This document shows positions 1 to 64,000 of a stretch of DNA of 64,000 bases, in pieces (the stretch's first letter is position 1; every line of letters starts with the position of its first letter). Both the position numbers and the translations under genes were made by a program. This DNA is from Akkermansia muciniphila. Its GTDB lineage: Bacteria > Verrucomicrobiota > Verrucomicrobiia > Verrucomicrobiales > V1-33. Below the pieces are notes generated by a model that was not told the origin of the DNA, ran no database searches, and saw only the letters and a list, made by a program, of their open reading frames with translations. The stretch is taken from NCBI GenBank assembly GCA_943333275.1, contig CALQSQ010000017.1, positions 1-64,000 on the forward strand. Reading direction: 5' to 3'.

Positions 1-247
1 CACAAAACGCCCTTGGATGGACGCTATCTTCCGCAAAATCAAAGCCCACCCGCCCCCATTCAGCTACTCCACTGCATAATCCGGGATAAATTATCACACA
101 TAAGCCTGCCACGCAAAATTCCTCCAAAAGCATGCATTGCGCCTGTTATTACCATTTCCCAACGCTCGGATTTTGGGGTTCTGAATGTGTCCCTGGCAAA
201 CCCTCGGGGCATCGGAAACAAACGACTATACACCGCTCAGAAGTGCA

Positions 248-766
248 TTATTTCTCGTTCGCGCCATTCGATACATTCGTCTCGGAGGATACAGCGTAAG
301 CAGCCTGGGCAATCCTCATTTCGCAGGCTGCAAAAGCCTCCTGCCCGATCAAGACACGAAATTGCTGGTCCGCCAGTGGCTGGAGCGCCAGCCATCGTTC
401 CCGATAAGCGGGATCATTGCCAGCCTGATCCTCCCCACCAACCTTCTCGATAAAATCCTCCACAACCCTGTTTTTCGCAGCCTCCTGCGCCGGAGTGAGC
501 GCAGGGATCTCCTGCAGGACAAGAGGCCAGGCAATCCGTCGGGTCGGGGTCCGGACCGTTCGCAGCCCGGCCTCGGCCACCGTCGGTCGTGCAGGTTCAC
601 CCGGGGGAGCGGCCGTAGGCCGTGCATCCTTGGACTTGAGCAGGAGCGACCTCGTCGATCTGTCGGCGTCCGTTGGTTGGGATCTGAAAAAGCTGAGCAC
701 AAAGATCGCAAACCACCCAATCCAGCAGCTCACCAAGAGACCTTTGTGAAAACGCGATTTCATCAT
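248..766 (-). CDS. hypothetical membrane-anchored protein
   Basis: ORF with N-terminal hydrophobic segment (GLLVSCWIGWFAIFVLSFF); no family recognised. Confidence 0.45.
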   Translation of the reverse strand: MMKSRFHKGLLVSCWIGWFAIFVLSFFRSQPTDADRSTRSLLLKSKDARPTAAPPGEPARPTVAEAGLRTVRTPTRRIAWPLVLQEIPALTPAQEAAKNRVVEDFIEKVGGEDQAGNDPAYRERWLALQPLADQQFRVLIGQEAFAACEMRIAQAAYAVSSETNVSNGANEK

Positions 767-800
767 CTTGCGTAGTGGCTTTTTGTGGGGATAAAAACAA

Positions 801-828
801 CGAGTGCGGGTGTTGCCACCCGCACTCG
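801..828 (-). terminator. Rho-independent terminator downstream of 864..1997
   Basis: Inverted repeat CGAGTGCGGGT...ACCCGCACTCG followed on the minus strand by TTGTTTTTA. Confidence 0.8.
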
Positions 829-863
829 CCGTCTAATTAATTTGGATCGCTATCGGATGGCCA

Positions 864-1997
864 TTAGTAATCCTGGGTGATCACACCGCCATCGTTTTGA
901 CGGACCACGCGCATGGTGGTGAGGGGAATGGCTGCATCGAAATTTTTGATCCGGTTTGCAAGCGCATCCGCCAGGGTCTTTTTAGCGCCGGTCAGTGTGG
1001 TGCGATAACAGACGTATTCATAATTCCAGAAGGCGTACGACCCTTCCTGCACAGCTTGGAGGCTGTAAGGAACTCCATTGTAGTTCAGCGCCCGGCCAAG
1101 TCCGGTCACGGCCGTTGCGGCATCGGCTGTTCCCATGTAGCCGATGTAGGCTTCACCAGCGGGTGAGGTGTTCGTCATTACAGTAGCAAGGGTGCCGCCG
1201 CTGGTGTATCCACCATTGCCTTCCACGACGGGCAGGCCAAGCAGGGTGTATGCAGGCCAGAGGATCTTGGCTGTGATGGCACCACCGGACGTGGTGACCT
1301 GATATTGATTGACCGGATCGATGTTGCTAATTCCCATTTCCGCAAAGGTTGAGGAACGCGTTCCGGAATCAAAGTCCCGGCCAAGGGCATAGACTGTGGT
1401 GGTATCGTCCCCGGGAACCCCTGTGAAAAGAGCCATCGACAGTGTGCCGCTCGAGTAGAGTGCTCGCGCGAGCTGGGGCGTCATGTTATTCAAGCCTGCC
1501 GAGGTGCCCTTATTGGCCACGAATTGAAAGGCGATTACTCCAACTTTTGTAGCCGAAAGAGTTGGGGAGGTGAATTGGGTCGCAGCCTGAGTGGTATCTG
1601 CCATGGAGCAATCCGCAGGTTGGGCATCCGTTCCAGCGGCAAGGCTGGCAGTTCCCCCGACACTCGTTGTGGCACCTGGGAGCAGGAAATTGGCGGTCAG
1701 GGACGTATTGTTGGCCACGAGTTGAATCCCCCCCGTGGAACCGGCGAGGGAGGTGAGATAGATCACCGACTGCGAAGAAACCGTTCCCTTATAAATGGCT
1801 TGATTGGCACTGTTTTGGTTGGTTCCCACGTAACCGTATCCGGCACCAACAGTGCCATTGATCAGGTTTCGGAGGGCGGTATTCATTTGCGTGCGGTAGG
1901 CGGTGGAACCGACAATCCGGACGACGGTCTGGGCCGAAGCCTCTTGGGTAAATGCCACAGCACAGATGGCTACGGCGAGATAGGATGCAATTTTCAT
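864..1997 (-). CDS. secreted phosphate-binding-like (PstS-type substrate-binding) protein
   Basis: Signal peptide MKIASYLAVAICAVAFTQEASA, then VVRIVGSTAYRTQMNTAL...; resembles periplasmic binding-protein start; no transporter genes adjacent. Confidence 0.5.
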   Translation of the reverse strand: MKIASYLAVAICAVAFTQEASAQTVVRIVGSTAYRTQMNTALRNLINGTVGAGYGYVGTNQNSANQAIYKGTVSSQSVIYLTSLAGSTGGIQLVANNTSLTANFLLPGATTSVGGTASLAAGTDAQPADCSMADTTQAATQFTSPTLSATKVGVIAFQFVANKGTSAGLNNMTPQLARALYSSGTLSMALFTGVPGDDTTTVYALGRDFDSGTRSSTFAEMGISNIDPVNQYQVTTSGGAITAKILWPAYTLLGLPVVEGNGGYTSGGTLATVMTNTSPAGEAYIGYMGTADAATAVTGLGRALNYNGVPYSLQAVQEGSYAFWNYEYVCYRTTLTGAKKTLADALANRIKNFDAAIPLTTMRVVRQNDGGVITQDY

Positions 1998-2049
1998 GAT
2001 TGAGTTGTTGGGTTGGGTTTGGTTGGGTTTGATTAGGGGAGAAATGCGG

Positions 2050-2889
2050 TTAGGAGACAGTGGTGATCCCGGCCTTAGTGCGGCGGCGGCGTGTGACCAT
2101 GAGACCGAGAGCCGAGATCAACGTCAGGCTGGCGGGTTCCGGGACCGGGGAAGTGCTAAAACTGAGAACTCCGTCATTTGCGATGGTAAACGTTCCGAGA
2201 TAGTCACCCAAGAGCAAACTCGATCCCGGCGCCATGCGGAACAAGTCCAACGCAGCGAGCCCCGCGCCGGCACCGAAATCTCCCTCGATGGTGGGGTTCC
2301 AGTAGGCAAAGCTGATGCCGCCGGAATTTAGCGCCGTTCCGCCCGGCTGATAGCTGGCATAGGAAGCTGAGTCCGAAACATTTTGAATCACTCCAACCGG
2401 GCTATTGGCAGTGGCTGTTCCACCTTGGTAGCCGGCAGCGCCGGCCATGCCCATCAATTTTCCGGCAGGGGTAGCCTGAGTTGAAGCTGATCCACGATTC
2501 CATGGAGTTTCCTGGACACCAAAAGTGAGTTCTGCTTTGCTCGCGTAGAGGGTGCGGTTCGGATCTCCAGCAGTCGGACCGCTGCCAGCGGCGTTGGTGT
2601 TGGTGCCCATCACCGCCCAATGGACAGCTGAGTTGGAGTTCCAGTTCGAGCCAAACACCGCCGACAAATCAGCGCCGATGTTTCCGACCGGAACTGTAAA
2701 AGTGGAGGCGGAAGGACTCTTGTATAAGGAAGCCTGGCCGATGTTGATCAAATAATCCTGCGTGCCTCCGTCGATGCGGAAACCGAGGAAAATATCGCCG
2801 GGGAGGTAGGTGGCGGCGGATGCCTGGGCGGAAAGTCCGAGGCTGGCGGCGACCAGCATCAAACTCGTTTTGAGGAATGACAATTTCAT
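2050..2889 (-). CDS. PEP-CTERM sorting domain-containing secreted protein
   Basis: Signal peptide MKLSFLKTSLMLVAASLGLSAQASA; C-terminus VPEPASLTLISALGLMVTRRRRTKAG matches PEP-CTERM (VPEP, TM, Arg cluster). Start moved from ORF start 2991 to the internal Met at 2889. Confidence 0.85.
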   Translation of the reverse strand: MKLSFLKTSLMLVAASLGLSAQASAATYLPGDIFLGFRIDGGTQDYLINIGQASLYKSPSASTFTVPVGNIGADLSAVFGSNWNSNSAVHWAVMGTNTNAAGSGPTAGDPNRTLYASKAELTFGVQETPWNRGSASTQATPAGKLMGMAGAAGYQGGTATANSPVGVIQNVSDSASYASYQPGGTALNSGGISFAYWNPTIEGDFGAGAGLAALDLFRMAPGSSLLLGDYLGTFTIANDGVLSFSTSPVPEPASLTLISALGLMVTRRRRTKAGITTVS

Positions 2890-3098
2890 GAGTGATTTGG
2901 GTTTAGTGTAGGGATTGGCTGTGTCGCAGGCTTGAGTTAATTTGCACCATGCGACGCTCCATTCTCTATCTGATGATGTTTTTATCTCCACCTCTTTATG
3001 GTTACGTTTCCGTCGTTTTAAGCATTGTGTCGTTTTTGTTTCTTTATTACGTTAACCGGACGCAATATAGCATGTGACAAAATACTCACCTTGAAGCA

Positions 3099-4274
3099 TC
3101 ATGGCGTGATGACGACCCGCAGGCGGGCAAATCTGCGCACGGCTTCAGTGAAGGGAACAGTAAGTTTCACGTCCTCGGTGCCCGCCACGCTGCCGGGGAC
3201 GATGGTTACCCCTGGTGTGGACGTTGCGGTGTCCGTTCCCACCTGGTAGACCACGGGCCAGCTTCCCAAGGTCGTGCCCAATTCGATGGTGGTAGTGGTG
3301 TCCGCGGTCTTCCGGGCAATGGATCTGGTGAAAGTGAAGACAAAGTTTGCGCCATTGCGACTGGAAACCGGTCCTCCTGCATTGGGAGTCAGAGGGCTGG
3401 ATTCCTGCAGGTATTCCACGCCATTTGGAATCCCGTCGCGGTCATAATCAAAGGAAGCTGCGGCATTCGCTCCAGTAAGACCGAAGCCCGCAATCCATGC
3501 GGCAAATCCCGGGGTGCTCGTCACCGGAGGGGACGTGCTGAAGGTCACAACTCCCGCGCTGGTAATGGTGAATGTCCCCAAATAGGTGCCCAGTTGGGAA
3601 CTGGTTCCCGTCTGCATACGGAAAAGGTCCAGGGCTGCCCCGGCGGCGCCGGAGCCAAAGTCCCCTTCGTTGGAGGGGTTCCAGTAGGCGAAGCTGATGC
3701 CACCGGAATTGATGGCAGTTCCACCCGGTTGATAACTCGCATAGGAGGCCGAATCACTCGAGGTTTGGATCACACCAACCGAACTGTTGGCGGTGACGGC
3801 GTAGCCCGCATAGCCGAGCGGCGCTCCGGCCAAGCCCATCAATTTTGAGGCGGGCCCGGCTTGGGTGCCCGTGGCACCACGGTTCCACGGTGCCTCCTGC
3901 GTGCCAAGAACGGTTTCGGCCTTGCTCGCGTAAAGGGTGCGGTTCGGATCTCCAGCAGTCGGACCAGTGCCAGCGGCGTTGGTGTTGGTGCCCATCACGG
4001 CCCAGTGAACCGCTGCGTTGCTGTGCCAGGTCCCACCGAATATCGCCGACAAGTCGGCGCCAATGTTGCCCACCGGAACCGTAAAGGACGAGGATGAGGG
4101 GGATTTGTAAAGGGAAGCCTGACCAATGTTGATCAGGTAGCACTGGGTTCCTCCGTCGATCCGGAAGCCCATAAAAATGTCACCAGCTGTGTAAGGGGCT
4201 GCATGGGAAAGGGAAGAAATGCCGGTCAGGATGAGGGGCAGGAGGAGGATGGATTTGAGGCGAGACAATTTCAT
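3099..4274 (-). CDS. secreted protein paralogous to 2050..2889 with a different C-terminal module
   Basis: Near-identical body (DIFxGFRIDGGTQxYLINIGQASLYKSP...AVHWAVMGTNTNAAG...), then FDYDRDGIPNGVEYLQ... and RRFARLRVVITP instead of PEP-CTERM. Start taken at MKLSRLKSILLL. Confidence 0.75.
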   Translation of the reverse strand: MKLSRLKSILLLPLILTGISSLSHAAPYTAGDIFMGFRIDGGTQCYLINIGQASLYKSPSSSSFTVPVGNIGADLSAIFGGTWHSNAAVHWAVMGTNTNAAGTGPTAGDPNRTLYASKAETVLGTQEAPWNRGATGTQAGPASKLMGLAGAPLGYAGYAVTANSSVGVIQTSSDSASYASYQPGGTAINSGGISFAYWNPSNEGDFGSGAAGAALDLFRMQTGTSSQLGTYLGTFTITSAGVVTFSTSPPVTSTPGFAAWIAGFGLTGANAAASFDYDRDGIPNGVEYLQESSPLTPNAGGPVSSRNGANFVFTFTRSIARKTADTTTTIELGTTLGSWPVVYQVGTDTATSTPGVTIVPGSVAGTEDVKLTVPFTEAVRRFARLRVVITP

Positions 4275-4598
4275 GCGTGATGGGGTTGGGGTTCTGTTGT
4301 CGGTGCCGGAATATATTTCACAGCACATGTCTATTTCGTTTCACACAACATGGCGCCTTGTACCCGAGGCTCTTGTTTCTCTCCAGTTTCTTATGGTGAC
4401 AATTCCGTTTCTTTATGTTTTTGTGTCGATATTGTCACACAAAACCAAATCGCAGACACCTGATGCAGCTAAATCCCCCGCTAGCGCCGTTTTTGTGTCA
4501 TTTCCGACACTTTTCGATATCCCAATCCGAACTCCGCCGCCCCTCTGTTTTGAAGACCAGTGAAAATTCTTCCACCTCTTGGAAGGCCCAGCCCACCC

Positions 4599-6023
4599 TC
4601 AGCGTTTAGCGCCCAGCTCGAAGGTCAACAGGCCGCGTCCAGGCAAAGTGCCGCGGATCGAGGCAGAAGGAGGCGCATCCGGAAGTGATACAGCGTCCTC
4701 CGCAGGGGAGGTCCGCCAGGCCCGCGCAGGGGAGGTTTGAAAATCCTTGGGCAGGGCGAGTTCAAACAAGACCGGCGCGTCCTGCACGGCCGCCATGTGC
4801 ACCACGAGGCGTTTGCCATCCGGATCGGCAAAGGCGGCGACTTTGAGGCCCGGGGTGGAAAATCCACTGGCGGCTGGTCCGCGCAGGTCGGTTGGAATCA
4901 GTCGCATGCCCGGCTTGAGAGGCTGGCACCATTGGCGGTAACCGTGGTAGATTTTCGTCAAGATGAACTCTTTTCCCCAATCCAGATGGATCAACGCCTC
5001 GCCTCCCTGTCTTGGAGGATAGACCCAGTCATAGGCGAACCAGGCGGTGGCGCCACCATTGAAGGCTTCACTCATGGCGAGCCAGAATTCGCCGGCGGAA
5101 TTGATCTGACCCGCGCTTTTGTCAGGTCCATTGACACACCATTCAGTGCACCAGACGGGACGTTTGTCGGCGGCTTTGACGAGGGTTTTCCAGCGATCAC
5201 CGCGACGATCATAGTCATGGCTGCCGATCACATCGACGTATTTGCCCGCCGTCCGCAGCAACGGTGGAAGCCAGTTGGTGGCGCAATCGACCGAACTGAG
5301 GACATTGGGGGCCACCAATTTCGGACGGGGCACTTCCGGGTGACGCTTGACCATTTCTTCCAGGTAGGTGGCGCATTTTAGAAACAATTCGGCATGCTGC
5401 TTGGGATTGAGGCAATATCCGGGCTGGGCGTGCGGCCAGTCAGGCTCGTTGGCAATGCTCAGGTATTTCACCGTCACGCCCTGACGCTGCATGTGGGCAA
5501 GAAAGGCCCACATGTATTCAGCCATTTCCAGCTCCATTTTTGGCAGCAGCGTGGCCCGGGCTTCGCCTCCTCCGGAGGGATCGTGGTTCGTTTTCATCCA
5601 ACCCGGCGGCGTGTAGAGCGTGGCGCAGAACTGCATGTCGGGCCGGCGTGAGAGTGCGGCTTTGCAGATCTCGACGGTGTGCTGGCAGTACGCGAAAGCC
5701 TCCTCCTTGAAGTCCTGCTTGTAGGGATCGTCGTTGTCATTCTCCGGCTCGTGGTCGTGCCGGATGTAGAGGTTGAGAAAGTCTGTGGGCACCTCCTTGA
5801 ACATGGCGTCGTATAGTTTCTCCTGCGCCTCGGCCTTGCCACCCTTGCCCAAGCTGGTGATATGTGCCTCGTAATAAATGGCACCGCACCCCATTCCCTG
5901 AAGCGCCTGACGGGGATGAGTCATGTCCAGCCTGACGAACGTGGGATTCTCCGCCAGCAACATTCCCTGCATCCCCAACCAAAAGATGGCAAGGGCCAGT
6001 GACCGCTTGAAGTTACCGTTCAT
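4599..6023 (-). CDS. secreted glycoside hydrolase, GH30-like
   Basis: Signal peptide; QGMGCGAIYYEAH, YLSIANEPDW (acid/base Glu context) and VWCTEWCVNG (nucleophile Glu context). ORF is open to 6074. Confidence 0.65.
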   Translation of the reverse strand: MNGNFKRSLALAIFWLGMQGMLLAENPTFVRLDMTHPRQALQGMGCGAIYYEAHITSLGKGGKAEAQEKLYDAMFKEVPTDFLNLYIRHDHEPENDNDDPYKQDFKEEAFAYCQHTVEICKAALSRRPDMQFCATLYTPPGWMKTNHDPSGGGEARATLLPKMELEMAEYMWAFLAHMQRQGVTVKYLSIANEPDWPHAQPGYCLNPKQHAELFLKCATYLEEMVKRHPEVPRPKLVAPNVLSSVDCATNWLPPLLRTAGKYVDVIGSHDYDRRGDRWKTLVKAADKRPVWCTEWCVNGPDKSAGQINSAGEFWLAMSEAFNGGATAWFAYDWVYPPRQGGEALIHLDWGKEFILTKIYHGYRQWCQPLKPGMRLIPTDLRGPAASGFSTPGLKVAAFADPDGKRLVVHMAAVQDAPVLFELALPKDFQTSPARAWRTSPAEDAVSLPDAPPSASIRGTLPGRGLLTFELGAKR

Positions 6024-6070
6024 GGGCCGGATCCTACCGCAACCGCGATGCTTCGCAATGGAGGATTGAT

Positions 6071-7129
6071 TCACTGCCCGATCACCGCAGCATCCCGGAC
6101 GTGATAAATCGTCTCTGGCTGAAAACCATCCTGCACCCAGCCCAGATGCGTGGTGGTAATCAACCGCTGGGATGCGGCAGGCAGAGCGGCCAGCAGGGCA
6201 TTGCGGCGCAGCGGATCGAGTTCACCAAAGATATCATCCAGCAGCAGCAGGGGCGCGCGCTGGTGGCGATCCTCAAGCAGCGTGGCCTGGCTGAGTTTGA
6301 GCGCCAGAGCGATCGTGCGCTGCTGCCCTTCAGAGGCGTAATCCGCCGCCGGAAGGTCATTGATGGTCAATAGGAAATCGTCCCGATGGGGTCCGGCCAG
6401 CGTGACGCGCCGCTGGGTTTCCTGCTCACGCCGGGAACGCAGGCTGGCGGCGAGATCCGGACCACTGGCATTGTGATAGGCCAGATTCAGCGACTCAGGA
6501 CGCCCGCTGATGCGTTGATGGGCGGCGGCAGCATGCGGCTGAATTTCCAAGATGAGACGTTCACGCAGCATGGCCAGGGTCGTTCCATGCTCGACGAGAA
6601 TGGCGGTGAAAGCGTCGATCTGAGCCCATTGGGGTGCGGCATCACGCTTGAGCAAAAAGTTCCGGGACTTGAGCGCCTTATCATACTTCCTGAGTGCTTC
6701 GTAATATTCCGGGAATAATTGGATGCCCAGGAAATCGAGGTAGCGACGGCGGGGTTCGCTGGAGCCAGTGACGAGTTCGAGGTCCCCATTTCCCATCCAG
6801 ACCACCAGTCCACTGGCCGCGAGATAGTCCGAGGATTTCCGCACCGGCGAGCCATCCACGCTGAGTTCTCGCACTCCGTTGACCTGGGTGTGCTTTAATT
6901 CCTGCTCTCCCCAGGAACCCGCCACTCCAAATTCCGCGTGGGAAAACCGAACCAGTTCCGCCGGACGGGTGGTGCGGGGACTTTGCAGGCGGAGCAGGAC
7001 ACAAACGGCCTCAAGAATGGAAGTCTTGCCCTGGGCATTGTCGCCGATGAACACGGTTGATCCCCCGGAAAACGGACAAAGCAGGGTCTCGAAGCATCGA
7101 AAGTTGCGCAGGCGGAGGGAGGTGAGCAT
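6071..7129 (-). CDS. recF: DNA replication and repair protein RecF
   Basis: LRNFRCFE, Walker A GDNAQGKTSILEA, LLLLDDIFGELDPLRR signature and GPHRDDFLL. Confidence 0.93.
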   Translation of the reverse strand: MLTSLRLRNFRCFETLLCPFSGGSTVFIGDNAQGKTSILEAVCVLLRLQSPRTTRPAELVRFSHAEFGVAGSWGEQELKHTQVNGVRELSVDGSPVRKSSDYLAASGLVVWMGNGDLELVTGSSEPRRRYLDFLGIQLFPEYYEALRKYDKALKSRNFLLKRDAAPQWAQIDAFTAILVEHGTTLAMLRERLILEIQPHAAAAHQRISGRPESLNLAYHNASGPDLAASLRSRREQETQRRVTLAGPHRDDFLLTINDLPAADYASEGQQRTIALALKLSQATLLEDRHQRAPLLLLDDIFGELDPLRRNALLAALPAASQRLITTTHLGWVQDGFQPETIYHVRDAAVIGQ

Positions 7130-7184
7130 CGGTAAAGTTGGCCTGCAGCGTGGGCTGCAAACCGCTGCTTCGCAACTGATTCGC

Positions 7185-7703
7185 TCAGGGGGCCGCCTGC
7201 CAGGCGGGCCACCCCCCGTGGAGGACCCTGACGTTTTCTGGCATGGTATGGAAGCTTTTCAAAATTTCCGCAATCTCATGGCTGGCCTGGCACTTCTTTC
7301 CGTCGCAATAGACGACGATTAATTTTTCCTGCCCTTGCTGCAGAGCATCCGCCACCACACTGAGCTGCGAAGGATAGTCCGACTCTGATTCACAAAGCCG
7401 CAGAGCATCGGGGATGTGACCAGCATCGAATCGTGCCCTGACCCGGGCATCGATAAAAAGCACGCCGGGGGATTTCATGGTTGCACGCGCCTCGGCCGCA
7501 GAGATTTCACCATCGTTGACAGGCTCACTTTGCAGATACAAGGCCGGGGCATGCGGATGGAAAAAATAGGTGGCAGCTGAGGCCAGCAACGTCAGCGCGG
7601 CGAGGACTGTCATCTGCGTCCATACTTTCAGGCTTTGGTGGCGGGAAGGTCTTGAACTGGAGAGGAAGGAAATGGATTCGGGCGTCATGGCAGCAGGCAA
7701 CAC
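7185..7703 (-). CDS. membrane-anchored rhodanese-like domain protein
   Basis: N-terminal TM plus VLFIDARVRARFDAGHIPDAL and VVYCDGKKCQASHEIAEIL...VLHGGWPAW. Confidence 0.85.
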   Translation of the reverse strand: MLPAAMTPESISFLSSSRPSRHQSLKVWTQMTVLAALTLLASAATYFFHPHAPALYLQSEPVNDGEISAAEARATMKSPGVLFIDARVRARFDAGHIPDALRLCESESDYPSQLSVVADALQQGQEKLIVVYCDGKKCQASHEIAEILKSFHTMPENVRVLHGGWPAWQAAP

Positions 7704-7716
7704 CCGTCATCCTACC

Positions 7717-9783
7717 TTATTTTAATTCAACTGCGAGCCGGAAAAACGCCCTTTGGAAAGACCCCATTGGCAAGGAGGCGCGGCGTGTTTGCACCGTTCC
7801 GTTGGACGCAACGAGGGTGTCAGTGAATCCCGCAAGGTCGCCGGGAGCCACCCAATTGGAACTGTTACCGGCCTTTGTCTCCGGCCGGAAATTCAAATCG
7901 GATTTGGACGTATCAGCCTTGTATTCGAGAATGAAATTCAACCCGTCGCTCAAAATTTTGGGCAAAACCAGGGAACCATCCAACGCACTCGAAGGATTAA
8001 GACCATAGGCATACTCCAGAAGGTTCGAGGCCCCGTCACTGTCATAGTCAAGTGATGGCTGGGCTGCAATGCTTCCAACAGGCAATCCCGAGGAGTTTTC
8101 ACGAGCCAACGCCCAGGCGGTGAAGCCGGTGGCAGCGGCGACTGTGATCATCTTTGTGGGACCCGGCAGGAAATGCGCTCCGACAAAAGGACTGAGCTTC
8201 ACCACAAAGGAAGGGTAACTGTTGGCGGGAATGGTGACGCTGGTGGTGTCCGTGGAGATCGTTTGATAGTTATCAATGGCAAAAACATTTGGCAATGTGA
8301 TGGCATCTACGAACCACCCGTTGGAATCACTGGTGTTGGGGTAGTAGGTGCCCGAGGCAATGGCGTAGCGGAATCTGATGCGGAAAATTTTCCCATCGAG
8401 GAATGCGAGATTTACCGAACGGGCGTTAAAGGCGGTCTCGCCTGTTCCATTAGTGCCGCCCTGCGACCAGAGCGTCTGCCAGATTTCCCCTCCGTGGAGG
8501 AGAATCTCCACACGGGCACTTTGATCCGAGGTGGCCTGCCGCAGACGGCTTTGAAAATTCAACATCGAGCTGGCCGTGCCGAAATAATTCTGATTGAGCT
8601 CGACAATCTGATCCTCCGGAATCGGGTGTGCCATATGGAACGAGTATGCCCCCTGTTTCTTCACTGTCGAGCTCAGCAGGTTATAACCCGGTGAAATGGC
8701 GGCCACGATGCGGTTGGTGTTTTCCGCGTTTTCCGCTGCCGCCGCTGCCGCCGACCACCACTCGGTCAAATATGAGGTCACGGCCGGCACGCCGGTGAAG
8801 GGCATTTGAAATGGCACGCCGGCGGTGGCCTTGCTGCCTCCGGTGAACTGGGGTGCGGCGTAAGCCAGTTTCAAATCCACTTTCACATTGGCCAGCGAAG
8901 CGGCGACTGTGAAGTTCGAAGTCACATTCAGATCGGCGCATTGCCAGTTGACAGTCTGCGAACCTGCGGGCCGGGACAACGGCAACACCCATCCTCCACC
9001 TTCAGCCGTAAAACAATGATAAGTGGAATGGCTCCCTGTTACGGTCAGGCCGGGCAATCCCTCACCCTCATCGTAAAAATTATTCCCGTTGATGTCGTAA
9101 TAAGCCACCCCTGTCACAAAGACCGGCGATTCCGCACGCAATCCCAATTCCTGGGTTACCAATCGCGGTCCCACATCGCCATTCGTTCCATGCAAAAATC
9201 CGGCGCCGATTTCCCGGTAGTTTGGATTATGCAAATTGACCCGGTGGCCACGGCCATCTTGCATGCCGCCGGCATCCCACCCCCAATCCACTTCAAACGA
9301 GGCATGCGCATGCGGCACACTCTCGACATAGGAAAAAATGTTTTCCGCCACCTGCGTATAATTAAAACCGGCGGCCTGAATCCGCTCAAAAAAGTCCCCG
9401 CCCGCAACCCCGGGATTTTCATCATGCTGCTGCACGGCATTGGTCAGCATCCACTGGCTGTGATTTCTGGCCGACTGGGTGAGCAGCTGATTGGGGGCCA
9501 GGGGGGCACTCGCTGCAATCGCATTGAGTTCCGATTTCATCAGGTTCAGATCCGTTCCGAAATAACCGTAGGAATCCACCGTCGCGACGTCCGTTTCATT
9601 GGCCAGGCGCACGCCTTCGGCTGGAGGATTCGCCCGGGCCCGGTTGATCATTTCGATGTTGGCCTGTTCCTCGCCGGAGGGATCTCCAAAATCATAAAGG
9701 GTGGTGGCCGAACTCTGGCTGGAAAGCACCCAGGAAACGAAGATAGAAAAGACGGTTGGGGAAAAAGCTGGAATACTATCCAT
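7717..9783 (-). CDS. secreted CAP (SCP/PR-1) domain protein with C-terminal Asp-rich linker module
   Basis: MINRARANPPAEG...QSARNHSQWML...AENIFSY...GRGHRVNLHNPNYREIGAGF; C-terminal DYDSDGASNLLEYAYGLNP...FFRLAVEL. Start taken at MDSIPAF. Confidence 0.8.
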   Translation of the reverse strand: MDSIPAFSPTVFSIFVSWVLSSQSSATTLYDFGDPSGEEQANIEMINRARANPPAEGVRLANETDVATVDSYGYFGTDLNLMKSELNAIAASAPLAPNQLLTQSARNHSQWMLTNAVQQHDENPGVAGGDFFERIQAAGFNYTQVAENIFSYVESVPHAHASFEVDWGWDAGGMQDGRGHRVNLHNPNYREIGAGFLHGTNGDVGPRLVTQELGLRAESPVFVTGVAYYDINGNNFYDEGEGLPGLTVTGSHSTYHCFTAEGGGWVLPLSRPAGSQTVNWQCADLNVTSNFTVAASLANVKVDLKLAYAAPQFTGGSKATAGVPFQMPFTGVPAVTSYLTEWWSAAAAAAENAENTNRIVAAISPGYNLLSSTVKKQGAYSFHMAHPIPEDQIVELNQNYFGTASSMLNFQSRLRQATSDQSARVEILLHGGEIWQTLWSQGGTNGTGETAFNARSVNLAFLDGKIFRIRFRYAIASGTYYPNTSDSNGWFVDAITLPNVFAIDNYQTISTDTTSVTIPANSYPSFVVKLSPFVGAHFLPGPTKMITVAAATGFTAWALARENSSGLPVGSIAAQPSLDYDSDGASNLLEYAYGLNPSSALDGSLVLPKILSDGLNFILEYKADTSKSDLNFRPETKAGNSSNWVAPGDLAGFTDTLVASNGTVQTRRASLPMGSFQRAFFRLAVELK

Positions 9784-9898
9784 ATTAAAAATCCGCAGAC
9801 GATCACGGGTCGCACAGTATCCTATAATTTTAATAATTTCAAATAGATAAATACCGTTCATTTACCAATAATCAGAATCAAATCCGCGATTCGCATCA

Positions 9899-12181
9899 CT
9901 ATAGACCGGTCGGATTCGAGACCTGCAGCCGCAGCATCAGCCTGGGTCCGCTGATGGGGACTGAGGCCGAGTACACTCCTGTTCCGGGCGCAATGGAATG
10001 GGGCACCGGTGTCCAGGATCCGGCCTGCATCGTTGGGGACATCTGCACGGTGTAAGTCAGGCCGGTGGCGGAGGCATCCGGTTTGAAGGAGAAGATCAGA
10101 TTGCTGCCGGACCGTGTGACGGTAGGAAGATTTGCTGAGGTCGCCTGCGCGGAGGCCGGATTGAGCCCGAAGGCGAATTCGACAAGGTTTGGCAGACCGT
10201 CAAGATCTGCATCCACGGTGTCCGAAGATATTCCGCTGTTGAGAGCCGAGCCAAAATGAGCATTGCGCCAGGTTTGGATCGCTGCCGGGGCCACCGCAGT
10301 CACAGTCGTCAAAGGACCGTAAGCAAACCACTGGGTGTCACCAAGTTCCATTTGTGAGACAAGCGAGTAAGTCCCCGCAACCGGGGGCGTGAATTGATAG
10401 GTGGTGGCGGAGGGGGCCAGTTCCGTGGTGCTGATGGTGTTGAAATCCTGGGCGTTGGTGACAGTAATGGCATCGATGTAGGCTCCGCTATTGGTGGAAA
10501 CGTCCTCGAAAGCAGGCCCGGTGGAGGGAACACTCAGGGTGAATCGCAATCGGACAATTTTCCCAGCATAGGCATCGAGGGCAGTGGCGCTGTCCACCGT
10601 TTGAAAGCTGGTTTCCCAGGAGGAGGAACTTCCACTGTCCGTGAAACCATTCCGACTCCAGATCCTCTTCCACTGGGTTCCGCCATTGGTGCTGGCTTCG
10701 ACGTTCAGGGATGTCGCGGTGGTAAGAAACCGGAAGCGATTCTTAAACTGCAGACGCGAGGATGCGGAGGGAATGAAGTCGCGGGCAATGGTGAAGGATT
10801 GCAAGGGGGCATCCAGCGATGGGATGGCCAGATGAAATGCCTTGGAACCGGCAGCCACCGGGCCTGGCGATCCCTGACGTAACGTGTAAGCCGTGGGTCC
10901 GTCAATGATGGTGCTGGGCGCGGGATCCTCCGCTCCCTCCGTCCAGGAAGAGGAACTCAACGAACCTACACGCACGCGCACTCCGCTGGACTCCGGCAGT
11001 TGATTCAGGACGTAGGCACTCGTTATTCCCACCAGGGGATTGGCTGGACCCGTCACCGTCATGGGGGTCGTCAGCGAACTTTCGTCAAACGTGGTGACGG
11101 TGTAAGTATACTGATAGGTGCTCCCGCTGGCCACGAAACCGATCGGTGGTGATCCGCTAGTCAGCGAGATTCCAGCGACGACAATGTTGTAGGAAATATC
11201 CTGCGTTGGCGTGGGAACCACCAGGGAACCTCCGTTGTTGATCTTCCAGACTATGGAATTGTCGCCCACCCCGGAACTGTAAGGCTCCTTGGTCACAGCC
11301 ACTGCAGCGGGTGCCCCGGCACCCGTGGTGCGGGTCATGGCGACGGTCGCGGCGGAGAAGTTTCCCTTCGTGTAGGCACAGGACCAGCGCATCAACCCGT
11401 CTTCATTCACAGTGTTCACCGGATTGGGAACCTGGGAATAGGGGATATAGCCAGCGTTGGGCCAGGGCACTATTTTGGTGGTGGCTGCAGATGGCGGCTT
11501 GAAATCGCCGATGACCCAGATGCTCGAACTTTCCCAATAACTGCCTTGAGAGGGAATACTCCCCATCCCCATCTCGCTGGCCGCCGGATTCAACAGCCAC
11601 CGCCGATGCCCCGCCGCCTCATTTCCAAATCCACCATCAACCATGAAGGAACTGACAGCGCCGGGACCGTACGTGCCAATGGAAAGATTGCCCACGCCCG
11701 CGGCTTGGTTTCCCCAGCCATTTCCGCCATGGGCCGCCTTGTCCGCCATCACGCTGGCATTACCGGGAAAATCGATGGCCGGTTGGTGGGAAAGATTCCC
11801 CTCATTCGACATGATCAATGCCGACCATTGCGACTTGGCATTCTTCGTCGCGGTGAAGATGATGTCCCCAGGCAGGCCGGCTTGCACCCGGTAATAGTTG
11901 ATGCGCCTCTGGCAGTCATTGAGATGGGTGACGGAGACCGTTCCGGGATTGGAGGCGTCGACGTCTCCGGTGAATGCAATGTTGGCCGCATAATTTTCCG
12001 AAGGAACGTAGTGTCGAAAATACCCGGCCTGAGCCCCGATTCTTGTATCGGTGGAAAAGACAAAGCCCACCGCCTCCGGATTGGCAGAAATCAGACTGAG
12101 GAAGGTGGCGTTGGTCAGGCAGCCGAGGAAAATTGCATAGCCAAAGCGCGTGGGGGAAGGCGGCTTCATTATAATTTCCAT
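9899..12181 (-). CDS. secreted CAP-like domain protein with C-terminal Asp-rich linker module
   Basis: LNDCQRRINYYRVQAGLPGDI...NAKSQWSALIMSNEGNLSHQP...GHRRWLLNP; C-terminal DADLDGLPNLVEFAFGLNP...LMLRLQV. True start may be MKPPSP at 12169. Confidence 0.75.
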   Translation of the reverse strand: MEIIMKPPSPTRFGYAIFLGCLTNATFLSLISANPEAVGFVFSTDTRIGAQAGYFRHYVPSENYAANIAFTGDVDASNPGTVSVTHLNDCQRRINYYRVQAGLPGDIIFTATKNAKSQWSALIMSNEGNLSHQPAIDFPGNASVMADKAAHGGNGWGNQAAGVGNLSIGTYGPGAVSSFMVDGGFGNEAAGHRRWLLNPAASEMGMGSIPSQGSYWESSSIWVIGDFKPPSAATTKIVPWPNAGYIPYSQVPNPVNTVNEDGLMRWSCAYTKGNFSAATVAMTRTTGAGAPAAVAVTKEPYSSGVGDNSIVWKINNGGSLVVPTPTQDISYNIVVAGISLTSGSPPIGFVASGSTYQYTYTVTTFDESSLTTPMTVTGPANPLVGITSAYVLNQLPESSGVRVRVGSLSSSSWTEGAEDPAPSTIIDGPTAYTLRQGSPGPVAAGSKAFHLAIPSLDAPLQSFTIARDFIPSASSRLQFKNRFRFLTTATSLNVEASTNGGTQWKRIWSRNGFTDSGSSSSWETSFQTVDSATALDAYAGKIVRLRFTLSVPSTGPAFEDVSTNSGAYIDAITVTNAQDFNTISTTELAPSATTYQFTPPVAGTYSLVSQMELGDTQWFAYGPLTTVTAVAPAAIQTWRNAHFGSALNSGISSDTVDADLDGLPNLVEFAFGLNPASAQATSANLPTVTRSGSNLIFSFKPDASATGLTYTVQMSPTMQAGSWTPVPHSIAPGTGVYSASVPISGPRLMLRLQVSNPTGL

Positions 12182-12239
12182 AACATGAAATCACCCTGAT
12201 GGCAACCCAAATAAACGGACCCTGGAACGAAGCAAGGCC

Positions 12240-13304
12240 CTAGGATCTCCTGAGTTTGGTGCTCATCCACCATCCCCCGCCCGTCAACAATGCGAGCCCT
12301 GCCAGGACCACTCCAACCATGAAGCGCTGGCTGCGGCCCATGGAACTCCCCACCGCTTCGACTGGAAGGCTGTGGGCAAAAACGGATTTTATAAAGGCGG
12401 CGTGAGGAGCAATCCGGGTGGCGCCGGCCCACATGGGTGCCGGCTTGTCCGCCAGCACCTCCACGGGTCTCAGCGATTGTCCCAGGGAGCCTTTCCATAA
12501 GTTTCTGCCATCATGAATGGCGGCCCAGAAGGGGTCGCTGTTTTCGGTGAGACCATATTGGACCTCTGACCCATCCACTGAAGGATCGACATTGAAATGA
12601 ATGCCCGCAAGTCGCCAGTAACCCTGATCATCCTTGAGAAATAAACCACCTCCGCAGTCCCCCACCGCAAGCGTTCCTTCGAGATCATTACCCTCGTTGT
12701 CCCAGGTCCAAACCAGCAGACCTCCACGTCTTTCACCGGCATCGAAAACATGAGAAATTACATTTTTCCCCCAACTCAGCCGCCCATCAGAATCTCCCCA
12801 AAGCCAGCCTGGACTGGGCTTTGCCCCCAGTTGCACTGGCGCCCCCCGCGCACAGCCGCGACCAATTAGCAACGCGTCCCGCTCGGCCTCACTACCGCAG
12901 GAATCATCCCAAAATTCCACCCAGTCGGGAAAGCTTCCATCGATGCGATAAAGTAGCAAGTCGGAGTTCGGCACTGTCTTGACCTCAGTGGTGCGATAGG
13001 CCCTTCCTCCCCAGTCAAAAAATCCCCCAACCCGACCGCCCATTTGCGCCGATGTGATGAACCAATCCCTCGCCGCGATCACGCCCGTGGCACCCTGCCA
13101 GGCTCCATGCAGATCCCAGCACCGCTTCATTTCCGCATCCGCAGGTGGCTCCAACTGACGCCCAGGATCACGGAAAATGATGATGGCTCTGGAGCTTGTG
13201 ATCAACATCAACAGTCCCATCAGACAGGATGCCAGAGCAGCCTTGCAACTTCCCTTTCTCAGAGCAGGACGGCAGCCAATGATTCTGGAGGGCGCAATCA
13301 TCAT
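12240..13304 (-). CDS. C-terminally membrane-anchored trypsin-fold protein with altered catalytic residues
   Basis: WFITSAQMGG occupies the TAAHC position, SDLLLYRID the DIALL position and AVGDCGGGLF the GDSGGP position; C-terminal TM VGVVLAGLALLTGGGWWM. Starts 6 bp after the PKS stop. Confidence 0.65.
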   Translation of the reverse strand: MMIAPSRIIGCRPALRKGSCKAALASCLMGLLMLITSSRAIIIFRDPGRQLEPPADAEMKRCWDLHGAWQGATGVIAARDWFITSAQMGGRVGGFFDWGGRAYRTTEVKTVPNSDLLLYRIDGSFPDWVEFWDDSCGSEAERDALLIGRGCARGAPVQLGAKPSPGWLWGDSDGRLSWGKNVISHVFDAGERRGGLLVWTWDNEGNDLEGTLAVGDCGGGLFLKDDQGYWRLAGIHFNVDPSVDGSEVQYGLTENSDPFWAAIHDGRNLWKGSLGQSLRPVEVLADKPAPMWAGATRIAPHAAFIKSVFAHSLPVEAVGSSMGRSQRFMVGVVLAGLALLTGGGWWMSTKLRRS

Positions 13305-13310
13305 GGGGCC

Positions 13311-16300
13311 TCAACCCTTGGGAACCGTGGATTTTGCAGCAATCTCGTCCAGCCGATTTCGCAAATGATCCGCCATGATTGTGACATTCGGTTCGTCAAA
13401 AATTTCCAAGTGATTTCCCGGAACACGCTCGATCACGAGTTTATCCACCAGTGAAGTCCAGCCGTAGTCCTCACTGAGGGCGAACTTATCGCTCACCTCC
13501 TCACTGCGCAGCAGCACCAAAGTGGTGCGGAGAGGCTTGGCCTGGTAATTTTCGAGCGATGCGAGATTGCACTCGCGGATCTGCACATAGCGCAGGCGTT
13601 CGTCCTCCGCCTTGACCCCCTGCTTCATCAGCCGCCGCGCCGAGGCGATCTCATTCTCCGTGCGCAGACGTTGCAGGAGTCCGGAACTGAACCGGCCGCC
13701 AAGTTGCAATAATTTACCCGCCACATTGTCGGACTGACTGTTTTTCCAGCTGACCGCGATGCGTTCGCCCAGTGAGTATTCGCGAGCTGGCACATTCGGA
13801 TTTTCCGTGTCAAAAAGTACCACCATGGAGACCTCCTCCCCCGCCGCCAGCAATTGCTGCGCCATCTCGTAGGCCACGAGCCCCCCATAACTGTATCCCC
13901 CCAGCACGTAGGGCCCGCGCCGCTGGGCCGCGCGCACCAGAGCCAGATATTCCGAAGCCACATGCGCGATCGGCCGTATCTCGATGGGGATGGTCTCATC
14001 CACCAGGGCGGGTGATTCCAGTGTGAAGAACGGGCGTTCCCTTCCCAGTCCCGGCAGAAGTCCTTTGTAAAACAACGCACCGCCATCGCCTCCGTGAACG
14101 CCGAAGAATGGCACTTCGGTTCCTCCCTCCTGTATGCACGTCAGGGGCGATCCCTTCCCCCGGGCTCCATTGACACTCGTTTCGATATGCACCGCCAGCC
14201 GCGCCAGGGTCGGGGATTGGAACAGGGTTCCCAGCGGCAGGGAGACTCTGAACTCCTCACGAATGCGCATGAACAACCGCAGGCCATGCAGCGACGTCCC
14301 TCCGATTTCGAAAAAATTATCCTCCGCCCCGACCCGCGGCAGTCGCAAAATTTCCTGCCATATCAACGCGAGCCTTTCCTCAACGTGGTTGCGAGGAGCC
14401 ACGTACGGCGTCTCGCGCAAAGCCGCCTGCTCGCGCTCCGGTTCAGGCAGGGCCCGGCGGTCCAGTTTGCCATTCGGCGTGAGCGGGAGTTCCTCCAGGA
14501 AGACAATGCTGGCGGGAATCATGTAATCAGGCAGTTTGTGTCTGAGGAAATTTCGCAAACTATCAACCGTCGGCCGCTCCAATCCACACACCACATATCC
14601 CACGAGATATTTCTCTCCCTCGGCATCCTCGCGGGCCATGACCGCCGCCTGCCGCACGTCCGGATGAGCATTCAGAACCGATTCAATTTCCCCCAGCTCG
14701 ATACGAAATCCCCGCACCTTCACCTGGGCATCCAGTCTGCCCAGATATTCGAGATCGCGCCCCGGAAGGATCCTCGCCATGTCGCCTGTGCGATACAAAC
14801 GGGCCCCCGGGCGGCCGGAGAGTGTGTCGACCACGAATCTTTCCGCGGTGAGTTCCGGGCGGTTAAAATACCCACGCGCCAATCCCGCGCCTCCGACATA
14901 CATCTCACCAACCACTCCCATGGGCACGGGCTCGCGATGTTCATCAAGCACATAAATCTGCAAATCAGGAATGGGCACGCCAATCACACTGCCACCGCGA
15001 ACATCATTACGGCCGAGGGCGCGGTAAGTGACATGCACCGTTGTCTCCGTGATTCCAAACATGTTGACCAACTGGGGCGAATCATCCCCATGGTTTGCAA
15101 ACCAGGGTTGGAGCGAGGGCATTTCCAAAGTCTCACCGCCAAAGATGACATAGCGCAAGGCCAGCGCGGGTTTATCCCCGGGCAGATCCTCCACCGCCAT
15201 CAATTGCCGGAAGGCACTGGGCGTCTGATTCAGCACGGTCACCCCCTCCGCGGATAGAAACCGGTAAAACTCGTCCGGCGAACGGCTGAGCACATAGGGC
15301 ACCACCACCAGCCTCCCTCCATACAACAGGGCACCCCACATTTCCCAGACACTGAAATCAAACGCCGCCGAATGGAACAGCGTCCAGACATCCTTGCTGC
15401 TGAATTGGAACCACTCCTCCGTTCCCTGCATCAATCGCGCCACATTGCGATGCGTCACGATGCAACCCTTGGGATTTCCTGTCGATCCACTGGTGTAGAT
15501 GACATACGCCGTATCATCCGGATTGACGAGCGTTTGGGGGTCGTTTTGCGAAAGATTGATAAACTCCGCAGCATCATCGAGGAAGAGTTTCTTGCAGCCC
15601 GGCTGCGGCAGGCGCTCCGACAGGCCCTGCTGGGTCAGGAGCACCCGCACCCCGGCATCCTGCAGCATGAAAGTGAGGCGCTCATCAGGGTAACTTGGAT
15701 CCATCGGCAGGTAACCCGCCCCCGCCTTAAGAATGCCAATGAGGGCCGGCACCAGGGTCAGGTCCCGGTCCGTCAGCACCGCCACCAGCATCCCCGGACG
15801 CACGCCGTCCCGCAAGAGGGCATGGGCCACTTGATTGGCGCGCTTGTTCAACTCTTCATAGGTCAGCGTGATCCCATTGCAGGTAAGGGCCGGGGCCTGT
15901 GGTTGCTTCTGCACCATCTGTTCAAACCATGCGTGCAGGCATACATCACCCCCAAAGTTCCGCCCCGGGCTGTTAAAGCCATGCAGGATTTCATGGCGTT
16001 GCGAGGAGGTGAGGATCGGCAGCCTGGCAAGTTGCACACCGGGCATGCGAATAACCGACTCCAGCAACTCACGATAATGATCCAGCCACCGCTGGATGGT
16101 CTCCTCCCTGAAGAGACTTTTCCTTCCCACACAAAACAACTGCAACTCATCGTCGCCATGATAGGCATAGAGCGAGAGTTGGAAATTCGACCGAAGCTTG
16201 TTATTGGGCACAGGGTGAAAACTGACCCCACTGGCAGTTCCCCGTGAAGCCATCCCCTCGAGACTAAACACAGCAGGCACGAACCCCTGCCTCACTCCGG

Positions 16301-19300
16301 CGGTCATGCCGCTGAACTCATCGAGGATTTCGCCCAGCGTGAAATTCTGATGATCCAGCGCCTCCATCATCTGATCGCGCAGCATCGCCAGGAAATATTT
16401 GACCGTCATCGTTGGCTCCAACTGCGAACGCAGGGGCAGAAACTGTACGCAATGTCCCACCAACCCGGGTTGCCCTGCGGCAGACTGGCCTGCAAATGGA
16501 ACGCCCACCAGAAAATCCGACTGCCCGCTCAGCCGGTGCAAGAGAATCTGCCAGGTTCCCAGCAGCAGATTGAAAAGTGTCAGTTTTTTATCGCGGCAAA
16601 ACTGCCCGACTTCCTGCGCCAGTGCGCGCGGCAAATCCAGCCTCCCGGTCAGGGTGTCGTAGCTGATTTCCGCCCTCGGAAAATCAACCGGCAGCAGCAG
16701 CGGGCCCGGTGGATTGGACAATTGATTGAGCCAATAGGATTTGGATTCGGCAAACTCTCCGGCGGCCCGCAGCATGCGTTGTTCGGCGGCATAGGCATCA
16801 AACCGCGGAGCTGGCTCCCCTGGGAATCCTCCGCCACCCTGCGCCGCTGCGTAAGCCAAGGGAAGCTCGGCGCAGAGCACTCCAAACGACCAACCGTCGC
16901 ATGCCAGGTGATGCGCGGTGAGCAGCAGGACATGCTCATTGGCGGACAAAACCACGAGGGCCGCCCGCAGCAGCGGTGGATGGGACAGCGAAAAGGGCGT
17001 GAGAAAATGGGTGCGCTTCATCTCCTCAAGCCGCAGTTGCTGCTCGACGGGAGATACCTCCGCCAAATCCAACAACGGCATGGGCAGGCGCACCTGGGCG
17101 GCAATGGACATCCCCTCCCCGCCTTCCGCAAAACCCGCGCGCAACGCGGTGTGACGCTCCACCAGCAGCCCCAGGGAGGCATGCATGCACTCCACTTGCA
17201 GCGGACCCTGGATTTCGATCGAAATGGATTCGTGGCACGCCGATGACGCCTCTTCACTCATCGATGCCATCAGCAGCAGTTCCTGCTGCGCACCGGTCAG
17301 CGGGGCGAACCCCGGCATCAGAGACGCGACGACCTCCAGCGCTGCCGCAGGCGCGGCGCGGCGCTTTTCCAGATCTTCCTTGACCGGAAGAAATCCTCCG
17401 TCCTGCATGTCCCGAATCGATTCCCTCCATGCATCAAAAATCCCCTCCATGTCCTCGTTCGTATGCTGCGTGCAGAGGAAACTGCTCCGGCCGGCCCACA
17501 CGTGAACGCCGCGCAGCCTCAGGTGCAGGAAAAGCAGTTCGGTATATTTCAACTGCGGAGCGAAATTCACATAAAAGTAACTGCTGAAGTGGGTCAGTCG
17601 AATGGGCACGCCCACCTCATCACAATGCGCATTGAGCATAGCCACAAACTTTGCCGTGCGTGCATTCATCTTTTCCTGCAGGGACGGCCCTTCGGCCTTC
17701 AGATGCAGCAGCACGGCCCTCGCCGCCGCCAGCGCCAGCGGATGCCGGACAAAAGTCCCGGCAAAAAAGGTCACGCCAACTTCGGGCCCTGAATCGTCGC
17801 CATACCGCCAGTTTCCCCCATCCAGCGCATCCATGTATTTGCGCTTTCCAGCCACCACCCCAATGGGCAGTCCACCGCCGATGATTTTCCCATAGGTCGC
17901 AATGTCCGCCTCTATGCCAAACCATCCCGCCGCGCCCCGCGGGTGAATCCGGAATCCATTGACGACTTCATCGAGGATCAGCGCGATCCCGCCCTCCTGC
18001 GTAATTCGCCGCAGATCGTGCAGGAACTGGGCTGGTTGCAACTCCGGACGCCGGCTCTGCACCGTTTCCACCAGCACCCCGGCGATTTCCGATGCATGCG
18101 TTCGGATGATTTCGAGCGACTCCGGATTGTCATAATCCAGCACCAGAATGTTTTCACCCACAGCCTCGGGTATGCCGGGTGCAATCGGAATCGTATGCAG
18201 TTGGTCGCCCTCCAGCATCGGCCGCACCAACACTTCGTCCATGATGCCATGATAAGCCCCCGCAAACATCACCAGCTTGTCCCTTCCGGAGACGGTCCGC
18301 GCCATCCGGATAGCCGCCATGACCGCTTCGCTTCCGGTATCACAAAAACTGACGCGATCCAATCCCGTAAATTCCAGGAACAACTCCGCCACCTCACCAA
18401 CCAGCGGCGACGTGGGTCCGATTTCCATGCCCCGCTCCAACTGCGCCTGCACAGCCTCCACCACAAACGACGGACGATGCCCCAGAAAACCAACGCCGAA
18501 TCCCTGGGTGATATCAATGAACTCATTGCCATCCACATCCCAGATCCGACCACCCTCGGAGCGATCCACGACCAACGGATAAACCGCTTCCTTCCAAAGA
18601 TGATTAAATCCCGCCACCGCCCGCGGATCGGCAAAATGATGACGGTGCCTGGCGGTGAACTCCTTGGACTTCCGGGTTTTTTTCACGTACGCCGCGACGA
18701 GATTCTCCAAGTGCGCGCGCTGGACGCTGGTGAGGGTGCCATCCTTCGCTGTTTGCAACGGACGGAAGGGACCGAACGGAATCTTTCGATCCGCATTCAC
18801 CTTCTGCGACACCGCTTTCACACGATACCGCCGCTGGGTTTCCACCACCCCGGATCTGAGTTCGGCAATCGTTCGTTCAATCAAAGCCAGCCGTTCCGCC
18901 ACCGAACCCGGCACCGCAGCCGGCGCCAGCCCCGTCGGCACGCCGGTAGGCTTGGGCCCAAAGGTCCCCGCCGGCAATTTCGCATCCAAATACGCCGCCA
19001 GAGCGTCCAGGCTATTCAGTTCCTCGGCCAACTGGCGGAAAGTGATCTTCAGGCTGAAATGCTTTTTTAAGAACAAGCTGGCCTGCGTCAGAAAAAGCGA
19101 ATCGAAACCAAGATCAAAAAAGGAAGCGGCGGCGGGAGCCGAACTGATGTCAATGCCACTGGCCTTGTGCAACTGGCCCCGCAGCACCTCAAGTAGATGC
19201 TCACGCCTTGAAATCTCAGTGCCGCCCGTTGCCTCAGGCACCAGCTCTGCTTCACCATGCCCGGCAGCAGCGATCCTCACCGGCCCGGGCGCGAGCATGA

Positions 19301-22001
19301 GCGCGCTCTCACCCACACGCACGGAACCTTCCGGAATCGAGCGCGCGGCCACGAAGGGCTGGCGTTGAAAGGCATAGCCCGGCAGGCCCACCCGTTTCCT
19401 CCGGGTGCCTTCGTGCAGACGCGACCACTCAATCGCCACCCCTCCAAGCCACAGCCGCCCAAGCGCCTGCATCAGGGAGGCTTCCTCCCCGCTGCCATGC
19501 TCCTTGGACGAAGGCAGACAGTTTACGATCATGGTCGCGGCGGCAGCATTGGGATGCTGTTTGGCCATCGTCGTCAGAGCCATCCCAGGCCCAACCTCCA
19601 GCAGGGCGCAGGGCCCCTCCATGAGCACGGAATCCACTCCCTCGGCAAACCGAACCGGCTGCCGGATGTGCTGGACATAATAATCAATGGACACCGCTTC
19701 CCGGTCTGTAATCAGACGCCCGGTCAGATTGGAAACGTAGGGAATCGTCGGTGCCTGGAACCGGATTCCCGCGCAGACTTGACGGAATTTCTCCATGGCC
19801 GGCTCCATCAGGCGCGAGTGAAAGGCATGGCTGGTCAGCAGCCGTCGCGATTGGATCTCCCCCGCCTTTAGTTCCACCTCCATGGCTTCGATGTCCTCCT
19901 CCGATCCGGAGAGCACGACAAGGTTGGGGCTGTTCATGGCAGCAAAATCCACGCCCTCCCGCAGCATCGGGCGCAGGGTGGATTCATTGCTGCGCACGCC
20001 CAGCATGACGCCGGGAGCGCATTCAAACAAAAGTCGTCCACGCGCCGCCACCAGCCTCAGAGCCTCCTCCAGCGTCATTACGCCGGCCAGGCAGGCTGCC
20101 ACGTATTCACCGATGCTGTGTCCGAGCATGAGCCCGGGAGTCACGTCCCAACTCATCAGCAGACGTGCCAGCGCATACTCGGTGATGAACAACGCCGGCT
20201 GGGTGTAGCGGGTTTCCTCCAGCAGATTTTGCGCTTGTGTTTCGAACTCCGGCTCTGGAAAGAGCAGGGTCCTGATGTCCAGATCCAAGTCTGACTTCAG
20301 ACCTTCAGCGCATGCATCGATGCACTCTCGGTAGACAAGTTCGGAGGCATACAATGCGGCCCCCATGCGAATGTGCTGCGATCCCTGCCCTGGAAATAGA
20401 AAGGTCACCGGCACCTGGGTCAGGGAAGTGGCTTGCTTGAAATAATCCTGACCCACCGCCCCGCGCAATTGCGCCGCCGCCCCGGAGACACTCTCCGCGC
20501 CAAGCATCAGACGATGATTGAAGGCCTGCCGCCCCAGCTGCAGGGTGGCCGCCACATCTGCCAGATTCACTTCGGATGATTGTTCGAGATTCTGCACCAG
20601 CTGCTGGCGCATCTCCTCCAGGGCCGTTTCAGACTTGGCAGACAGCACCAGGAGCTGGGTTTTCCCGCCCTTTTCCCGAGGCCGCGCGGGCAGCGATGGA
20701 GCCTCCTCCAGGACTACGTGCGCATTCGTGCCTCCGATACCAAACGAACTCACCCCTGCGCGCAGCGGCTGACCGAGACTGGACCATGGCTTCGTCCGGT
20801 CGTTGACGTAAAAGGGGCTCTTATCCAGACCCAGGGTGGGATTGGGTTGCTGAAAATGCAGGCTGGCGGGAAGGGTTCGGTGATGCAGCGACAACGCCGT
20901 CTTGATCAGCCCGGCCACGCCGGCCGCCGCATCGAGGTGTCCGATGTTGGTCTTGCAACTGCCAATCGCGCATTTCTGAAAACGCCGGTCGCCACCGGAT
21001 CGAAATGCCTCGGTCAGGCCGGCAATCTCGATGGGATCGCCGATCGGCGTCCCAGTGCCATGAGCCTCCACGTAGGTTATGGACTCCGGATCAATCCCTC
21101 CCAGCGCCTGCGCCAGACTGATGACTTCCGCATGACCACTCACACTCGGAGCAGTGAAGCTGACTTTTTCTGCGCCATCGTTGTTGATCGCCGCTCCCTT
21201 GATGACGGCATAGATGCGGTCCCCATCGCGCACGGCATCCTCCACGCGCTTGAGAATCACCGCGGCCGCGCCATTGCCAAAAACCGTGCCTTGCGCCTTT
21301 TCATCAAAGGCCCGGCAGCTTCCGTCAGGCGAGAAAATTCCACCCTCCTCGTAAATATAGCCGCGCTCCTGGGGAAATTTGACACTCACGCCACCGGCGA
21401 TTGCCGCGTCACACTGATAGCTCTGCAGTCCCACCACCGCCTGGCAGACGGCCACCAGAGATGTCGAACACGCGGTGTAAATGTTCAGGGCGGGACCGCG
21501 CAGGTTCAGTTTGTAGGCAACGCGGGTGGCCAGGTAATCCTTCTCATTTCCAATCATGATCTGCTCGGCTCCGACTTGTTCACGAAGCTCAGCGTTGAAC
21601 TGTACCTGACTTTGGAAATAGCTGTTGTTGGACATGCCGGCATAAACGCCGATCGGTCCCGGGGCACGGGAGGGATCGATGGCCGCATCCTCCAAAGCCT
21701 GCCAGCAAACCTCCAGAAACAGCCTCTGCTGCGGATCCGTGGCCTCGGCCTCGCGGGGCTTCATTCCAAAGAAGGTAGCATCGAACCACTCAGGCTTCTC
21801 CAGCACCCCGCGGCGTGCCACGTAATCAGGATCGGCACTCGCCTCCTCCCCGGGCAGGTCAGCCTTGGTAAATGTCGTGATCGTCTCCCGCTCCTGCACA
21901 AGATTGTCCCAAAACGCCGCCAGGTCGTTGGCACCGGGAAATTTCCCCGCCATTCCAACAATGGCAATACCTTCAAGGGGGGCTGGATTAGGGTCATTCA
22001 T
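13311..22001 (-). CDS. hybrid PKS/NRPS: KS-AT-ACP-aminotransferase-C-A(Thr)-PCP-TE
   Basis: KS: TACSTSL, HGTGT, KTNIGHL. AT: GHSIGE, SHAFHS (malonyl type). ACP: DLGFDSL. AMT: YGKIIGGGLPIG. C: HHLACDG. A: YTSGSTGNPKG. PCP: IGGTSL. TE: GYSYGG. Confidence 0.95.
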   Translation of the reverse strand: MNDPNPAPLEGIAIVGMAGKFPGANDLAAFWDNLVQERETITTFTKADLPGEEASADPDYVARRGVLEKPEWFDATFFGMKPREAEATDPQQRLFLEVCWQALEDAAIDPSRAPGPIGVYAGMSNNSYFQSQVQFNAELREQVGAEQIMIGNEKDYLATRVAYKLNLRGPALNIYTACSTSLVAVCQAVVGLQSYQCDAAIAGGVSVKFPQERGYIYEEGGIFSPDGSCRAFDEKAQGTVFGNGAAAVILKRVEDAVRDGDRIYAVIKGAAINNDGAEKVSFTAPSVSGHAEVISLAQALGGIDPESITYVEAHGTGTPIGDPIEIAGLTEAFRSGGDRRFQKCAIGSCKTNIGHLDAAAGVAGLIKTALSLHHRTLPASLHFQQPNPTLGLDKSPFYVNDRTKPWSSLGQPLRAGVSSFGIGGTNAHVVLEEAPSLPARPREKGGKTQLLVLSAKSETALEEMRQQLVQNLEQSSEVNLADVAATLQLGRQAFNHRLMLGAESVSGAAAQLRGAVGQDYFKQATSLTQVPVTFLFPGQGSQHIRMGAALYASELVYRECIDACAEGLKSDLDLDIRTLLFPEPEFETQAQNLLEETRYTQPALFITEYALARLLMSWDVTPGLMLGHSIGEYVAACLAGVMTLEEALRLVAARGRLLFECAPGVMLGVRSNESTLRPMLREGVDFAAMNSPNLVVLSGSEEDIEAMEVELKAGEIQSRRLLTSHAFHSRLMEPAMEKFRQVCAGIRFQAPTIPYVSNLTGRLITDREAVSIDYYVQHIRQPVRFAEGVDSVLMEGPCALLEVGPGMALTTMAKQHPNAAAATMIVNCLPSSKEHGSGEEASLMQALGRLWLGGVAIEWSRLHEGTRRKRVGLPGYAFQRQPFVAARSIPEGSVRVGESALMLAPGPVRIAAAGHGEAELVPEATGGTEISRREHLLEVLRGQLHKASGIDISSAPAAASFFDLGFDSLFLTQASLFLKKHFSLKITFRQLAEELNSLDALAAYLDAKLPAGTFGPKPTGVPTGLAPAAVPGSVAERLALIERTIAELRSGVVETQRRYRVKAVSQKVNADRKIPFGPFRPLQTAKDGTLTSVQRAHLENLVAAYVKKTRKSKEFTARHRHHFADPRAVAGFNHLWKEAVYPLVVDRSEGGRIWDVDGNEFIDITQGFGVGFLGHRPSFVVEAVQAQLERGMEIGPTSPLVGEVAELFLEFTGLDRVSFCDTGSEAVMAAIRMARTVSGRDKLVMFAGAYHGIMDEVLVRPMLEGDQLHTIPIAPGIPEAVGENILVLDYDNPESLEIIRTHASEIAGVLVETVQSRRPELQPAQFLHDLRRITQEGGIALILDEVVNGFRIHPRGAAGWFGIEADIATYGKIIGGGLPIGVVAGKRKYMDALDGGNWRYGDDSGPEVGVTFFAGTFVRHPLALAAARAVLLHLKAEGPSLQEKMNARTAKFVAMLNAHCDEVGVPIRLTHFSSYFYVNFAPQLKYTELLFLHLRLRGVHVWAGRSSFLCTQHTNEDMEGIFDAWRESIRDMQDGGFLPVKEDLEKRRAAPAAALEVVASLMPGFAPLTGAQQELLLMASMSEEASSACHESISIEIQGPLQVECMHASLGLLVERHTALRAGFAEGGEGMSIAAQVRLPMPLLDLAEVSPVEQQLRLEEMKRTHFLTPFSLSHPPLLRAALVVLSANEHVLLLTAHHLACDGWSFGVLCAELPLAYAAAQGGGGFPGEPAPRFDAYAAEQRMLRAAGEFAESKSYWLNQLSNPPGPLLLPVDFPRAEISYDTLTGRLDLPRALAQEVGQFCRDKKLTLFNLLLGTWQILLHRLSGQSDFLVGVPFAGQSAAGQPGLVGHCVQFLPLRSQLEPTMTVKYFLAMLRDQMMEALDHQNFTLGEILDEFSGMTAGVRQGFVPAVFSLEGMASRGTASGVSFHPVPNNKLRSNFQLSLYAYHGDDELQLFCVGRKSLFREETIQRWLDHYRELLESVIRMPGVQLARLPILTSSQRHEILHGFNSPGRNFGGDVCLHAWFEQMVQKQPQAPALTCNGITLTYEELNKRANQVAHALLRDGVRPGMLVAVLTDRDLTLVPALIGILKAGAGYLPMDPSYPDERLTFMLQDAGVRVLLTQQGLSERLPQPGCKKLFLDDAAEFINLSQNDPQTLVNPDDTAYVIYTSGSTGNPKGCIVTHRNVARLMQGTEEWFQFSSKDVWTLFHSAAFDFSVWEMWGALLYGGRLVVVPYVLSRSPDEFYRFLSAEGVTVLNQTPSAFRQLMAVEDLPGDKPALALRYVIFGGETLEMPSLQPWFANHGDDSPQLVNMFGITETTVHVTYRALGRNDVRGGSVIGVPIPDLQIYVLDEHREPVPMGVVGEMYVGGAGLARGYFNRPELTAERFVVDTLSGRPGARLYRTGDMARILPGRDLEYLGRLDAQVKVRGFRIELGEIESVLNAHPDVRQAAVMAREDAEGEKYLVGYVVCGLERPTVDSLRNFLRHKLPDYMIPASIVFLEELPLTPNGKLDRRALPEPEREQAALRETPYVAPRNHVEERLALIWQEILRLPRVGAEDNFFEIGGTSLHGLRLFMRIREEFRVSLPLGTLFQSPTLARLAVHIETSVNGARGKGSPLTCIQEGGTEVPFFGVHGGDGGALFYKGLLPGLGRERPFFTLESPALVDETIPIEIRPIAHVASEYLALVRAAQRRGPYVLGGYSYGGLVAYEMAQQLLAAGEEVSMVVLFDTENPNVPAREYSLGERIAVSWKNSQSDNVAGKLLQLGGRFSSGLLQRLRTENEIASARRLMKQGVKAEDERLRYVQIRECNLASLENYQAKPLRTTLVLLRSEEVSDKFALSEDYGWTSLVDKLVIERVPGNHLEIFDEPNVTIMADHLRNRLDEIAAKSTVPKG

Positions 22002-22010
22002 TTTGGAAAA

Positions 22011-25000
22011 TTAGACCATTGGAGGATTTTGTCCATGATCTCGCGCCCGGGCGGCTCTGGCCAGGCTGGCACGCTGACGCGCCTGCGCGGCCAGCGTCTG
22101 GGCCAGATTCGCGCCCTTGGCCGCGGTGGAGTGCCCGACAGGATCCAGCGATTTCGCGAGGGCCGCGATCGTCGGAAATTGAAAGACCTGCACCAGTGAC
22201 AGTTTCAGCCCCAGCATTTCACACAGATGCTGGTGCACTTTCAGCATCAGAAGCGAATGGCCTCCGAGGTCAAAGAAATTGTCATGAATGGAAATGTCCT
22301 GCATGCCAAAGGCCCGCTCCCAGACACTGGCGATCCGCTTCTCCATGCCACTGCGCGGCAGCACCGGCGACCCGGCGCGCTCCACCATCACTCCCTGCGG
22401 TGAACTGCCCGAAGCCAGTCGGCAGACTGCCAGCAGGGATCCCAGTGCGGGTGGGGACGAGGTGGTCATCTGATTGATGATCTGCACCCAGTCCTGCAGG
22501 ATCAATTGTGCGTGAGCCTGATCGCAGGCATTTTCCTGATGCGCCAGATCGACCTGGAAAGTGATGCCCGGCGTGATGAGCAGCGCGAGCGCATAGTTCG
22601 TGTGAAAGGGCCCCACGAAATCCTCCAGCACCGCCCCGCCAAATTGCAGGGCCGATTCCTCCCGCGCATAGTTCTGGAATACCACCAGACTTTCAAAGAG
22701 CCTCTGGTTCCATGGCACCGCACTCCAATCCTGAAGCTGGGCGATGCTGGGGAATTGATGCGTCGCCATGACCATGAGTTTCGACTGCACGTCCCTGACA
22801 AAATCCGTGGCCGGCTGCCCCACGCGAATGCCCAGCCGGACGGGAAGGTTGTTGATGAAAGGTCCAACCATGTGCTCCACACCCGGCAGTTCCACCGGAC
22901 GTCCATTGCTGGCAGTGCCAAAGACCACCTCGTCCGCATTCGCTCCGCGGGCCAGCAGCAGCGCCCACGCTGCATGCAGGACAGCCGCCGCAGTGACATG
23001 ATTACGCCGGCAATACCGCGTCAGCCGGTCCACCAATTCCATATCCAAGATCGTCCGGGTCTGGGTGAATCGCCGCCCCACTCCCTGGGAAACTTTCCGC
23101 TGCACCGGCACGGGCGTTGCGGCAGTGAGGCCGTGCAGTTCCGCGCGCCAGAATGTTTCCTCATCGGCGCGATTCCTCCGCTGCATCCAGGCCAGGTATT
23201 CCCGGAACGAATGCGGCGGCGGCAGCACGTTTCCGGGCACCATGAGTGCGGCCACCTCACCGAACACAATCGGCCACGACCAGCCATCCATCAGGATTTC
23301 CGGCACGCTCCACAGAAATCTCCAGTAGCTTTCGGAAAATTTCACCAACGTGAACCGCATCAGTGGCCCGCGGCTGAGATCATTGGCGCGGGAGGCATCC
23401 GCCTTCAGAAATTCCTGCCATCGGTGCTCCAAATTGGCTTCCCCCGTCCAGTCTTCAATCTGCCACGCGGACATGCCTCCCTCCTGCACCACCTGCACCG
23501 GATGGTTCAGACCGGAACTCAGGAAACAGGTCCGCAGGATGTCATGACGCCGCACGACTTCCTCCCACGCTGCTTGAAAACTTTTTACATCCAGACTCCC
23601 CCGCAGGCGGCTGTGCCACTGATCAAACCCTGCATTCACCTTGGCCGCGGAGGCTCCGTAGAACAATTCCTGAATGGGCGAGAGCGGCCAGATGTCCGCA
23701 ATCTTGCCCGTCCCGGCAATCACCGTTTGCAATTCCTCAGCCGAGAGTTCGACCAGCGGGAAATCTCCCGGCTCCTTTTCCAGGGCTGTTCCCAGGGCCG
23801 CCCGGGCCATGATTTCCCGCAGCGCCTCCTCCGCCCCGGTGACCAACGACTGCATCCGGGACGCATCGTGATGATGAGCACTGAATTTCCAGATGAAGGT
23901 AAATTGTTCCTGCAGCACGAAACAATCGATCTCATGCAAATGCTTGCGGGCCGCCAGCGGACTATGCCAGGGGCCGACGCTTTCCGGTGCCAGTTTAAAG
24001 AGATCGGAATGTGCGGTAAGCTGGTCCAACCTGCCAAGGTAGTTGAAAACAAGATCCAGATCAGGGTCCTTCAACGGTGAGGGGTCGGCATATTTCAGAA
24101 AACCAAACCCCGCGCCCTGTTGGGGTATGCTCCGGAGGTGATCCCTGATGCTGCGCAGCAGATTGGGAAGATCATCCGCTTCCGGCCATTGCAAATGCAC
24201 GGGGAAGACGGAGGTGAACCATCCAATGGTGCGGCTCAAATCCGCCTCGCCATAAACCTCCTCGCGCCCATGTCCCTCCAGGTGCAACCACAGGTCGTGG
24301 CGACCCAGCTGACGGTGCACGGCGAGAAACAGGGCACCCAGCAGGACTTCATTGATGCGGGTGCGAAACGCCTGGGGAACCTTTTGCAGCAGGGCCAGGG
24401 TCTCGTCCTCACTGAGTTTGAACGACAGGCTCACCACCCCACGTTCCTCATTCGGTCCGTCTTCGCGATCCAGTGCAAGCAACGGAGGCACCGCTTCCGG
24501 CAGGCGTGAGGCCCACCAGGCTTTCTCTGTCATTGCGGGCTCGCGCTGCGCCCAATCCGCGGCAACCGCCGCCGCTTCCGCGAAACTCACGGGAACCTCC
24601 GGCAACATTTCTCCACGATACGCTTTCTCCAGATCCTCCAGCAGCACGCTCCAGGAAACTCCATCCACCGCGAGATGGTGCACGGCGATGAGCAGACGAC
24701 CAGGGCGATCCTCGCCCCAGTCGAGATAGGCAAGCCGGATCATCGGGCCGAATTCATAGCTCAATCCACGCTGGGTCTCATCCGCGATTTCCAGGATGCG
24801 CGCGCTGAGTCGGCCGTTTTCCAGACCATTCAAATCATGCCAGGACACCACCTCCACAACCTCGAGATCAACAATGCTCTGCACCCACCCACCAGCCTCG
24901 GCATGACAACGCAATCGCAGTGCCTGGTGGTGCCGCACCACCGCCCGGGCCGCCTGCGCAAGGGCCGCGGAGTCCAGGCGCTCACTGACGTAGCAGAGGA

Positions 25001-28000
25001 AAGTTTGATTCCAATAATGGCTCTCCGTAAGATTTTGCTCCAGAAACCAGCGTTGGATCGGCAGCAATGGCACCCGGTCCAGACTGACCACAGGGCGTCG
25101 CATTTGCGATCTGGCAATGCCTTCAACCCTGGCAAGTTTGGCGATGGATTGATTTTCAAACAACTGCCGCGGGGAGAAATGTAATCCGGCTTTGCGCGCC
25201 TGGGCTACGATGTGGATGCTGAGGATGGAATCGCCCCCGAGTTCAAAAAAATTGTCGTGCACCCCGATTTGCTCCAGCCTCAAAACTCTGGACCAGACCT
25301 CCGCCAGCTGTTTCTCCACCGGAGTCTGCGCCTCGGCAAACGGACGCGCCAGACTGCTGCGGTCCAGCTCCGGCCGGGGCAGGGCCGCACGGTCGAGCTT
25401 GCCATTAGTCGTGAGGGGAAATGCTTCCAGCTTCACGAAGGCGGCCGGGATCATGTAATCCGGAAGTTTGCGGGCGAGATGCGCCCGCAGCAATTCAACA
25501 CCCGGCGGCACACCCGTCCCCACATAATAGGCCACCAACCGCTTCTCGCCGGGTTCGTCCTCGCGGGCGACCACGCTGGCCTGGCTGATCTGGGGATGCT
25601 GGGTGAGGACGCTTTCAATCTCACCCAACTCAATGCGGAATCCGCGGATTTTCACCTGCTGATCAATCCGGCCAAGGTACTCGATGTCTCCCTCCGTTCT
25701 CATCCGCGCCAAGTCACCCGTGCGATACAATCGGGCTTCCGGGCGACCGGTCAGATGATCCGGAATGAATCGCTGGGCCGTGAGTTCCGGCCGTTTCAAA
25801 TATCCCTGCGCCAATCCGGCCCCGCCCACCAGCATCTCCCCCGGTATGCCCGTAGGAACGGGCTGCAGGTCTTCGTCGACAATGAACACCTGCAGACCCG
25901 GCAGCGGCCTGCCAATCATGCTTCCCGAATCCAAGTCGGTGGAACGGAGCAACCGGTAAGTTACATGCACCGTGGTCTCGGTGATGCCGTACATGTTTAC
26001 CAACTGCGGATGCTGATCCCCGTGCTTTTCGAACCAGGGAACCAGACTCTGCATTTCCAGAGCCTCACCGCCAAAGATCACGCAGCGCAGCGACGGCGGC
26101 AGCGCCGCGGCTGCGGCCGCTTCAGCAGCGACGAGTTGGCGAAAAGCACTGGGCGTTTGATTCAACACCGTGACCTTTTCGCGCACGAGCAGTTTGTAAA
26201 ATTCCTCCGGCGACCGGCTGACAAGGTAGGGAACGACCACCAGCCTGCCTCCGTAGAACCACGCGCCCCATATCTCCCAGACACTGAAGTCAAAGGCAGT
26301 GCTGTGGAAAAGCGTCCACACATCCGTGCTGTCAAATCCATACAGCGATTCGGTCGATTGCATGAGCCTAGCGACATTGCGATGCGTCACCACACATCCC
26401 TTTGGTTGTCCCGTGGAACCGCTCGTGTAAATGACGTAGGCAGGATCGTCCGGCGTCATTTCCACCGATGGATTTTCGCCGTGCCCGGCCGACTGAATTC
26501 TTTCATCCTCCACGAAAATCGTCCGCGCACTGTGCCCCGGCAGACTGGGGGCGAGGCGCCGCTGCGTCAGTAAAATCGGTGCCTGCGCATCATCCAGCAT
26601 GAAACTGAGCCGCTCGGCTGGATAACTCAGATCGATCGGCAGGTAAGCCGCGCCGGATTTTAAAATCGCCAGCAGGGCGATCACCAATTCGGCGCTCCGC
26701 TCCAGACACAAACCAATCAGCGCTCCGCGCCCGCCACCCTCAGCACGCAAATGATGCGCCAGCAGATTGGCGCGGCGATTCACCTCGGCATAGGTGTAAT
26801 TCACGCCTTCAAAGCTGAGGGCGGCTTCATGCGGAGTGCGGGCCGCCACTCCCTCGAACCAGTGGTGCAGACAAATCTCCCCGGCAAATTTTCCGGCACC
26901 TTGCTTCGATCCCTCCAGCAAAGACTGGCGTTGTTCATGAGACATCCATGCCAACTCGCTGAGAGGCGTGGATGGGTTCTCGCAGGCTGAATCCAGCAGA
27001 TGCTGGTAAAGATCCAGCCAACGGAGGGCTGTCGCCTCAGTGAGAATGGCGCAATCGTATTCAAGTTCCAGCCGGTATCCCTCGCCGACTGGCGTGACTT
27101 CCAGCACAAGGTCAAATTTCGCCCCGCCATTATGCACGGAGGCCATGGATGTCCGCACCCCGGGCACGTTGAAATCAACCCCGCCGGAATCCTGAAACAC
27201 AAACATGTGCTGCACCATTGGCGTGCGGCTGAGATCGCGAACCAGTCCCATGGCATCGACCAGATTTTCGAAGGGAAGCTCCTGATGGGTGAGCGCCTCC
27301 ATCACAGTTTCATGAGCCGTTCGCAATGTTTCCACGAAAGTCTGCCGGCGATCCATGGCCGCACGGAGCACCACCGTATTGATGAAACATCCCATCACAT
27401 TCTGCACAGAGGCATGCGTCCGTCCGGCCACCGGCGTGGCGATGAGGAATTCCGACTGCCCGCTCAACCGGTGCAACAGCGCTTGAAACGCGGCCACCAT
27501 CACCACAAAAGGTGTGGTCTGCGACTGGCGCGCCTGTGCCTGAATGCGGCTGCGAATTCTGGAATCCAGGCTGCCTCGAACCACCGCCCCATTGTAGGCA
27601 CGAACCAGCGGATGCGGAATATCGACGGGAAGGTGAAGAATCCGTGGCGCAGTGCGCAGTTTCTCCAACCAAAACGCCAGATCCGCTGCAAAATCACCGC
27701 GCTCCAGCCTGCGGTTCGTCCATGCTGCGAAACCGGCGCAGGTCGCCTTCAACGTGGGCCACAACGGCTGACGCTGGTTTTTCAGCGCAGTGTAGGCTAG
27801 CGCCAGATCCTGATAGAAAATCGGCACCGACCAGCCATCCGAAATGATGTGATGAAACGTCACGACCAGCCAGTGCTCCTCTTCACTCAACTTCATGAGC
27901 AGCGCACGGACCAGCGGCCCCTCTGCCAGTGCAAAAGGCTGCACCACCTCCTCCGATGCCAAAATTTGGGCCTCGGCTTCACTGCCAACGTTCACTTCGC

Positions 28001-30320
28001 GCCAGGGCAACGTGGCATCGGGGAGCAGCGCTTGGGAGGGCCGGCCCTCGTGGGATGGGAAGATGGCGCGCAGCACGGAATGGCGTTGCGCCAGATGCTG
28101 GTAGGCCTTGGCCAGCGCTCCAGTTTCAAGTGGTCCGCGCAGCTTGCGCAGCGTAGGAATGTTGTAGGCGGAGGGATTGGAGATGAGATGATCCAGAAAC
28201 CAAAGCCGTTGTTTGGGCGGCGAGAGTTCGGACGTTTCGCTTTGCAGCAACAGGTCTTGCTTCTCATCACCGGTTGGCGCCGTCTGGACGGCACGGGCCG
28301 CGAGCGCCTCGATGGTCTGATCCGTAAACAGCGACGTCAGTGAAAGCCTGATCCCCGCCTCCTGGGCCAACAGGGAAACAATCCGGGTGGCCAGCAGCGA
28401 GCTGCCTCCCAGGTCCGTAAAACGGTCCCGGATACCCACGCCTTCAATCCGCAGCACCTCGCTCCAAATCGCCGCCAGGCTGTGCTGCAGTGGAGTGCAG
28501 GCGGGGACAAATGGATTCGCAAGCCCGGGTCTGGGTTGACGTCTGGCGGAGGCGAGCGCCCGAACTATCGCATGGGGATTGGTAAATTGGCGGGAGATCA
28601 ACGCATAGTCGGGACGCGACGGAATGCTGACCATCCCCTTGCCCGCGGCCTCCACGTGAATTTGCACCTCACCGGGCTCAAATTTTGCCGCCATGGCCCG
28701 CGCGACCGGGAAATGAAAATTCCCATCACGAAATCCCTCATGGCACTGCTCATGGAGGAAATCCGCCACAGGCTGATTTCGTTCGGTGGGACGAAGCGGG
28801 ATGACCAGTCCCACGCAGTTTCTTCGCGCGGCCTGCTCACCAAGCCTGGCCAGAAGATGGTGCTCCACTCCCTTGCCCAGCGCCCGGCATGACAGCAGGA
28901 AATTTTCCACAAAGAGCAGGCGGCCGCGCTGGAAGGCGATCACCAGCCCCACCTCACCGTAATCTCCAAAACGGTCACGCGCCCTTTGGAGCAGGATTTC
29001 ACATTCCTCCTGCGCCAGCAGTTCGGTCGTTTCCGCCTCGTTGCGGATCACCCCCGTGGCATTGAATTGATTCGTCCGCTGCATGAGTTGAACCACGCGC
29101 GGAATGTCCGGGGCCGCCGGCCGCCGATAGGTGATCTCCAATTGCAGACCGTCGATAAACTCGCGAAACGTCGGTGCCGCAGCCGCGGCGGCGTGCCGCT
29201 GCTCCTGCTGCTGCATCATCATCGCACGCTTGCTGTCTACATTGGTGGCAGGCGGAATGTCCAGCGCCCAGAAATGATCAATGGCCCGCTGGAGGGCGTT
29301 GCCGGTGGCCGAAAGCTCGAACATCAGCACTCCTGGAAAAACCGCCGCCACCTCTGCGCACTCGAGCGGATTGTCATCGATGAAAATAAAGGAACTCGGA
29401 TCCAGCTGCCACTCCGCCGCAAGTTGGGTGACGCTCGCAGATTTCAGATTCCATGAAATTTTCCATCCGGTAAAATCCTTTCGCCCGAGGATCATCTCGG
29501 GGCGATCAAATGCCAGCAGGATGTCGCGGGGTTCGTTTTTGCTCGTCAGCGCCAGGAGCACTCCACGACGCGCCAGTTCTTTCAATCTCCGCTGCAGGGC
29601 CAGTCTGGGAGGACTGAAGGCGATTCCATCCGGCCCCGCCTCCCCCACCACCCCGTCCCACAGCGTGTTGTCCGCATCCACAATCACCGCCTTGAAGGGT
29701 GGTTGGAAATGCATGCGCGCCGCCCGCATGAGGGAGGCGCCCAGCGCGGCAAAATATTCCATCGTATAAGGGATGCGCGCCTGCAGGTCGCTTTCGGCAT
29801 CATGCAGATGCTCGACCGGATACCATTTCCTCACCTGATCGGAAGTGATCACGCTGATGCCCGGCAGGCTCGCCAGTGTCCGCTGGCACTCGTCATTGGC
29901 CACGTGCAGGCACTGTCGCAGGGAGGGGTCCGCTTCACTCTGTTGCGTGGCGGGACACAACAGCACCACACTCGGACGCCGGGCTTTCTCAGAAAAGGAT
30001 TGAAAGGCCGCGAGCAGTTCCAGGGTCACGCGACGGACCTGATCCAGCCTGCTCTCCTTCGATGCTCCGCTGTCGCGCAGCACATCCTCCAGCCGCACCA
30101 GGAAAAAATTCACGCCGCGTTCCGTGCCCATGGCAGGCAGCGCGGGATTGAGGAGTTCCTGGAAGAGTTGGTTGTATCCCCCAAGGGAAATTTCGGCCCC
30201 GACCAATCCCAACGGCGGCAGCCAGAAACTCAGGAATTCCTCCAGTGGCTCAAGGGTAAACGTCCCCGCCACTCTGATCTGCAGAGGGGTGGCCGAGGAA
30301 ATGGAATCACTCGCTGACAT
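22011..30320 (-). CDS. NRPS: FkbH-like HAD-PCP-C-A(Thr)-PCP-E-C*-PCP
   Basis: FkbH: VDADNTLWDGVVGE...CRALGKGVEHHLL. PCPs: LGGSSL, LGGDSI, LGGHSL. C1: HHIISDG. A: YTSGSTGQPKG. E: HHLAVDGVSW, EGHGRE, TIGWFTS, NYLGRLD. C*: PEILMDG. Start moved from 30467 to the Met at 30320. Confidence 0.95.
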   Translation of the reverse strand: MSASDSISSATPLQIRVAGTFTLEPLEEFLSFWLPPLGLVGAEISLGGYNQLFQELLNPALPAMGTERGVNFFLVRLEDVLRDSGASKESRLDQVRRVTLELLAAFQSFSEKARRPSVVLLCPATQQSEADPSLRQCLHVANDECQRTLASLPGISVITSDQVRKWYPVEHLHDAESDLQARIPYTMEYFAALGASLMRAARMHFQPPFKAVIVDADNTLWDGVVGEAGPDGIAFSPPRLALQRRLKELARRGVLLALTSKNEPRDILLAFDRPEMILGRKDFTGWKISWNLKSASVTQLAAEWQLDPSSFIFIDDNPLECAEVAAVFPGVLMFELSATGNALQRAIDHFWALDIPPATNVDSKRAMMMQQQEQRHAAAAAAPTFREFIDGLQLEITYRRPAAPDIPRVVQLMQRTNQFNATGVIRNEAETTELLAQEECEILLQRARDRFGDYGEVGLVIAFQRGRLLFVENFLLSCRALGKGVEHHLLARLGEQAARRNCVGLVIPLRPTERNQPVADFLHEQCHEGFRDGNFHFPVARAMAAKFEPGEVQIHVEAAGKGMVSIPSRPDYALISRQFTNPHAIVRALASARRQPRPGLANPFVPACTPLQHSLAAIWSEVLRIEGVGIRDRFTDLGGSSLLATRIVSLLAQEAGIRLSLTSLFTDQTIEALAARAVQTAPTGDEKQDLLLQSETSELSPPKQRLWFLDHLISNPSAYNIPTLRKLRGPLETGALAKAYQHLAQRHSVLRAIFPSHEGRPSQALLPDATLPWREVNVGSEAEAQILASEEVVQPFALAEGPLVRALLMKLSEEEHWLVVTFHHIISDGWSVPIFYQDLALAYTALKNQRQPLWPTLKATCAGFAAWTNRRLERGDFAADLAFWLEKLRTAPRILHLPVDIPHPLVRAYNGAVVRGSLDSRIRSRIQAQARQSQTTPFVVMVAAFQALLHRLSGQSEFLIATPVAGRTHASVQNVMGCFINTVVLRAAMDRRQTFVETLRTAHETVMEALTHQELPFENLVDAMGLVRDLSRTPMVQHMFVFQDSGGVDFNVPGVRTSMASVHNGGAKFDLVLEVTPVGEGYRLELEYDCAILTEATALRWLDLYQHLLDSACENPSTPLSELAWMSHEQRQSLLEGSKQGAGKFAGEICLHHWFEGVAARTPHEAALSFEGVNYTYAEVNRRANLLAHHLRAEGGGRGALIGLCLERSAELVIALLAILKSGAAYLPIDLSYPAERLSFMLDDAQAPILLTQRRLAPSLPGHSARTIFVEDERIQSAGHGENPSVEMTPDDPAYVIYTSGSTGQPKGCVVTHRNVARLMQSTESLYGFDSTDVWTLFHSTAFDFSVWEIWGAWFYGGRLVVVPYLVSRSPEEFYKLLVREKVTVLNQTPSAFRQLVAAEAAAAAALPPSLRCVIFGGEALEMQSLVPWFEKHGDQHPQLVNMYGITETTVHVTYRLLRSTDLDSGSMIGRPLPGLQVFIVDEDLQPVPTGIPGEMLVGGAGLAQGYLKRPELTAQRFIPDHLTGRPEARLYRTGDLARMRTEGDIEYLGRIDQQVKIRGFRIELGEIESVLTQHPQISQASVVAREDEPGEKRLVAYYVGTGVPPGVELLRAHLARKLPDYMIPAAFVKLEAFPLTTNGKLDRAALPRPELDRSSLARPFAEAQTPVEKQLAEVWSRVLRLEQIGVHDNFFELGGDSILSIHIVAQARKAGLHFSPRQLFENQSIAKLARVEGIARSQMRRPVVSLDRVPLLPIQRWFLEQNLTESHYWNQTFLCYVSERLDSAALAQAARAVVRHHQALRLRCHAEAGGWVQSIVDLEVVEVVSWHDLNGLENGRLSARILEIADETQRGLSYEFGPMIRLAYLDWGEDRPGRLLIAVHHLAVDGVSWSVLLEDLEKAYRGEMLPEVPVSFAEAAAVAADWAQREPAMTEKAWWASRLPEAVPPLLALDREDGPNEERGVVSLSFKLSEDETLALLQKVPQAFRTRINEVLLGALFLAVHRQLGRHDLWLHLEGHGREEVYGEADLSRTIGWFTSVFPVHLQWPEADDLPNLLRSIRDHLRSIPQQGAGFGFLKYADPSPLKDPDLDLVFNYLGRLDQLTAHSDLFKLAPESVGPWHSPLAARKHLHEIDCFVLQEQFTFIWKFSAHHHDASRMQSLVTGAEEALREIMARAALGTALEKEPGDFPLVELSAEELQTVIAGTGKIADIWPLSPIQELFYGASAAKVNAGFDQWHSRLRGSLDVKSFQAAWEEVVRRHDILRTCFLSSGLNHPVQVVQEGGMSAWQIEDWTGEANLEHRWQEFLKADASRANDLSRGPLMRFTLVKFSESYWRFLWSVPEILMDGWSWPIVFGEVAALMVPGNVLPPPHSFREYLAWMQRRNRADEETFWRAELHGLTAATPVPVQRKVSQGVGRRFTQTRTILDMELVDRLTRYCRRNHVTAAAVLHAAWALLLARGANADEVVFGTASNGRPVELPGVEHMVGPFINNLPVRLGIRVGQPATDFVRDVQSKLMVMATHQFPSIAQLQDWSAVPWNQRLFESLVVFQNYAREESALQFGGAVLEDFVGPFHTNYALALLITPGITFQVDLAHQENACDQAHAQLILQDWVQIINQMTTSSPPALGSLLAVCRLASGSSPQGVMVERAGSPVLPRSGMEKRIASVWERAFGMQDISIHDNFFDLGGHSLLMLKVHQHLCEMLGLKLSLVQVFQFPTIAALAKSLDPVGHSTAAKGANLAQTLAAQARQRASLARAARARDHGQNPPMV

Positions 30321-30331
30321 ACGTTGCGTTG

Positions 30332-31180
30332 TTACCCGCCTTGGTCGGGCTGCTCGTCCTCCCACCCTGGCTCGTGATCCGACTTCCTGCCAACCCTCGT
30401 TTCCCCAGCCCTGCCTTTTCTCCAAACATCCCGCCGATCCGCCAGCGCCGGAAACGCGAGCCGCCAATCCGACACCACCCGCGCCTCCGCCCGGGCTCTC
30501 AGCAGCATGGGGGCGCTGCCGCCCTCCGCCAGCGTCTGACCACGTGGGTCTATGATCATGCTTCTGCCATTATAAGTGTGCTGCGGATCCTCACCCACGC
30601 GATTGATCCCCACGACATACGCCTGATTCTCAATCGCCCGGGCCTTGAGCAGCGTCTGCCAGTGGTCGATGCGGGCCACGGGCCAGTTGGCAATCACCAC
30701 CAGCAGTTCCGCCCCGAGGGTCGTGGCTTCGCGGTAAAGTTCCGGAAACCTCAAGTCATAGCAGATCGTGGGCGCCACCTCCAAATCCCCGCAGGTGATC
30801 ACCTGCACCTGATTTCCCGCGGCATACACCTCACCCTCCCCGGCCATCGAAAAGGGATGCATTTTCCGATAGCGCCCCAGGCGCGTTCCCTCCGGGGCAA
30901 AGACCATGGCCTCATTCGCAGCCACCTTTCCGGTCTGGCTGGCCACCCCACCGATCACATAGCTCTGACTCTGCCGGGCCAGATCCTGAAGAAACAATTC
31001 CGTCTCACGTCGGCGGTCCACCGTGCCGGTGTCCATCGTGAATCCAACGGCGAACATTTCCGGCAACACCAACAAGGATCCCGGTGCCACGCGCACCTCG
31101 GCGAGCATTGCACGCACTCTTGCGAAATTTCTATCGCGGTCCTCCCAGGCGATGTCTGTCTGGATGCCAATGATTTCCAT
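30332..31180 (-). CDS. carbon-nitrogen hydrolase (nitrilase superfamily, omega-amidase-like)
   Basis: Catalytic Glu LLVLPEMF, Lys RYRKMHPF, Cys ICYDLRFPE. Confidence 0.9.
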   Translation of the reverse strand: MEIIGIQTDIAWEDRDRNFARVRAMLAEVRVAPGSLLVLPEMFAVGFTMDTGTVDRRRETELFLQDLARQSQSYVIGGVASQTGKVAANEAMVFAPEGTRLGRYRKMHPFSMAGEGEVYAAGNQVQVITCGDLEVAPTICYDLRFPELYREATTLGAELLVVIANWPVARIDHWQTLLKARAIENQAYVVGINRVGEDPQHTYNGRSMIIDPRGQTLAEGGSAPMLLRARAEARVVSDWRLAFPALADRRDVWRKGRAGETRVGRKSDHEPGWEDEQPDQGG

Positions 31181-31381
31181 GCGGTTAAGGGGGCGGACGG
31201 GGCTGTTTTTTATAGAAATTGTGGAATCAATTTTAACTTTGATTTATATTGAACGCAAGAATAATCCTGCACTCATTCTTTCCGGGTCGGCTCCTTTGGG
31301 GGCCGTTTCATTAACCTGCACTGATATCTGCGCTCTCAGGATGGCGATTCTCAAATCACCCATTTTCTCAATAATGATTTG

Positions 31382-31400
31382 CTATAATGAATATTTACCA
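31382..31400 (+). promoter_or_regulatory. possible -10 region upstream of the exopolysaccharide operon
   Basis: GCTATAATGAATATT in an AT-rich divergent intergenic region; no convincing -35 element. Confidence 0.3.
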
Positions 31401-31464
31401 TAAATTCCCTAGACATCAGGGTTAAAATCCAGTAGTTTGACTGGAATTTCGAGAACACTTTTTC

Positions 31465-32976
31465 ATGCCAATGAACGCACCCACTCTCCGCCGCATTCCC
31501 TGCAGGCCACAGCGCTTCCGAGCTGGAAATCGCCTCGTTTCCTCACGACGATTGAGCGGGATGTTGTGCTGCGGCATGGCACTGCTGCCTTTGAAAAGCT
31601 TCGCGCAAAACGAAACGGTGCGCCCCGCCCTCGATCCTGCCACTCCCATCGTTGAACCAGGCGATGCGCCATCCTCAGCCATCCCCATTCCTCCTCCCAT
31701 CAGCCCTCCTGCCGATTCCACGCCGGAGCCCTCCCTGTTCACTCCTGCGGATGACAATGCTCCACTCCCAACCGAAGTCCCGCCCATGGGCTCTGAAGGA
31801 CCAGCCTCAGCCTCCGAAGGCAGCCAGCAACCCATCCAGCCACTCGCACCCATGACGCCGCTGCTCACGGCCAATGCGCCCGTCGAGCCAACGATTCCCC
31901 CGGTCATGAACAACAGCAAGGCGATCCAGTTCTCACTGGATGTGGATGCCGTTTATGATGACAACATTTACTTCAGTTCGAAAAATCCGCTCACCGATTA
32001 CATCTTCGTCGCCTCTCCCAAACTCACCCTGCAGCGCGGAGATTTCCGTGCGAAAGAGGAATCGTTCGGCATCCTGAACTACAACCCACAGGCCATTTAT
32101 TTCGCCAAGGGCGAGGATGGCAACACCATCGATCAAAACCTCAAAGCCGAGGTCCAATACACCATCGCACGCCTCGCCATCGGCCTTGAAGGCAGCTACC
32201 AGCGGCTCAGCGGAGCCACGCCGGACCTTGGTGATCGTGTGGACCGGGATGTCGCCGGGGCCAAACTGCGCCTCACCTATGGCTGGGGAGCGAAGATGGA
32301 GGCCGAATCCAATTTCCTCTACACCACAACCCAGTATGATCCCAGGGAACTGTCCGACTTCAGCGAATTTGTGAATGAAACTTTCCTGCGCTATCAGGTC
32401 ACCGCCCGCACCAAGGCCGCGCTCGGCGTGGGGGTCGGGAAATTGAATGTGGAGGGATTCGGCCACCAGGTTTTTGAAAGAGCCCTCGTGCAGGTCATCA
32501 GTGATCTGGGATCGAAACTCACACTCCGCGCCAAAGGCGGCGTGGAATTTCGTCAGACGGACCTCGGCGACGATACGACGCCCATTTTCTCACTCGCTCT
32601 GGATTATCGCATCCGTGAAGGCACCACGCTCGCCCTCGAGGCCTACCGAGAGGTCACGGCCTCCGGTGGAGCGCCCGGAGAAAACCTCACCCGCACTGGC
32701 ATCGCCGCCAAGGTCTCGCAGCGACTTGGCAAACGCTTTACCGGCAACCTTGCCGTTGGATACGATCAGCTTTCCTACGCCGCCACCAGCAAGACCAAGT
32801 CCACTGCGGACGCTCGCAGCGACGATTATTTCTTCATCCGCCCCTCCCTCCTCTATGAACTCCGCGAGGGCCGCCGGTTCGAACTTTACTACCTCCACCG
32901 CCAGAATGATTCCAACCTGACAGACTCGTCGTTTGACGCAAATCAGGTCGGAGCTTCCGTCGGTATCGATTTCTAA
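31465..32976 (+). CDS. outer-membrane beta-barrel protein associated with exopolysaccharide export
   Basis: Signal-like N-terminus, Pro-rich linker, alternating beta-strand C-terminal half (FSLDVDAVYDDNIYFSS...FELYYLHRQNDSNLTDSSFDANQVGASVGIDF, ending in Phe). Confidence 0.75.
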   Translation: MPMNAPTLRRIPCRPQRFRAGNRLVSSRRLSGMLCCGMALLPLKSFAQNETVRPALDPATPIVEPGDAPSSAIPIPPPISPPADSTPEPSLFTPADDNAPLPTEVPPMGSEGPASASEGSQQPIQPLAPMTPLLTANAPVEPTIPPVMNNSKAIQFSLDVDAVYDDNIYFSSKNPLTDYIFVASPKLTLQRGDFRAKEESFGILNYNPQAIYFAKGEDGNTIDQNLKAEVQYTIARLAIGLEGSYQRLSGATPDLGDRVDRDVAGAKLRLTYGWGAKMEAESNFLYTTTQYDPRELSDFSEFVNETFLRYQVTARTKAALGVGVGKLNVEGFGHQVFERALVQVISDLGSKLTLRAKGGVEFRQTDLGDDTTPIFSLALDYRIREGTTLALEAYREVTASGGAPGENLTRTGIAAKVSQRLGKRFTGNLAVGYDQLSYAATSKTKSTADARSDDYFFIRPSLLYELREGRRFELYYLHRQNDSNLTDSSFDANQVGASVGIDF

Positions 32977-32995
32977 TCCCACCACCACCCCCCAC

Positions 32996-33625
32996 ATGCC
33001 CTCCCCCACCCCCCGTCATCTCGCGCTGGTGCTGATCGCCGCTCTCGGTTGCAGCCAGGCTCAAACGCGCAACGAAGTCCGCAAGGCCGAATCCGTGCCA
33101 TCGGATACTGGAAACTCCACACCGGATAATTACAAAGTCCGCGCCAACGATGTCCTCGAAGTCAAAGTCTATCAGGAATCCGACCTCAGCGGCCGCGTGC
33201 AGGTGCGCGAGGACGGCAACGTGCGACTTCCCCTGATCAATGAAACCGTGCGCGTAGGCGGCCTCAGCATCACGGAAATTGAGAATCGCATTCGGGCTCT
33301 GCTCGCCAAGGATTACGTGCGCGATCCCCGCGTCACCGTCAATATAGGCGAATTTTCCAAGATCACCTTCACCGTCATGGGACAGGTCAACCGCGCCGGC
33401 ACTTATCCCATGCCCGGCAACAAACCCGTGACCCTCCTCCAGGCCATCGGCATGGCTGGCAGTTACACCCGCCTGGCCAACGAGCGCAAAGTTTACCTCA
33501 AGCGCACCGTCGGCAACCAGCAGAAGGTCTATGTGCTGGACGCCCAGGAAATGGCCCGCAACCCCAAGGACGATGTCATTCTCAGGGACGGTGACGTCAT
33601 TGATATCCAGGAAAAGAGATTTTAA
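32996..33625 (+). CDS. polysaccharide export (OPX/Wza-like) protein
   Basis: YKVRANDVLEVKVYQESDLSGRVQVREDGNVRLPLI (PES domain) plus SLBB-like VMGQVNRAGTYPMPGNKPVTLLQAIGMAGSYTRLAN; short, about 209 aa. Confidence 0.88.
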   Translation: MPSPTPRHLALVLIAALGCSQAQTRNEVRKAESVPSDTGNSTPDNYKVRANDVLEVKVYQESDLSGRVQVREDGNVRLPLINETVRVGGLSITEIENRIRALLAKDYVRDPRVTVNIGEFSKITFTVMGQVNRAGTYPMPGNKPVTLLQAIGMAGSYTRLANERKVYLKRTVGNQQKVYVLDAQEMARNPKDDVILRDGDVIDIQEKRF

Positions 33626-33657
33626 TCCCCCTCCCGGGCCCACCGCCCGGTATCTCC

Positions 33658-35892
33658 ATGAACGGCCCCGAACCGCAGAACCAAATCATTCTGCATGTTA
33701 CCCCCCAGCAGGCACTTTCCACGCTGCTAAGCCAGGGAGCGACGCCAGGATCCATTGCCTCCGGTGACAACTCCGGACCACCCGCCATTAATTTCGGCGG
33801 CATGTGGCAGGAGCTGCGCCGCCGCTGGTGGGTCATCGCCCTCTGCCTGCTCCTGTCCCTTGGTGCTTCCATCGCCTATGTTTTAAAGGCCCAGCGCATC
33901 TTCAGCACCAGGGCCACGCTCGAAGTCCAGCAGGAACAGATCAGTGTCATGGGCAACAACAAGTTCGGCCCCACCGACCTCCGGGCCCTCGAAAACCTCA
34001 AGACGATTGAATCCAAAATCAACGGCGAGGAAATGATGCTCAATGTCATCCGTCGCCTGAATCTCGACAAGGACCCCACCTTTGTTCCAAAGCGCGACAC
34101 GCCACTCAAGGACGACCAACTCGTTTACTTCCTCCAGAAAAAGGCCTCCGCCGCTCTGGTCCGCGGCACCCGCCTGATTGAGATCGTCGTCGAGGACCAC
34201 AATCCCCAGCGCGCGCTGGACATCGCCGATGCCTTCCTCGAGCGCCTCACCACCACCGGCAAGCAGGAGGACACCGCCTCCGCCCGCGAAATCCGCGTCA
34301 GTCTTGAAAAGGAACGCGACCGCATCCGCGAGGAATTGGAAGCCGCCGAACTCACCGTCAAACAATTTCGCGAAGCCCATCCGGACATGCAGTTGGAGGA
34401 AACCCACAGTGACCTCAAGACCAACGTCGCCGAGGATCGCGTCAAGAGCCTCAACCTCGAAGTCAGCAACACCAAGGCTGAAGTCGTGCGCCTCACCAAC
34501 GGCATCGAACAACTCCGCGCCGCCAAAAACATCGGCATCGCGGACCTCCTGCGCATTCCCGCCATTGCCGCCACCGAGGAGATCATCAACCTCCAGAAAG
34601 TCCTCAACGAAAAGTCCGCCGCCTTCGCCTCCATCGACTCCCGCTACCTGCCCAAGCACCCGAGCCACATCCGCGCCTCCAAGGAACTCGCCGAAGTCCG
34701 GGCCTCCCTCCTCGCCGCCGCCCGCAATGCCGGTGCCGTCATGGAAAACAAGCTCGACCAGGCCCGGGAAAACGAGGAGAAACTCACCGCCGAACTGAAA
34801 ACTGCCAAGGCCGCCGCCCTCCAGTTCCAACAGGTCGCCGCCGCGTTCGACATTCACGCCAGCGAATTGAAAGTCCAGCGCGAGCACTATAACCAAGTTC
34901 TCACACGTCTCAAGGAAGCGCAGGTCTCCCAGGAATTTGGCGGCAGCCTCCTCCGCGTCGTCGGCCACCCCATCCTCCCCTCCCAGCCCATCCGACCGCA
35001 GAAAAAACTCATCGTCGGGGCCGCCGGTCTTGGCGGGATCTTTCTTGGCCTGGGCCTCGTCCTGCTGCTTTCCCTCATGGATCGCTCCGTCCGCAACCTT
35101 GAGCAGGGAGAGGAAACGCTCGCCCTCCCCGGCCTCGCCGCCGTTCCGGAGAATCCTGCGAAGCATCCCATGGATCGCCTGCTCACCTCTCCGTTTACCA
35201 AGCCGGAAAATGCCGAGGCCTTCCGCGCCATGCGCACCTCCCTTTCGCTGCTTGGCAAAGGCATCACCGCACGCAGCTTCCTCTTCACCAGCCCGGGTCC
35301 CGGCGATGGCAAGAGTTACTGCGCGTCCAATTTCGCCGTCGCCCTTGCGCTGCAGGGCTACCGCACGCTGCTCATTGATGCAGACCTGCGCAAGCCGTCG
35401 CTCGATCTCCTGCTCCTCGGCCATCGAAATCAGGCCGGACTCGTCACCCACCTCAAGGGCGCCGATCAACCTGCCGACGAACAGTCCCAGGCCTGCTCCC
35501 CCACCTCCATCGCCAACCTCTACCTCTTCTCCGCCGGCGAAGCCAACGGCGCCCACCCCGCCGAACTCCTGTCCGGCCCCGCCTTCCGCGATCTCCTCCA
35601 GCAGTCGCTGAAATGGTTCCACCGCGTCGTCATCGACACCCCGCCCGTCAACGCCGTTTCAGATGCCCTGCTCCTCGCCCGCGAAGTCGATTCCGTCGCC
35701 CTCGTCATCCGCGCCAAGAAGACCACCCGCAGCGATGCAAAAAAAGCCATCAGCAAACTCATGATGGCCGGAGGCCGCCCCGTCGGCTTCATCCTCAATG
35801 GCGCCTCCAAGGAAGCCCTCAGCACCGGCTACACCGGCGACTTCCACCACGCCACCCAGACCCCGCTGGCCCTGCCCTCCGGCACCAACTGA
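33658..35892 (+). CDS. Wzc/GumC-like polysaccharide co-polymerase with C-terminal BY-kinase-like ATPase
   Basis: Wzz-type N-terminus, coiled-coil, Walker A TSPGPGDGKS, Walker A' LLIDADLRKP, Walker B RVVIDTPPV. Confidence 0.9.
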   Translation: MNGPEPQNQIILHVTPQQALSTLLSQGATPGSIASGDNSGPPAINFGGMWQELRRRWWVIALCLLLSLGASIAYVLKAQRIFSTRATLEVQQEQISVMGNNKFGPTDLRALENLKTIESKINGEEMMLNVIRRLNLDKDPTFVPKRDTPLKDDQLVYFLQKKASAALVRGTRLIEIVVEDHNPQRALDIADAFLERLTTTGKQEDTASAREIRVSLEKERDRIREELEAAELTVKQFREAHPDMQLEETHSDLKTNVAEDRVKSLNLEVSNTKAEVVRLTNGIEQLRAAKNIGIADLLRIPAIAATEEIINLQKVLNEKSAAFASIDSRYLPKHPSHIRASKELAEVRASLLAAARNAGAVMENKLDQARENEEKLTAELKTAKAAALQFQQVAAAFDIHASELKVQREHYNQVLTRLKEAQVSQEFGGSLLRVVGHPILPSQPIRPQKKLIVGAAGLGGIFLGLGLVLLLSLMDRSVRNLEQGEETLALPGLAAVPENPAKHPMDRLLTSPFTKPENAEAFRAMRTSLSLLGKGITARSFLFTSPGPGDGKSYCASNFAVALALQGYRTLLIDADLRKPSLDLLLLGHRNQAGLVTHLKGADQPADEQSQACSPTSIANLYLFSAGEANGAHPAELLSGPAFRDLLQQSLKWFHRVVIDTPPVNAVSDALLLAREVDSVALVIRAKKTTRSDAKKAISKLMMAGGRPVGFILNGASKEALSTGYTGDFHHATQTPLALPSGTN

Positions 35893-35914
35893 GCACCTCC
35901 GAGAATCCGTTGGA

Positions 35915-37393
35915 ATGAACGCCACGCTCCCACCACCCCAGCACCCGGCACCCGCCACGGAAGCCCAGCGTGACAACCACCGCGCCGACCGCCGCCACCT
36001 CTCGGAGCGCCTCATCGTCGCCGCCTTCGCCGTGGACCTCCTGGTTGTCCTGGCCATGCTTCTCTTCGCCTACGCCCTGCGTTTCCATTCCAAATTGAAA
36101 TTCGTCGGACTCCTGGATGACCGGATTACCCTCATAGCCTACAGTGGCCAGCTTGCCCTCGGCGCCCTCCTCCTCATGGCCCTGCTGGTGAAATTTCAAC
36201 TCTACCGCCCGGACCGCCTCAGCTCATTCACCTATGCCGCGGATGGCATCGCCAAGGCCTGCTTCACCTGGCTCCTCGCCTTCATGGGCTTCAGTCTCAT
36301 GCTCAGGTTTGATCCCTCCATCAGCCGGCTCTACTGCCTGCTCGCAGGCTTCGAATGCATGATCGGCCTCCTCACCTGGCGGCTCTTTTTCTGCCGCCTG
36401 CTCCGGCGCCAACCGATGGCCGGCCAGCTCCGCCAGCGCCTCCTCTTCGTCGGCTGGACCGAGGAATGTGACAAAATCCACCACATCCTCCGCCCCGGTC
36501 ACCGCCACCCCTACGAGATCATCGGCGTCATTCCCCCACCCGGCGGCTTCACCATCCAACCGCATCCAGCCATCCCCCGTCTCGGCTCCTACGCCGATGC
36601 CCGCGCCATCCTCATCCGCGAACAAATCGACGTCGCCCTCGTCTCCGACCTCAGCATCGGCCGCGATGAACTCGCCACCCTCTCCAACCTCTGCGAACGC
36701 GAACTCGTCGACTACAAGATCCTCCCCAGCGCCTTCCAGATCCTCCTCAGCGGCCTCCACCTCGAGTCCTTCAATGGCATCCCCCTCCTCGGCGTCTCCC
36801 GCCTCCCCCTCCAGTCCGCCTTCAACCAATTCCTCAAACGCTGCATCGATATCGTCGGCTCCCTAGTCGGCCTCATCATCGGCACCCCCCTCGTCCTCCT
36901 CTTCGGCTACCTCGTCCACCGCGAGAGCCCCGGCCCCATCTTTTACAAGCAAGTCCGCGTCGGACGCAGCGGCAAACGCTTCACCATTTATAAAATCCGC
37001 TCCATGCGCCCCGATGCCGAAGCCGACGGCCACGTCGGCTGGAGCACCCCCGACGACCCCCGACGCCTCCGCATCGGCGACACCATCCGCAAATGGAACA
37101 TCGACGAGATCCCCCAGTTCTGGAACGTCCTCAAAGGCGAAATGAGCCTCGTCGGCCCCCGCCCCGAACGCCCCGAACTCATCTACAACTTCCGCGAAGT
37201 CATCCCCCACTACAACGCCCGCCACAACATCAAACCCGGCCTCACCGGCTGGGCCCAGATCAACGGCTACCGCGGCAACACCGACCTCACCGAACGCATC
37301 AAATGCGACCTCTTCTACATCGAGAACTGGAACTTCCTCCTCGACTTCCAAATCATGCTCCTCACCTTCTTCAAGCGCGACAACGCCTACTGA
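35915..37393 (+). CDS. undecaprenyl-phosphate sugar phosphotransferase (WcaJ/GumD-like)
   Basis: Multi-TM N-terminus; KRCIDIVGSLVGLIIGTPL, SPGPIFYKQVRVGRSGKRFTIYKIRSM, LVGPRPERPE, RHNIKPGLTGWAQINGYRG. ORF start 35798 moved to Met at 35915. Confidence 0.93.
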   Translation: MNATLPPPQHPAPATEAQRDNHRADRRHLSERLIVAAFAVDLLVVLAMLLFAYALRFHSKLKFVGLLDDRITLIAYSGQLALGALLLMALLVKFQLYRPDRLSSFTYAADGIAKACFTWLLAFMGFSLMLRFDPSISRLYCLLAGFECMIGLLTWRLFFCRLLRRQPMAGQLRQRLLFVGWTEECDKIHHILRPGHRHPYEIIGVIPPPGGFTIQPHPAIPRLGSYADARAILIREQIDVALVSDLSIGRDELATLSNLCERELVDYKILPSAFQILLSGLHLESFNGIPLLGVSRLPLQSAFNQFLKRCIDIVGSLVGLIIGTPLVLLFGYLVHRESPGPIFYKQVRVGRSGKRFTIYKIRSMRPDAEADGHVGWSTPDDPRRLRIGDTIRKWNIDEIPQFWNVLKGEMSLVGPRPERPELIYNFREVIPHYNARHNIKPGLTGWAQINGYRGNTDLTERIKCDLFYIENWNFLLDFQIMLLTFFKRDNAY

Positions 37394-37576
37394 AGCCCCC
37401 CCCGGAGGCCCACCATTCCTATCGCCATCTGGCTCCCCTTCCTCATCCCCCACTGGATCAAGCACCGCCGCAAACCCAAGCCCCTCCCAGAAACCCCCAC
37501 CCACCAAGCCTAACCGCACCCCCACCCACCCACATCCCCATTGACGCCCCCCATCCCCATCGGATACAACGTCACT

Positions 37577-38326
37577 ATGAAATGGGTCCTGCGCCTTCTG
37601 CTCCTCACCGTCCTCATCATCGCCTTCGTTGGGATGGAAGCGTTTTGGACCGAGATGAGGGTAATAAAGCTTAAGAATAATATGGGATCTCTGAGGCAAA
37701 TCAGAGAGGCCTGTGCAGCCTATGCATCAATCCACGAGGGACATTACCCCGACGGCACCACCTCCAACGAAGCCCTCCGCCAACTCTTCATCTCCGGCCT
37801 CATTGATGACGAAGCCCTTTTCAGCACCAGCGGACTCGACAGAATGAGCACAGACCGCAACATCGGCACTGCGGAAAACGGCTACCTCCAAGCACTCGCC
37901 CCCGGCGAATGCCGCTTAAATTACATCCGAGGCCTCACCGCCGGCAAGACCGATCCCACCATCCCCCTCATCTACATGCAATTCGCCGGAGACGACGGCG
38001 AAGTCTGGATGTTAAGTTACACAGAAGGCGGGGAACGAGCCGAGGACCGCACCACCAACGGAGCCGTCCTCCAAGAACAAAACGGCCAGCAAGTGGACAT
38101 CTTCAGCGAAGCCTATTTAAAAGAGAAATACGGCATCGATCCCAAAGACATCCTCAAACCCGAAGGCCCCGCCCGCGACGTCATCGCCATCGCCCGCGCC
38201 AGAAAATGGGAAAACCGCCGATACCAAGCAACCGTCATCGCCATCATCTGCTCCCCCTTCCTCCTCTCCCGTTTGCTCCGCCCTCGTCCCAAAGCCAACA
38301 CCCCGCCAGAAATGCCCGCCCCCTAG
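37577..38326 (+). CDS. hypothetical membrane protein
   Basis: N-terminal TM MKWVLRLLLLTVLIIAFVGMEAF, weakly pseudopilin-like segment (NNMGSLRQIREACAAYASIHEGHYPDG), C-terminal TM. Confidence 0.55.
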   Translation: MKWVLRLLLLTVLIIAFVGMEAFWTEMRVIKLKNNMGSLRQIREACAAYASIHEGHYPDGTTSNEALRQLFISGLIDDEALFSTSGLDRMSTDRNIGTAENGYLQALAPGECRLNYIRGLTAGKTDPTIPLIYMQFAGDDGEVWMLSYTEGGERAEDRTTNGAVLQEQNGQQVDIFSEAYLKEKYGIDPKDILKPEGPARDVIAIARARKWENRRYQATVIAIICSPFLLSRLLRPRPKANTPPEMPAP

Positions 38327-38379
38327 GCTTAAAAGCAGACCCTCCTTGTCTTCAAAGAAAAGGGGAAGCTCTCCAAAGC

Positions 38380-38475
38380 GGGGGGGCGAGCGTCGATCAC
38401 GGGGTTGATGGTTGAACTCCGGTAAATCATCGAAACTGAACGGCTGGCAGTGGTTGTCACGGCGCGGCTTGTTGT
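38380..38475 (-). repeat. truncated terminal attC-like site
   Basis: Core GTTGTGC (38469-38475) and central attC-like sequence present, but the partner arm (expected ACCACTGCCAGCC...GCACAAC) is missing. Confidence 0.6.
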
Positions 38476-38486
38476 GCTTCTTAATT

Positions 38487-38771
38487 TCATTTGCGTCTCG
38501 ATGTTGCAATCATCTTATCCCATTCTTGGATGTCAGGCATCTTCCATCCTTGGGGCAATAAACTCAGACTGATTGCATCCTCAATTGGAATGTATCCGAG
38601 GTCGATAACCTCCTTGAATTTGCTCCAGTAAGATTCGCCATGTCCGGTGAGGTGTGATCCAGTTATTCCGCCCTGTATTGATGCTCCGGTGCCTCTCCTC
38701 GAAAATCGAAGTGGCACCGGAGGGTCGAAACCCGGGTGGACTAAATCAATACTGTGTCCGTCGGAGATCAT
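38487..38771 (-). CDS. integron cassette protein, unknown function
   Basis: MISDGHSIDLVHPGFDPPVPLRFSRRGTGASIQGG...; lies between attC-like sites; GTG start at 38783 also possible. Confidence 0.5.
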   Translation of the reverse strand: MISDGHSIDLVHPGFDPPVPLRFSRRGTGASIQGGITGSHLTGHGESYWSKFKEVIDLGYIPIEDAISLSLLPQGWKMPDIQEWDKMIATSRRK

Positions 38772-38779
38772 GTTTTCTT

Positions 38780-38908
38780 GCACAACGATAGATCGCAGGC
38801 AACCCTACCAGCGGGGGCGGGCGTTGCGCACGGGGTTGTAGTTGTAGATTCGGGAAATCATCGAAACTCGGCGGCTGGTAGGGGTTGCTCTGTCGCGGCT
38901 TGTTAGCC
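38780..38908 (-). repeat. attC-like recombination site
   Basis: GCACAAC...GTTAGCC core ends with internal complementary arms GGCAACCCTACCAGC / GGCTGGTAGGGGTTGC. Confidence 0.85.
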
Positions 38909-39259
38909 TTCAAATTGGTGGCCTCTCTTCAGTGGAGCCCCGCACATCACGCAAGAACCACGGCGTGAATTAGTAGGTCTTCCGCACGTCGTGCAGGTCG
39001 TGAGCTTTGTTGCAATCTTGCCGTCGACTCTGCCATCGCGACCGTCAATCTCAAGGATTTTCGCCTCAATGTCTTCCTCTGTGAGTTCGGATCGGTCACG
39101 AAGCAATTCCCACATCGCTTGGCATGCGAGCGAGAGTCTGTCGACTTGGCGACTAATATCTGCAATATCGGCAGCATACCGATCCGCCTTGGACATTGCT
39201 CGATCCGCGGCTCGCTCGGCTCCGGCAATCTTTGTTTGTTGGTAGGCTTCCCAGATCAT
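38903..39259 (-). CDS. integron cassette protein with C-terminal zinc ribbon
   Basis: CTTCGRPTNSRRGSCVMCGAPL carries two Cys pairs; bounded by attC-like sites. Confidence 0.65.
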   Translation of the reverse strand: MIWEAYQQTKIAGAERAADRAMSKADRYAADIADISRQVDRLSLACQAMWELLRDRSELTEEDIEAKILEIDGRDGRVDGKIATKLTTCTTCGRPTNSRRGSCVMCGAPLKRGHQFEG

Positions 39260-39268
39260 GTGTTTTTT

Positions 39269-39357
39269 GGCTAACGTCTAGCTCATCCACGGCGGAGATG
39301 GAAGTCCGAACTTTAAGAAGGACGTTGCCCGCCGTTGGATGGAGCGCCTTGTTAGCT
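39269..39357 (-). repeat. attC-like recombination site (short form, ~89 bp)
   Basis: GGCTAAC...GTTAGCT with arms AGCTCATCCACGGCGG / CCGCCGTTGGATGGAGC. Confidence 0.85.
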
Positions 39358-39371
39358 CTCTTTGGTTCTTG

Positions 39372-39776
39372 TCACGAGCCCGCTTTTCCCAAAACGCGAT
39401 CTCTAAACTCTCTCCATTCTGCAAAGCTCTCTCTTCCAGATTCGCCGTTAAAGAAATCGCCAGCAGAGCAATCGAAAGCTCGTCTCCCCAGCCCCTTAAG
39501 GATGTGGTCTATCACTCCTATGGCCGTATCGCCGCCGCGAACGTGGAGCATGAATCCGCTACAGATCTCATCTGCACCCATGTTGAACTCGATCGAGAAC
39601 CGCTCGTCCTCAAGTCGGCCCCACGAAGGATCACTGAAATCGACTTCGGGAACAAGCGCCTGAATCGAAGCGATAACATCATCTCGATGCCCCAAGGGTT
39701 CGGGACGAAAATCATTGGGGATGTCCTCGATCCTCAGAACGTCGGGCATGTCTTGCACGCTAATGTCCCAGCTCAT
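39372..39776 (-). CDS. integron cassette protein, unknown function
   Basis: 134 aa ORF MSWDISVQDMPDVLRIEDIP...; bounded by attC-like sites. Confidence 0.65.
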   Translation of the reverse strand: MSWDISVQDMPDVLRIEDIPNDFRPEPLGHRDDVIASIQALVPEVDFSDPSWGRLEDERFSIEFNMGADEICSGFMLHVRGGDTAIGVIDHILKGLGRRAFDCSAGDFFNGESGRESFAEWREFRDRVLGKAGS

Positions 39777-39792
39777 CGCGGTTAAAATTTGG

Positions 39793-39918
39793 AGCTAACT
39801 TCGAAAGCCACCCACCCACTACCTGGGGGCGTTCTCCGACTGTGGGTTGGGGTTGAAAAGTTCCTGAAAACTCCGACTTGAGGCGGGTAGTGGGTTGGTG
39901 TGCGCTGACTTGTTATGC
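39793..39918 (-). repeat. attC-like recombination site
   Basis: AGCTAAC...GTTATGC with arms CACCCACCCACTACC / GGGTAGTGGGTTGGTG. Confidence 0.85.
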
Positions 39919-40628
39919 CTTTGTTCGGGGGCGGACAAGGCGAGAAGAATCACAGGGATTGCCGCTGTGCATGAGAGTGCCATCCCCTCGTCACCATCTC
40001 CCACTGCCGGCAGAATGCAGGCAGCAAGGAGGAACATCCAAAGCCAGAGTCCGATAGTTCGTAGCCATCCCCATCCGCTACCGGGGCTTCTGAGCGCGAC
40101 ACACACCGGAAATCGATGGCGAATCATAAGCACCGCCAGCAGAATCGATAACACGATGAATCCTAGCACCCAAGCAATGAAATCTTGGAATACACCAATG
40201 ACGATTGAATCGCCCCAGACGGGGTAGTCGAACCGTAATTGCCGCACCGAGTAATACCACATGGTAAGCGGAAACTTGATGGCCCAGAGAATCGTCCAAA
40301 ACGCGGCGATCCATACTCCGACTCGCTTTCCATTGGTCTTGGGCAGCCAGTGCAGAAAGAGCGCTCCGATGGAGATCCCAAGTCCCAAGGCAATCAATCC
40401 TCGTCCGAGATCAGTCAGTCGCTTGTGGGAGGTCTCGTGCTGCGCTAGTTGGTGATACCACTGGGAAAATCGATCCTCCCGTGGAAGGTTTTCAAGTTTG
40501 TGGGACAGATCCTCTGGAGCCTTGGGGTCGTTGTAAACGGGAAGTGAGTTCCCGGAAAAGAAGACGGTAAGTCCGCTCAGCAAGATCACTGCAGCGACGA
40601 CCTGGAGCACTACGAGAGGCGTCTTCAT
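39819..40628 (-). CDS. integron cassette multi-pass membrane protein
   Basis: Several hydrophobic segments (VVLQVVAAVILLSGLTVFF, WLWMFLLAACILPAV); start taken at MKTPLVV; C-terminus reads into attC. Confidence 0.6.
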   Translation of the reverse strand: MKTPLVVLQVVAAVILLSGLTVFFSGNSLPVYNDPKAPEDLSHKLENLPREDRFSQWYHQLAQHETSHKRLTDLGRGLIALGLGISIGALFLHWLPKTNGKRVGVWIAAFWTILWAIKFPLTMWYYSVRQLRFDYPVWGDSIVIGVFQDFIAWVLGFIVLSILLAVLMIRHRFPVCVALRSPGSGWGWLRTIGLWLWMFLLAACILPAVGDGDEGMALSCTAAIPVILLALSAPEQRHNKSAHTNPLPASSRSFQELFNPNPQSENAPR

Positions 40629-40635
40629 TTTCTTG

Positions 40636-40763
40636 GCATAACGATTAAGCGATGGCAACCCCACTAGCGGGGGCCGGCGTTGAGCGCGTGGTTGGTGTTG
40701 AAACAAGATGGAGCATGGAAAACAGAAGGGCTAGTGAGGGTTGCCATCCGCGCCTTGTTCTGC
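40636..40763 (-). repeat. attC-like recombination site
   Basis: GCATAAC...GTTCTGC with arms GATGGCAACCCCACTAGC / GCTAGTGAGGGTTGCCATC. Confidence 0.88.
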
Positions 40764-41261
40764 CGGTCGTTTTAGGGGGCGATAGTCTGGCTTGTCCTCG
40801 TCAGGTATAAACTCGAGACCGTCGTATAGCAAAAACAAACCTCCACTGGCGCTTGGCGATCTATACGCGCCTTGCGCTTCAAGAAGCCTTGCTGAAACAG
40901 AGGTCATCTCCCAACCATCAACTTCCTCTGCCGACCACTTCTCCTCAGTGAGCTTGGTGATGCCTTCTTTGTCTCCGAAGTCCCGGACAGCATGAATCGG
41001 TCCGATTTCCACATCCTTGAAATGCGGATTCGCCCAAGCCCACAACCAAGTATCAGACTTTGTAGAAATCGATCCGACAATCGTCACCTTCGCCCGAACC
41101 TTCGGATCGTTTTGGTCACTCCACCAAATCTCATTCCGAAACAGGTCATATTCATAGCGGGCGTAATCACCGATGCCAAACAAGCGCTTGTTCGTCTCGT
41201 TGGCTGACCTCAGGTATTCTGTCGCCTGCTCGATGAAGGACTCGAATTCGGTGTATTCCAT
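40731..41261 (-). CDS. integron cassette protein, unknown function
   Basis: 176 aa ORF MEYTEFESFIEQATEYLRS...; bounded by attC-like sites. Confidence 0.65.
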   Translation of the reverse strand: MEYTEFESFIEQATEYLRSANETNKRLFGIGDYARYEYDLFRNEIWWSDQNDPKVRAKVTIVGSISTKSDTWLWAWANPHFKDVEIGPIHAVRDFGDKEGITKLTEEKWSAEEVDGWEMTSVSARLLEAQGAYRSPSASGGLFLLYDGLEFIPDEDKPDYRPLKRPAEQGADGNPH

Positions 41262-41266
41262 ATTTG

Positions 41267-41395
41267 GCAGAACGACTCAAGCGATGGCAACCCCACTAGC
41301 GGGGGCCAGCGTTAATCGCAGGGTTGATGTTGGACTTAGATAGGGCATGGGAAACAGAGGGGCTAGTGGGGGTTGCAATCCGCGCTTTGTTCTGC
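41267..41395 (-). repeat. attC-like recombination site
   Basis: GCAGAAC...GTTCTGC with arms GATGGCAACCCCACTAGC / GCTAGTGGGGGTTGCAATC. Confidence 0.88.
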
Positions 41396-41794
41396 CCGGC
41401 GTTCGTTGATTCGGCGGCGTGCGGTCTCCCGGACAAATGCCTCGGAGTCCTCCGCGAGTAATGCAAGAATCCGATCCGTAGCCTTGGAATTATTCGCCAA
41501 GGTGTTCCGGACAGAGGCGTTTGGATCTCTCGCCAGTGTCTCCTGAATATCTTCGGTGATGCGACGCGTCATCGCAACTTCAGCACGGACGAGCACCCGA
41601 GAGTCACAAGCTATCTCCCTCAGTATTTCAACAGGTGCAGTCTTATTCCGAACGATCCACTCGTTGGCGAGGGAATACCTCGAGATCAGCTCCCGCCATA
41701 CCTCGATAGGTGCTGAGTCGTGCCGAAACCGTTCATAATCGACCGGATCAGTGCTCCGCATCAGGGCGAGAAACTCTTGTGCGGTGGCGATCAT
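41363..41794 (-). CDS. integron cassette protein with HEAT/LRV-like repeats
   Basis: Repeating LARDPNASVRNTLANNSKATDRILALLAEDSEAFVRETA; start at MIATAQEF, just inside the cassette boundary. Confidence 0.55.
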   Translation of the reverse strand: MIATAQEFLALMRSTDPVDYERFRHDSAPIEVWRELISRYSLANEWIVRNKTAPVEILREIACDSRVLVRAEVAMTRRITEDIQETLARDPNASVRNTLANNSKATDRILALLAEDSEAFVRETARRRINERRAEQSADCNPH

Positions 41795-41801
41795 TGTCTT
41801 G

Positions 41802-41928
41802 GCAGAACGTTTAAGCGCTGGCACCGCTGGGGCGAGGGTGAGCGCCGAAACGGGATGGCGGGTTAAAGTTACGGAAAGCATGATCGACAGTGCAGCCCCA
41901 GCGGTTGTCCAGCCGCGCCTTGTTCGGC
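41802..41928 (-). repeat. attC-like recombination site
   Basis: GCAGAAC...GTTCGGC with arms GCGCTGGCACCGCTGGGGC / GCCCCAGCGGTTGTCCAGC. Confidence 0.87.
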
Positions 41929-41964
41929 CTTGGTTGTTCGGCCTTGGTTGTCGGTTGTGGTTGC

Positions 41965-42621
41965 TCATGCGGTCATGGAGGCTACCCACCTGTGAAATGG
42001 ATCAAGAGAATCCTCGTCTCCCATGTCGCTGGGATGACGAACAATCTCGCTGGCGGTTGTCGGGATGGATACTGAAAAGGCCGTCCTCACCCAATCCTGA
42101 AACTCGGTGTTCGGCAGGACGATGAAATCGCTGGCCGCGTTTGGTGGGTTGCCGAATGCCTCGGGCCAGCAAATCTCGTCGTATCCGATGGCCAGAAGCC
42201 GAAGGAAATCCACGGGATCATCTGCCAGAACACAGACAAGCGTCGAACCAGAGCCGGAACCCATGTGAACTATCTTCTGGCCGCCATTTGGATCGAGCCA
42301 AAAGGCGGCCATCGATCCTTCTCCACCTGTCTGACAAAACACACAAATGCGGCTCAGCATCTCGGGCCTCTCATGTCCAAACCAATACTTCATGTTCACG
42401 TTGCCCTCGGCCGCAAAGCTCACATCGGTGCCACCGGGACGCCCTGAATCAGTCCAACCATCCTTCATGGCTCGCTCGGGAAATAAGAAGCCAAACCTGC
42501 CTCCATCCCGATCAACATATGTCCCGCTCTGCTCGATCCACTCGAAGAGCAATCTCAGCGGCTCCGGGATCGTCATACCGGGTAGCAACGTCTGACTGAT
42601 CTGATCGTAGAGCTTACTCAT
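41965..42621 (-). CDS. first recognisable integron cassette protein, possibly SMI1/KNR4 (SUKH)-like
   Basis: 218 aa; ...VDFLRLLAIGYDEICWPEAFGNPPNAAS... has SUKH-like flavour; weak assignment. Confidence 0.5.
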   Translation of the reverse strand: MSKLYDQISQTLLPGMTIPEPLRLLFEWIEQSGTYVDRDGGRFGFLFPERAMKDGWTDSGRPGGTDVSFAAEGNVNMKYWFGHERPEMLSRICVFCQTGGEGSMAAFWLDPNGGQKIVHMGSGSGSTLVCVLADDPVDFLRLLAIGYDEICWPEAFGNPPNAASDFIVLPNTEFQDWVRTAFSVSIPTTASEIVRHPSDMGDEDSLDPFHRWVASMTA

Positions 42622-42646
42622 GGCGAGTGGCGTTGTTGGTTGGCCG

Positions 42647-42915
42647 AGGTGGTGCCCTCCCGTTCCAGTCGCGCCTGGCCAATCCGGTTGAGTGTGGGCA
42701 TGGCGGATGTTGAAGCACGTTCGCGGCGTTGTCGCCAGATTTTGTGTTCATTGGGTGAAAAAACACGGTGCATAGCGGCGTATGAAAGGGACCGGGGGGT
42801 GTTTCTCAAACTACCGCTCCGCCCGGCTGCAACGAATGCCTGGCCCGTCTTCGAAACATCAAGCCTATGCCTATGCCGAGCGCATCGGGGAGCGGTTGCC
42901 GCGCCGGGTGCAGCG
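42647..42915 (+). repeat. direct repeat copy 1 (5' region plus start of XRE-HTH-like gene)
   Basis: Closely similar by eye to 43711..43979; shares GGTGGTGCCCTCCCGTTCC and GCCCGGCTGCAACGAATGCCTGGCCCGTCTTCGAAACATCAAGCCTATG. Confidence 0.85.
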
Positions 42916-42950
42916 GATGTTATGGGGAGTGCTTGGTTTCCATCCGTGAT

Positions 42951-43142
42951 TCAGGGCTTCCTGGCACCGTAGGCTGGCGGTTCTTCACGCAGCACGGCAG
43001 GGTGCCATGCAGCCGACTTCATCTCTGCTGCCGCCGCCCGCATCTTCTCCACGATGCGCACTTTCTCCGGGTAGGGCAGTGCCATCAGCCGCTTCCGGCG
43101 TTCGTTCTTGCTCTCCATGGTTCGTTGCATCAGCGGGCTCAT
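42951..43142 (-). CDS. small basic protein, putative partner of nucleotidyltransferase
   Basis: MESKNERRKRLMALPYPEKVRIVEKMRAAAAEM...; overlaps the upstream gene by 4 bp. Confidence 0.55.
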   Translation of the reverse strand: MSPLMQRTMESKNERRKRLMALPYPEKVRIVEKMRAAAAEMKSAAWHPAVLREEPPAYGARKP

Positions 43143-43651
43143 GACGGGTTCAGGTAGTTTTGTTCAAATCGTTTCCACGCGGCACCCAGGCCATGCCGCT
43201 CCAGAAGCTCGCGTAGCTTCACCTCATCAGCCACCCGGGCTTCCATGAAGGTCACCAGCCGCGCGAAGTCCTTCCCTCGCCCCGTCTGCAAGGCGATGGC
43301 CATGAGATGCTCCGCCAGCATCACCCGCGCCGGCACGCCTTCAAAGTCCACCTCCCGCGCCTGCTCCACCGCCTCCCGCAGCAGCCCCGACTCCGCGGGC
43401 AGGAACTGCACCGGCCAGCCATGGATCATCACCGCGTCCCCATCCGCCGCATGACCGCGTGCTTTAAGGAATTCATAAATCGGTGTCAGGGTGAGGATCA
43501 GCGGCGAACCCTCAAACAGCACAAATACATCCAGATCGAAGGTCGAGATCGGCTCCAGATAGAGCGTGGCCCCCATCGCTCCGCCGATGGCCCACTGGCC
43601 GATGCGGCCGGCGGCGCGCAGTTCGTTGATTTCAGCAAGGGTATCCTTCAT
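43139..43651 (-). CDS. nucleotidyltransferase-fold protein, putative toxin/antitoxin component
   Basis: IGGAMGATLYLEPISTFDLDVFV fits the GG...DhDh nucleotidyltransferase motif. Confidence 0.65.
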   Translation of the reverse strand: MKDTLAEINELRAAGRIGQWAIGGAMGATLYLEPISTFDLDVFVLFEGSPLILTLTPIYEFLKARGHAADGDAVMIHGWPVQFLPAESGLLREAVEQAREVDFEGVPARVMLAEHLMAIALQTGRGKDFARLVTFMEARVADEVKLRELLERHGLGAAWKRFEQNYLNPS

Positions 43652-43710
43652 GGCAGCAAGGGTGGGTTCTGTGGATCACTTCGTGCGGATGGCGTAGGGA
43701 GTTTGTCTGT

Positions 43711-43979
43711 AGGTGGTGCCCTCCCGTTCCGGTCGCGCCTTGCCGGTCCGGTTGAGTGTGGGCATGGCGGATGTTGAAGCAGGTTCGCGGTATTGTCGCC
43801 AGATTTTGTTTCCGGGGTGATAAAACGCGCCGGATGCCACCGTATGGGAGGGAACGGGGGGCGCATTTCCAAACTTCCGCGCCGCCCGGCTGCAACGAAT
43901 GCCTGGCCCGTCTTCGAAACATCAAGCCTATGACTATGCCGAGCGCATCCGGGAGCGGCTGCCCAGACGATTGCAGGAG
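43711..43979 (+). repeat. direct repeat copy 2
   Basis: See copy 1 at 42647..42915. Confidence 0.85.
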
Positions 43980-44036
43980 CTGCGAGAGGCGAAGGGGTTG
44001 AGCCAGTATGCGCTGTGGCGGAAATGCGGGGTGTAG
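43899..44036 (+). pseudogene. truncated XRE-type HTH regulator (45 codons)
   Basis: MPGPSSKHQAYDYAERIRERLPRRLQELREAKGLSQYALWRKCGV then TAG; stops inside the HTH. Confidence 0.55.
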
Positions 44037-44194
44037 AGCCGTTGGTGTCCAGCCTTGGGATAACGGTGTGGAGGAGCGGGGTGAAGAAGGTGCGCAAAAA
44101 GGGTGCGATCGGAGCGGCGGCATTCGTGTCGCTGAGTTTGGAGATGCGGAGCCTGATTTCCTGGGGAGGGAGTCGGGCTGCGCGGTTTTTCGAT

Positions 44195-44214
44195 GGGCGA
44201 CAGGAATGTCGCCC
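44195..44214. repeat. REP-like palindrome
   Basis: GGGCGACA-GGAA-TGTCGCCC perfect inverted repeat. Confidence 0.55.
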
Positions 44215-44370
44215 CTCCGGGTCTAAAGGAAAGGGGTCTGGAAAAGAATCCTTAGAGGAGTTTCCTTGTGGTAAGTGGTAAGCGCCTGTCCTTATACGCG
44301 CAGATTCCCGGAGAATTTATAGTTTCCGGCCCTTGAGAAGGCCGGTGTATCGGCGACACTGTGGCAAACA

Positions 44371-45054
44371 ATGATTTCCAAATTACCTCGATGGATCTGG
44401 GCGGGTGCGTGGGCGCTGGCGTTTGTCGCGGGCATGGTGAATGTGGTGGGGTTGCTGGGATTTGAGCACCAGGCCGTCACTCACCTCACGGGCACCACGT
44501 CGATGCTGGCGGCCGCGCTGGCGGGAATGGACGGGGCGGCGGCGCTGCATTTTGCAGCGATTCTGGGTTCCTTTGTGGCGGGGACGGTGCTGAGTGGATT
44601 TCTCATTCAGGACAGCACGCTGCAACTGGGGAGGCGCTATGGAGTGGCGTTGCTGCTTGAGGCCATGCTGCTGGCTGCGGCGGCCACGCTGCTCAAGCAT
44701 GACAACCTGCTGGGAATTCACGCGGCCTCGTGCGCCTGCGGCCTCCAGAATGCCATGGTCAGCACCTACAGTGGCACGGTGGTCCGCACCACCCACCTCT
44801 CCGGCATGTTTACCGACCTGGGCATCTTCCTGGGTCACCGGCTGCGCGGTTTACCCGTGGACCGGCGGCGGCTGCGGCTGTGTTTCCTGATCATTTCGGG
44901 ATTCCTCTGCGGCGGCATCGGCGGGGCGGTGGCGTTTCGCCGGCTCAGTTATGCCGCGCTGCACATCCCGGCAGCACTCGCCGCCATGACCGCCCTTGCC
45001 TATGCCCTCTACGGTCTCCGGGGTTATTTCAAAAAACGAACGCGCTTCTCCTGA
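44371..45054 (+). CDS. DUF1275 (YoaK-like) family membrane protein
   Basis: FVAGMVNVVGLLGF...VTHLTGTTSMLAAAL...ASCACGLQNAMVSTYSGTVVRTTHLSGMFTDLGIFLG. Confidence 0.85.
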   Translation: MISKLPRWIWAGAWALAFVAGMVNVVGLLGFEHQAVTHLTGTTSMLAAALAGMDGAAALHFAAILGSFVAGTVLSGFLIQDSTLQLGRRYGVALLLEAMLLAAAATLLKHDNLLGIHAASCACGLQNAMVSTYSGTVVRTTHLSGMFTDLGIFLGHRLRGLPVDRRRLRLCFLIISGFLCGGIGGAVAFRRLSYAALHIPAALAAMTALAYALYGLRGYFKKRTRFS

Positions 45055-45434
45055 TGTCCGAAAAAATGCCATGGCTGCGTCGCGCCACATGGGCGCTATG
45101 CGGATTTCCGGTGCTGGTCCTAGCCTCGTACTATGCCACGTGGGGTGCGGGGCGGCTGGCATTGGGACACTGGCCCAGGCCGAGCGTGGATGACCCAAAG
45201 GGCATTGAGGGAGGGCTGATGTGGCTGTACGATTTCACCATGGGATTATTGATGGTCGGAATCCCGGTGTTCTGGCTGGCACTGCCGGTCCTGGCGCTGG
45301 TCTGCCTTTACAAGAGACCTGAGGGCTGGTTGGATCGCTTGCTGGAGATGGCATTAGCGCTGGCGTTTTTCTTTGTCCTCTTCATTTTCACAGCCTGGGA
45401 TCCCCACTCCGTGATAGAATGGTTTGCCGATTGA
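45054..45434 (+). CDS. hypothetical membrane protein
   Basis: Start overlaps upstream stop (TGATG); MSEKMPWLRRATWALCGFPVLVLASYY... with several TMs. Confidence 0.6.
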   Translation: MSEKMPWLRRATWALCGFPVLVLASYYATWGAGRLALGHWPRPSVDDPKGIEGGLMWLYDFTMGLLMVGIPVFWLALPVLALVCLYKRPEGWLDRLLEMALALAFFFVLFIFTAWDPHSVIEWFAD

Positions 45435-45456
45435 TCCCTGTCTCCCCGTTTCCTCC

Positions 45457-46506
45457 ATGCGCCGTTTGTTTCTCTGCCTGCCGATTCTCCTCACTTCCAC
45501 GCTTGCCGATGCTCCGCCCGCGCCCGGCGGTCTGGAGGGATCGACGCCGGACCAGAAGGAGGCGGCGAAGGCGCGGATGGAGGAATACCGCCAGTCGGCG
45601 TTTGATCCCTTTGCGCGGGAGCGGGTGGTGCGGGAGGTGGTGAAACTGCCGCGTGCGGTGCAGGCGGTATTTATGACCGTGGTGGAGGAGGATTTCAAAA
45701 AGGCGCTGCAGGCTTATAAAACGGAATTTCAAAAGACGGCGGAGTCGCTGGCCAGGACCCGGGAATCCAAGGCGGTGAAGGACGAAATCAAACGCCTGCG
45801 AGCCTCCGTGCTGGCGCTGCAAGCCAAGGGAGGCGGACTGAGCAAGGAGGAGATCACCAGCATCGGCGACCCCGCACTGGCGCGGCTGAAGGAGTTGCAG
45901 ACGTTCGACCGCGCGGTGGTGATCAGGAGCAACTCCGGGCTGGACATCCCGCGGGAGCGACTGCTGGCGCTGGTGAAGAGCCGTCAGGAATTACGCAAGG
46001 CGATGGCTCTGACGGATGCGAAGGATTATGCGCCGGAAAAACTGGTGGAGGAGGAAAAGAACCTGACCGTGAGCCAGGGGCCGTTTGATCGCGATGCCGT
46101 AAAGATCATGGAGGCCAACAAGAAACTGCAAACCTCCGTGCCTGCGGACGAGGCGCAGGGTGTGCTGGTGACTAATGAACTACGCGCCACGCTGGGCCTG
46201 ACGGCGCTGACGATCGATCCCAAGCTCTGCAATGCCGCGCGCGGACATTCCAAGGACATGGTGGAGAAGGGATTCTTCGCGCACGCGTCGCCCGTGCCCG
46301 GCAAGAAGTCGCCATGGGATCGCGCGAAGCTGGCGGGCACGAGTGCGAGTGCAGAAAACATTTACGCCGGAAGTTCCAAGCCGGAGGATGCGGTGATGGC
46401 CTGGTGGCACAGTCCGGGGCACTTCGTGAACATGCTCAACCCCGGCCACAAACGCATGGGCATGGGCCGCCATGCAGGCGACTGGACGCAAATGTTCGGC
46501 GGATGA
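45457..46506 (+). CDS. secreted CAP domain protein
   Basis: LVTNELRATLGLTALTIDPKLCNAARGHSKDMVEKGFFAHASPVPGK...AENIYAG...WWHSPGHFVNMLNPGHKRMGMG. Confidence 0.88.
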   Translation: MRRLFLCLPILLTSTLADAPPAPGGLEGSTPDQKEAAKARMEEYRQSAFDPFARERVVREVVKLPRAVQAVFMTVVEEDFKKALQAYKTEFQKTAESLARTRESKAVKDEIKRLRASVLALQAKGGGLSKEEITSIGDPALARLKELQTFDRAVVIRSNSGLDIPRERLLALVKSRQELRKAMALTDAKDYAPEKLVEEEKNLTVSQGPFDRDAVKIMEANKKLQTSVPADEAQGVLVTNELRATLGLTALTIDPKLCNAARGHSKDMVEKGFFAHASPVPGKKSPWDRAKLAGTSASAENIYAGSSKPEDAVMAWWHSPGHFVNMLNPGHKRMGMGRHAGDWTQMFGG

Positions 46507-46509
46507 AGC

Positions 46510-47193
46510 TCAGGCTTTCTGCCCGATGTAAATGCTGGCAATGCCGAAGTTCAGGGGAATCGCCCTTGCCGAGTGCAGTCCATTTCGATTCAGCAATTCA
46601 CACATGGCCGGGCCGCTGGGAAATGCCTCGATGGAATTGCTGAGGTATTCGAAGGCCCCGCGCTGCCCGGTGATGAGCCCGGCAATCCTGGGCAGCATTT
46701 TGTGCAGATAAAATCGGTAGAGCGGGCGGAGGATCGGAAGCGTGGGCAGGGAGAAATCCAGCACCACAAGATGTCCGCCGGGCTTGATGACGCGCGACAT
46801 CTCGCGCACCGCCTCCGGCCAAGAGGCCATGTTCCGCAGGCCAAAGGCGACGGTGACGACATCGAACGTGGCATCGGGCATCGCCAGGTTCATCGCATCG
46901 GCGACAATCCATTCCACGCCGGGAACCTTCCGCTGGCGGGCAACCTCCAGCATGGGTTCGCAGAAATCCGCGCCGATGATTTTGGTCTGCGGATTGAGCT
47001 TCGCAATTTCCATGGCCAGATCCCCGCTGCCCGTGGCGAGATCCAGCAGACTGGCGGGTTTCATTTCGCGAACCAGCCGCGCAACCTTGCGCCGCCAGAG
47101 GATGTCAGTGCCCAGGGAAAGCACATGGTTTGTGGCTACGTAGCGACCGGAGATTTTGGCGAAGGCTTCATGGACGAAGGCGGGATCTTGCAT
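46510..47193 (-). CDS. ubiE: demethylmenaquinone methyltransferase (UbiE/MenG)
   Basis: LDLATGSGDLAMEIAKL, AFGLRNM, RVIKPGGHLVVLDFS, YEYLSNSIEAFP-like segment. Confidence 0.9.
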   Translation of the reverse strand: MQDPAFVHEAFAKISGRYVATNHVLSLGTDILWRRKVARLVREMKPASLLDLATGSGDLAMEIAKLNPQTKIIGADFCEPMLEVARQRKVPGVEWIVADAMNLAMPDATFDVVTVAFGLRNMASWPEAVREMSRVIKPGGHLVVLDFSLPTLPILRPLYRFYLHKMLPRIAGLITGQRGAFEYLSNSIEAFPSGPAMCELLNRNGLHSARAIPLNFGIASIYIGQKA

Positions 47194-47199
47194 GGGGAT

Positions 47200-47646
47200 T
47201 TAAACTTTGGTCTTTTGCAGCAGGCGGATTTCGCCAATCTGCATGGTTTTATCGACGGCCTTGCACATGTCGTAGATGGTGAGAGCGGCTACGCTGACGG
47301 CGGTGAGGGCCTCCATTTCCACGCCGGTCTGGGCGGAGGTCTTGGCCAGCGCGGTGATGCGGACACCGGACGACTCAATCGTGAAATCCACACTCACTTT
47401 GCTGAGGGCAATCTGGTGACAGAGCGGGATCAACTGCGAGGTGAGTTTCGCAGCCTGGAGGCCGGCGATTCTGGCGACGCCCAGCACTTCGCCCTTTTTC
47501 ATCTGCCCAGCTTGCAGCAGACGCAGCGTCTCCGGTTGGAGGCTGATGAAGCCTTCTGCGATCGCTTCGCGGGCCTGCACGGGCTTGTCGGAGACATCCA
47601 CCATCTGGGCGGCTCCCTCCTTGGTGATGTGGGAAAGATCATTCAT
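47200..47646 (-). CDS. moaC: cyclic pyranopterin monophosphate synthase MoaC
   Basis: [46 protein letters not shown]. Confidence 0.93.
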
Positions 47647-48211
47647 GCGGAGCGCTGGTTTGCAGTTGGAAAAAGCGCACCCGCGCTGCGCCATACGTGC
47701 GCTCGTCCCGGCAGATCCATGGCGTCGGCACAACGGGTTCTTTGGCCTGGGACCAGCTTTCGAGGATGAACCATCCCTCCGGCGCGAGGAGTTTGGGAAG
47801 CTGGGGACTGCCGAGAATTTCCCGATTCCATGCACGGTCATCGGGGGATTTCTGATACGGGGGATCGGCGAAAATGAGATCGAAGGGGCGATGCGGGCGC
47901 GTCCACCAGCTTTCCATTTTGGCGCAGACGGTTTCCCCCCTGGGGGCAAATCTGGCCTTCAGCAAATTGGCCTCGATGATCTGAATGGCGGCCTTTTCAG
48001 AGTCCACAAAAACACAATGGGCCGCGCCGCGACTGAGGCATTCCAAGCCGTAGGCTCCACATCCTGCGAAAAGATCCGCCACCCGGGCTTCCTTCACGAG
48101 TGGACCCAGAATGGAGAACACGGCAGACCGCGTGCGATCCGTGGTGGGCCTCAACACCGTCTTGGGAACGCGCAGGGTCATGCCGCCGCTGGTGCCGGAG
48201 ATGATTCGCAT
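47639..48211 (-). CDS. rsmD: 16S rRNA (guanine966-N2)-methyltransferase RsmD
   Basis: [51 protein letters not shown]. Confidence 0.92.
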
Positions 48212-48253
48212 GTCCCTCCTGTAAACGTGCCCGGCGGAGATTCAAGACCAACC

Positions 48254-51200
48254 TCAGGGCGCGGTGTTCTGCGAGACCGGGGTGGCCGAAGATGATACCG
48301 GGATAAGGGTCACTTCTTCGGTGGGTTGGACGGCTTCGCCCAACTGATCTTGGAAAGCCGCGTATTCGGCAGCCTGGAATAACCCCGCCTTGCGCGTCAG
48401 GTTCAGAGTGATCGAGGCAGCGCTGTCCTCGTTGCTCGCGAGACATTTCCAGGAGACATATTTTTTATCACCGCCGATTCGATCCATCGGCGCGATGTTC
48501 ATTCCCCCAATGCCGGAGAATTGGGTCTTCGCATGCAACTGCAGGAGTGCCTGGAAATGGAAGGGCGAACGCCGCATGGATCCCTCAGTATCCGAGTCCA
48601 GGAAATGCATTTCCGCGGAAATGGGCAGGTGAAGCATTAGTCCACTGCCATTGGGGGCGCAGGCATTGCGCATTTCGTATTCCAAATTGAGTAACAGCGG
48701 TTTCTCCAAGGTGGTGAGATTCTCCACCCTGGCAACCTGGACCTGGCACCGGTTGCGATCCAGGCCCAGCAGGCCTTTGATGGCGGAGGAGATATCGCGC
48801 TGATCCCGGCGAGAGTTGAGTGACTGGCGCAGTTCGCAGGCGGTGATGCCGGAAATCGTGATGGATTCCTTGATGCTCAAATGGCGGCGTTCAATAATCT
48901 GGACGGTGCGTTCCACACTGACTTTTTCAAAATCCTCCGGGAAATCGCGAATCTTCACCAATCTGGAACTCTCCGGATTGAATTCCGAGGGCTGGTCACC
49001 CAGCACCAAAGCGTATTTCCCCGCCAGCAACCACGGAGGGACTCCCGGCTGGGGAGCCATGCATTTGTTGGTGCAGTCGATGAAATCCCATTCGTCCTTT
49101 TTGGCACCGGGGACAGCGGTGATCATGTGATTGAACGCCCCAAGCGATGGCAGATCAGGCTGCACGGCGGTGGCGGCGTTGACGAGCGCGAGACGGGCGG
49201 GAACGCCCACGGAATTCAGAAGCTGGCAGAGCAGCACACTGTGGTCCTTGCAGTCACCAAAGCGGTTCTTGATGGAATCCGCCGCTGGATTGGGGATGAG
49301 CCCGCGCATTCCAAATTCAATGGCCGCATAACTGAGCAGATTGCGAACGTATTCCGAGAGCACGAGGATGCGTTCGGCATCCGTTTTGCAAGCCTTGGTT
49401 TTTTCCTTCGCGAGCCGTTTCACCGTCTCATCCGGCCGCATGCGATCCTGGATCATGCTGTAATATTCCGCACCCAGCCGCACCCAGCTTTCGGATCCAT
49501 CTCCAGTCCAAAGCACTGGAACGATTTTTTCCAGCGACGGTTGATGCGCCTCGCGGTTCAATGCCGGCAGGCTTCGCTCCAGCCAGACCATGCCCGTGGG
49601 AATGCGCGTGGGAGGCTTGCCCGCGCTGTGGCGGAAGTCCAGTTTGGCCACGGGACTGTTGAGATAAAGGATATCGAGCGCGCAGGGGGCTTCGGCTCCG
49701 AAATGGAAGGAGGAATTGATAGCGCTTGCGAGCACGCCAAGGGATTCCTCGGTGATGGTATATTCGAGCACACTGCCCACGGTGAGACCGGGCACGGGGA
49801 GATTGAGAATCCTCATGCCCGTGTGCATTCCGTCCGCGTTGTCCTCCGTGACAAAGGCCTCCTTCATGTTGGATGGGGAAACAATCTTTCCATCCGGCGT
49901 GCGCACGCGCAGTTCATTCACCTGCACGCGTTCGCCTCGCGGCCGGAAGGAAATTTTCAAAATATTAAACGCCTCCATGCCCTGATTGTTCTGGATGCGG
50001 ATGGAGTAGCGGTTGGTGGAGCGGAAGGGTTCGCCGGGATCGCAGGTGATGGAGCGGATGCGGTAGATATACTGGTAGGGATCCTCCGTGGTGGCGATGG
50101 CATCGAAATTTTCGCGCTGCAGAAATTGACGCACTTCGGGGGGCAGGGTCACCGGCGTGGTCTGCGGCCCATCCTTGTCGAGCACGGGTCCTCCTTCGTC
50201 ATTGCTCAGGGCATAGACGATCTCATCCAGATCGCGGAGACGGGGATTGTATTGGCGGGCCATCGCGAGCGTGACGGTGGCCTTGGCGGTATCGCCCATC
50301 TCCCGTTCGCAGCTGGCACGCACCAGCCAGGCGAGCCCTTCCTTGGGATCCAATTTCAGAACACTCATGGCCGCCGCGAGTCCGAGGTCGTGACACTGAT
50401 GCGTTTTGAGGAAGGTGAGGAATTCCCGGGCGAGATTGGGATTTTTCTTCATGGAAACGATCAGTCCCTCCATGATTTCGATACCGCGTGCCATCGTATC
50501 CACGCCATTGAAGAGAATATACGCCTCCCAGAGATGCCAGTGATTGCTGGGCTGCGCGAGGTTCAGCACGTCGAGCACGCGCAGGGCTTCATCATGCGCC
50601 CGGGCATCGTGGAGGGTATGCAAATACTTTTCAACGGTTTCCGCCTGAAGAAAATCCTGCCCCTCCTTGGCACGCCCCAGCGCGGTGGTGAAGAGCGTGG
50701 TGGCTGTTTCCAATCGCTGGTGCTGGGCCATGAATTGTGCAGCTCCGGCCAGGAAATCATTTCTGGGCTCCTGCTCGCGCCAGTGATTGTCCATCAACTC
50801 GGTGGCCTTTTCGGCCTGATTCACGAGGGCGAGGGTTTCGCACAAGGCCAGCAGGACCCCGCCACTGCTTCGCACGTCGTAGGCGCCCTGATAAATCTCC
50901 AGGGCCTCGGCGAGTTGATTGGCCGCACGCCGCTCCTGACCGAGGGCGAGGATGAGGTGCTCCCATAACTTGGTACAGGCGGCGGGGGTGTAGGCCGGAC
51001 TGACTCTGGATCCATCCCAGACGGGGTCAAGCCAGGAGGCTTTGTTGAGGATGGCCGTCAGCTCGGACTTGGAACGTTTTTCAGAAAACGAGCACGCGCC
51101 GAGTGCATAGAGCAAGTTGCCCCGCCGCGCCAGGCGGAAGACAAAGGGGGCGGGATTCAGATTGCTGGAGATTTGACCATCATATTCAAAGCCTGCGAAC

Positions 51201-52588
51201 GATCCGGTCTTGAAGGGACGCTCATTTTCACGATTGATGGAAACCTGGGGAAACCATGCCCCCATAATCAAATCCGCCAGGTGCGGCAGGTCCTTCATGA
51301 GTTCCGGCGGCAGTTGCACCACTGACAGGCCGGCGATGTCTCCATCCACAGTCCCATATCCGACCGACGGCGCCCCGATCCATCCCGATACCAGCATGCG
51401 TTCGCCGGCGCGTCCGAAGGCCGTGGAAATGCTGCGCTGGGAGGTCACCGAACTCATGAGGGACAAGGGTGTGGGCACATCCGGGATGATCCCCCAGCCT
51501 GGCCCCGGATTGGGAAAATCCAACCCTGTCTCCGCGCGCAGCAGGCGTGGGTCACTGCAAGTCAGGTTGTTCGTGCTGGCCAGCGGAGCATCCTTGACGA
51601 GCGGTCGAAAGTTGGCCAGCACGCCCTCCGCCAGTTCTGGAAGTGTGCCCAGAACTTCGTCGCCGCATCCCTGAAATTCGAAGGAATAGGCGATGTTGTT
51701 TTCCACCAGGTCATAGGTGCACACGGTGACGGGATTCGGCCGGAACAGGCTGGTGCTCTGCCCCGCCTCCTCCCTGGAAAAATAACATTTCCTGCCGCCA
51801 ATGGTTTTCTCCGCTCCGGAGGGCACCCCCTTGGAGTTGGGAAGCGCGGATCCGGACCGCAGATACATGCGCAGGGCCGCCCCGACCCATCCCTGGTCCT
51901 TGGAGATGCAGCCGAGAACTTTGACATTCATGACCACGCGGCACTTCGGATTCTGCTCGTTGATCAGGCTGGCCACGTAATTGTTGCCACCGGGATGCAA
52001 CTGCACCCACTGATCCTCCGGCACCTCCAGCATCATGTTCCAGGCGTCGCTGCGAATTTGCAGCATCTTTCGCAGTGGTGGCTTGGAGGAGGGGAAGAGC
52101 CCACTCACCCATTGTTGCACCGTTTCCAGACTCGGCGGTGGGGCCTTGCCAAATTGCCAGGCTGCCACCCAGGAGATTGCAACGATCGCCAATCCCAGCA
52201 ACAAACTCGGAAAGATTCCCACCAGTGAGGCGAGCGATCGACCCTTACCAGGACTGGAGGCCACGAGTTGCAGCGGGCTGGAGGTCGGCTCGGCTGGCAA
52301 AGGTGGAGGGAGTTCCACCGCAGCATCGGAAATGTTGGGTGGCTGGGGATTCCCGACAATATCCTCCTTCGGCTGCGGCGGGGCAGTTTCCAGGACAGGC
52401 TGGTGTGGGGGTGGCAGGGAAGATGGGGATGGCGATGGTGCCGAGATCATTCCACGGCAGCCCGGACACGGACCAGTGATCCCGGCCAGGGATTCAGGCA
52501 CCACCAATTCCATGCGGCAATGATCGCACGCAAAGTGAATCGCTCTCGGGACAGGGGGCGCGGCAATGGGGGACTCGTGGGATATCAC
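48254..52588 (-). CDS. large protein with N-terminal zinc ribbon, TM, TPR-like region and DUF3857/transglutaminase-like C-terminal half
   Basis: CDHCRMELVVPESLAGITGPCPGC; transglutaminase triad context NRFGDCKDHSVLL...GAFNHMIT...WDFIDCTN. Confidence 0.75.
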   Translation of the reverse strand: MISHESPIAAPPVPRAIHFACDHCRMELVVPESLAGITGPCPGCRGMISAPSPSPSSLPPPHQPVLETAPPQPKEDIVGNPQPPNISDAAVELPPPLPAEPTSSPLQLVASSPGKGRSLASLVGIFPSLLLGLAIVAISWVAAWQFGKAPPPSLETVQQWVSGLFPSSKPPLRKMLQIRSDAWNMMLEVPEDQWVQLHPGGNNYVASLINEQNPKCRVVMNVKVLGCISKDQGWVGAALRMYLRSGSALPNSKGVPSGAEKTIGGRKCYFSREEAGQSTSLFRPNPVTVCTYDLVENNIAYSFEFQGCGDEVLGTLPELAEGVLANFRPLVKDAPLASTNNLTCSDPRLLRAETGLDFPNPGPGWGIIPDVPTPLSLMSSVTSQRSISTAFGRAGERMLVSGWIGAPSVGYGTVDGDIAGLSVVQLPPELMKDLPHLADLIMGAWFPQVSINRENERPFKTGSFAGFEYDGQISSNLNPAPFVFRLARRGNLLYALGACSFSEKRSKSELTAILNKASWLDPVWDGSRVSPAYTPAACTKLWEHLILALGQERRAANQLAEALEIYQGAYDVRSSGGVLLALCETLALVNQAEKATELMDNHWREQEPRNDFLAGAAQFMAQHQRLETATTLFTTALGRAKEGQDFLQAETVEKYLHTLHDARAHDEALRVLDVLNLAQPSNHWHLWEAYILFNGVDTMARGIEIMEGLIVSMKKNPNLAREFLTFLKTHQCHDLGLAAAMSVLKLDPKEGLAWLVRASCEREMGDTAKATVTLAMARQYNPRLRDLDEIVYALSNDEGGPVLDKDGPQTTPVTLPPEVRQFLQRENFDAIATTEDPYQYIYRIRSITCDPGEPFRSTNRYSIRIQNNQGMEAFNILKISFRPRGERVQVNELRVRTPDGKIVSPSNMKEAFVTEDNADGMHTGMRILNLPVPGLTVGSVLEYTITEESLGVLASAINSSFHFGAEAPCALDILYLNSPVAKLDFRHSAGKPPTRIPTGMVWLERSLPALNREAHQPSLEKIVPVLWTGDGSESWVRLGAEYYSMIQDRMRPDETVKRLAKEKTKACKTDAERILVLSEYVRNLLSYAAIEFGMRGLIPNPAADSIKNRFGDCKDHSVLLCQLLNSVGVPARLALVNAATAVQPDLPSLGAFNHMITAVPGAKKDEWDFIDCTNKCMAPQPGVPPWLLAGKYALVLGDQPSEFNPESSRLVKIRDFPEDFEKVSVERTVQIIERRHLSIKESITISGITACELRQSLNSRRDQRDISSAIKGLLGLDRNRCQVQVARVENLTTLEKPLLLNLEYEMRNACAPNGSGLMLHLPISAEMHFLDSDTEGSMRRSPFHFQALLQLHAKTQFSGIGGMNIAPMDRIGGDKKYVSWKCLASNEDSAASITLNLTRKAGLFQAAEYAAFQDQLGEAVQPTEEVTLIPVSSSATPVSQNTAP

Positions 52589-52775
52589 TTGAAAATTAGG
52601 ATTATTTCTAAATTACGTTAAAATAATAATAATTTCAATATTTTTCGTAATTTTACCTGAACGATGTGCTTTTGGCCAAGCTTTCGTCAAGATTTGACTC
52701 CTGAAATTAGTCCGAACCACAAATCCGACCTCCTCCGTGGCTTTTCTTCCTACCCGGACCTCGGCATCGTTTCGA

Positions 52776-53192
52776 TCAACGGTGGGATCGGCTGACCTCT
52801 TTGATCAGCCGGTCGAGAACTCCATTCACGAACCGGCCGGAATCCTCCCCGCCAAAACGCTTCGCGATTTCGATGGCCTCATTCATGCTGACAACGGGAG
52901 GAACCTTGGTGTCATGAAACATTTCAAATAGCGCCACGCGCAGGATGTTGCGATCGACGGCGGAGAGGCGATCGAAGGAAAAATTCTCCAGACAGGCGGT
53001 CAGCCGCTGGTCGATCTCGGTCAAATGAGCCTTCACTCCATGATAGAGGGCAATGGCATGCTCTCGCACCAATTCGTCCGTCCGCCGCAGTTTCCAGAAC
53101 TCTTCGAGATCCTGATCGACCCCGGCAGGGAGCGTCTGCCAGCTGTAGAGAAGCTGGAGTGCGGCCTCACGCCCTTCGCGACGTTTACTCAT
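52776..53192 (-). CDS. nusB: transcription antitermination factor NusB
   Basis: RREGREAALQLLYSW...NILRVALFEM...VVSMNEAIEIAKRFGGEDSGRFVNGVLDRL. Confidence 0.92.
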   Translation of the reverse strand: MSKRREGREAALQLLYSWQTLPAGVDQDLEEFWKLRRTDELVREHAIALYHGVKAHLTEIDQRLTACLENFSFDRLSAVDRNILRVALFEMFHDTKVPPVVSMNEAIEIAKRFGGEDSGRFVNGVLDRLIKEVSRSHR

Positions 53193-53706
53193 TGTCCGAG
53201 GATTTGGCGCGACGGGAGCTTGGGTAGGCGGTGTGCAGTTTCTGGAAGAGTTCCGCCATGTTCAGAGCGGCGCGGGCGCATTCGATGCCGCGATTGAACT
53301 CGACGCCCAGGCAGCGGATGCGGGCCTGCTCCTCATTTTTCATGGAGAGCACACAGTTGATGACCGGGGTGAGATGCCGGGCGGACTGCTCCATCAATTT
53401 CTGGCTGACAGCAGTGGCGATGAGGTCCGCATGATCCGTGTCGCCCTGAATGATGACCCCCACGGCGATAACCACATCGGCACTGGTGTATTCCATGACG
53501 TATTCGGCGGTAACCGGGATTTCCCATGCGCCGGGCACGTTATAAAGGGGAACGGAGGCGGAGGGCATGATGGAGAGCAGCTCGTTCTTGAGTCCATCAA
53601 GCAGACCATTTACGAACTCTTCGTTGTAACTGCTGGCGATGATGGCAAAAGTGCGGCGCGGTCCGACGAGGCGCGGACGACGGGGCAGGGGCTGGGTGGC
53701 GGACAT
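53185..53706 (-). CDS. ribH: 6,7-dimethyl-8-ribityllumazine synthase
   Basis: FAIIASSYNEEFVNGLLDG...VPGAWEIPV...AVGVIIQGDTDHADLIA...GVEFNRGIECARAAL. Confidence 0.93.
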   Translation of the reverse strand: MSATQPLPRRPRLVGPRRTFAIIASSYNEEFVNGLLDGLKNELLSIMPSASVPLYNVPGAWEIPVTAEYVMEYTSADVVIAVGVIIQGDTDHADLIATAVSQKLMEQSARHLTPVINCVLSMKNEEQARIRCLGVEFNRGIECARAALNMAELFQKLHTAYPSSRRAKSSDNE

Positions 53707-53825
53707 GGCTTGATGAGGGGGAGGATAGTTGGGCTAAGTTAGACTCCGAACCGAGGCGTGGAGCAACATGGAAATCAGGACATTTACATATTTCCCCAGC
53801 AGTGCCGGACTTGGCCCCGCGCGGA

Positions 53826-56327
53826 CTACTTCGGCTGGGCGGTAGTGGCGGGGAAATCTTTATCGAAGGCGGCGGATTCCTTGGGGAAGGTGCTGCGGAA
53901 ACTTTTCATAAACTGCGCTTCCTTTTCAGGCTGGCCTTGCTTGCGGAAGATCTGCAGCAGGCGGCGGTAGGCCTCGACAGCTATCTCGTCATTGAGGACC
54001 AGCTGGGTGGTGAGCACATAATTGCTGGCCGCCTCCTCATCGTTGCCCCGGGCCTCCTCAATCTCACCCCGCAGGTAATAGAGACGCGATTCGTTGACGT
54101 CCTGGGTGTGGAGTTTCAAGCCGGCATCGGCATCCTTGCGTGCCTCGTCCAGTTTCTTGAGCGCAAGGTTGGCCTTGCCGCGAAAATAGTAGGCCTTGGC
54201 CTTGGTATTGGCCGGCAGTTCGGCGGAAAGTCCCAGCAATTTGTCCACACTCACGAGCACGCCGGCATGGTCTCCAATCTGCAGCCGGGCATCGGACAGT
54301 TGGAACCAGGTGTTGGGCCGCAAATCGGCAACCTGCGCGGAGGTGACGGCCAGGCCCAGGTAGCGGGCCGCCTGCTGGGGGTTTTTCTCGGAATAGCGCC
54401 GACTGCCAAGGTATTCGAGGATGCGGCCGTTGATGGGTGCCTTGGGGTTGGTTTTTAAATAGGCATCCACCTCCAGGGCCAGTCCATCCACATCCTCGAG
54501 GTAGTTGTAGGCCACGATGATCTTGATGGAGGCGTCCTCGAAGTTTTCAGGGAAGAGTTTCTGAGCATCATGCAGGGGTTCGATGCATTCCTTCCATTTT
54601 TTCAATCCAAAGAGACCGGTGCCGATCCAGAATTTGCATTCGCCCTTGTATTTGGTGTCGGGGTATTTCTCCAACATGCTGGAGAGGTGCTGGATCATGC
54701 CTTCGTAATTTTTGTCCTGTCCGCGGAGCAGGCCACCCAGACGATAGGCCTCCTCGGCCTCCCGGGCATTGGGATACAGGGTGACGACGGAATCAAATTC
54801 CTTGATGGCATTGGTGATGTCCTTGATCTCAAGATAGCTCTGGGCCTTGCGGACCATGGCCTGGGGCAGGAGCGGGTCCTTGGGCGACTGGGCCATGAAC
54901 AAATTCAGACTCTCGATGGCCGCACTGTGGTTTCCCTGCTGGGCCTCGGCCCAGCCCTTGCGGTAGAGCATGCTGCTGCGCAGGTCCTCGGGGATTTTTT
55001 CCAGGCGGATGCCACTGTAGGACTTGACTGCAACTTCCCAGTTCTTTTTGGTAAAGGCGTCCTCCGCACGCATCAACCGGGCCATGTCGAGATACTCACT
55101 CTGCGGATCCTTCTGCCTGGCACGCTCGATAAATGCCTCGGCCGCAGCGTCCGTGCGGGGATCCTTGAGTTTGTATAAACACACCAGCTTGTAGTAGGCC
55201 GACTGGCTGACCTCCGGACTTTCCGGAAAAAACTGTTCCACCATGCCGTAGAGATCAATGGCCCGGGCGAACTGCTCCAGGAAACGATGGGCATTGGCCA
55301 CCATGATGATGAGGCCCGGGCGGGATTCAAGTTTGATGGCCTTGATGTCGAGATTCCCCCACGCATCCACGACCTTTTTCCAATTCTCCGTGGCGTAAGC
55401 CGTGCGGATCTGCCCCTGCTTGGCAAGGGCCACCCAGGCACCTTCCCCGCCGGCCTTGGTCACGACGTCAAAGAAGGCGAGCGCCTCCTTGTGCTTGCCG
55501 GAATCCTGGAGAATCATGCCTGCAGAGACGCTGGCTTCGGCCTTTACCGCCGCCGTGCTCCCTTCCTTGCTGAGTTTCTCAAAGCGGTTGAATGCCGAGG
55601 TTTTCTTCTCGTGCGCCAGATCGTAGTTGGCAAGTTCCAGCAAGGCCTTCTCCTGAAATCCACGGCTGGCACTGGTGCCGGTAAGTTTCACCACGGCATC
55701 AAAAGCGGTGGCCGACTCCTTCTCCTTCCCGGCGCGCTTCAGCGCCAGTCCTTGGTAGTAGCGATACTGCACACGGTCATCGGCCTTGTTCGCATTGGCG
55801 GCGGCGATCTCGAAATAGGGCGCAGCCTCCAGCGGCTTTTCATCGTTGAACTTAAGGGTCCCGAGCCTGGAGGCGGCATAGGCCAGGAATTGACCGGATT
55901 TAAAGCGCTTGGTAACCTCCAAATACGAAGCCACCGCTTCGTCCACCCGGTGCAGTCGAAGATAGCATTCGCCCCTGAGGGTGAGAGCGGCATCCGCATG
56001 CTTGCCCTTCGGGTAGGCGGCAATGTATTTGCCAAACTGCTCGATGCCCAGTTCATTGGATTCACGCTTGTAGAGCATGTAGGCATAATTAAACAAATCC
56101 TCCTCAGCGGAGGTGCCGGTCTTCTCCGTCTTGGGTGAGGTTGGTTCGCCGGGCGGCTTGATGGCGTCCGGCTGCACTGCAGCGGGAGGATCCTCGGTCA
56201 CTGGATTGGCCTTGGGCGGGTCTTCCACAGGTTTGGCCCGCGGGACGGCGGGTTCCTGGGCTTGCAGGGTGGCGAGCAGGCTGGACGCCAGCAGTAGTTG
56301 GATTGCCTGGGGGACGGTCAATTTCAT
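53826..56327 (-). CDS. secreted tetratricopeptide-repeat protein
   Basis: Signal peptide and many TPR-like helices; clustered with ExbD/ExbB. Confidence 0.8.
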   Translation of the reverse strand: MKLTVPQAIQLLLASSLLATLQAQEPAVPRAKPVEDPPKANPVTEDPPAAVQPDAIKPPGEPTSPKTEKTGTSAEEDLFNYAYMLYKRESNELGIEQFGKYIAAYPKGKHADAALTLRGECYLRLHRVDEAVASYLEVTKRFKSGQFLAYAASRLGTLKFNDEKPLEAAPYFEIAAANANKADDRVQYRYYQGLALKRAGKEKESATAFDAVVKLTGTSASRGFQEKALLELANYDLAHEKKTSAFNRFEKLSKEGSTAAVKAEASVSAGMILQDSGKHKEALAFFDVVTKAGGEGAWVALAKQGQIRTAYATENWKKVVDAWGNLDIKAIKLESRPGLIIMVANAHRFLEQFARAIDLYGMVEQFFPESPEVSQSAYYKLVCLYKLKDPRTDAAAEAFIERARQKDPQSEYLDMARLMRAEDAFTKKNWEVAVKSYSGIRLEKIPEDLRSSMLYRKGWAEAQQGNHSAAIESLNLFMAQSPKDPLLPQAMVRKAQSYLEIKDITNAIKEFDSVVTLYPNAREAEEAYRLGGLLRGQDKNYEGMIQHLSSMLEKYPDTKYKGECKFWIGTGLFGLKKWKECIEPLHDAQKLFPENFEDASIKIIVAYNYLEDVDGLALEVDAYLKTNPKAPINGRILEYLGSRRYSEKNPQQAARYLGLAVTSAQVADLRPNTWFQLSDARLQIGDHAGVLVSVDKLLGLSAELPANTKAKAYYFRGKANLALKKLDEARKDADAGLKLHTQDVNESRLYYLRGEIEEARGNDEEAASNYVLTTQLVLNDEIAVEAYRRLLQIFRKQGQPEKEAQFMKSFRSTFPKESAAFDKDFPATTAQPK

Positions 56328-56354
56328 GGTCGGTTAAATCAGTTGGCGCACTCC

Positions 56355-56780
56355 TCAGGGAGTGGCGGATGCCTGCGCGGCAGCGAATGACACATGATAT
56401 AACCCCGCCTTGCGGCAGTTGTCCAGCACCCGAAAAATATCCTCGTAGGAGGTTTTCTTATCCCCCCGCACAATCACCGCCTGCTTGTTGTTTACCGCCG
56501 CGATGTTCATGAAGCGCTGGTGGAGTTCAGCCTCGCTGACGACCTGCTGCGACAGCACCAGGGTGCCATCGGCCCGCACATTGACCACGATCTGCCCCAC
56601 ATCCTGCAGGGCCTTGTCCGTGGATTCGCTGGCGGGCACGGAAATATTTACCTCGGTCTCCATGCGGCTCATGCTGAAGGCGATCACGAAAAAGGTGATC
56701 AGGATGAAGAGCACGTCCATGAGGGGCACCAGATAGTCCACCGGACTCTCCTCAATGTGTTGTTGCGGTCGGAATTTCAT
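56355..56780 (-). CDS. biopolymer transport protein ExbD/TolR family
   Basis: VPLMDVLFILITFFVIAFSM; VIVRGDKKTSYEDIFRVLDNCRKAGL. Confidence 0.9.
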   Translation of the reverse strand: MKFRPQQHIEESPVDYLVPLMDVLFILITFFVIAFSMSRMETEVNISVPASESTDKALQDVGQIVVNVRADGTLVLSQQVVSEAELHQRFMNIAAVNNKQAVIVRGDKKTSYEDIFRVLDNCRKAGLYHVSFAAAQASATP

Positions 56781-56811
56781 GAGGCGTCAGCAGCTCAATT
56801 GGGAACGAAGC

Positions 56812-57663
56812 TCACACCTGATCGGTGCGGGTCCTTACGGTGGTGGTTTTCAGGGGTGCGGCAGTCCGATTTGCGGCGGCCGCAACAGCGGCGGCGGTGA
56901 CGCGTTTGTATTGAGCCGCCAGCAGGGCCATGATGTAGGTGGAGGCGGCCTCCATTTCACTGATCAATCCGGCCACCCGGCCTCTGTAAATGGAGAAAAC
57001 GGCCACCGACGGAATGGCGATAAAAAGTCCCGCCGCAGTATTCAGAAGGGCCTCGGAGACGCCTCCGGCAAATTTCAACTGCGCTGCCAGCATCTTCTCC
57101 TGGGAGATCTGGCTGAACTGCCGGATGATGCCGAACACCGTGCCCAGCAATCCCACCAACGGTGCGATCTTGCCAATATCCGCCAGATACGTGATGCGCT
57201 GCACCAGGGAACTGGCCTGGCGCTGTCCTTCGGATTCGGTGACCTCCCGGACTTCGTCGAAAGTCGCGGTGGGATTCTTGGTAGCGAAGTCGAGTGTCTT
57301 CTGCGTGATCCGGGCGATGGCTTCGTTGCGCCGATTGCACACGGCCAGCAGCCCGAGGTAGTCCTGTTTGCGAATGAGGGCGTCGGCTGTCTTCATGAAA
57401 CTGTCGCTGACGACCGCCCCACGCCGGATGGACAGGATGTAATACACGATGAGGGCGAACATCAAGACGCTCAGGCCAATCAGCACGTAAATGGTCCAGC
57501 CACCCTTATCCAGCAGATCCTTGAAGACCATCCCGCCAGCCTCCGCCGCCGCTGCAGGTGCGGGTGCGGCCACGGGGGCCGGGGGAGCCGGAGCCGGAGT
57601 CTGGGCTGGGACTCCGGTGGCAAGAAGCAAAGTAACAAGGAAGCTACTGAAGATACGTTTCAT
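56812..57663 (-). CDS. MotA/TolQ/ExbB proton channel family protein
   Basis: Start at MKRIFSSF; LADIGKIAPLVGLLGTVFGIIRQF...EALLNTAAGLFIAIPSVAVFSIYRGRV. Confidence 0.92.
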   Translation of the reverse strand: MKRIFSSFLVTLLLATGVPAQTPAPAPPAPVAAPAPAAAAEAGGMVFKDLLDKGGWTIYVLIGLSVLMFALIVYYILSIRRGAVVSDSFMKTADALIRKQDYLGLLAVCNRRNEAIARITQKTLDFATKNPTATFDEVREVTESEGQRQASSLVQRITYLADIGKIAPLVGLLGTVFGIIRQFSQISQEKMLAAQLKFAGGVSEALLNTAAGLFIAIPSVAVFSIYRGRVAGLISEMEAASTYIMALLAAQYKRVTAAAVAAAANRTAAPLKTTTVRTRTDQV

Positions 57664-57742
57664 AAATAAAGATGGCGCCCATCCTAATCCGGTGCGGCCA
57701 GAGTGCAAGGCGCGCAATTTGAAAGGTTTCGCCTAAAAATTG

Positions 57743-58540
57743 TTAGAACGGAACCTGCCGGCGCTTCCTTTCATGAAATCGGCACAACCTTGAAAATCCA
57801 CAATCACGCGCCAAATCCGCAGCAGCAGCGAACTCCCGTCCCACGTGTTCCGGGGCATGCGCGTCGCTCGAAATCACCAGAGGCACCTGCGCCAGCGACG
57901 CCATTTCCAGGAATTCCCGCGCCGGATACATTTCCGCCACCTCCTTGAACAGCCCGGCAGTATTGATTTCAATGGCCACCCCCGCATCCACCACGGCCTG
58001 AATGGCGGGCTCATAATACCGTCGCAAATCACCGACGGGCCGATGCCCGAATTTCTTCACCAGATCAGGGTGGGCCATGATGTCGAAGAGACCCGTCCTC
58101 GCGGCCTGACCGAAGAGCAGCCAGTAACGTTCCCAGATCTCCTCCACCGGACGCCCCCGGAATCGATGCACCTGGCTGGGATCATCCATCGCCCAGTCCC
58201 CCAGATAATGCACGCTGCCGATCAGATAATCCCAAGGAGCCCGCCCGCCAAGCTCGGCGATCCAATCCAGGCCATTCACAAAATAATCCACCTCCAGCCC
58301 CAGCCGGATCGGCAACTCCGGCACCTGCTGTCTCGCCTCCTCAACCCAACTCACATACCTCGGAAATTCCTCATTCAGCATCCGCCAGTCGTCATGATAT
58401 CTCGGCAATGGGCTGTGATCGGAGAATCCAATCTCCGGCAGTCCCAGTTCCAAAGCCTGTCGCGCATAGGCCACTGGTGCGCCCTCCGCGTGCTTGCAGA
58501 GTGGCGTGTGCATGTGGTAATCGGCTGGAAGCGCATTCAT
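57743..58540 (-). CDS. PHP-domain histidinol-phosphatase family protein
   Basis: DYHMHTPLCKHAEG, IGFSDHSP, LGLEVDYF, SVHYL, MAHPDL, VISSDAHAPEHVG. Confidence 0.88.
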   Translation of the reverse strand: MNALPADYHMHTPLCKHAEGAPVAYARQALELGLPEIGFSDHSPLPRYHDDWRMLNEEFPRYVSWVEEARQQVPELPIRLGLEVDYFVNGLDWIAELGGRAPWDYLIGSVHYLGDWAMDDPSQVHRFRGRPVEEIWERYWLLFGQAARTGLFDIMAHPDLVKKFGHRPVGDLRRYYEPAIQAVVDAGVAIEINTAGLFKEVAEMYPAREFLEMASLAQVPLVISSDAHAPEHVGREFAAAADLARDCGFSRLCRFHERKRRQVPF

Positions 58541-58816
58541 GAGTTGGCCAACCCAAGCGCACTCTTGCAGCCTCAGCAAGGCTGAAGCCATTAAACGGTC
58601 GTGGTTCAGAAACGTTTCTTGAAGTTGATTTCCTGACCGTTCCGTTTTGTGGAAGCATCCTTGAAAAGGAAAAATGGGCGCGATTTCCGGTTAAATAGGC
58701 ACGTCAATTGCGGTATTATCGATCTTGAGAATCGTTTTTGTAGAAATTATCAAAAAGAATTTGCTAAATTCCAGAATTCCGGTAATCTCCAGTCAACCCA
58801 AGCGTTTAGAATTACA

Positions 58817-58939
58817 ATGAAAGCCATTACCCTCAATCCAACTGAAAAAGAAAGCCCTCGCCTCGAGCGTCTGACGCTAATCGCAGCTGGCATGACCCTT
58901 CTGACCGCCATTTATCTTTTGGTGACCAATTTGGTGTAA
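58817..58939 (+). CDS. 40-aa single-TM small protein
   Basis: MKAITLNPTEKESPRLERLTLIAAGMTLLTAIYLLVTNLV, isolated, followed by hairpins. Confidence 0.5.
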   Translation: MKAITLNPTEKESPRLERLTLIAAGMTLLTAIYLLVTNLV

Positions 58940-58976
58940 ACAAGGAAGCTTACACCTACGGGGAGCAATCCCCAAC

Positions 58977-59018
58977 ACGAGGCTTGGGGGTTTCTTGGTC
59001 GGTTCCCTCAAGCCTCGT
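58977..59018 (+). other. stem-loop with 10-bp perfect stem
   Basis: ACGAGGCTTG (58977-58986) / CAAGCCTCGT (59009-59018). Confidence 0.6.
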
Positions 59019-59032
59019 TCGTTTTCTAAAAC

Positions 59033-59066
59033 AAAAAGCCCGGTTTCCATGAGCCCGGGCTTTTTT
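59033..59066. terminator. bidirectional Rho-independent terminator
   Basis: AAAAAGCCCGG...CCGGGCTTTTTT. Confidence 0.85.
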
Positions 59067-59208
59067 GTTGCACAATTGCGAGATATCCCGGGGCAAACTG
59101 CTAACCACGTCTTTATTTCTAATAAATACGGAATTTTATTAGCGTCATTACGACGTAAATTTTCCCGAATATTTTCCCTCAAATCCAATAAGTCCCGGTT
59201 CCCCAGCC

Positions 59209-60291
59209 CTATGCCTGCCTGATGACACGCGGACGAGGCATCCAGATGCCGGAGGAGGAGGGACGCAGAAACCAGCCCAGAAAAAACAGGGTCGACGCGC
59301 AACGCATCGCCCAGGGAAACCAGCCCGGCAGGGAGTGGCGGAGATCGATCAACGTCTCGTCGCCATTGGGAAACATGCTGAAACCGATCAACGATGGCAG
59401 GCGAAACCAATAGTAAATGATGATCGAAGCCGCCGCAAAAAGCGTCGCCAGCAAAGCCCTTCGCCGGGTCGGCAACAACCACCTCAATCCGGCAAAGAGC
59501 AGCAAACTCACCGCCATGCCAAATGCCGGCAGACCGTAGGCTTCCGCCAGATGATGCCAACCCTCCTGCAGCGGGTAATCCGGAACATGCATCCACCCCC
59601 AGACAAATCCCGGAAATCCCCCGGTCATCAGTAACAACGCCAGACGTTTGGATCTCACCGCCGATTGACTCGCCGCAGAGGACCCCAGCGAGTCCGGGCA
59701 GCGCATCACGCAACCCTGGCAACTGGCGCAATGTGCATTTGTAAAAGATTTCACGGGCTTGCTTCCGTAGAGTGTCTCCACGGCCAGCACCGGACAGGCC
59801 CCCGCGCACCAGGCACTTTTCCATTCAAAAATGCAGCCCAGACAAACGGCGACCATCGCGGTCAGCAGGAGGGTCACTGCTGTCGCAGGGCCGTTGAGAT
59901 CAAGCAGCACCCGGCGGAGCGGGATAACCAGAAGCAGCATCACCACTCCCATCAGTTGCAGCCTGGCCTGGAGCACTCCGTCCACCCGGCGCCTTTGCGA
60001 AAGCCCCAGCTTGCGGGGTAGCAGGCTGATGGACCCCAGCGGACAGAGATTCCTCCACAAGCCGGTGGCGAGCACGAACAACGCCGGTGCCATCGGGACG
60101 ATCCCATTCCAGAGAATATTCAAGGCAACGCCGGGCACCAGCCAAAGCCCCACCCACAAACCCAAAGCACCCAGCATCCCGGCCACCTGCACGGTCCGCC
60201 ATCGACGCTCCGATGCCACTGAACCTCCGCCCAGAGCCCTGGCTCCAAGCACAGGCGGCCCGCAGCCAATCCTATCCTTCTCGATGATCAT
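59209..60291 (-). CDS. membrane Fe-S protein (4Fe-4S, NapH/RdxA-like)
   Basis: Multi-TM; WRNLCPLG; CLGCIFEWKSAWCAGACPV; CASCQGCVMRCP. Confidence 0.7.
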   Translation of the reverse strand: MIIEKDRIGCGPPVLGARALGGGSVASERRWRTVQVAGMLGALGLWVGLWLVPGVALNILWNGIVPMAPALFVLATGLWRNLCPLGSISLLPRKLGLSQRRRVDGVLQARLQLMGVVMLLLVIPLRRVLLDLNGPATAVTLLLTAMVAVCLGCIFEWKSAWCAGACPVLAVETLYGSKPVKSFTNAHCASCQGCVMRCPDSLGSSAASQSAVRSKRLALLLMTGGFPGFVWGWMHVPDYPLQEGWHHLAEAYGLPAFGMAVSLLLFAGLRWLLPTRRRALLATLFAAASIIIYYWFRLPSLIGFSMFPNGDETLIDLRHSLPGWFPWAMRCASTLFFLGWFLRPSSSGIWMPRPRVIRQA

Positions 60292-60463
60292 TGGGCCAGA
60301 CTTTCAAAAAAGCATGGCGAGGGCAAGATTTGCTTGATGAATGCCTCGAATGAATGGACGAAATCCTCCTTCCCAGCCCATTAAAACAGAGAGCGTCCTC
60401 GAATCAGGGTGCAATCACCCGCACCAATCCGGAAATTTTCTCACCGCAGACTGAACGATTGAA

Positions 60464-61411
60464 TCACTTGGGCACCCCAAGATTAGGATTGGCATCCTTC
60501 AGGCCCTGCATGGCGTCCATCATGATACGCGCGGCCCCGGCCAATTTTTTAACGGAGCCGACCGATTGATCGAGCTTGGCGAGGTCCATCACTGGAATCT
60601 GACCATTTTGAAAAGGCAGGCCACCAGCATCGCGTCCGCCCCCCCGGGTCGCGGCCTGCTCCGTCCACTGGCTGGTTAACTCCGTCAGTTTGACCTGCTG
60701 ATCCTGAGTCAAAATTTCATTTATCTGAGCGGTGAAGGCCTCATCACCCAACAGTTGCCCGTTTGCCCCGGGCCGTCCCATCACGAAACCGCCCATGTTT
60801 GCCAGCATGGTCCGGGTTGGCTGGGTGATCTGATCATATTCAGCCTGGCTCATCTCCCCTGAGGACAGGGCATCCCCAGCCAGGAACATTTCCATCATCG
60901 GCTCCGGATTGCTGCGCATGGCAGAGGCCAGCTGGGTGACAGCCCCCATGCGGTCATTGATGGCACTGGCGATCAGTGCGGAAGCCTTCTCCTGCTGGGC
61001 CTCGTCCAGACCAAGTTGGGGAGCCAGATTCTTCAGCGCCTCCTTGCTGGCCGCCTCGGCTGGGGTCGCGGCACCGGTGCTCTTGGCCATCACGTTGGCC
61101 AGTTCCATGCCTTCGTCAATCACATCACCGAGATCCGCAGAAATTTTCTGCGCCTTTTTGGCTTTTTCGGCACCATATTTTTCAGCCAGCTTGGCCCACG
61201 CCCCGGTGGCTGCACCAGCTGGCTTGGCAGCCGGAGTGGTCGCGGCTGGCTTCGCCCCGCCTTCAGTGGTTGTGTTTGATGGTGTGACCGCCGCAATTGC
61301 AGGGGCGGGACCCGCCACTTTGGAAGTTTCGGCTGCGGGCCGTGGCAGGAAATACACCATGGCACCTCCGGCTGCGAGGCCACCGATAAGAAATAGGATG
61401 CGGTTGTTCAT
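60464..61411 (-). CDS. hypothetical membrane-anchored Ala-rich protein
   Basis: MNNRILFLIGGLAAGGAMVYFLPRP then Pro/Ala/Thr linker and helical region. Confidence 0.6.
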   Translation of the reverse strand: MNNRILFLIGGLAAGGAMVYFLPRPAAETSKVAGPAPAIAAVTPSNTTTEGGAKPAATTPAAKPAGAATGAWAKLAEKYGAEKAKKAQKISADLGDVIDEGMELANVMAKSTGAATPAEAASKEALKNLAPQLGLDEAQQEKASALIASAINDRMGAVTQLASAMRSNPEPMMEMFLAGDALSSGEMSQAEYDQITQPTRTMLANMGGFVMGRPGANGQLLGDEAFTAQINEILTQDQQVKLTELTSQWTEQAATRGGGRDAGGLPFQNGQIPVMDLAKLDQSVGSVKKLAGAARIMMDAMQGLKDANPNLGVPK

Positions 61412-61710
61412 ATTATTTTAGGTTTTAGGTTTATTGCGAATGGTGTTGGAAAGTATGGCAATGGCCATACCTTACCAGCACTGCCGAGGCAACATTTATT
61501 CGGATTTCATTCAGTGACCACTAGGTGTCGTGGCCGCATCGATTGTATGACAGCAAGGAAAAATAAAATTTCCCAGCCAGGAACCCGCCTCAAGGCAACG
61601 GGTCAAAATCGAACGGCACGTCTGCAAATTCATCCGCCGTTCCAATCTTCCAGCCTCGGCAGCCCGGCCCATGATCGCAAACAAACCACGCGATCCTGGC
61701 CGCACCAAGC

Positions 61711-64000
61711 TCATGGCCCGACCATGTTAAGCCGCAGGAACCCCCGCACCGCACCGGACATGGGCACGGCGGATCGCACTTTCCACGCGATGGATCCGTC
61801 CACCAGCGTCACCGGCGGATTGACCGTCACGATATTCGCATTGCCATTAAGCCAGTTGGCCAGCGCCGTGGACACCTCGGGCGTCACGCTGGCCTCGCTG
61901 GCTCCGCCCACGATGCGATAATCCATCGTCAGGTAGTCCTGGCTGCTCACGGTCATGACTCCAGCCTGTGGCGCAAAGTTCGCGGAGTCGGCCACCAGCC
62001 CGCAGGATCCAAGAGTATACTCCTGGGAATTCGTCAAACCATCGCCATCCGGGTCCGCCGAGGGTCCGGAGATGCTGGCATTAAGGAAATCCGCGCCACT
62101 GAAGGAGAGCGATTTCCATGTTGCGTAATTCATGGTCCGCGCCACTCCGCCCGGAATCCCGCCCGGCTGGGCGGAGGTCGTCCAGGCTGCTCCCACTCCG
62201 TGGGTGATGGGCGAGGTCAAATTGGTCAGGATCATGGAGGGTCCATACCCGTCGGCGGCAATCGGCCAGGTGAGATCGGTGGCGTTGGTTTTATAGACGA
62301 AATCCTGAACCGTCGTGAGCGATGGCCCATTGACCAGCTTGATGCGTTCGCCGGAGTTATCCAGGCTGCCGGCAAACTCCCCGGCGATCATGCTGCTGAA
62401 TCCAATGCCGTAGCGTTTCTCGAAGGCGAATTTCCGCTTCACCACCAGCACCGATCCCCCGGGCGCAATCGCCTGCACATCTCCCGTCGCAAAATTAAAC
62501 GTCACACCACTGGTGAACTGAAGCTGACGCAGATCCAGCGGCGCGGTGTAAATGTTCGTGAGCCGGATGAACTCAAAATCCCCGGCATCGGTAAGCAACG
62601 ACGCCGTCTCGGCCGATGTGGGATCCGGCGGATGGTACATGATTTCAGAAATGGACAGGCGGCTGGCCGTGGGCGTCACCGCCCCGGGCTGGAAGACCGC
62701 CTCCGTCAGCGGACTCCATTCGCCTCCAACGGCACTGCTCAGCACCCGCGAGCGCACCGTGGTAATGGCATTGAGATTGATGGAACCCGAATAAACCAGC
62801 GCCGTGGGTGCAACCCCTCCACCTGCCAGGCGGGGATCGGAACCATCCAGCGTATAGTAAATGATACTTCCAGCCGGCGCGGTCTTGCTGATGACCAGAG
62901 GATAGTTGGCCGGCGTCACGCCGCCAAACTGGCTGAAACTCGGCGGCTCGGTGTTCGGCCACAGCAACTTGTTGCGGAAGGTCCCTGCGGTCCCCGCTGG
63001 CCCGAACAAATACGCACGCCTCCCAGTAGTGGGATGGGTCATGTTTGTAAACCAGCTTGAATCCGGGACAAAGCTCGCGGGATTTCCCGGATTATTCACA
63101 TACTGAAGCAAGGGCAACACCTGCGCCTGCAGATCATCCTTTGCCTTCTTCACATGCGAAGTGGAAGCCTGGTCTTCAAGCAAACCTCCATTAAACATAA
63201 ATTTTTGGATCCGGTCTGCAAAGAGGAGCTTGAATTCAGGACTTTGGTAAAGGCGCTTGAAAATGTTCCCGCACTCGGTATTTCCATTGAGGAGGAGGGT
63301 TCCGATCGTGTCAAAGTTCACCGCCTTGCCGAACCTCCCCCATGCAGCCTCGTTATCCCACGCCACCATGCGGTATCTTCCGTTGGGAGCACGCTCGCGT
63401 TGTGCACCCCAGTTATTCTGAGGCCAGTCATCATTATTAATGTAAACGCAGCACAGGAAATAGTCGGCCATGTTCACCACATCCAGATAATTTTGCACAT
63501 TGTTATAATTGGCCAGCGTCGGAGTGCTGCTCAGCGTATCGAGCGCCGTTTGCATGGATGTCCAAAAAGTCCGATCGCCATCCACCACCTCGCTGACATA
63601 TCCCGGTCCAATGAAGAGCACATCGAACTGGTTGACCGTGTGGTAATGCTCCTGAAACATCGGCTCACGAAGACGTTCCGAAACATCATACATCCCTTTG
63701 AACTGGCCGTTGACGTAAACGGAAGACACAATGCCGATCGGGCTGAACCAGCCCATATCCCGGTAGAGTCTGCGGCTGAATTCATCGATGAAAAAGGGGT
63801 TGGTCATGTCATTTTTCCCGGCACGAAGACGGAATTGTTTGTATTCTCGGATATCGTTGTCAGGGATCGTGGCATGCTTGAGCTTGCTGTTTCCATAATC
63901 ATCCCGCCAGGCTATGTTGAAGGATGGTTTCTGGGTAAAATCGTTGACCGGCCAGGGAGAAGCTGCTGTCTGCGTCAGCTTGTAGCGAGGCCGCGCATGT
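61711..64000 (-). CDS. CotH-kinase family protein with lamin-tail-like domain and C-terminal Asp-rich linker (5' end outside window)
   Basis: VYVNGQFKGMYDVSERL...NNDDWPQNN...RYRMVAWDNEAAW; SISEIMYHPP (LTD-like); DPDGDGLTNSQEYTLG. The frame stays open through 64000 (WRDDYGNSKLKHATIPDNDIREYKQFRLRAGKNDMTNP). Confidence 0.85.
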   Translation of the reverse strand, partial: HARPRYKLTQTAASPWPVNDFTQKPSFNIAWRDDYGNSKLKHATIPDNDIREYKQFRLRAGKNDMTNPFFIDEFSRRLYRDMGWFSPIGIVSSVYVNGQFKGMYDVSERLREPMFQEHYHTVNQFDVLFIGPGYVSEVVDGDRTFWTSMQTALDTLSSTPTLANYNNVQNYLDVVNMADYFLCCVYINNDDWPQNNWGAQRERAPNGRYRMVAWDNEAAWGRFGKAVNFDTIGTLLLNGNTECGNIFKRLYQSPEFKLLFADRIQKFMFNGGLLEDQASTSHVKKAKDDLQAQVLPLLQYVNNPGNPASFVPDSSWFTNMTHPTTGRRAYLFGPAGTAGTFRNKLLWPNTEPPSFSQFGGVTPANYPLVISKTAPAGSIIYYTLDGSDPRLAGGGVAPTALVYSGSINLNAITTVRSRVLSSAVGGEWSPLTEAVFQPGAVTPTASRLSISEIMYHPPDPTSAETASLLTDAGDFEFIRLTNIYTAPLDLRQLQFTSGVTFNFATGDVQAIAPGGSVLVVKRKFAFEKRYGIGFSSMIAGEFAGSLDNSGERIKLVNGPSLTTVQDFVYKTNATDLTWPIAADGYGPSMILTNLTSPITHGVGAAWTTSAQPGGIPGGVARTMNYATWKSLSFSGADFLNASISGPSADPDGDGLTNSQEYTLGSCGLVADSANFAPQAGVMTVSSQDYLTMDYRIVGGASEASVTPEVSTALANWLNGNANIVTVNPPVTLVDGSIAWKVRSAVPMSGAVRGFLRLNMVGP

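Follow-up and report, generated by a model that had tools for sequence, protein, structure and literature searches.

The PEP-CTERM/exosortase system (TIGR02595, PF07589) was inferred by Haft and colleagues from the C-terminal position of the signal, its copy number, the signal peptides of its carriers and the occurrence of alternative tails (PMC1569441), and the GlyGly-CTERM/rhombosortase system (TIGR03501) was recognized by like criteria of position, copy number, signal peptides and alternative tails (PMC3237569). PEP-CTERM spans ~24 residues with a motif, a membrane helix and a basic cluster, and GlyGly-CTERM is a short signal that contains a membrane helix and has a known enzyme. Substrates of type IX secretion enter the periplasm by means of a signal peptide and carry a folded β-sandwich C-terminal signal. 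The placement of the many large secreted proteins of Verrucomicrobiota, a phylum that includes Akkermansia and polymer degraders of soil and water, is largely unknown. We analyzed a 64,000-nucleotide stretch of DNA (the window) on contig C17 of a 5.79-Mb draft genome of Akkermansia muciniphila (215 contigs), in which two adjoining genes encode one protein body with different C-terminal tails.

A preliminary description of this DNA had reported a tail swap between neighboring paralogs whose bodies were near-identical up to FSTSP. The swap and the positions of the genes were confirmed. The gene at 3102-4274 (-) encodes a 391-aa protein with an N-terminal signal peptide that ends in a 142-aa module (3102-3527, -), and the adjoining gene at 2053-2889 (-) encodes a 279-aa protein that ends in PEP-CTERM. 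The bodies are shared and their alignment stops at FSTSP, with no alignment beyond it and thus a sharp junction, but "near-identical" was too strong, because only 185 of 249 aa (74%) are identical. At the DNA level the long identical runs of the pair are 31 and 32 bp, and there are no others. The two runs lie next to each other, within 2549-2613 of one paralog and 3934-3998 of the other (-), in otherwise diverged paralogs, which hints at local gene conversion and would fit occasional conversion.

The PEP-CTERM sequence VPEPASLTLISALGLMVTRRRR (2080-2145, -) gave marginal profile scores, 16.3 bits against TIGR02595 (NCBIfam cut-off 16) and 17.9 bits against PF07589, under the Pfam cut-off of 20.7, and nine residues follow its RRRR. 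The assignment is supported because relatives at the same gene position carry cleaner PEP-CTERM tails; with its motif, hydrophobic stretch and basic cluster, we regard the tail as a weak but genuine PEP-CTERM. The genome also encodes two PF09721 exosortase proteins, on contigs C11 and C98.

The module has no Pfam or NCBIfam model, and the window tail matched no family in either collection; it was described nowhere in the literature searched, which included few subscription papers. Copies range from 110 to 145 residues. Among 133 of them, a tryptophan in the predicted first helix (3495-3497, -; helix from the structure model) is conserved at 99% and a second tryptophan at 98%. The module contains an EF-hand-like 12-residue loop, DYDRDGIPNGVE (3414-3449, -; consensus DPDGDGLxNLLE), with the extended consensus DPDGDGLxNLLEYALGxxP, in which D1, D3, D5, N9 and E12 occur at 91-98% in the same 133 copies with the spacing of an EF-hand loop; from this loop we infer that the module binds Ca2+. 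The last strand, RRFARLRV (3114-3137, -; consensus FxRLxV), lies four residues from the protein end, and across the copies it ends a few residues short of the stop, with F at 91% and R at 95%. The loop and this strand, including its charged arginine, are the most conserved parts of the module.

AlphaFold2 modeling with 38 module sequences predicted helices followed by a seven-strand sandwich (3108-3368, -; pLDDT 78, pTM 0.58), and a Foldseek search with this model returned many Ig, Fn3 and CBM21 sandwiches. Since all of these matches were above E 0.001, we describe the fold as probably Ig-like. A profile search of the PDB returned calmodulin EF loops and a few β-sheet proteins at E 0.08-0.8 only, and an AlphaFold model of the full module-tailed protein, built from two sequences, was worthless (pLDDT 31).

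Searched against the genome, the window tail gave 35 matches at E <= 1, and a profile of 25 module copies gave at least 108 matches at E <= 0.01, partial copies included, compared with 16 matches to PEP-CTERM. This genome-wide profile search had been proposed in the preliminary description, and the number of matches means that the module is not a chance resemblance. The count is a floor, as 150 of 239 candidates were scored in the genome itself, and we estimate at least 80-100 module copies on unrelated, putatively exported families. Three further copies were detected in the window by the module profile, at 7723-8130 (-) on a CAP-domain protein, at 9911-10282 (-), and at 61717-62133 (-) on a CotH/lamin-tail protein.

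The module is found almost exclusively at the C-terminus. Of 65 full-length copies in the window and 60 further regions of the genome, 62 ended within 8 aa of the stop, and the three non-terminal copies, two of them mid-protein, were all low-scoring; in other genomes, all 78 copies with a visible stop were C-terminal. Mid-protein copies, which had been named beforehand as evidence against a sorting role, are thus nearly absent. No carrier in these regions or the window contains two full copies. The carriers are mutually unrelated and include phosphoesterases, CotH/lamin-tail, cyclophilin, PATR-repeat, subtilase, CAP and F5/8 type C proteins. A signal peptide was predicted by a crude rule in 47 of 57 complete carrier frames, with several others recognized by eye, and by a second rule in 54 of 65 carriers; the carriers therefore look exported, in place of the cytoplasmic ones that would have counted against the proposal. 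Lipoprotein anchoring was considered and rejected, as a lipobox pattern was present in 3 of 54 carriers and convincing in none.

We scanned one genome per species from 85,462 species with a DNA motif of the module and found 113 module stretches, of which 107 were in records named Verrucomicrobiota, five in records without a phylum name and one in a record under Actinomycetota. The last lies on a 1.6-kb contig binned as Microbacteriaceae (L065), which is probably misbinned Verrucomicrobiota. With a strict pattern that could miss diverged relatives outside the phylum, the core motif appears, as far as tested, to be essentially confined to Verrucomicrobiota.

To follow the swap beyond the window, the shared body was searched in its family and across 291 genomes of the phylum. 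Neighboring paralogs with mixed tails, one PEP-CTERM and one module-type, were found in ten genomes, eight of which (G000, the source genome, and G001, G003, G004, G005, G006, G229 and G269) have a full-length module in the adjacent pair; the PEP-CTERM paralogs of G010 and G012 are each paired with one that has a shorter β tail. In G153 the partner has a long repeat tail, and long tails of choice_anch_D-like, Ig-like and other repeats were also observed on the bodies at L241, L246, L247 and L234. With these repeat tails counted, at least four tail types are found on the body. The source genome contains a third body paralog, on contig C153 (L033/L257, 2396-3568, -), which adjoins a PstS-like gene and has a short β tail resembling the module sandwich in style, without the tryptophan helix and the loop. 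A search of genome contigs for the body by back-translated peptides gave no match. In a second family, phosphoesterases unrelated to the body, members in the source genome and G376 have the module, those in G428 and G359 have other repeats, and those in further genomes have no recognizable module.

Maximum-likelihood analysis of 36 body sequences gave a tree on which the tail must have switched between PEP-CTERM and another type 11 times or more. Well-supported branches force all of these switches, and their number is close to that for random labelling of the same tree (11.8). Neighboring bodies are often mutual closest relatives, yet their tails differ. Either the tails were swapped many times, or neighboring bodies were homogenized while their tails stayed different; tail capture and body-homogenizing recombination of neighbors look alike in this tree. 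Whichever the route, the two-tail arrangement is repeatedly restored or maintained. The swap had been read earlier as functional interchangeability of the module and PEP-CTERM. Its recurrence in ten genomes and through at least 11 tail changes supports interchangeability well beyond the one pair, but this does not prove a shared function, because the bodies also take choice_anch_D-like and Ig repeat tails, so that a tail other than PEP-CTERM does not have to act in sorting; the swap could mean "anchored" versus "released".

The module fits the description by which Haft and colleagues recognized PEP-CTERM, being C-terminal and multicopy, carried by unrelated proteins with signal peptides, and replaceable as a suffix. 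Such features led to the first recognition of C-terminal sorting domains, and the module is therefore a candidate surface-sorting or attachment tag. It differs from PEP-CTERM in being a folded domain of more than a hundred residues, and neither profiles nor the consensus revealed a PEP motif, a membrane helix or a basic cluster in it; lacking a hydrophobic helix and a basic end, it cannot work as PEP-CTERM does. GlyGly-CTERM is likewise a replaceable suffix, but the module has neither its short membrane-helix signal nor a known enzyme, and the GlyGly-CTERM and MYXO-CTERM profiles matched none of 25 module copies. The DxDxDG calcium-loop motif is shared with the bacterial TSP3 repeat (PF18884) and dockerin-type loops; TSP3, however, usually forms tandem repeats, whereas the module has a single loop, joined to one particular helix and sandwich, and PF18884 gave weak matches in 4 of 25 copies (best E 0.0044).

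The best reading of these data is that a mobile C-terminal module tags exported proteins for a destination beyond the inner membrane. We judge the chances to be evenly balanced that it serves in sorting or attachment, as a folded C-terminal domain with a Ca2+ loop. The further proposal, that it is the signal of an undescribed Verrucomicrobiota sorting or surface-attachment system that parallels exosortase/PEP-CTERM and handles scores of proteins per genome, is tentative and falls somewhat short of even. On the best reading, the carrier would leave the cytoplasm by its signal peptide; outside, the EF-hand-like loop would take up Ca2+; the tryptophan helix and the Ig-like sandwich would fold; and the conserved FxRLxV last strand would be read by an outer-membrane or surface partner that exports or holds the protein. 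At the window locus, the PEP-CTERM paralog would pass through exosortase and its neighbor through the module route, beside a PstS-like binding protein.

The main rival, less likely than not, is that the module is an ordinary extracellular domain that no machinery reads and that binds a polysaccharide or surface ligand or caps or stabilizes its carrier, in which case the tail swap would set an exosortase-processed form against a released or ligand-bound form. The large size and the predicted Ig/CBM-like fold class would suit a plain binding domain, EF-hand-like loops are common among extracellular structural domains, and the bodies take repeat tails as well. Free-standing binding domains, however, usually occur also internally or in tandem, whereas the position of the module is near-absolutely C-terminal, its full copies are never paired in one carrier, and its most conserved β strand is the last before the stop.

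The module might instead be an unusual substrate of exosortase or of an exosortase variant, a reading suggested by the distribution of the two. The module was detected in 146 of the 291 genomes and exosortase (PF09721) in 215; both were present in 139, the module only in 7, exosortase only in 76 and neither in 69 (p = 3.5e-18, uncorrected for shared ancestry). Five of the seven module-only genomes were re-examined (G126, G240, G250, G253 and G290; G256 and G259 were left out), and all but G126 contain partial module matches only and lack PEP-CTERM. From the counts and these partial hits, full-length modules are therefore nearly confined to genomes with a PEP-CTERM system, although exosortase ranges far more widely, many PEP-CTERM-system genomes being without the module. 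The complete genome G126 (about 2.66 Mb) has two full modules and encodes 18 PEP-CTERM proteins, but no protein in it matched PF09721. Its 18 PEP-CTERM proteins suggest that an exosortase was missed, diverged or lost; a search for a missed one by presumed synteny found nothing, the flanks being unmatched too. We consider an exosortase substrate improbable, since the module has none of the PEP-like motif, hydrophobic helix and basic cluster, G126 has full modules with no PF09721 protein detected, and shared ancestry may enter the co-occurrence figures. A co-occurring dedicated processing enzyme had been proposed as a check; exosortase, the sole enzyme profiled, co-occurs with the module but extends well beyond it, and no dedicated enzyme or partner was found.

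A type IX C-terminal signal (Por secretion signal) is a more remote candidate still. Such signals are, like the module, folded β-sandwiches at the C-terminus, but the module differs in its EF-hand-like loop and tryptophan helix, and the NCBIfam models of type IX sorting domains matched neither the window tail nor any of 25 module copies. SprA_N was found in 0 of the 291 genomes in a search that had no positive-control match and so leaves absence unproved. An assembly or gene-model artefact, which only the draft state of the 215-contig assembly could favor, has next to no probability, being already refuted by repetition of the arrangement in independent genomes, including the single-contig 4.9-Mb G269.

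Among known systems, the module is closest to C-terminal sorting-like modules, and if a dedicated partner exists the system would be new. One body with two tails provides a natural controlled comparison of what each tail does, and the module profile could annotate many hypothetical proteins and serve as a phylogenetic key to the partner machinery.

The body paralogs have a conserved neighbor, a PstS-like secreted binding protein encoded at 864-1997 (-) in the window. Of 14 fetched loci with body paralogs, 13 (L245, L247-L258) have a homolog of this protein (28-39% identity) next to the paralogs, the exception being L246, which runs off the contig end. The family gave no significant match in Pfam, and a profile of seven members matched the PstS phosphate-binding protein 4exl at E 1.5e-7. 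This conservation suggests a previously unnoticed, functional three-gene unit in which the two paralogs, both putatively exported, are joined by the PstS-like protein. Upstream of the paralog pair, the gene at 4599-6074 (-) encodes a secreted glycoside hydrolase family 30-like protein, and farther along the window a pair of hybrid PKS/NRPS proteins, 2896 and 2818 aa long, is encoded at 13311-30467 (-).
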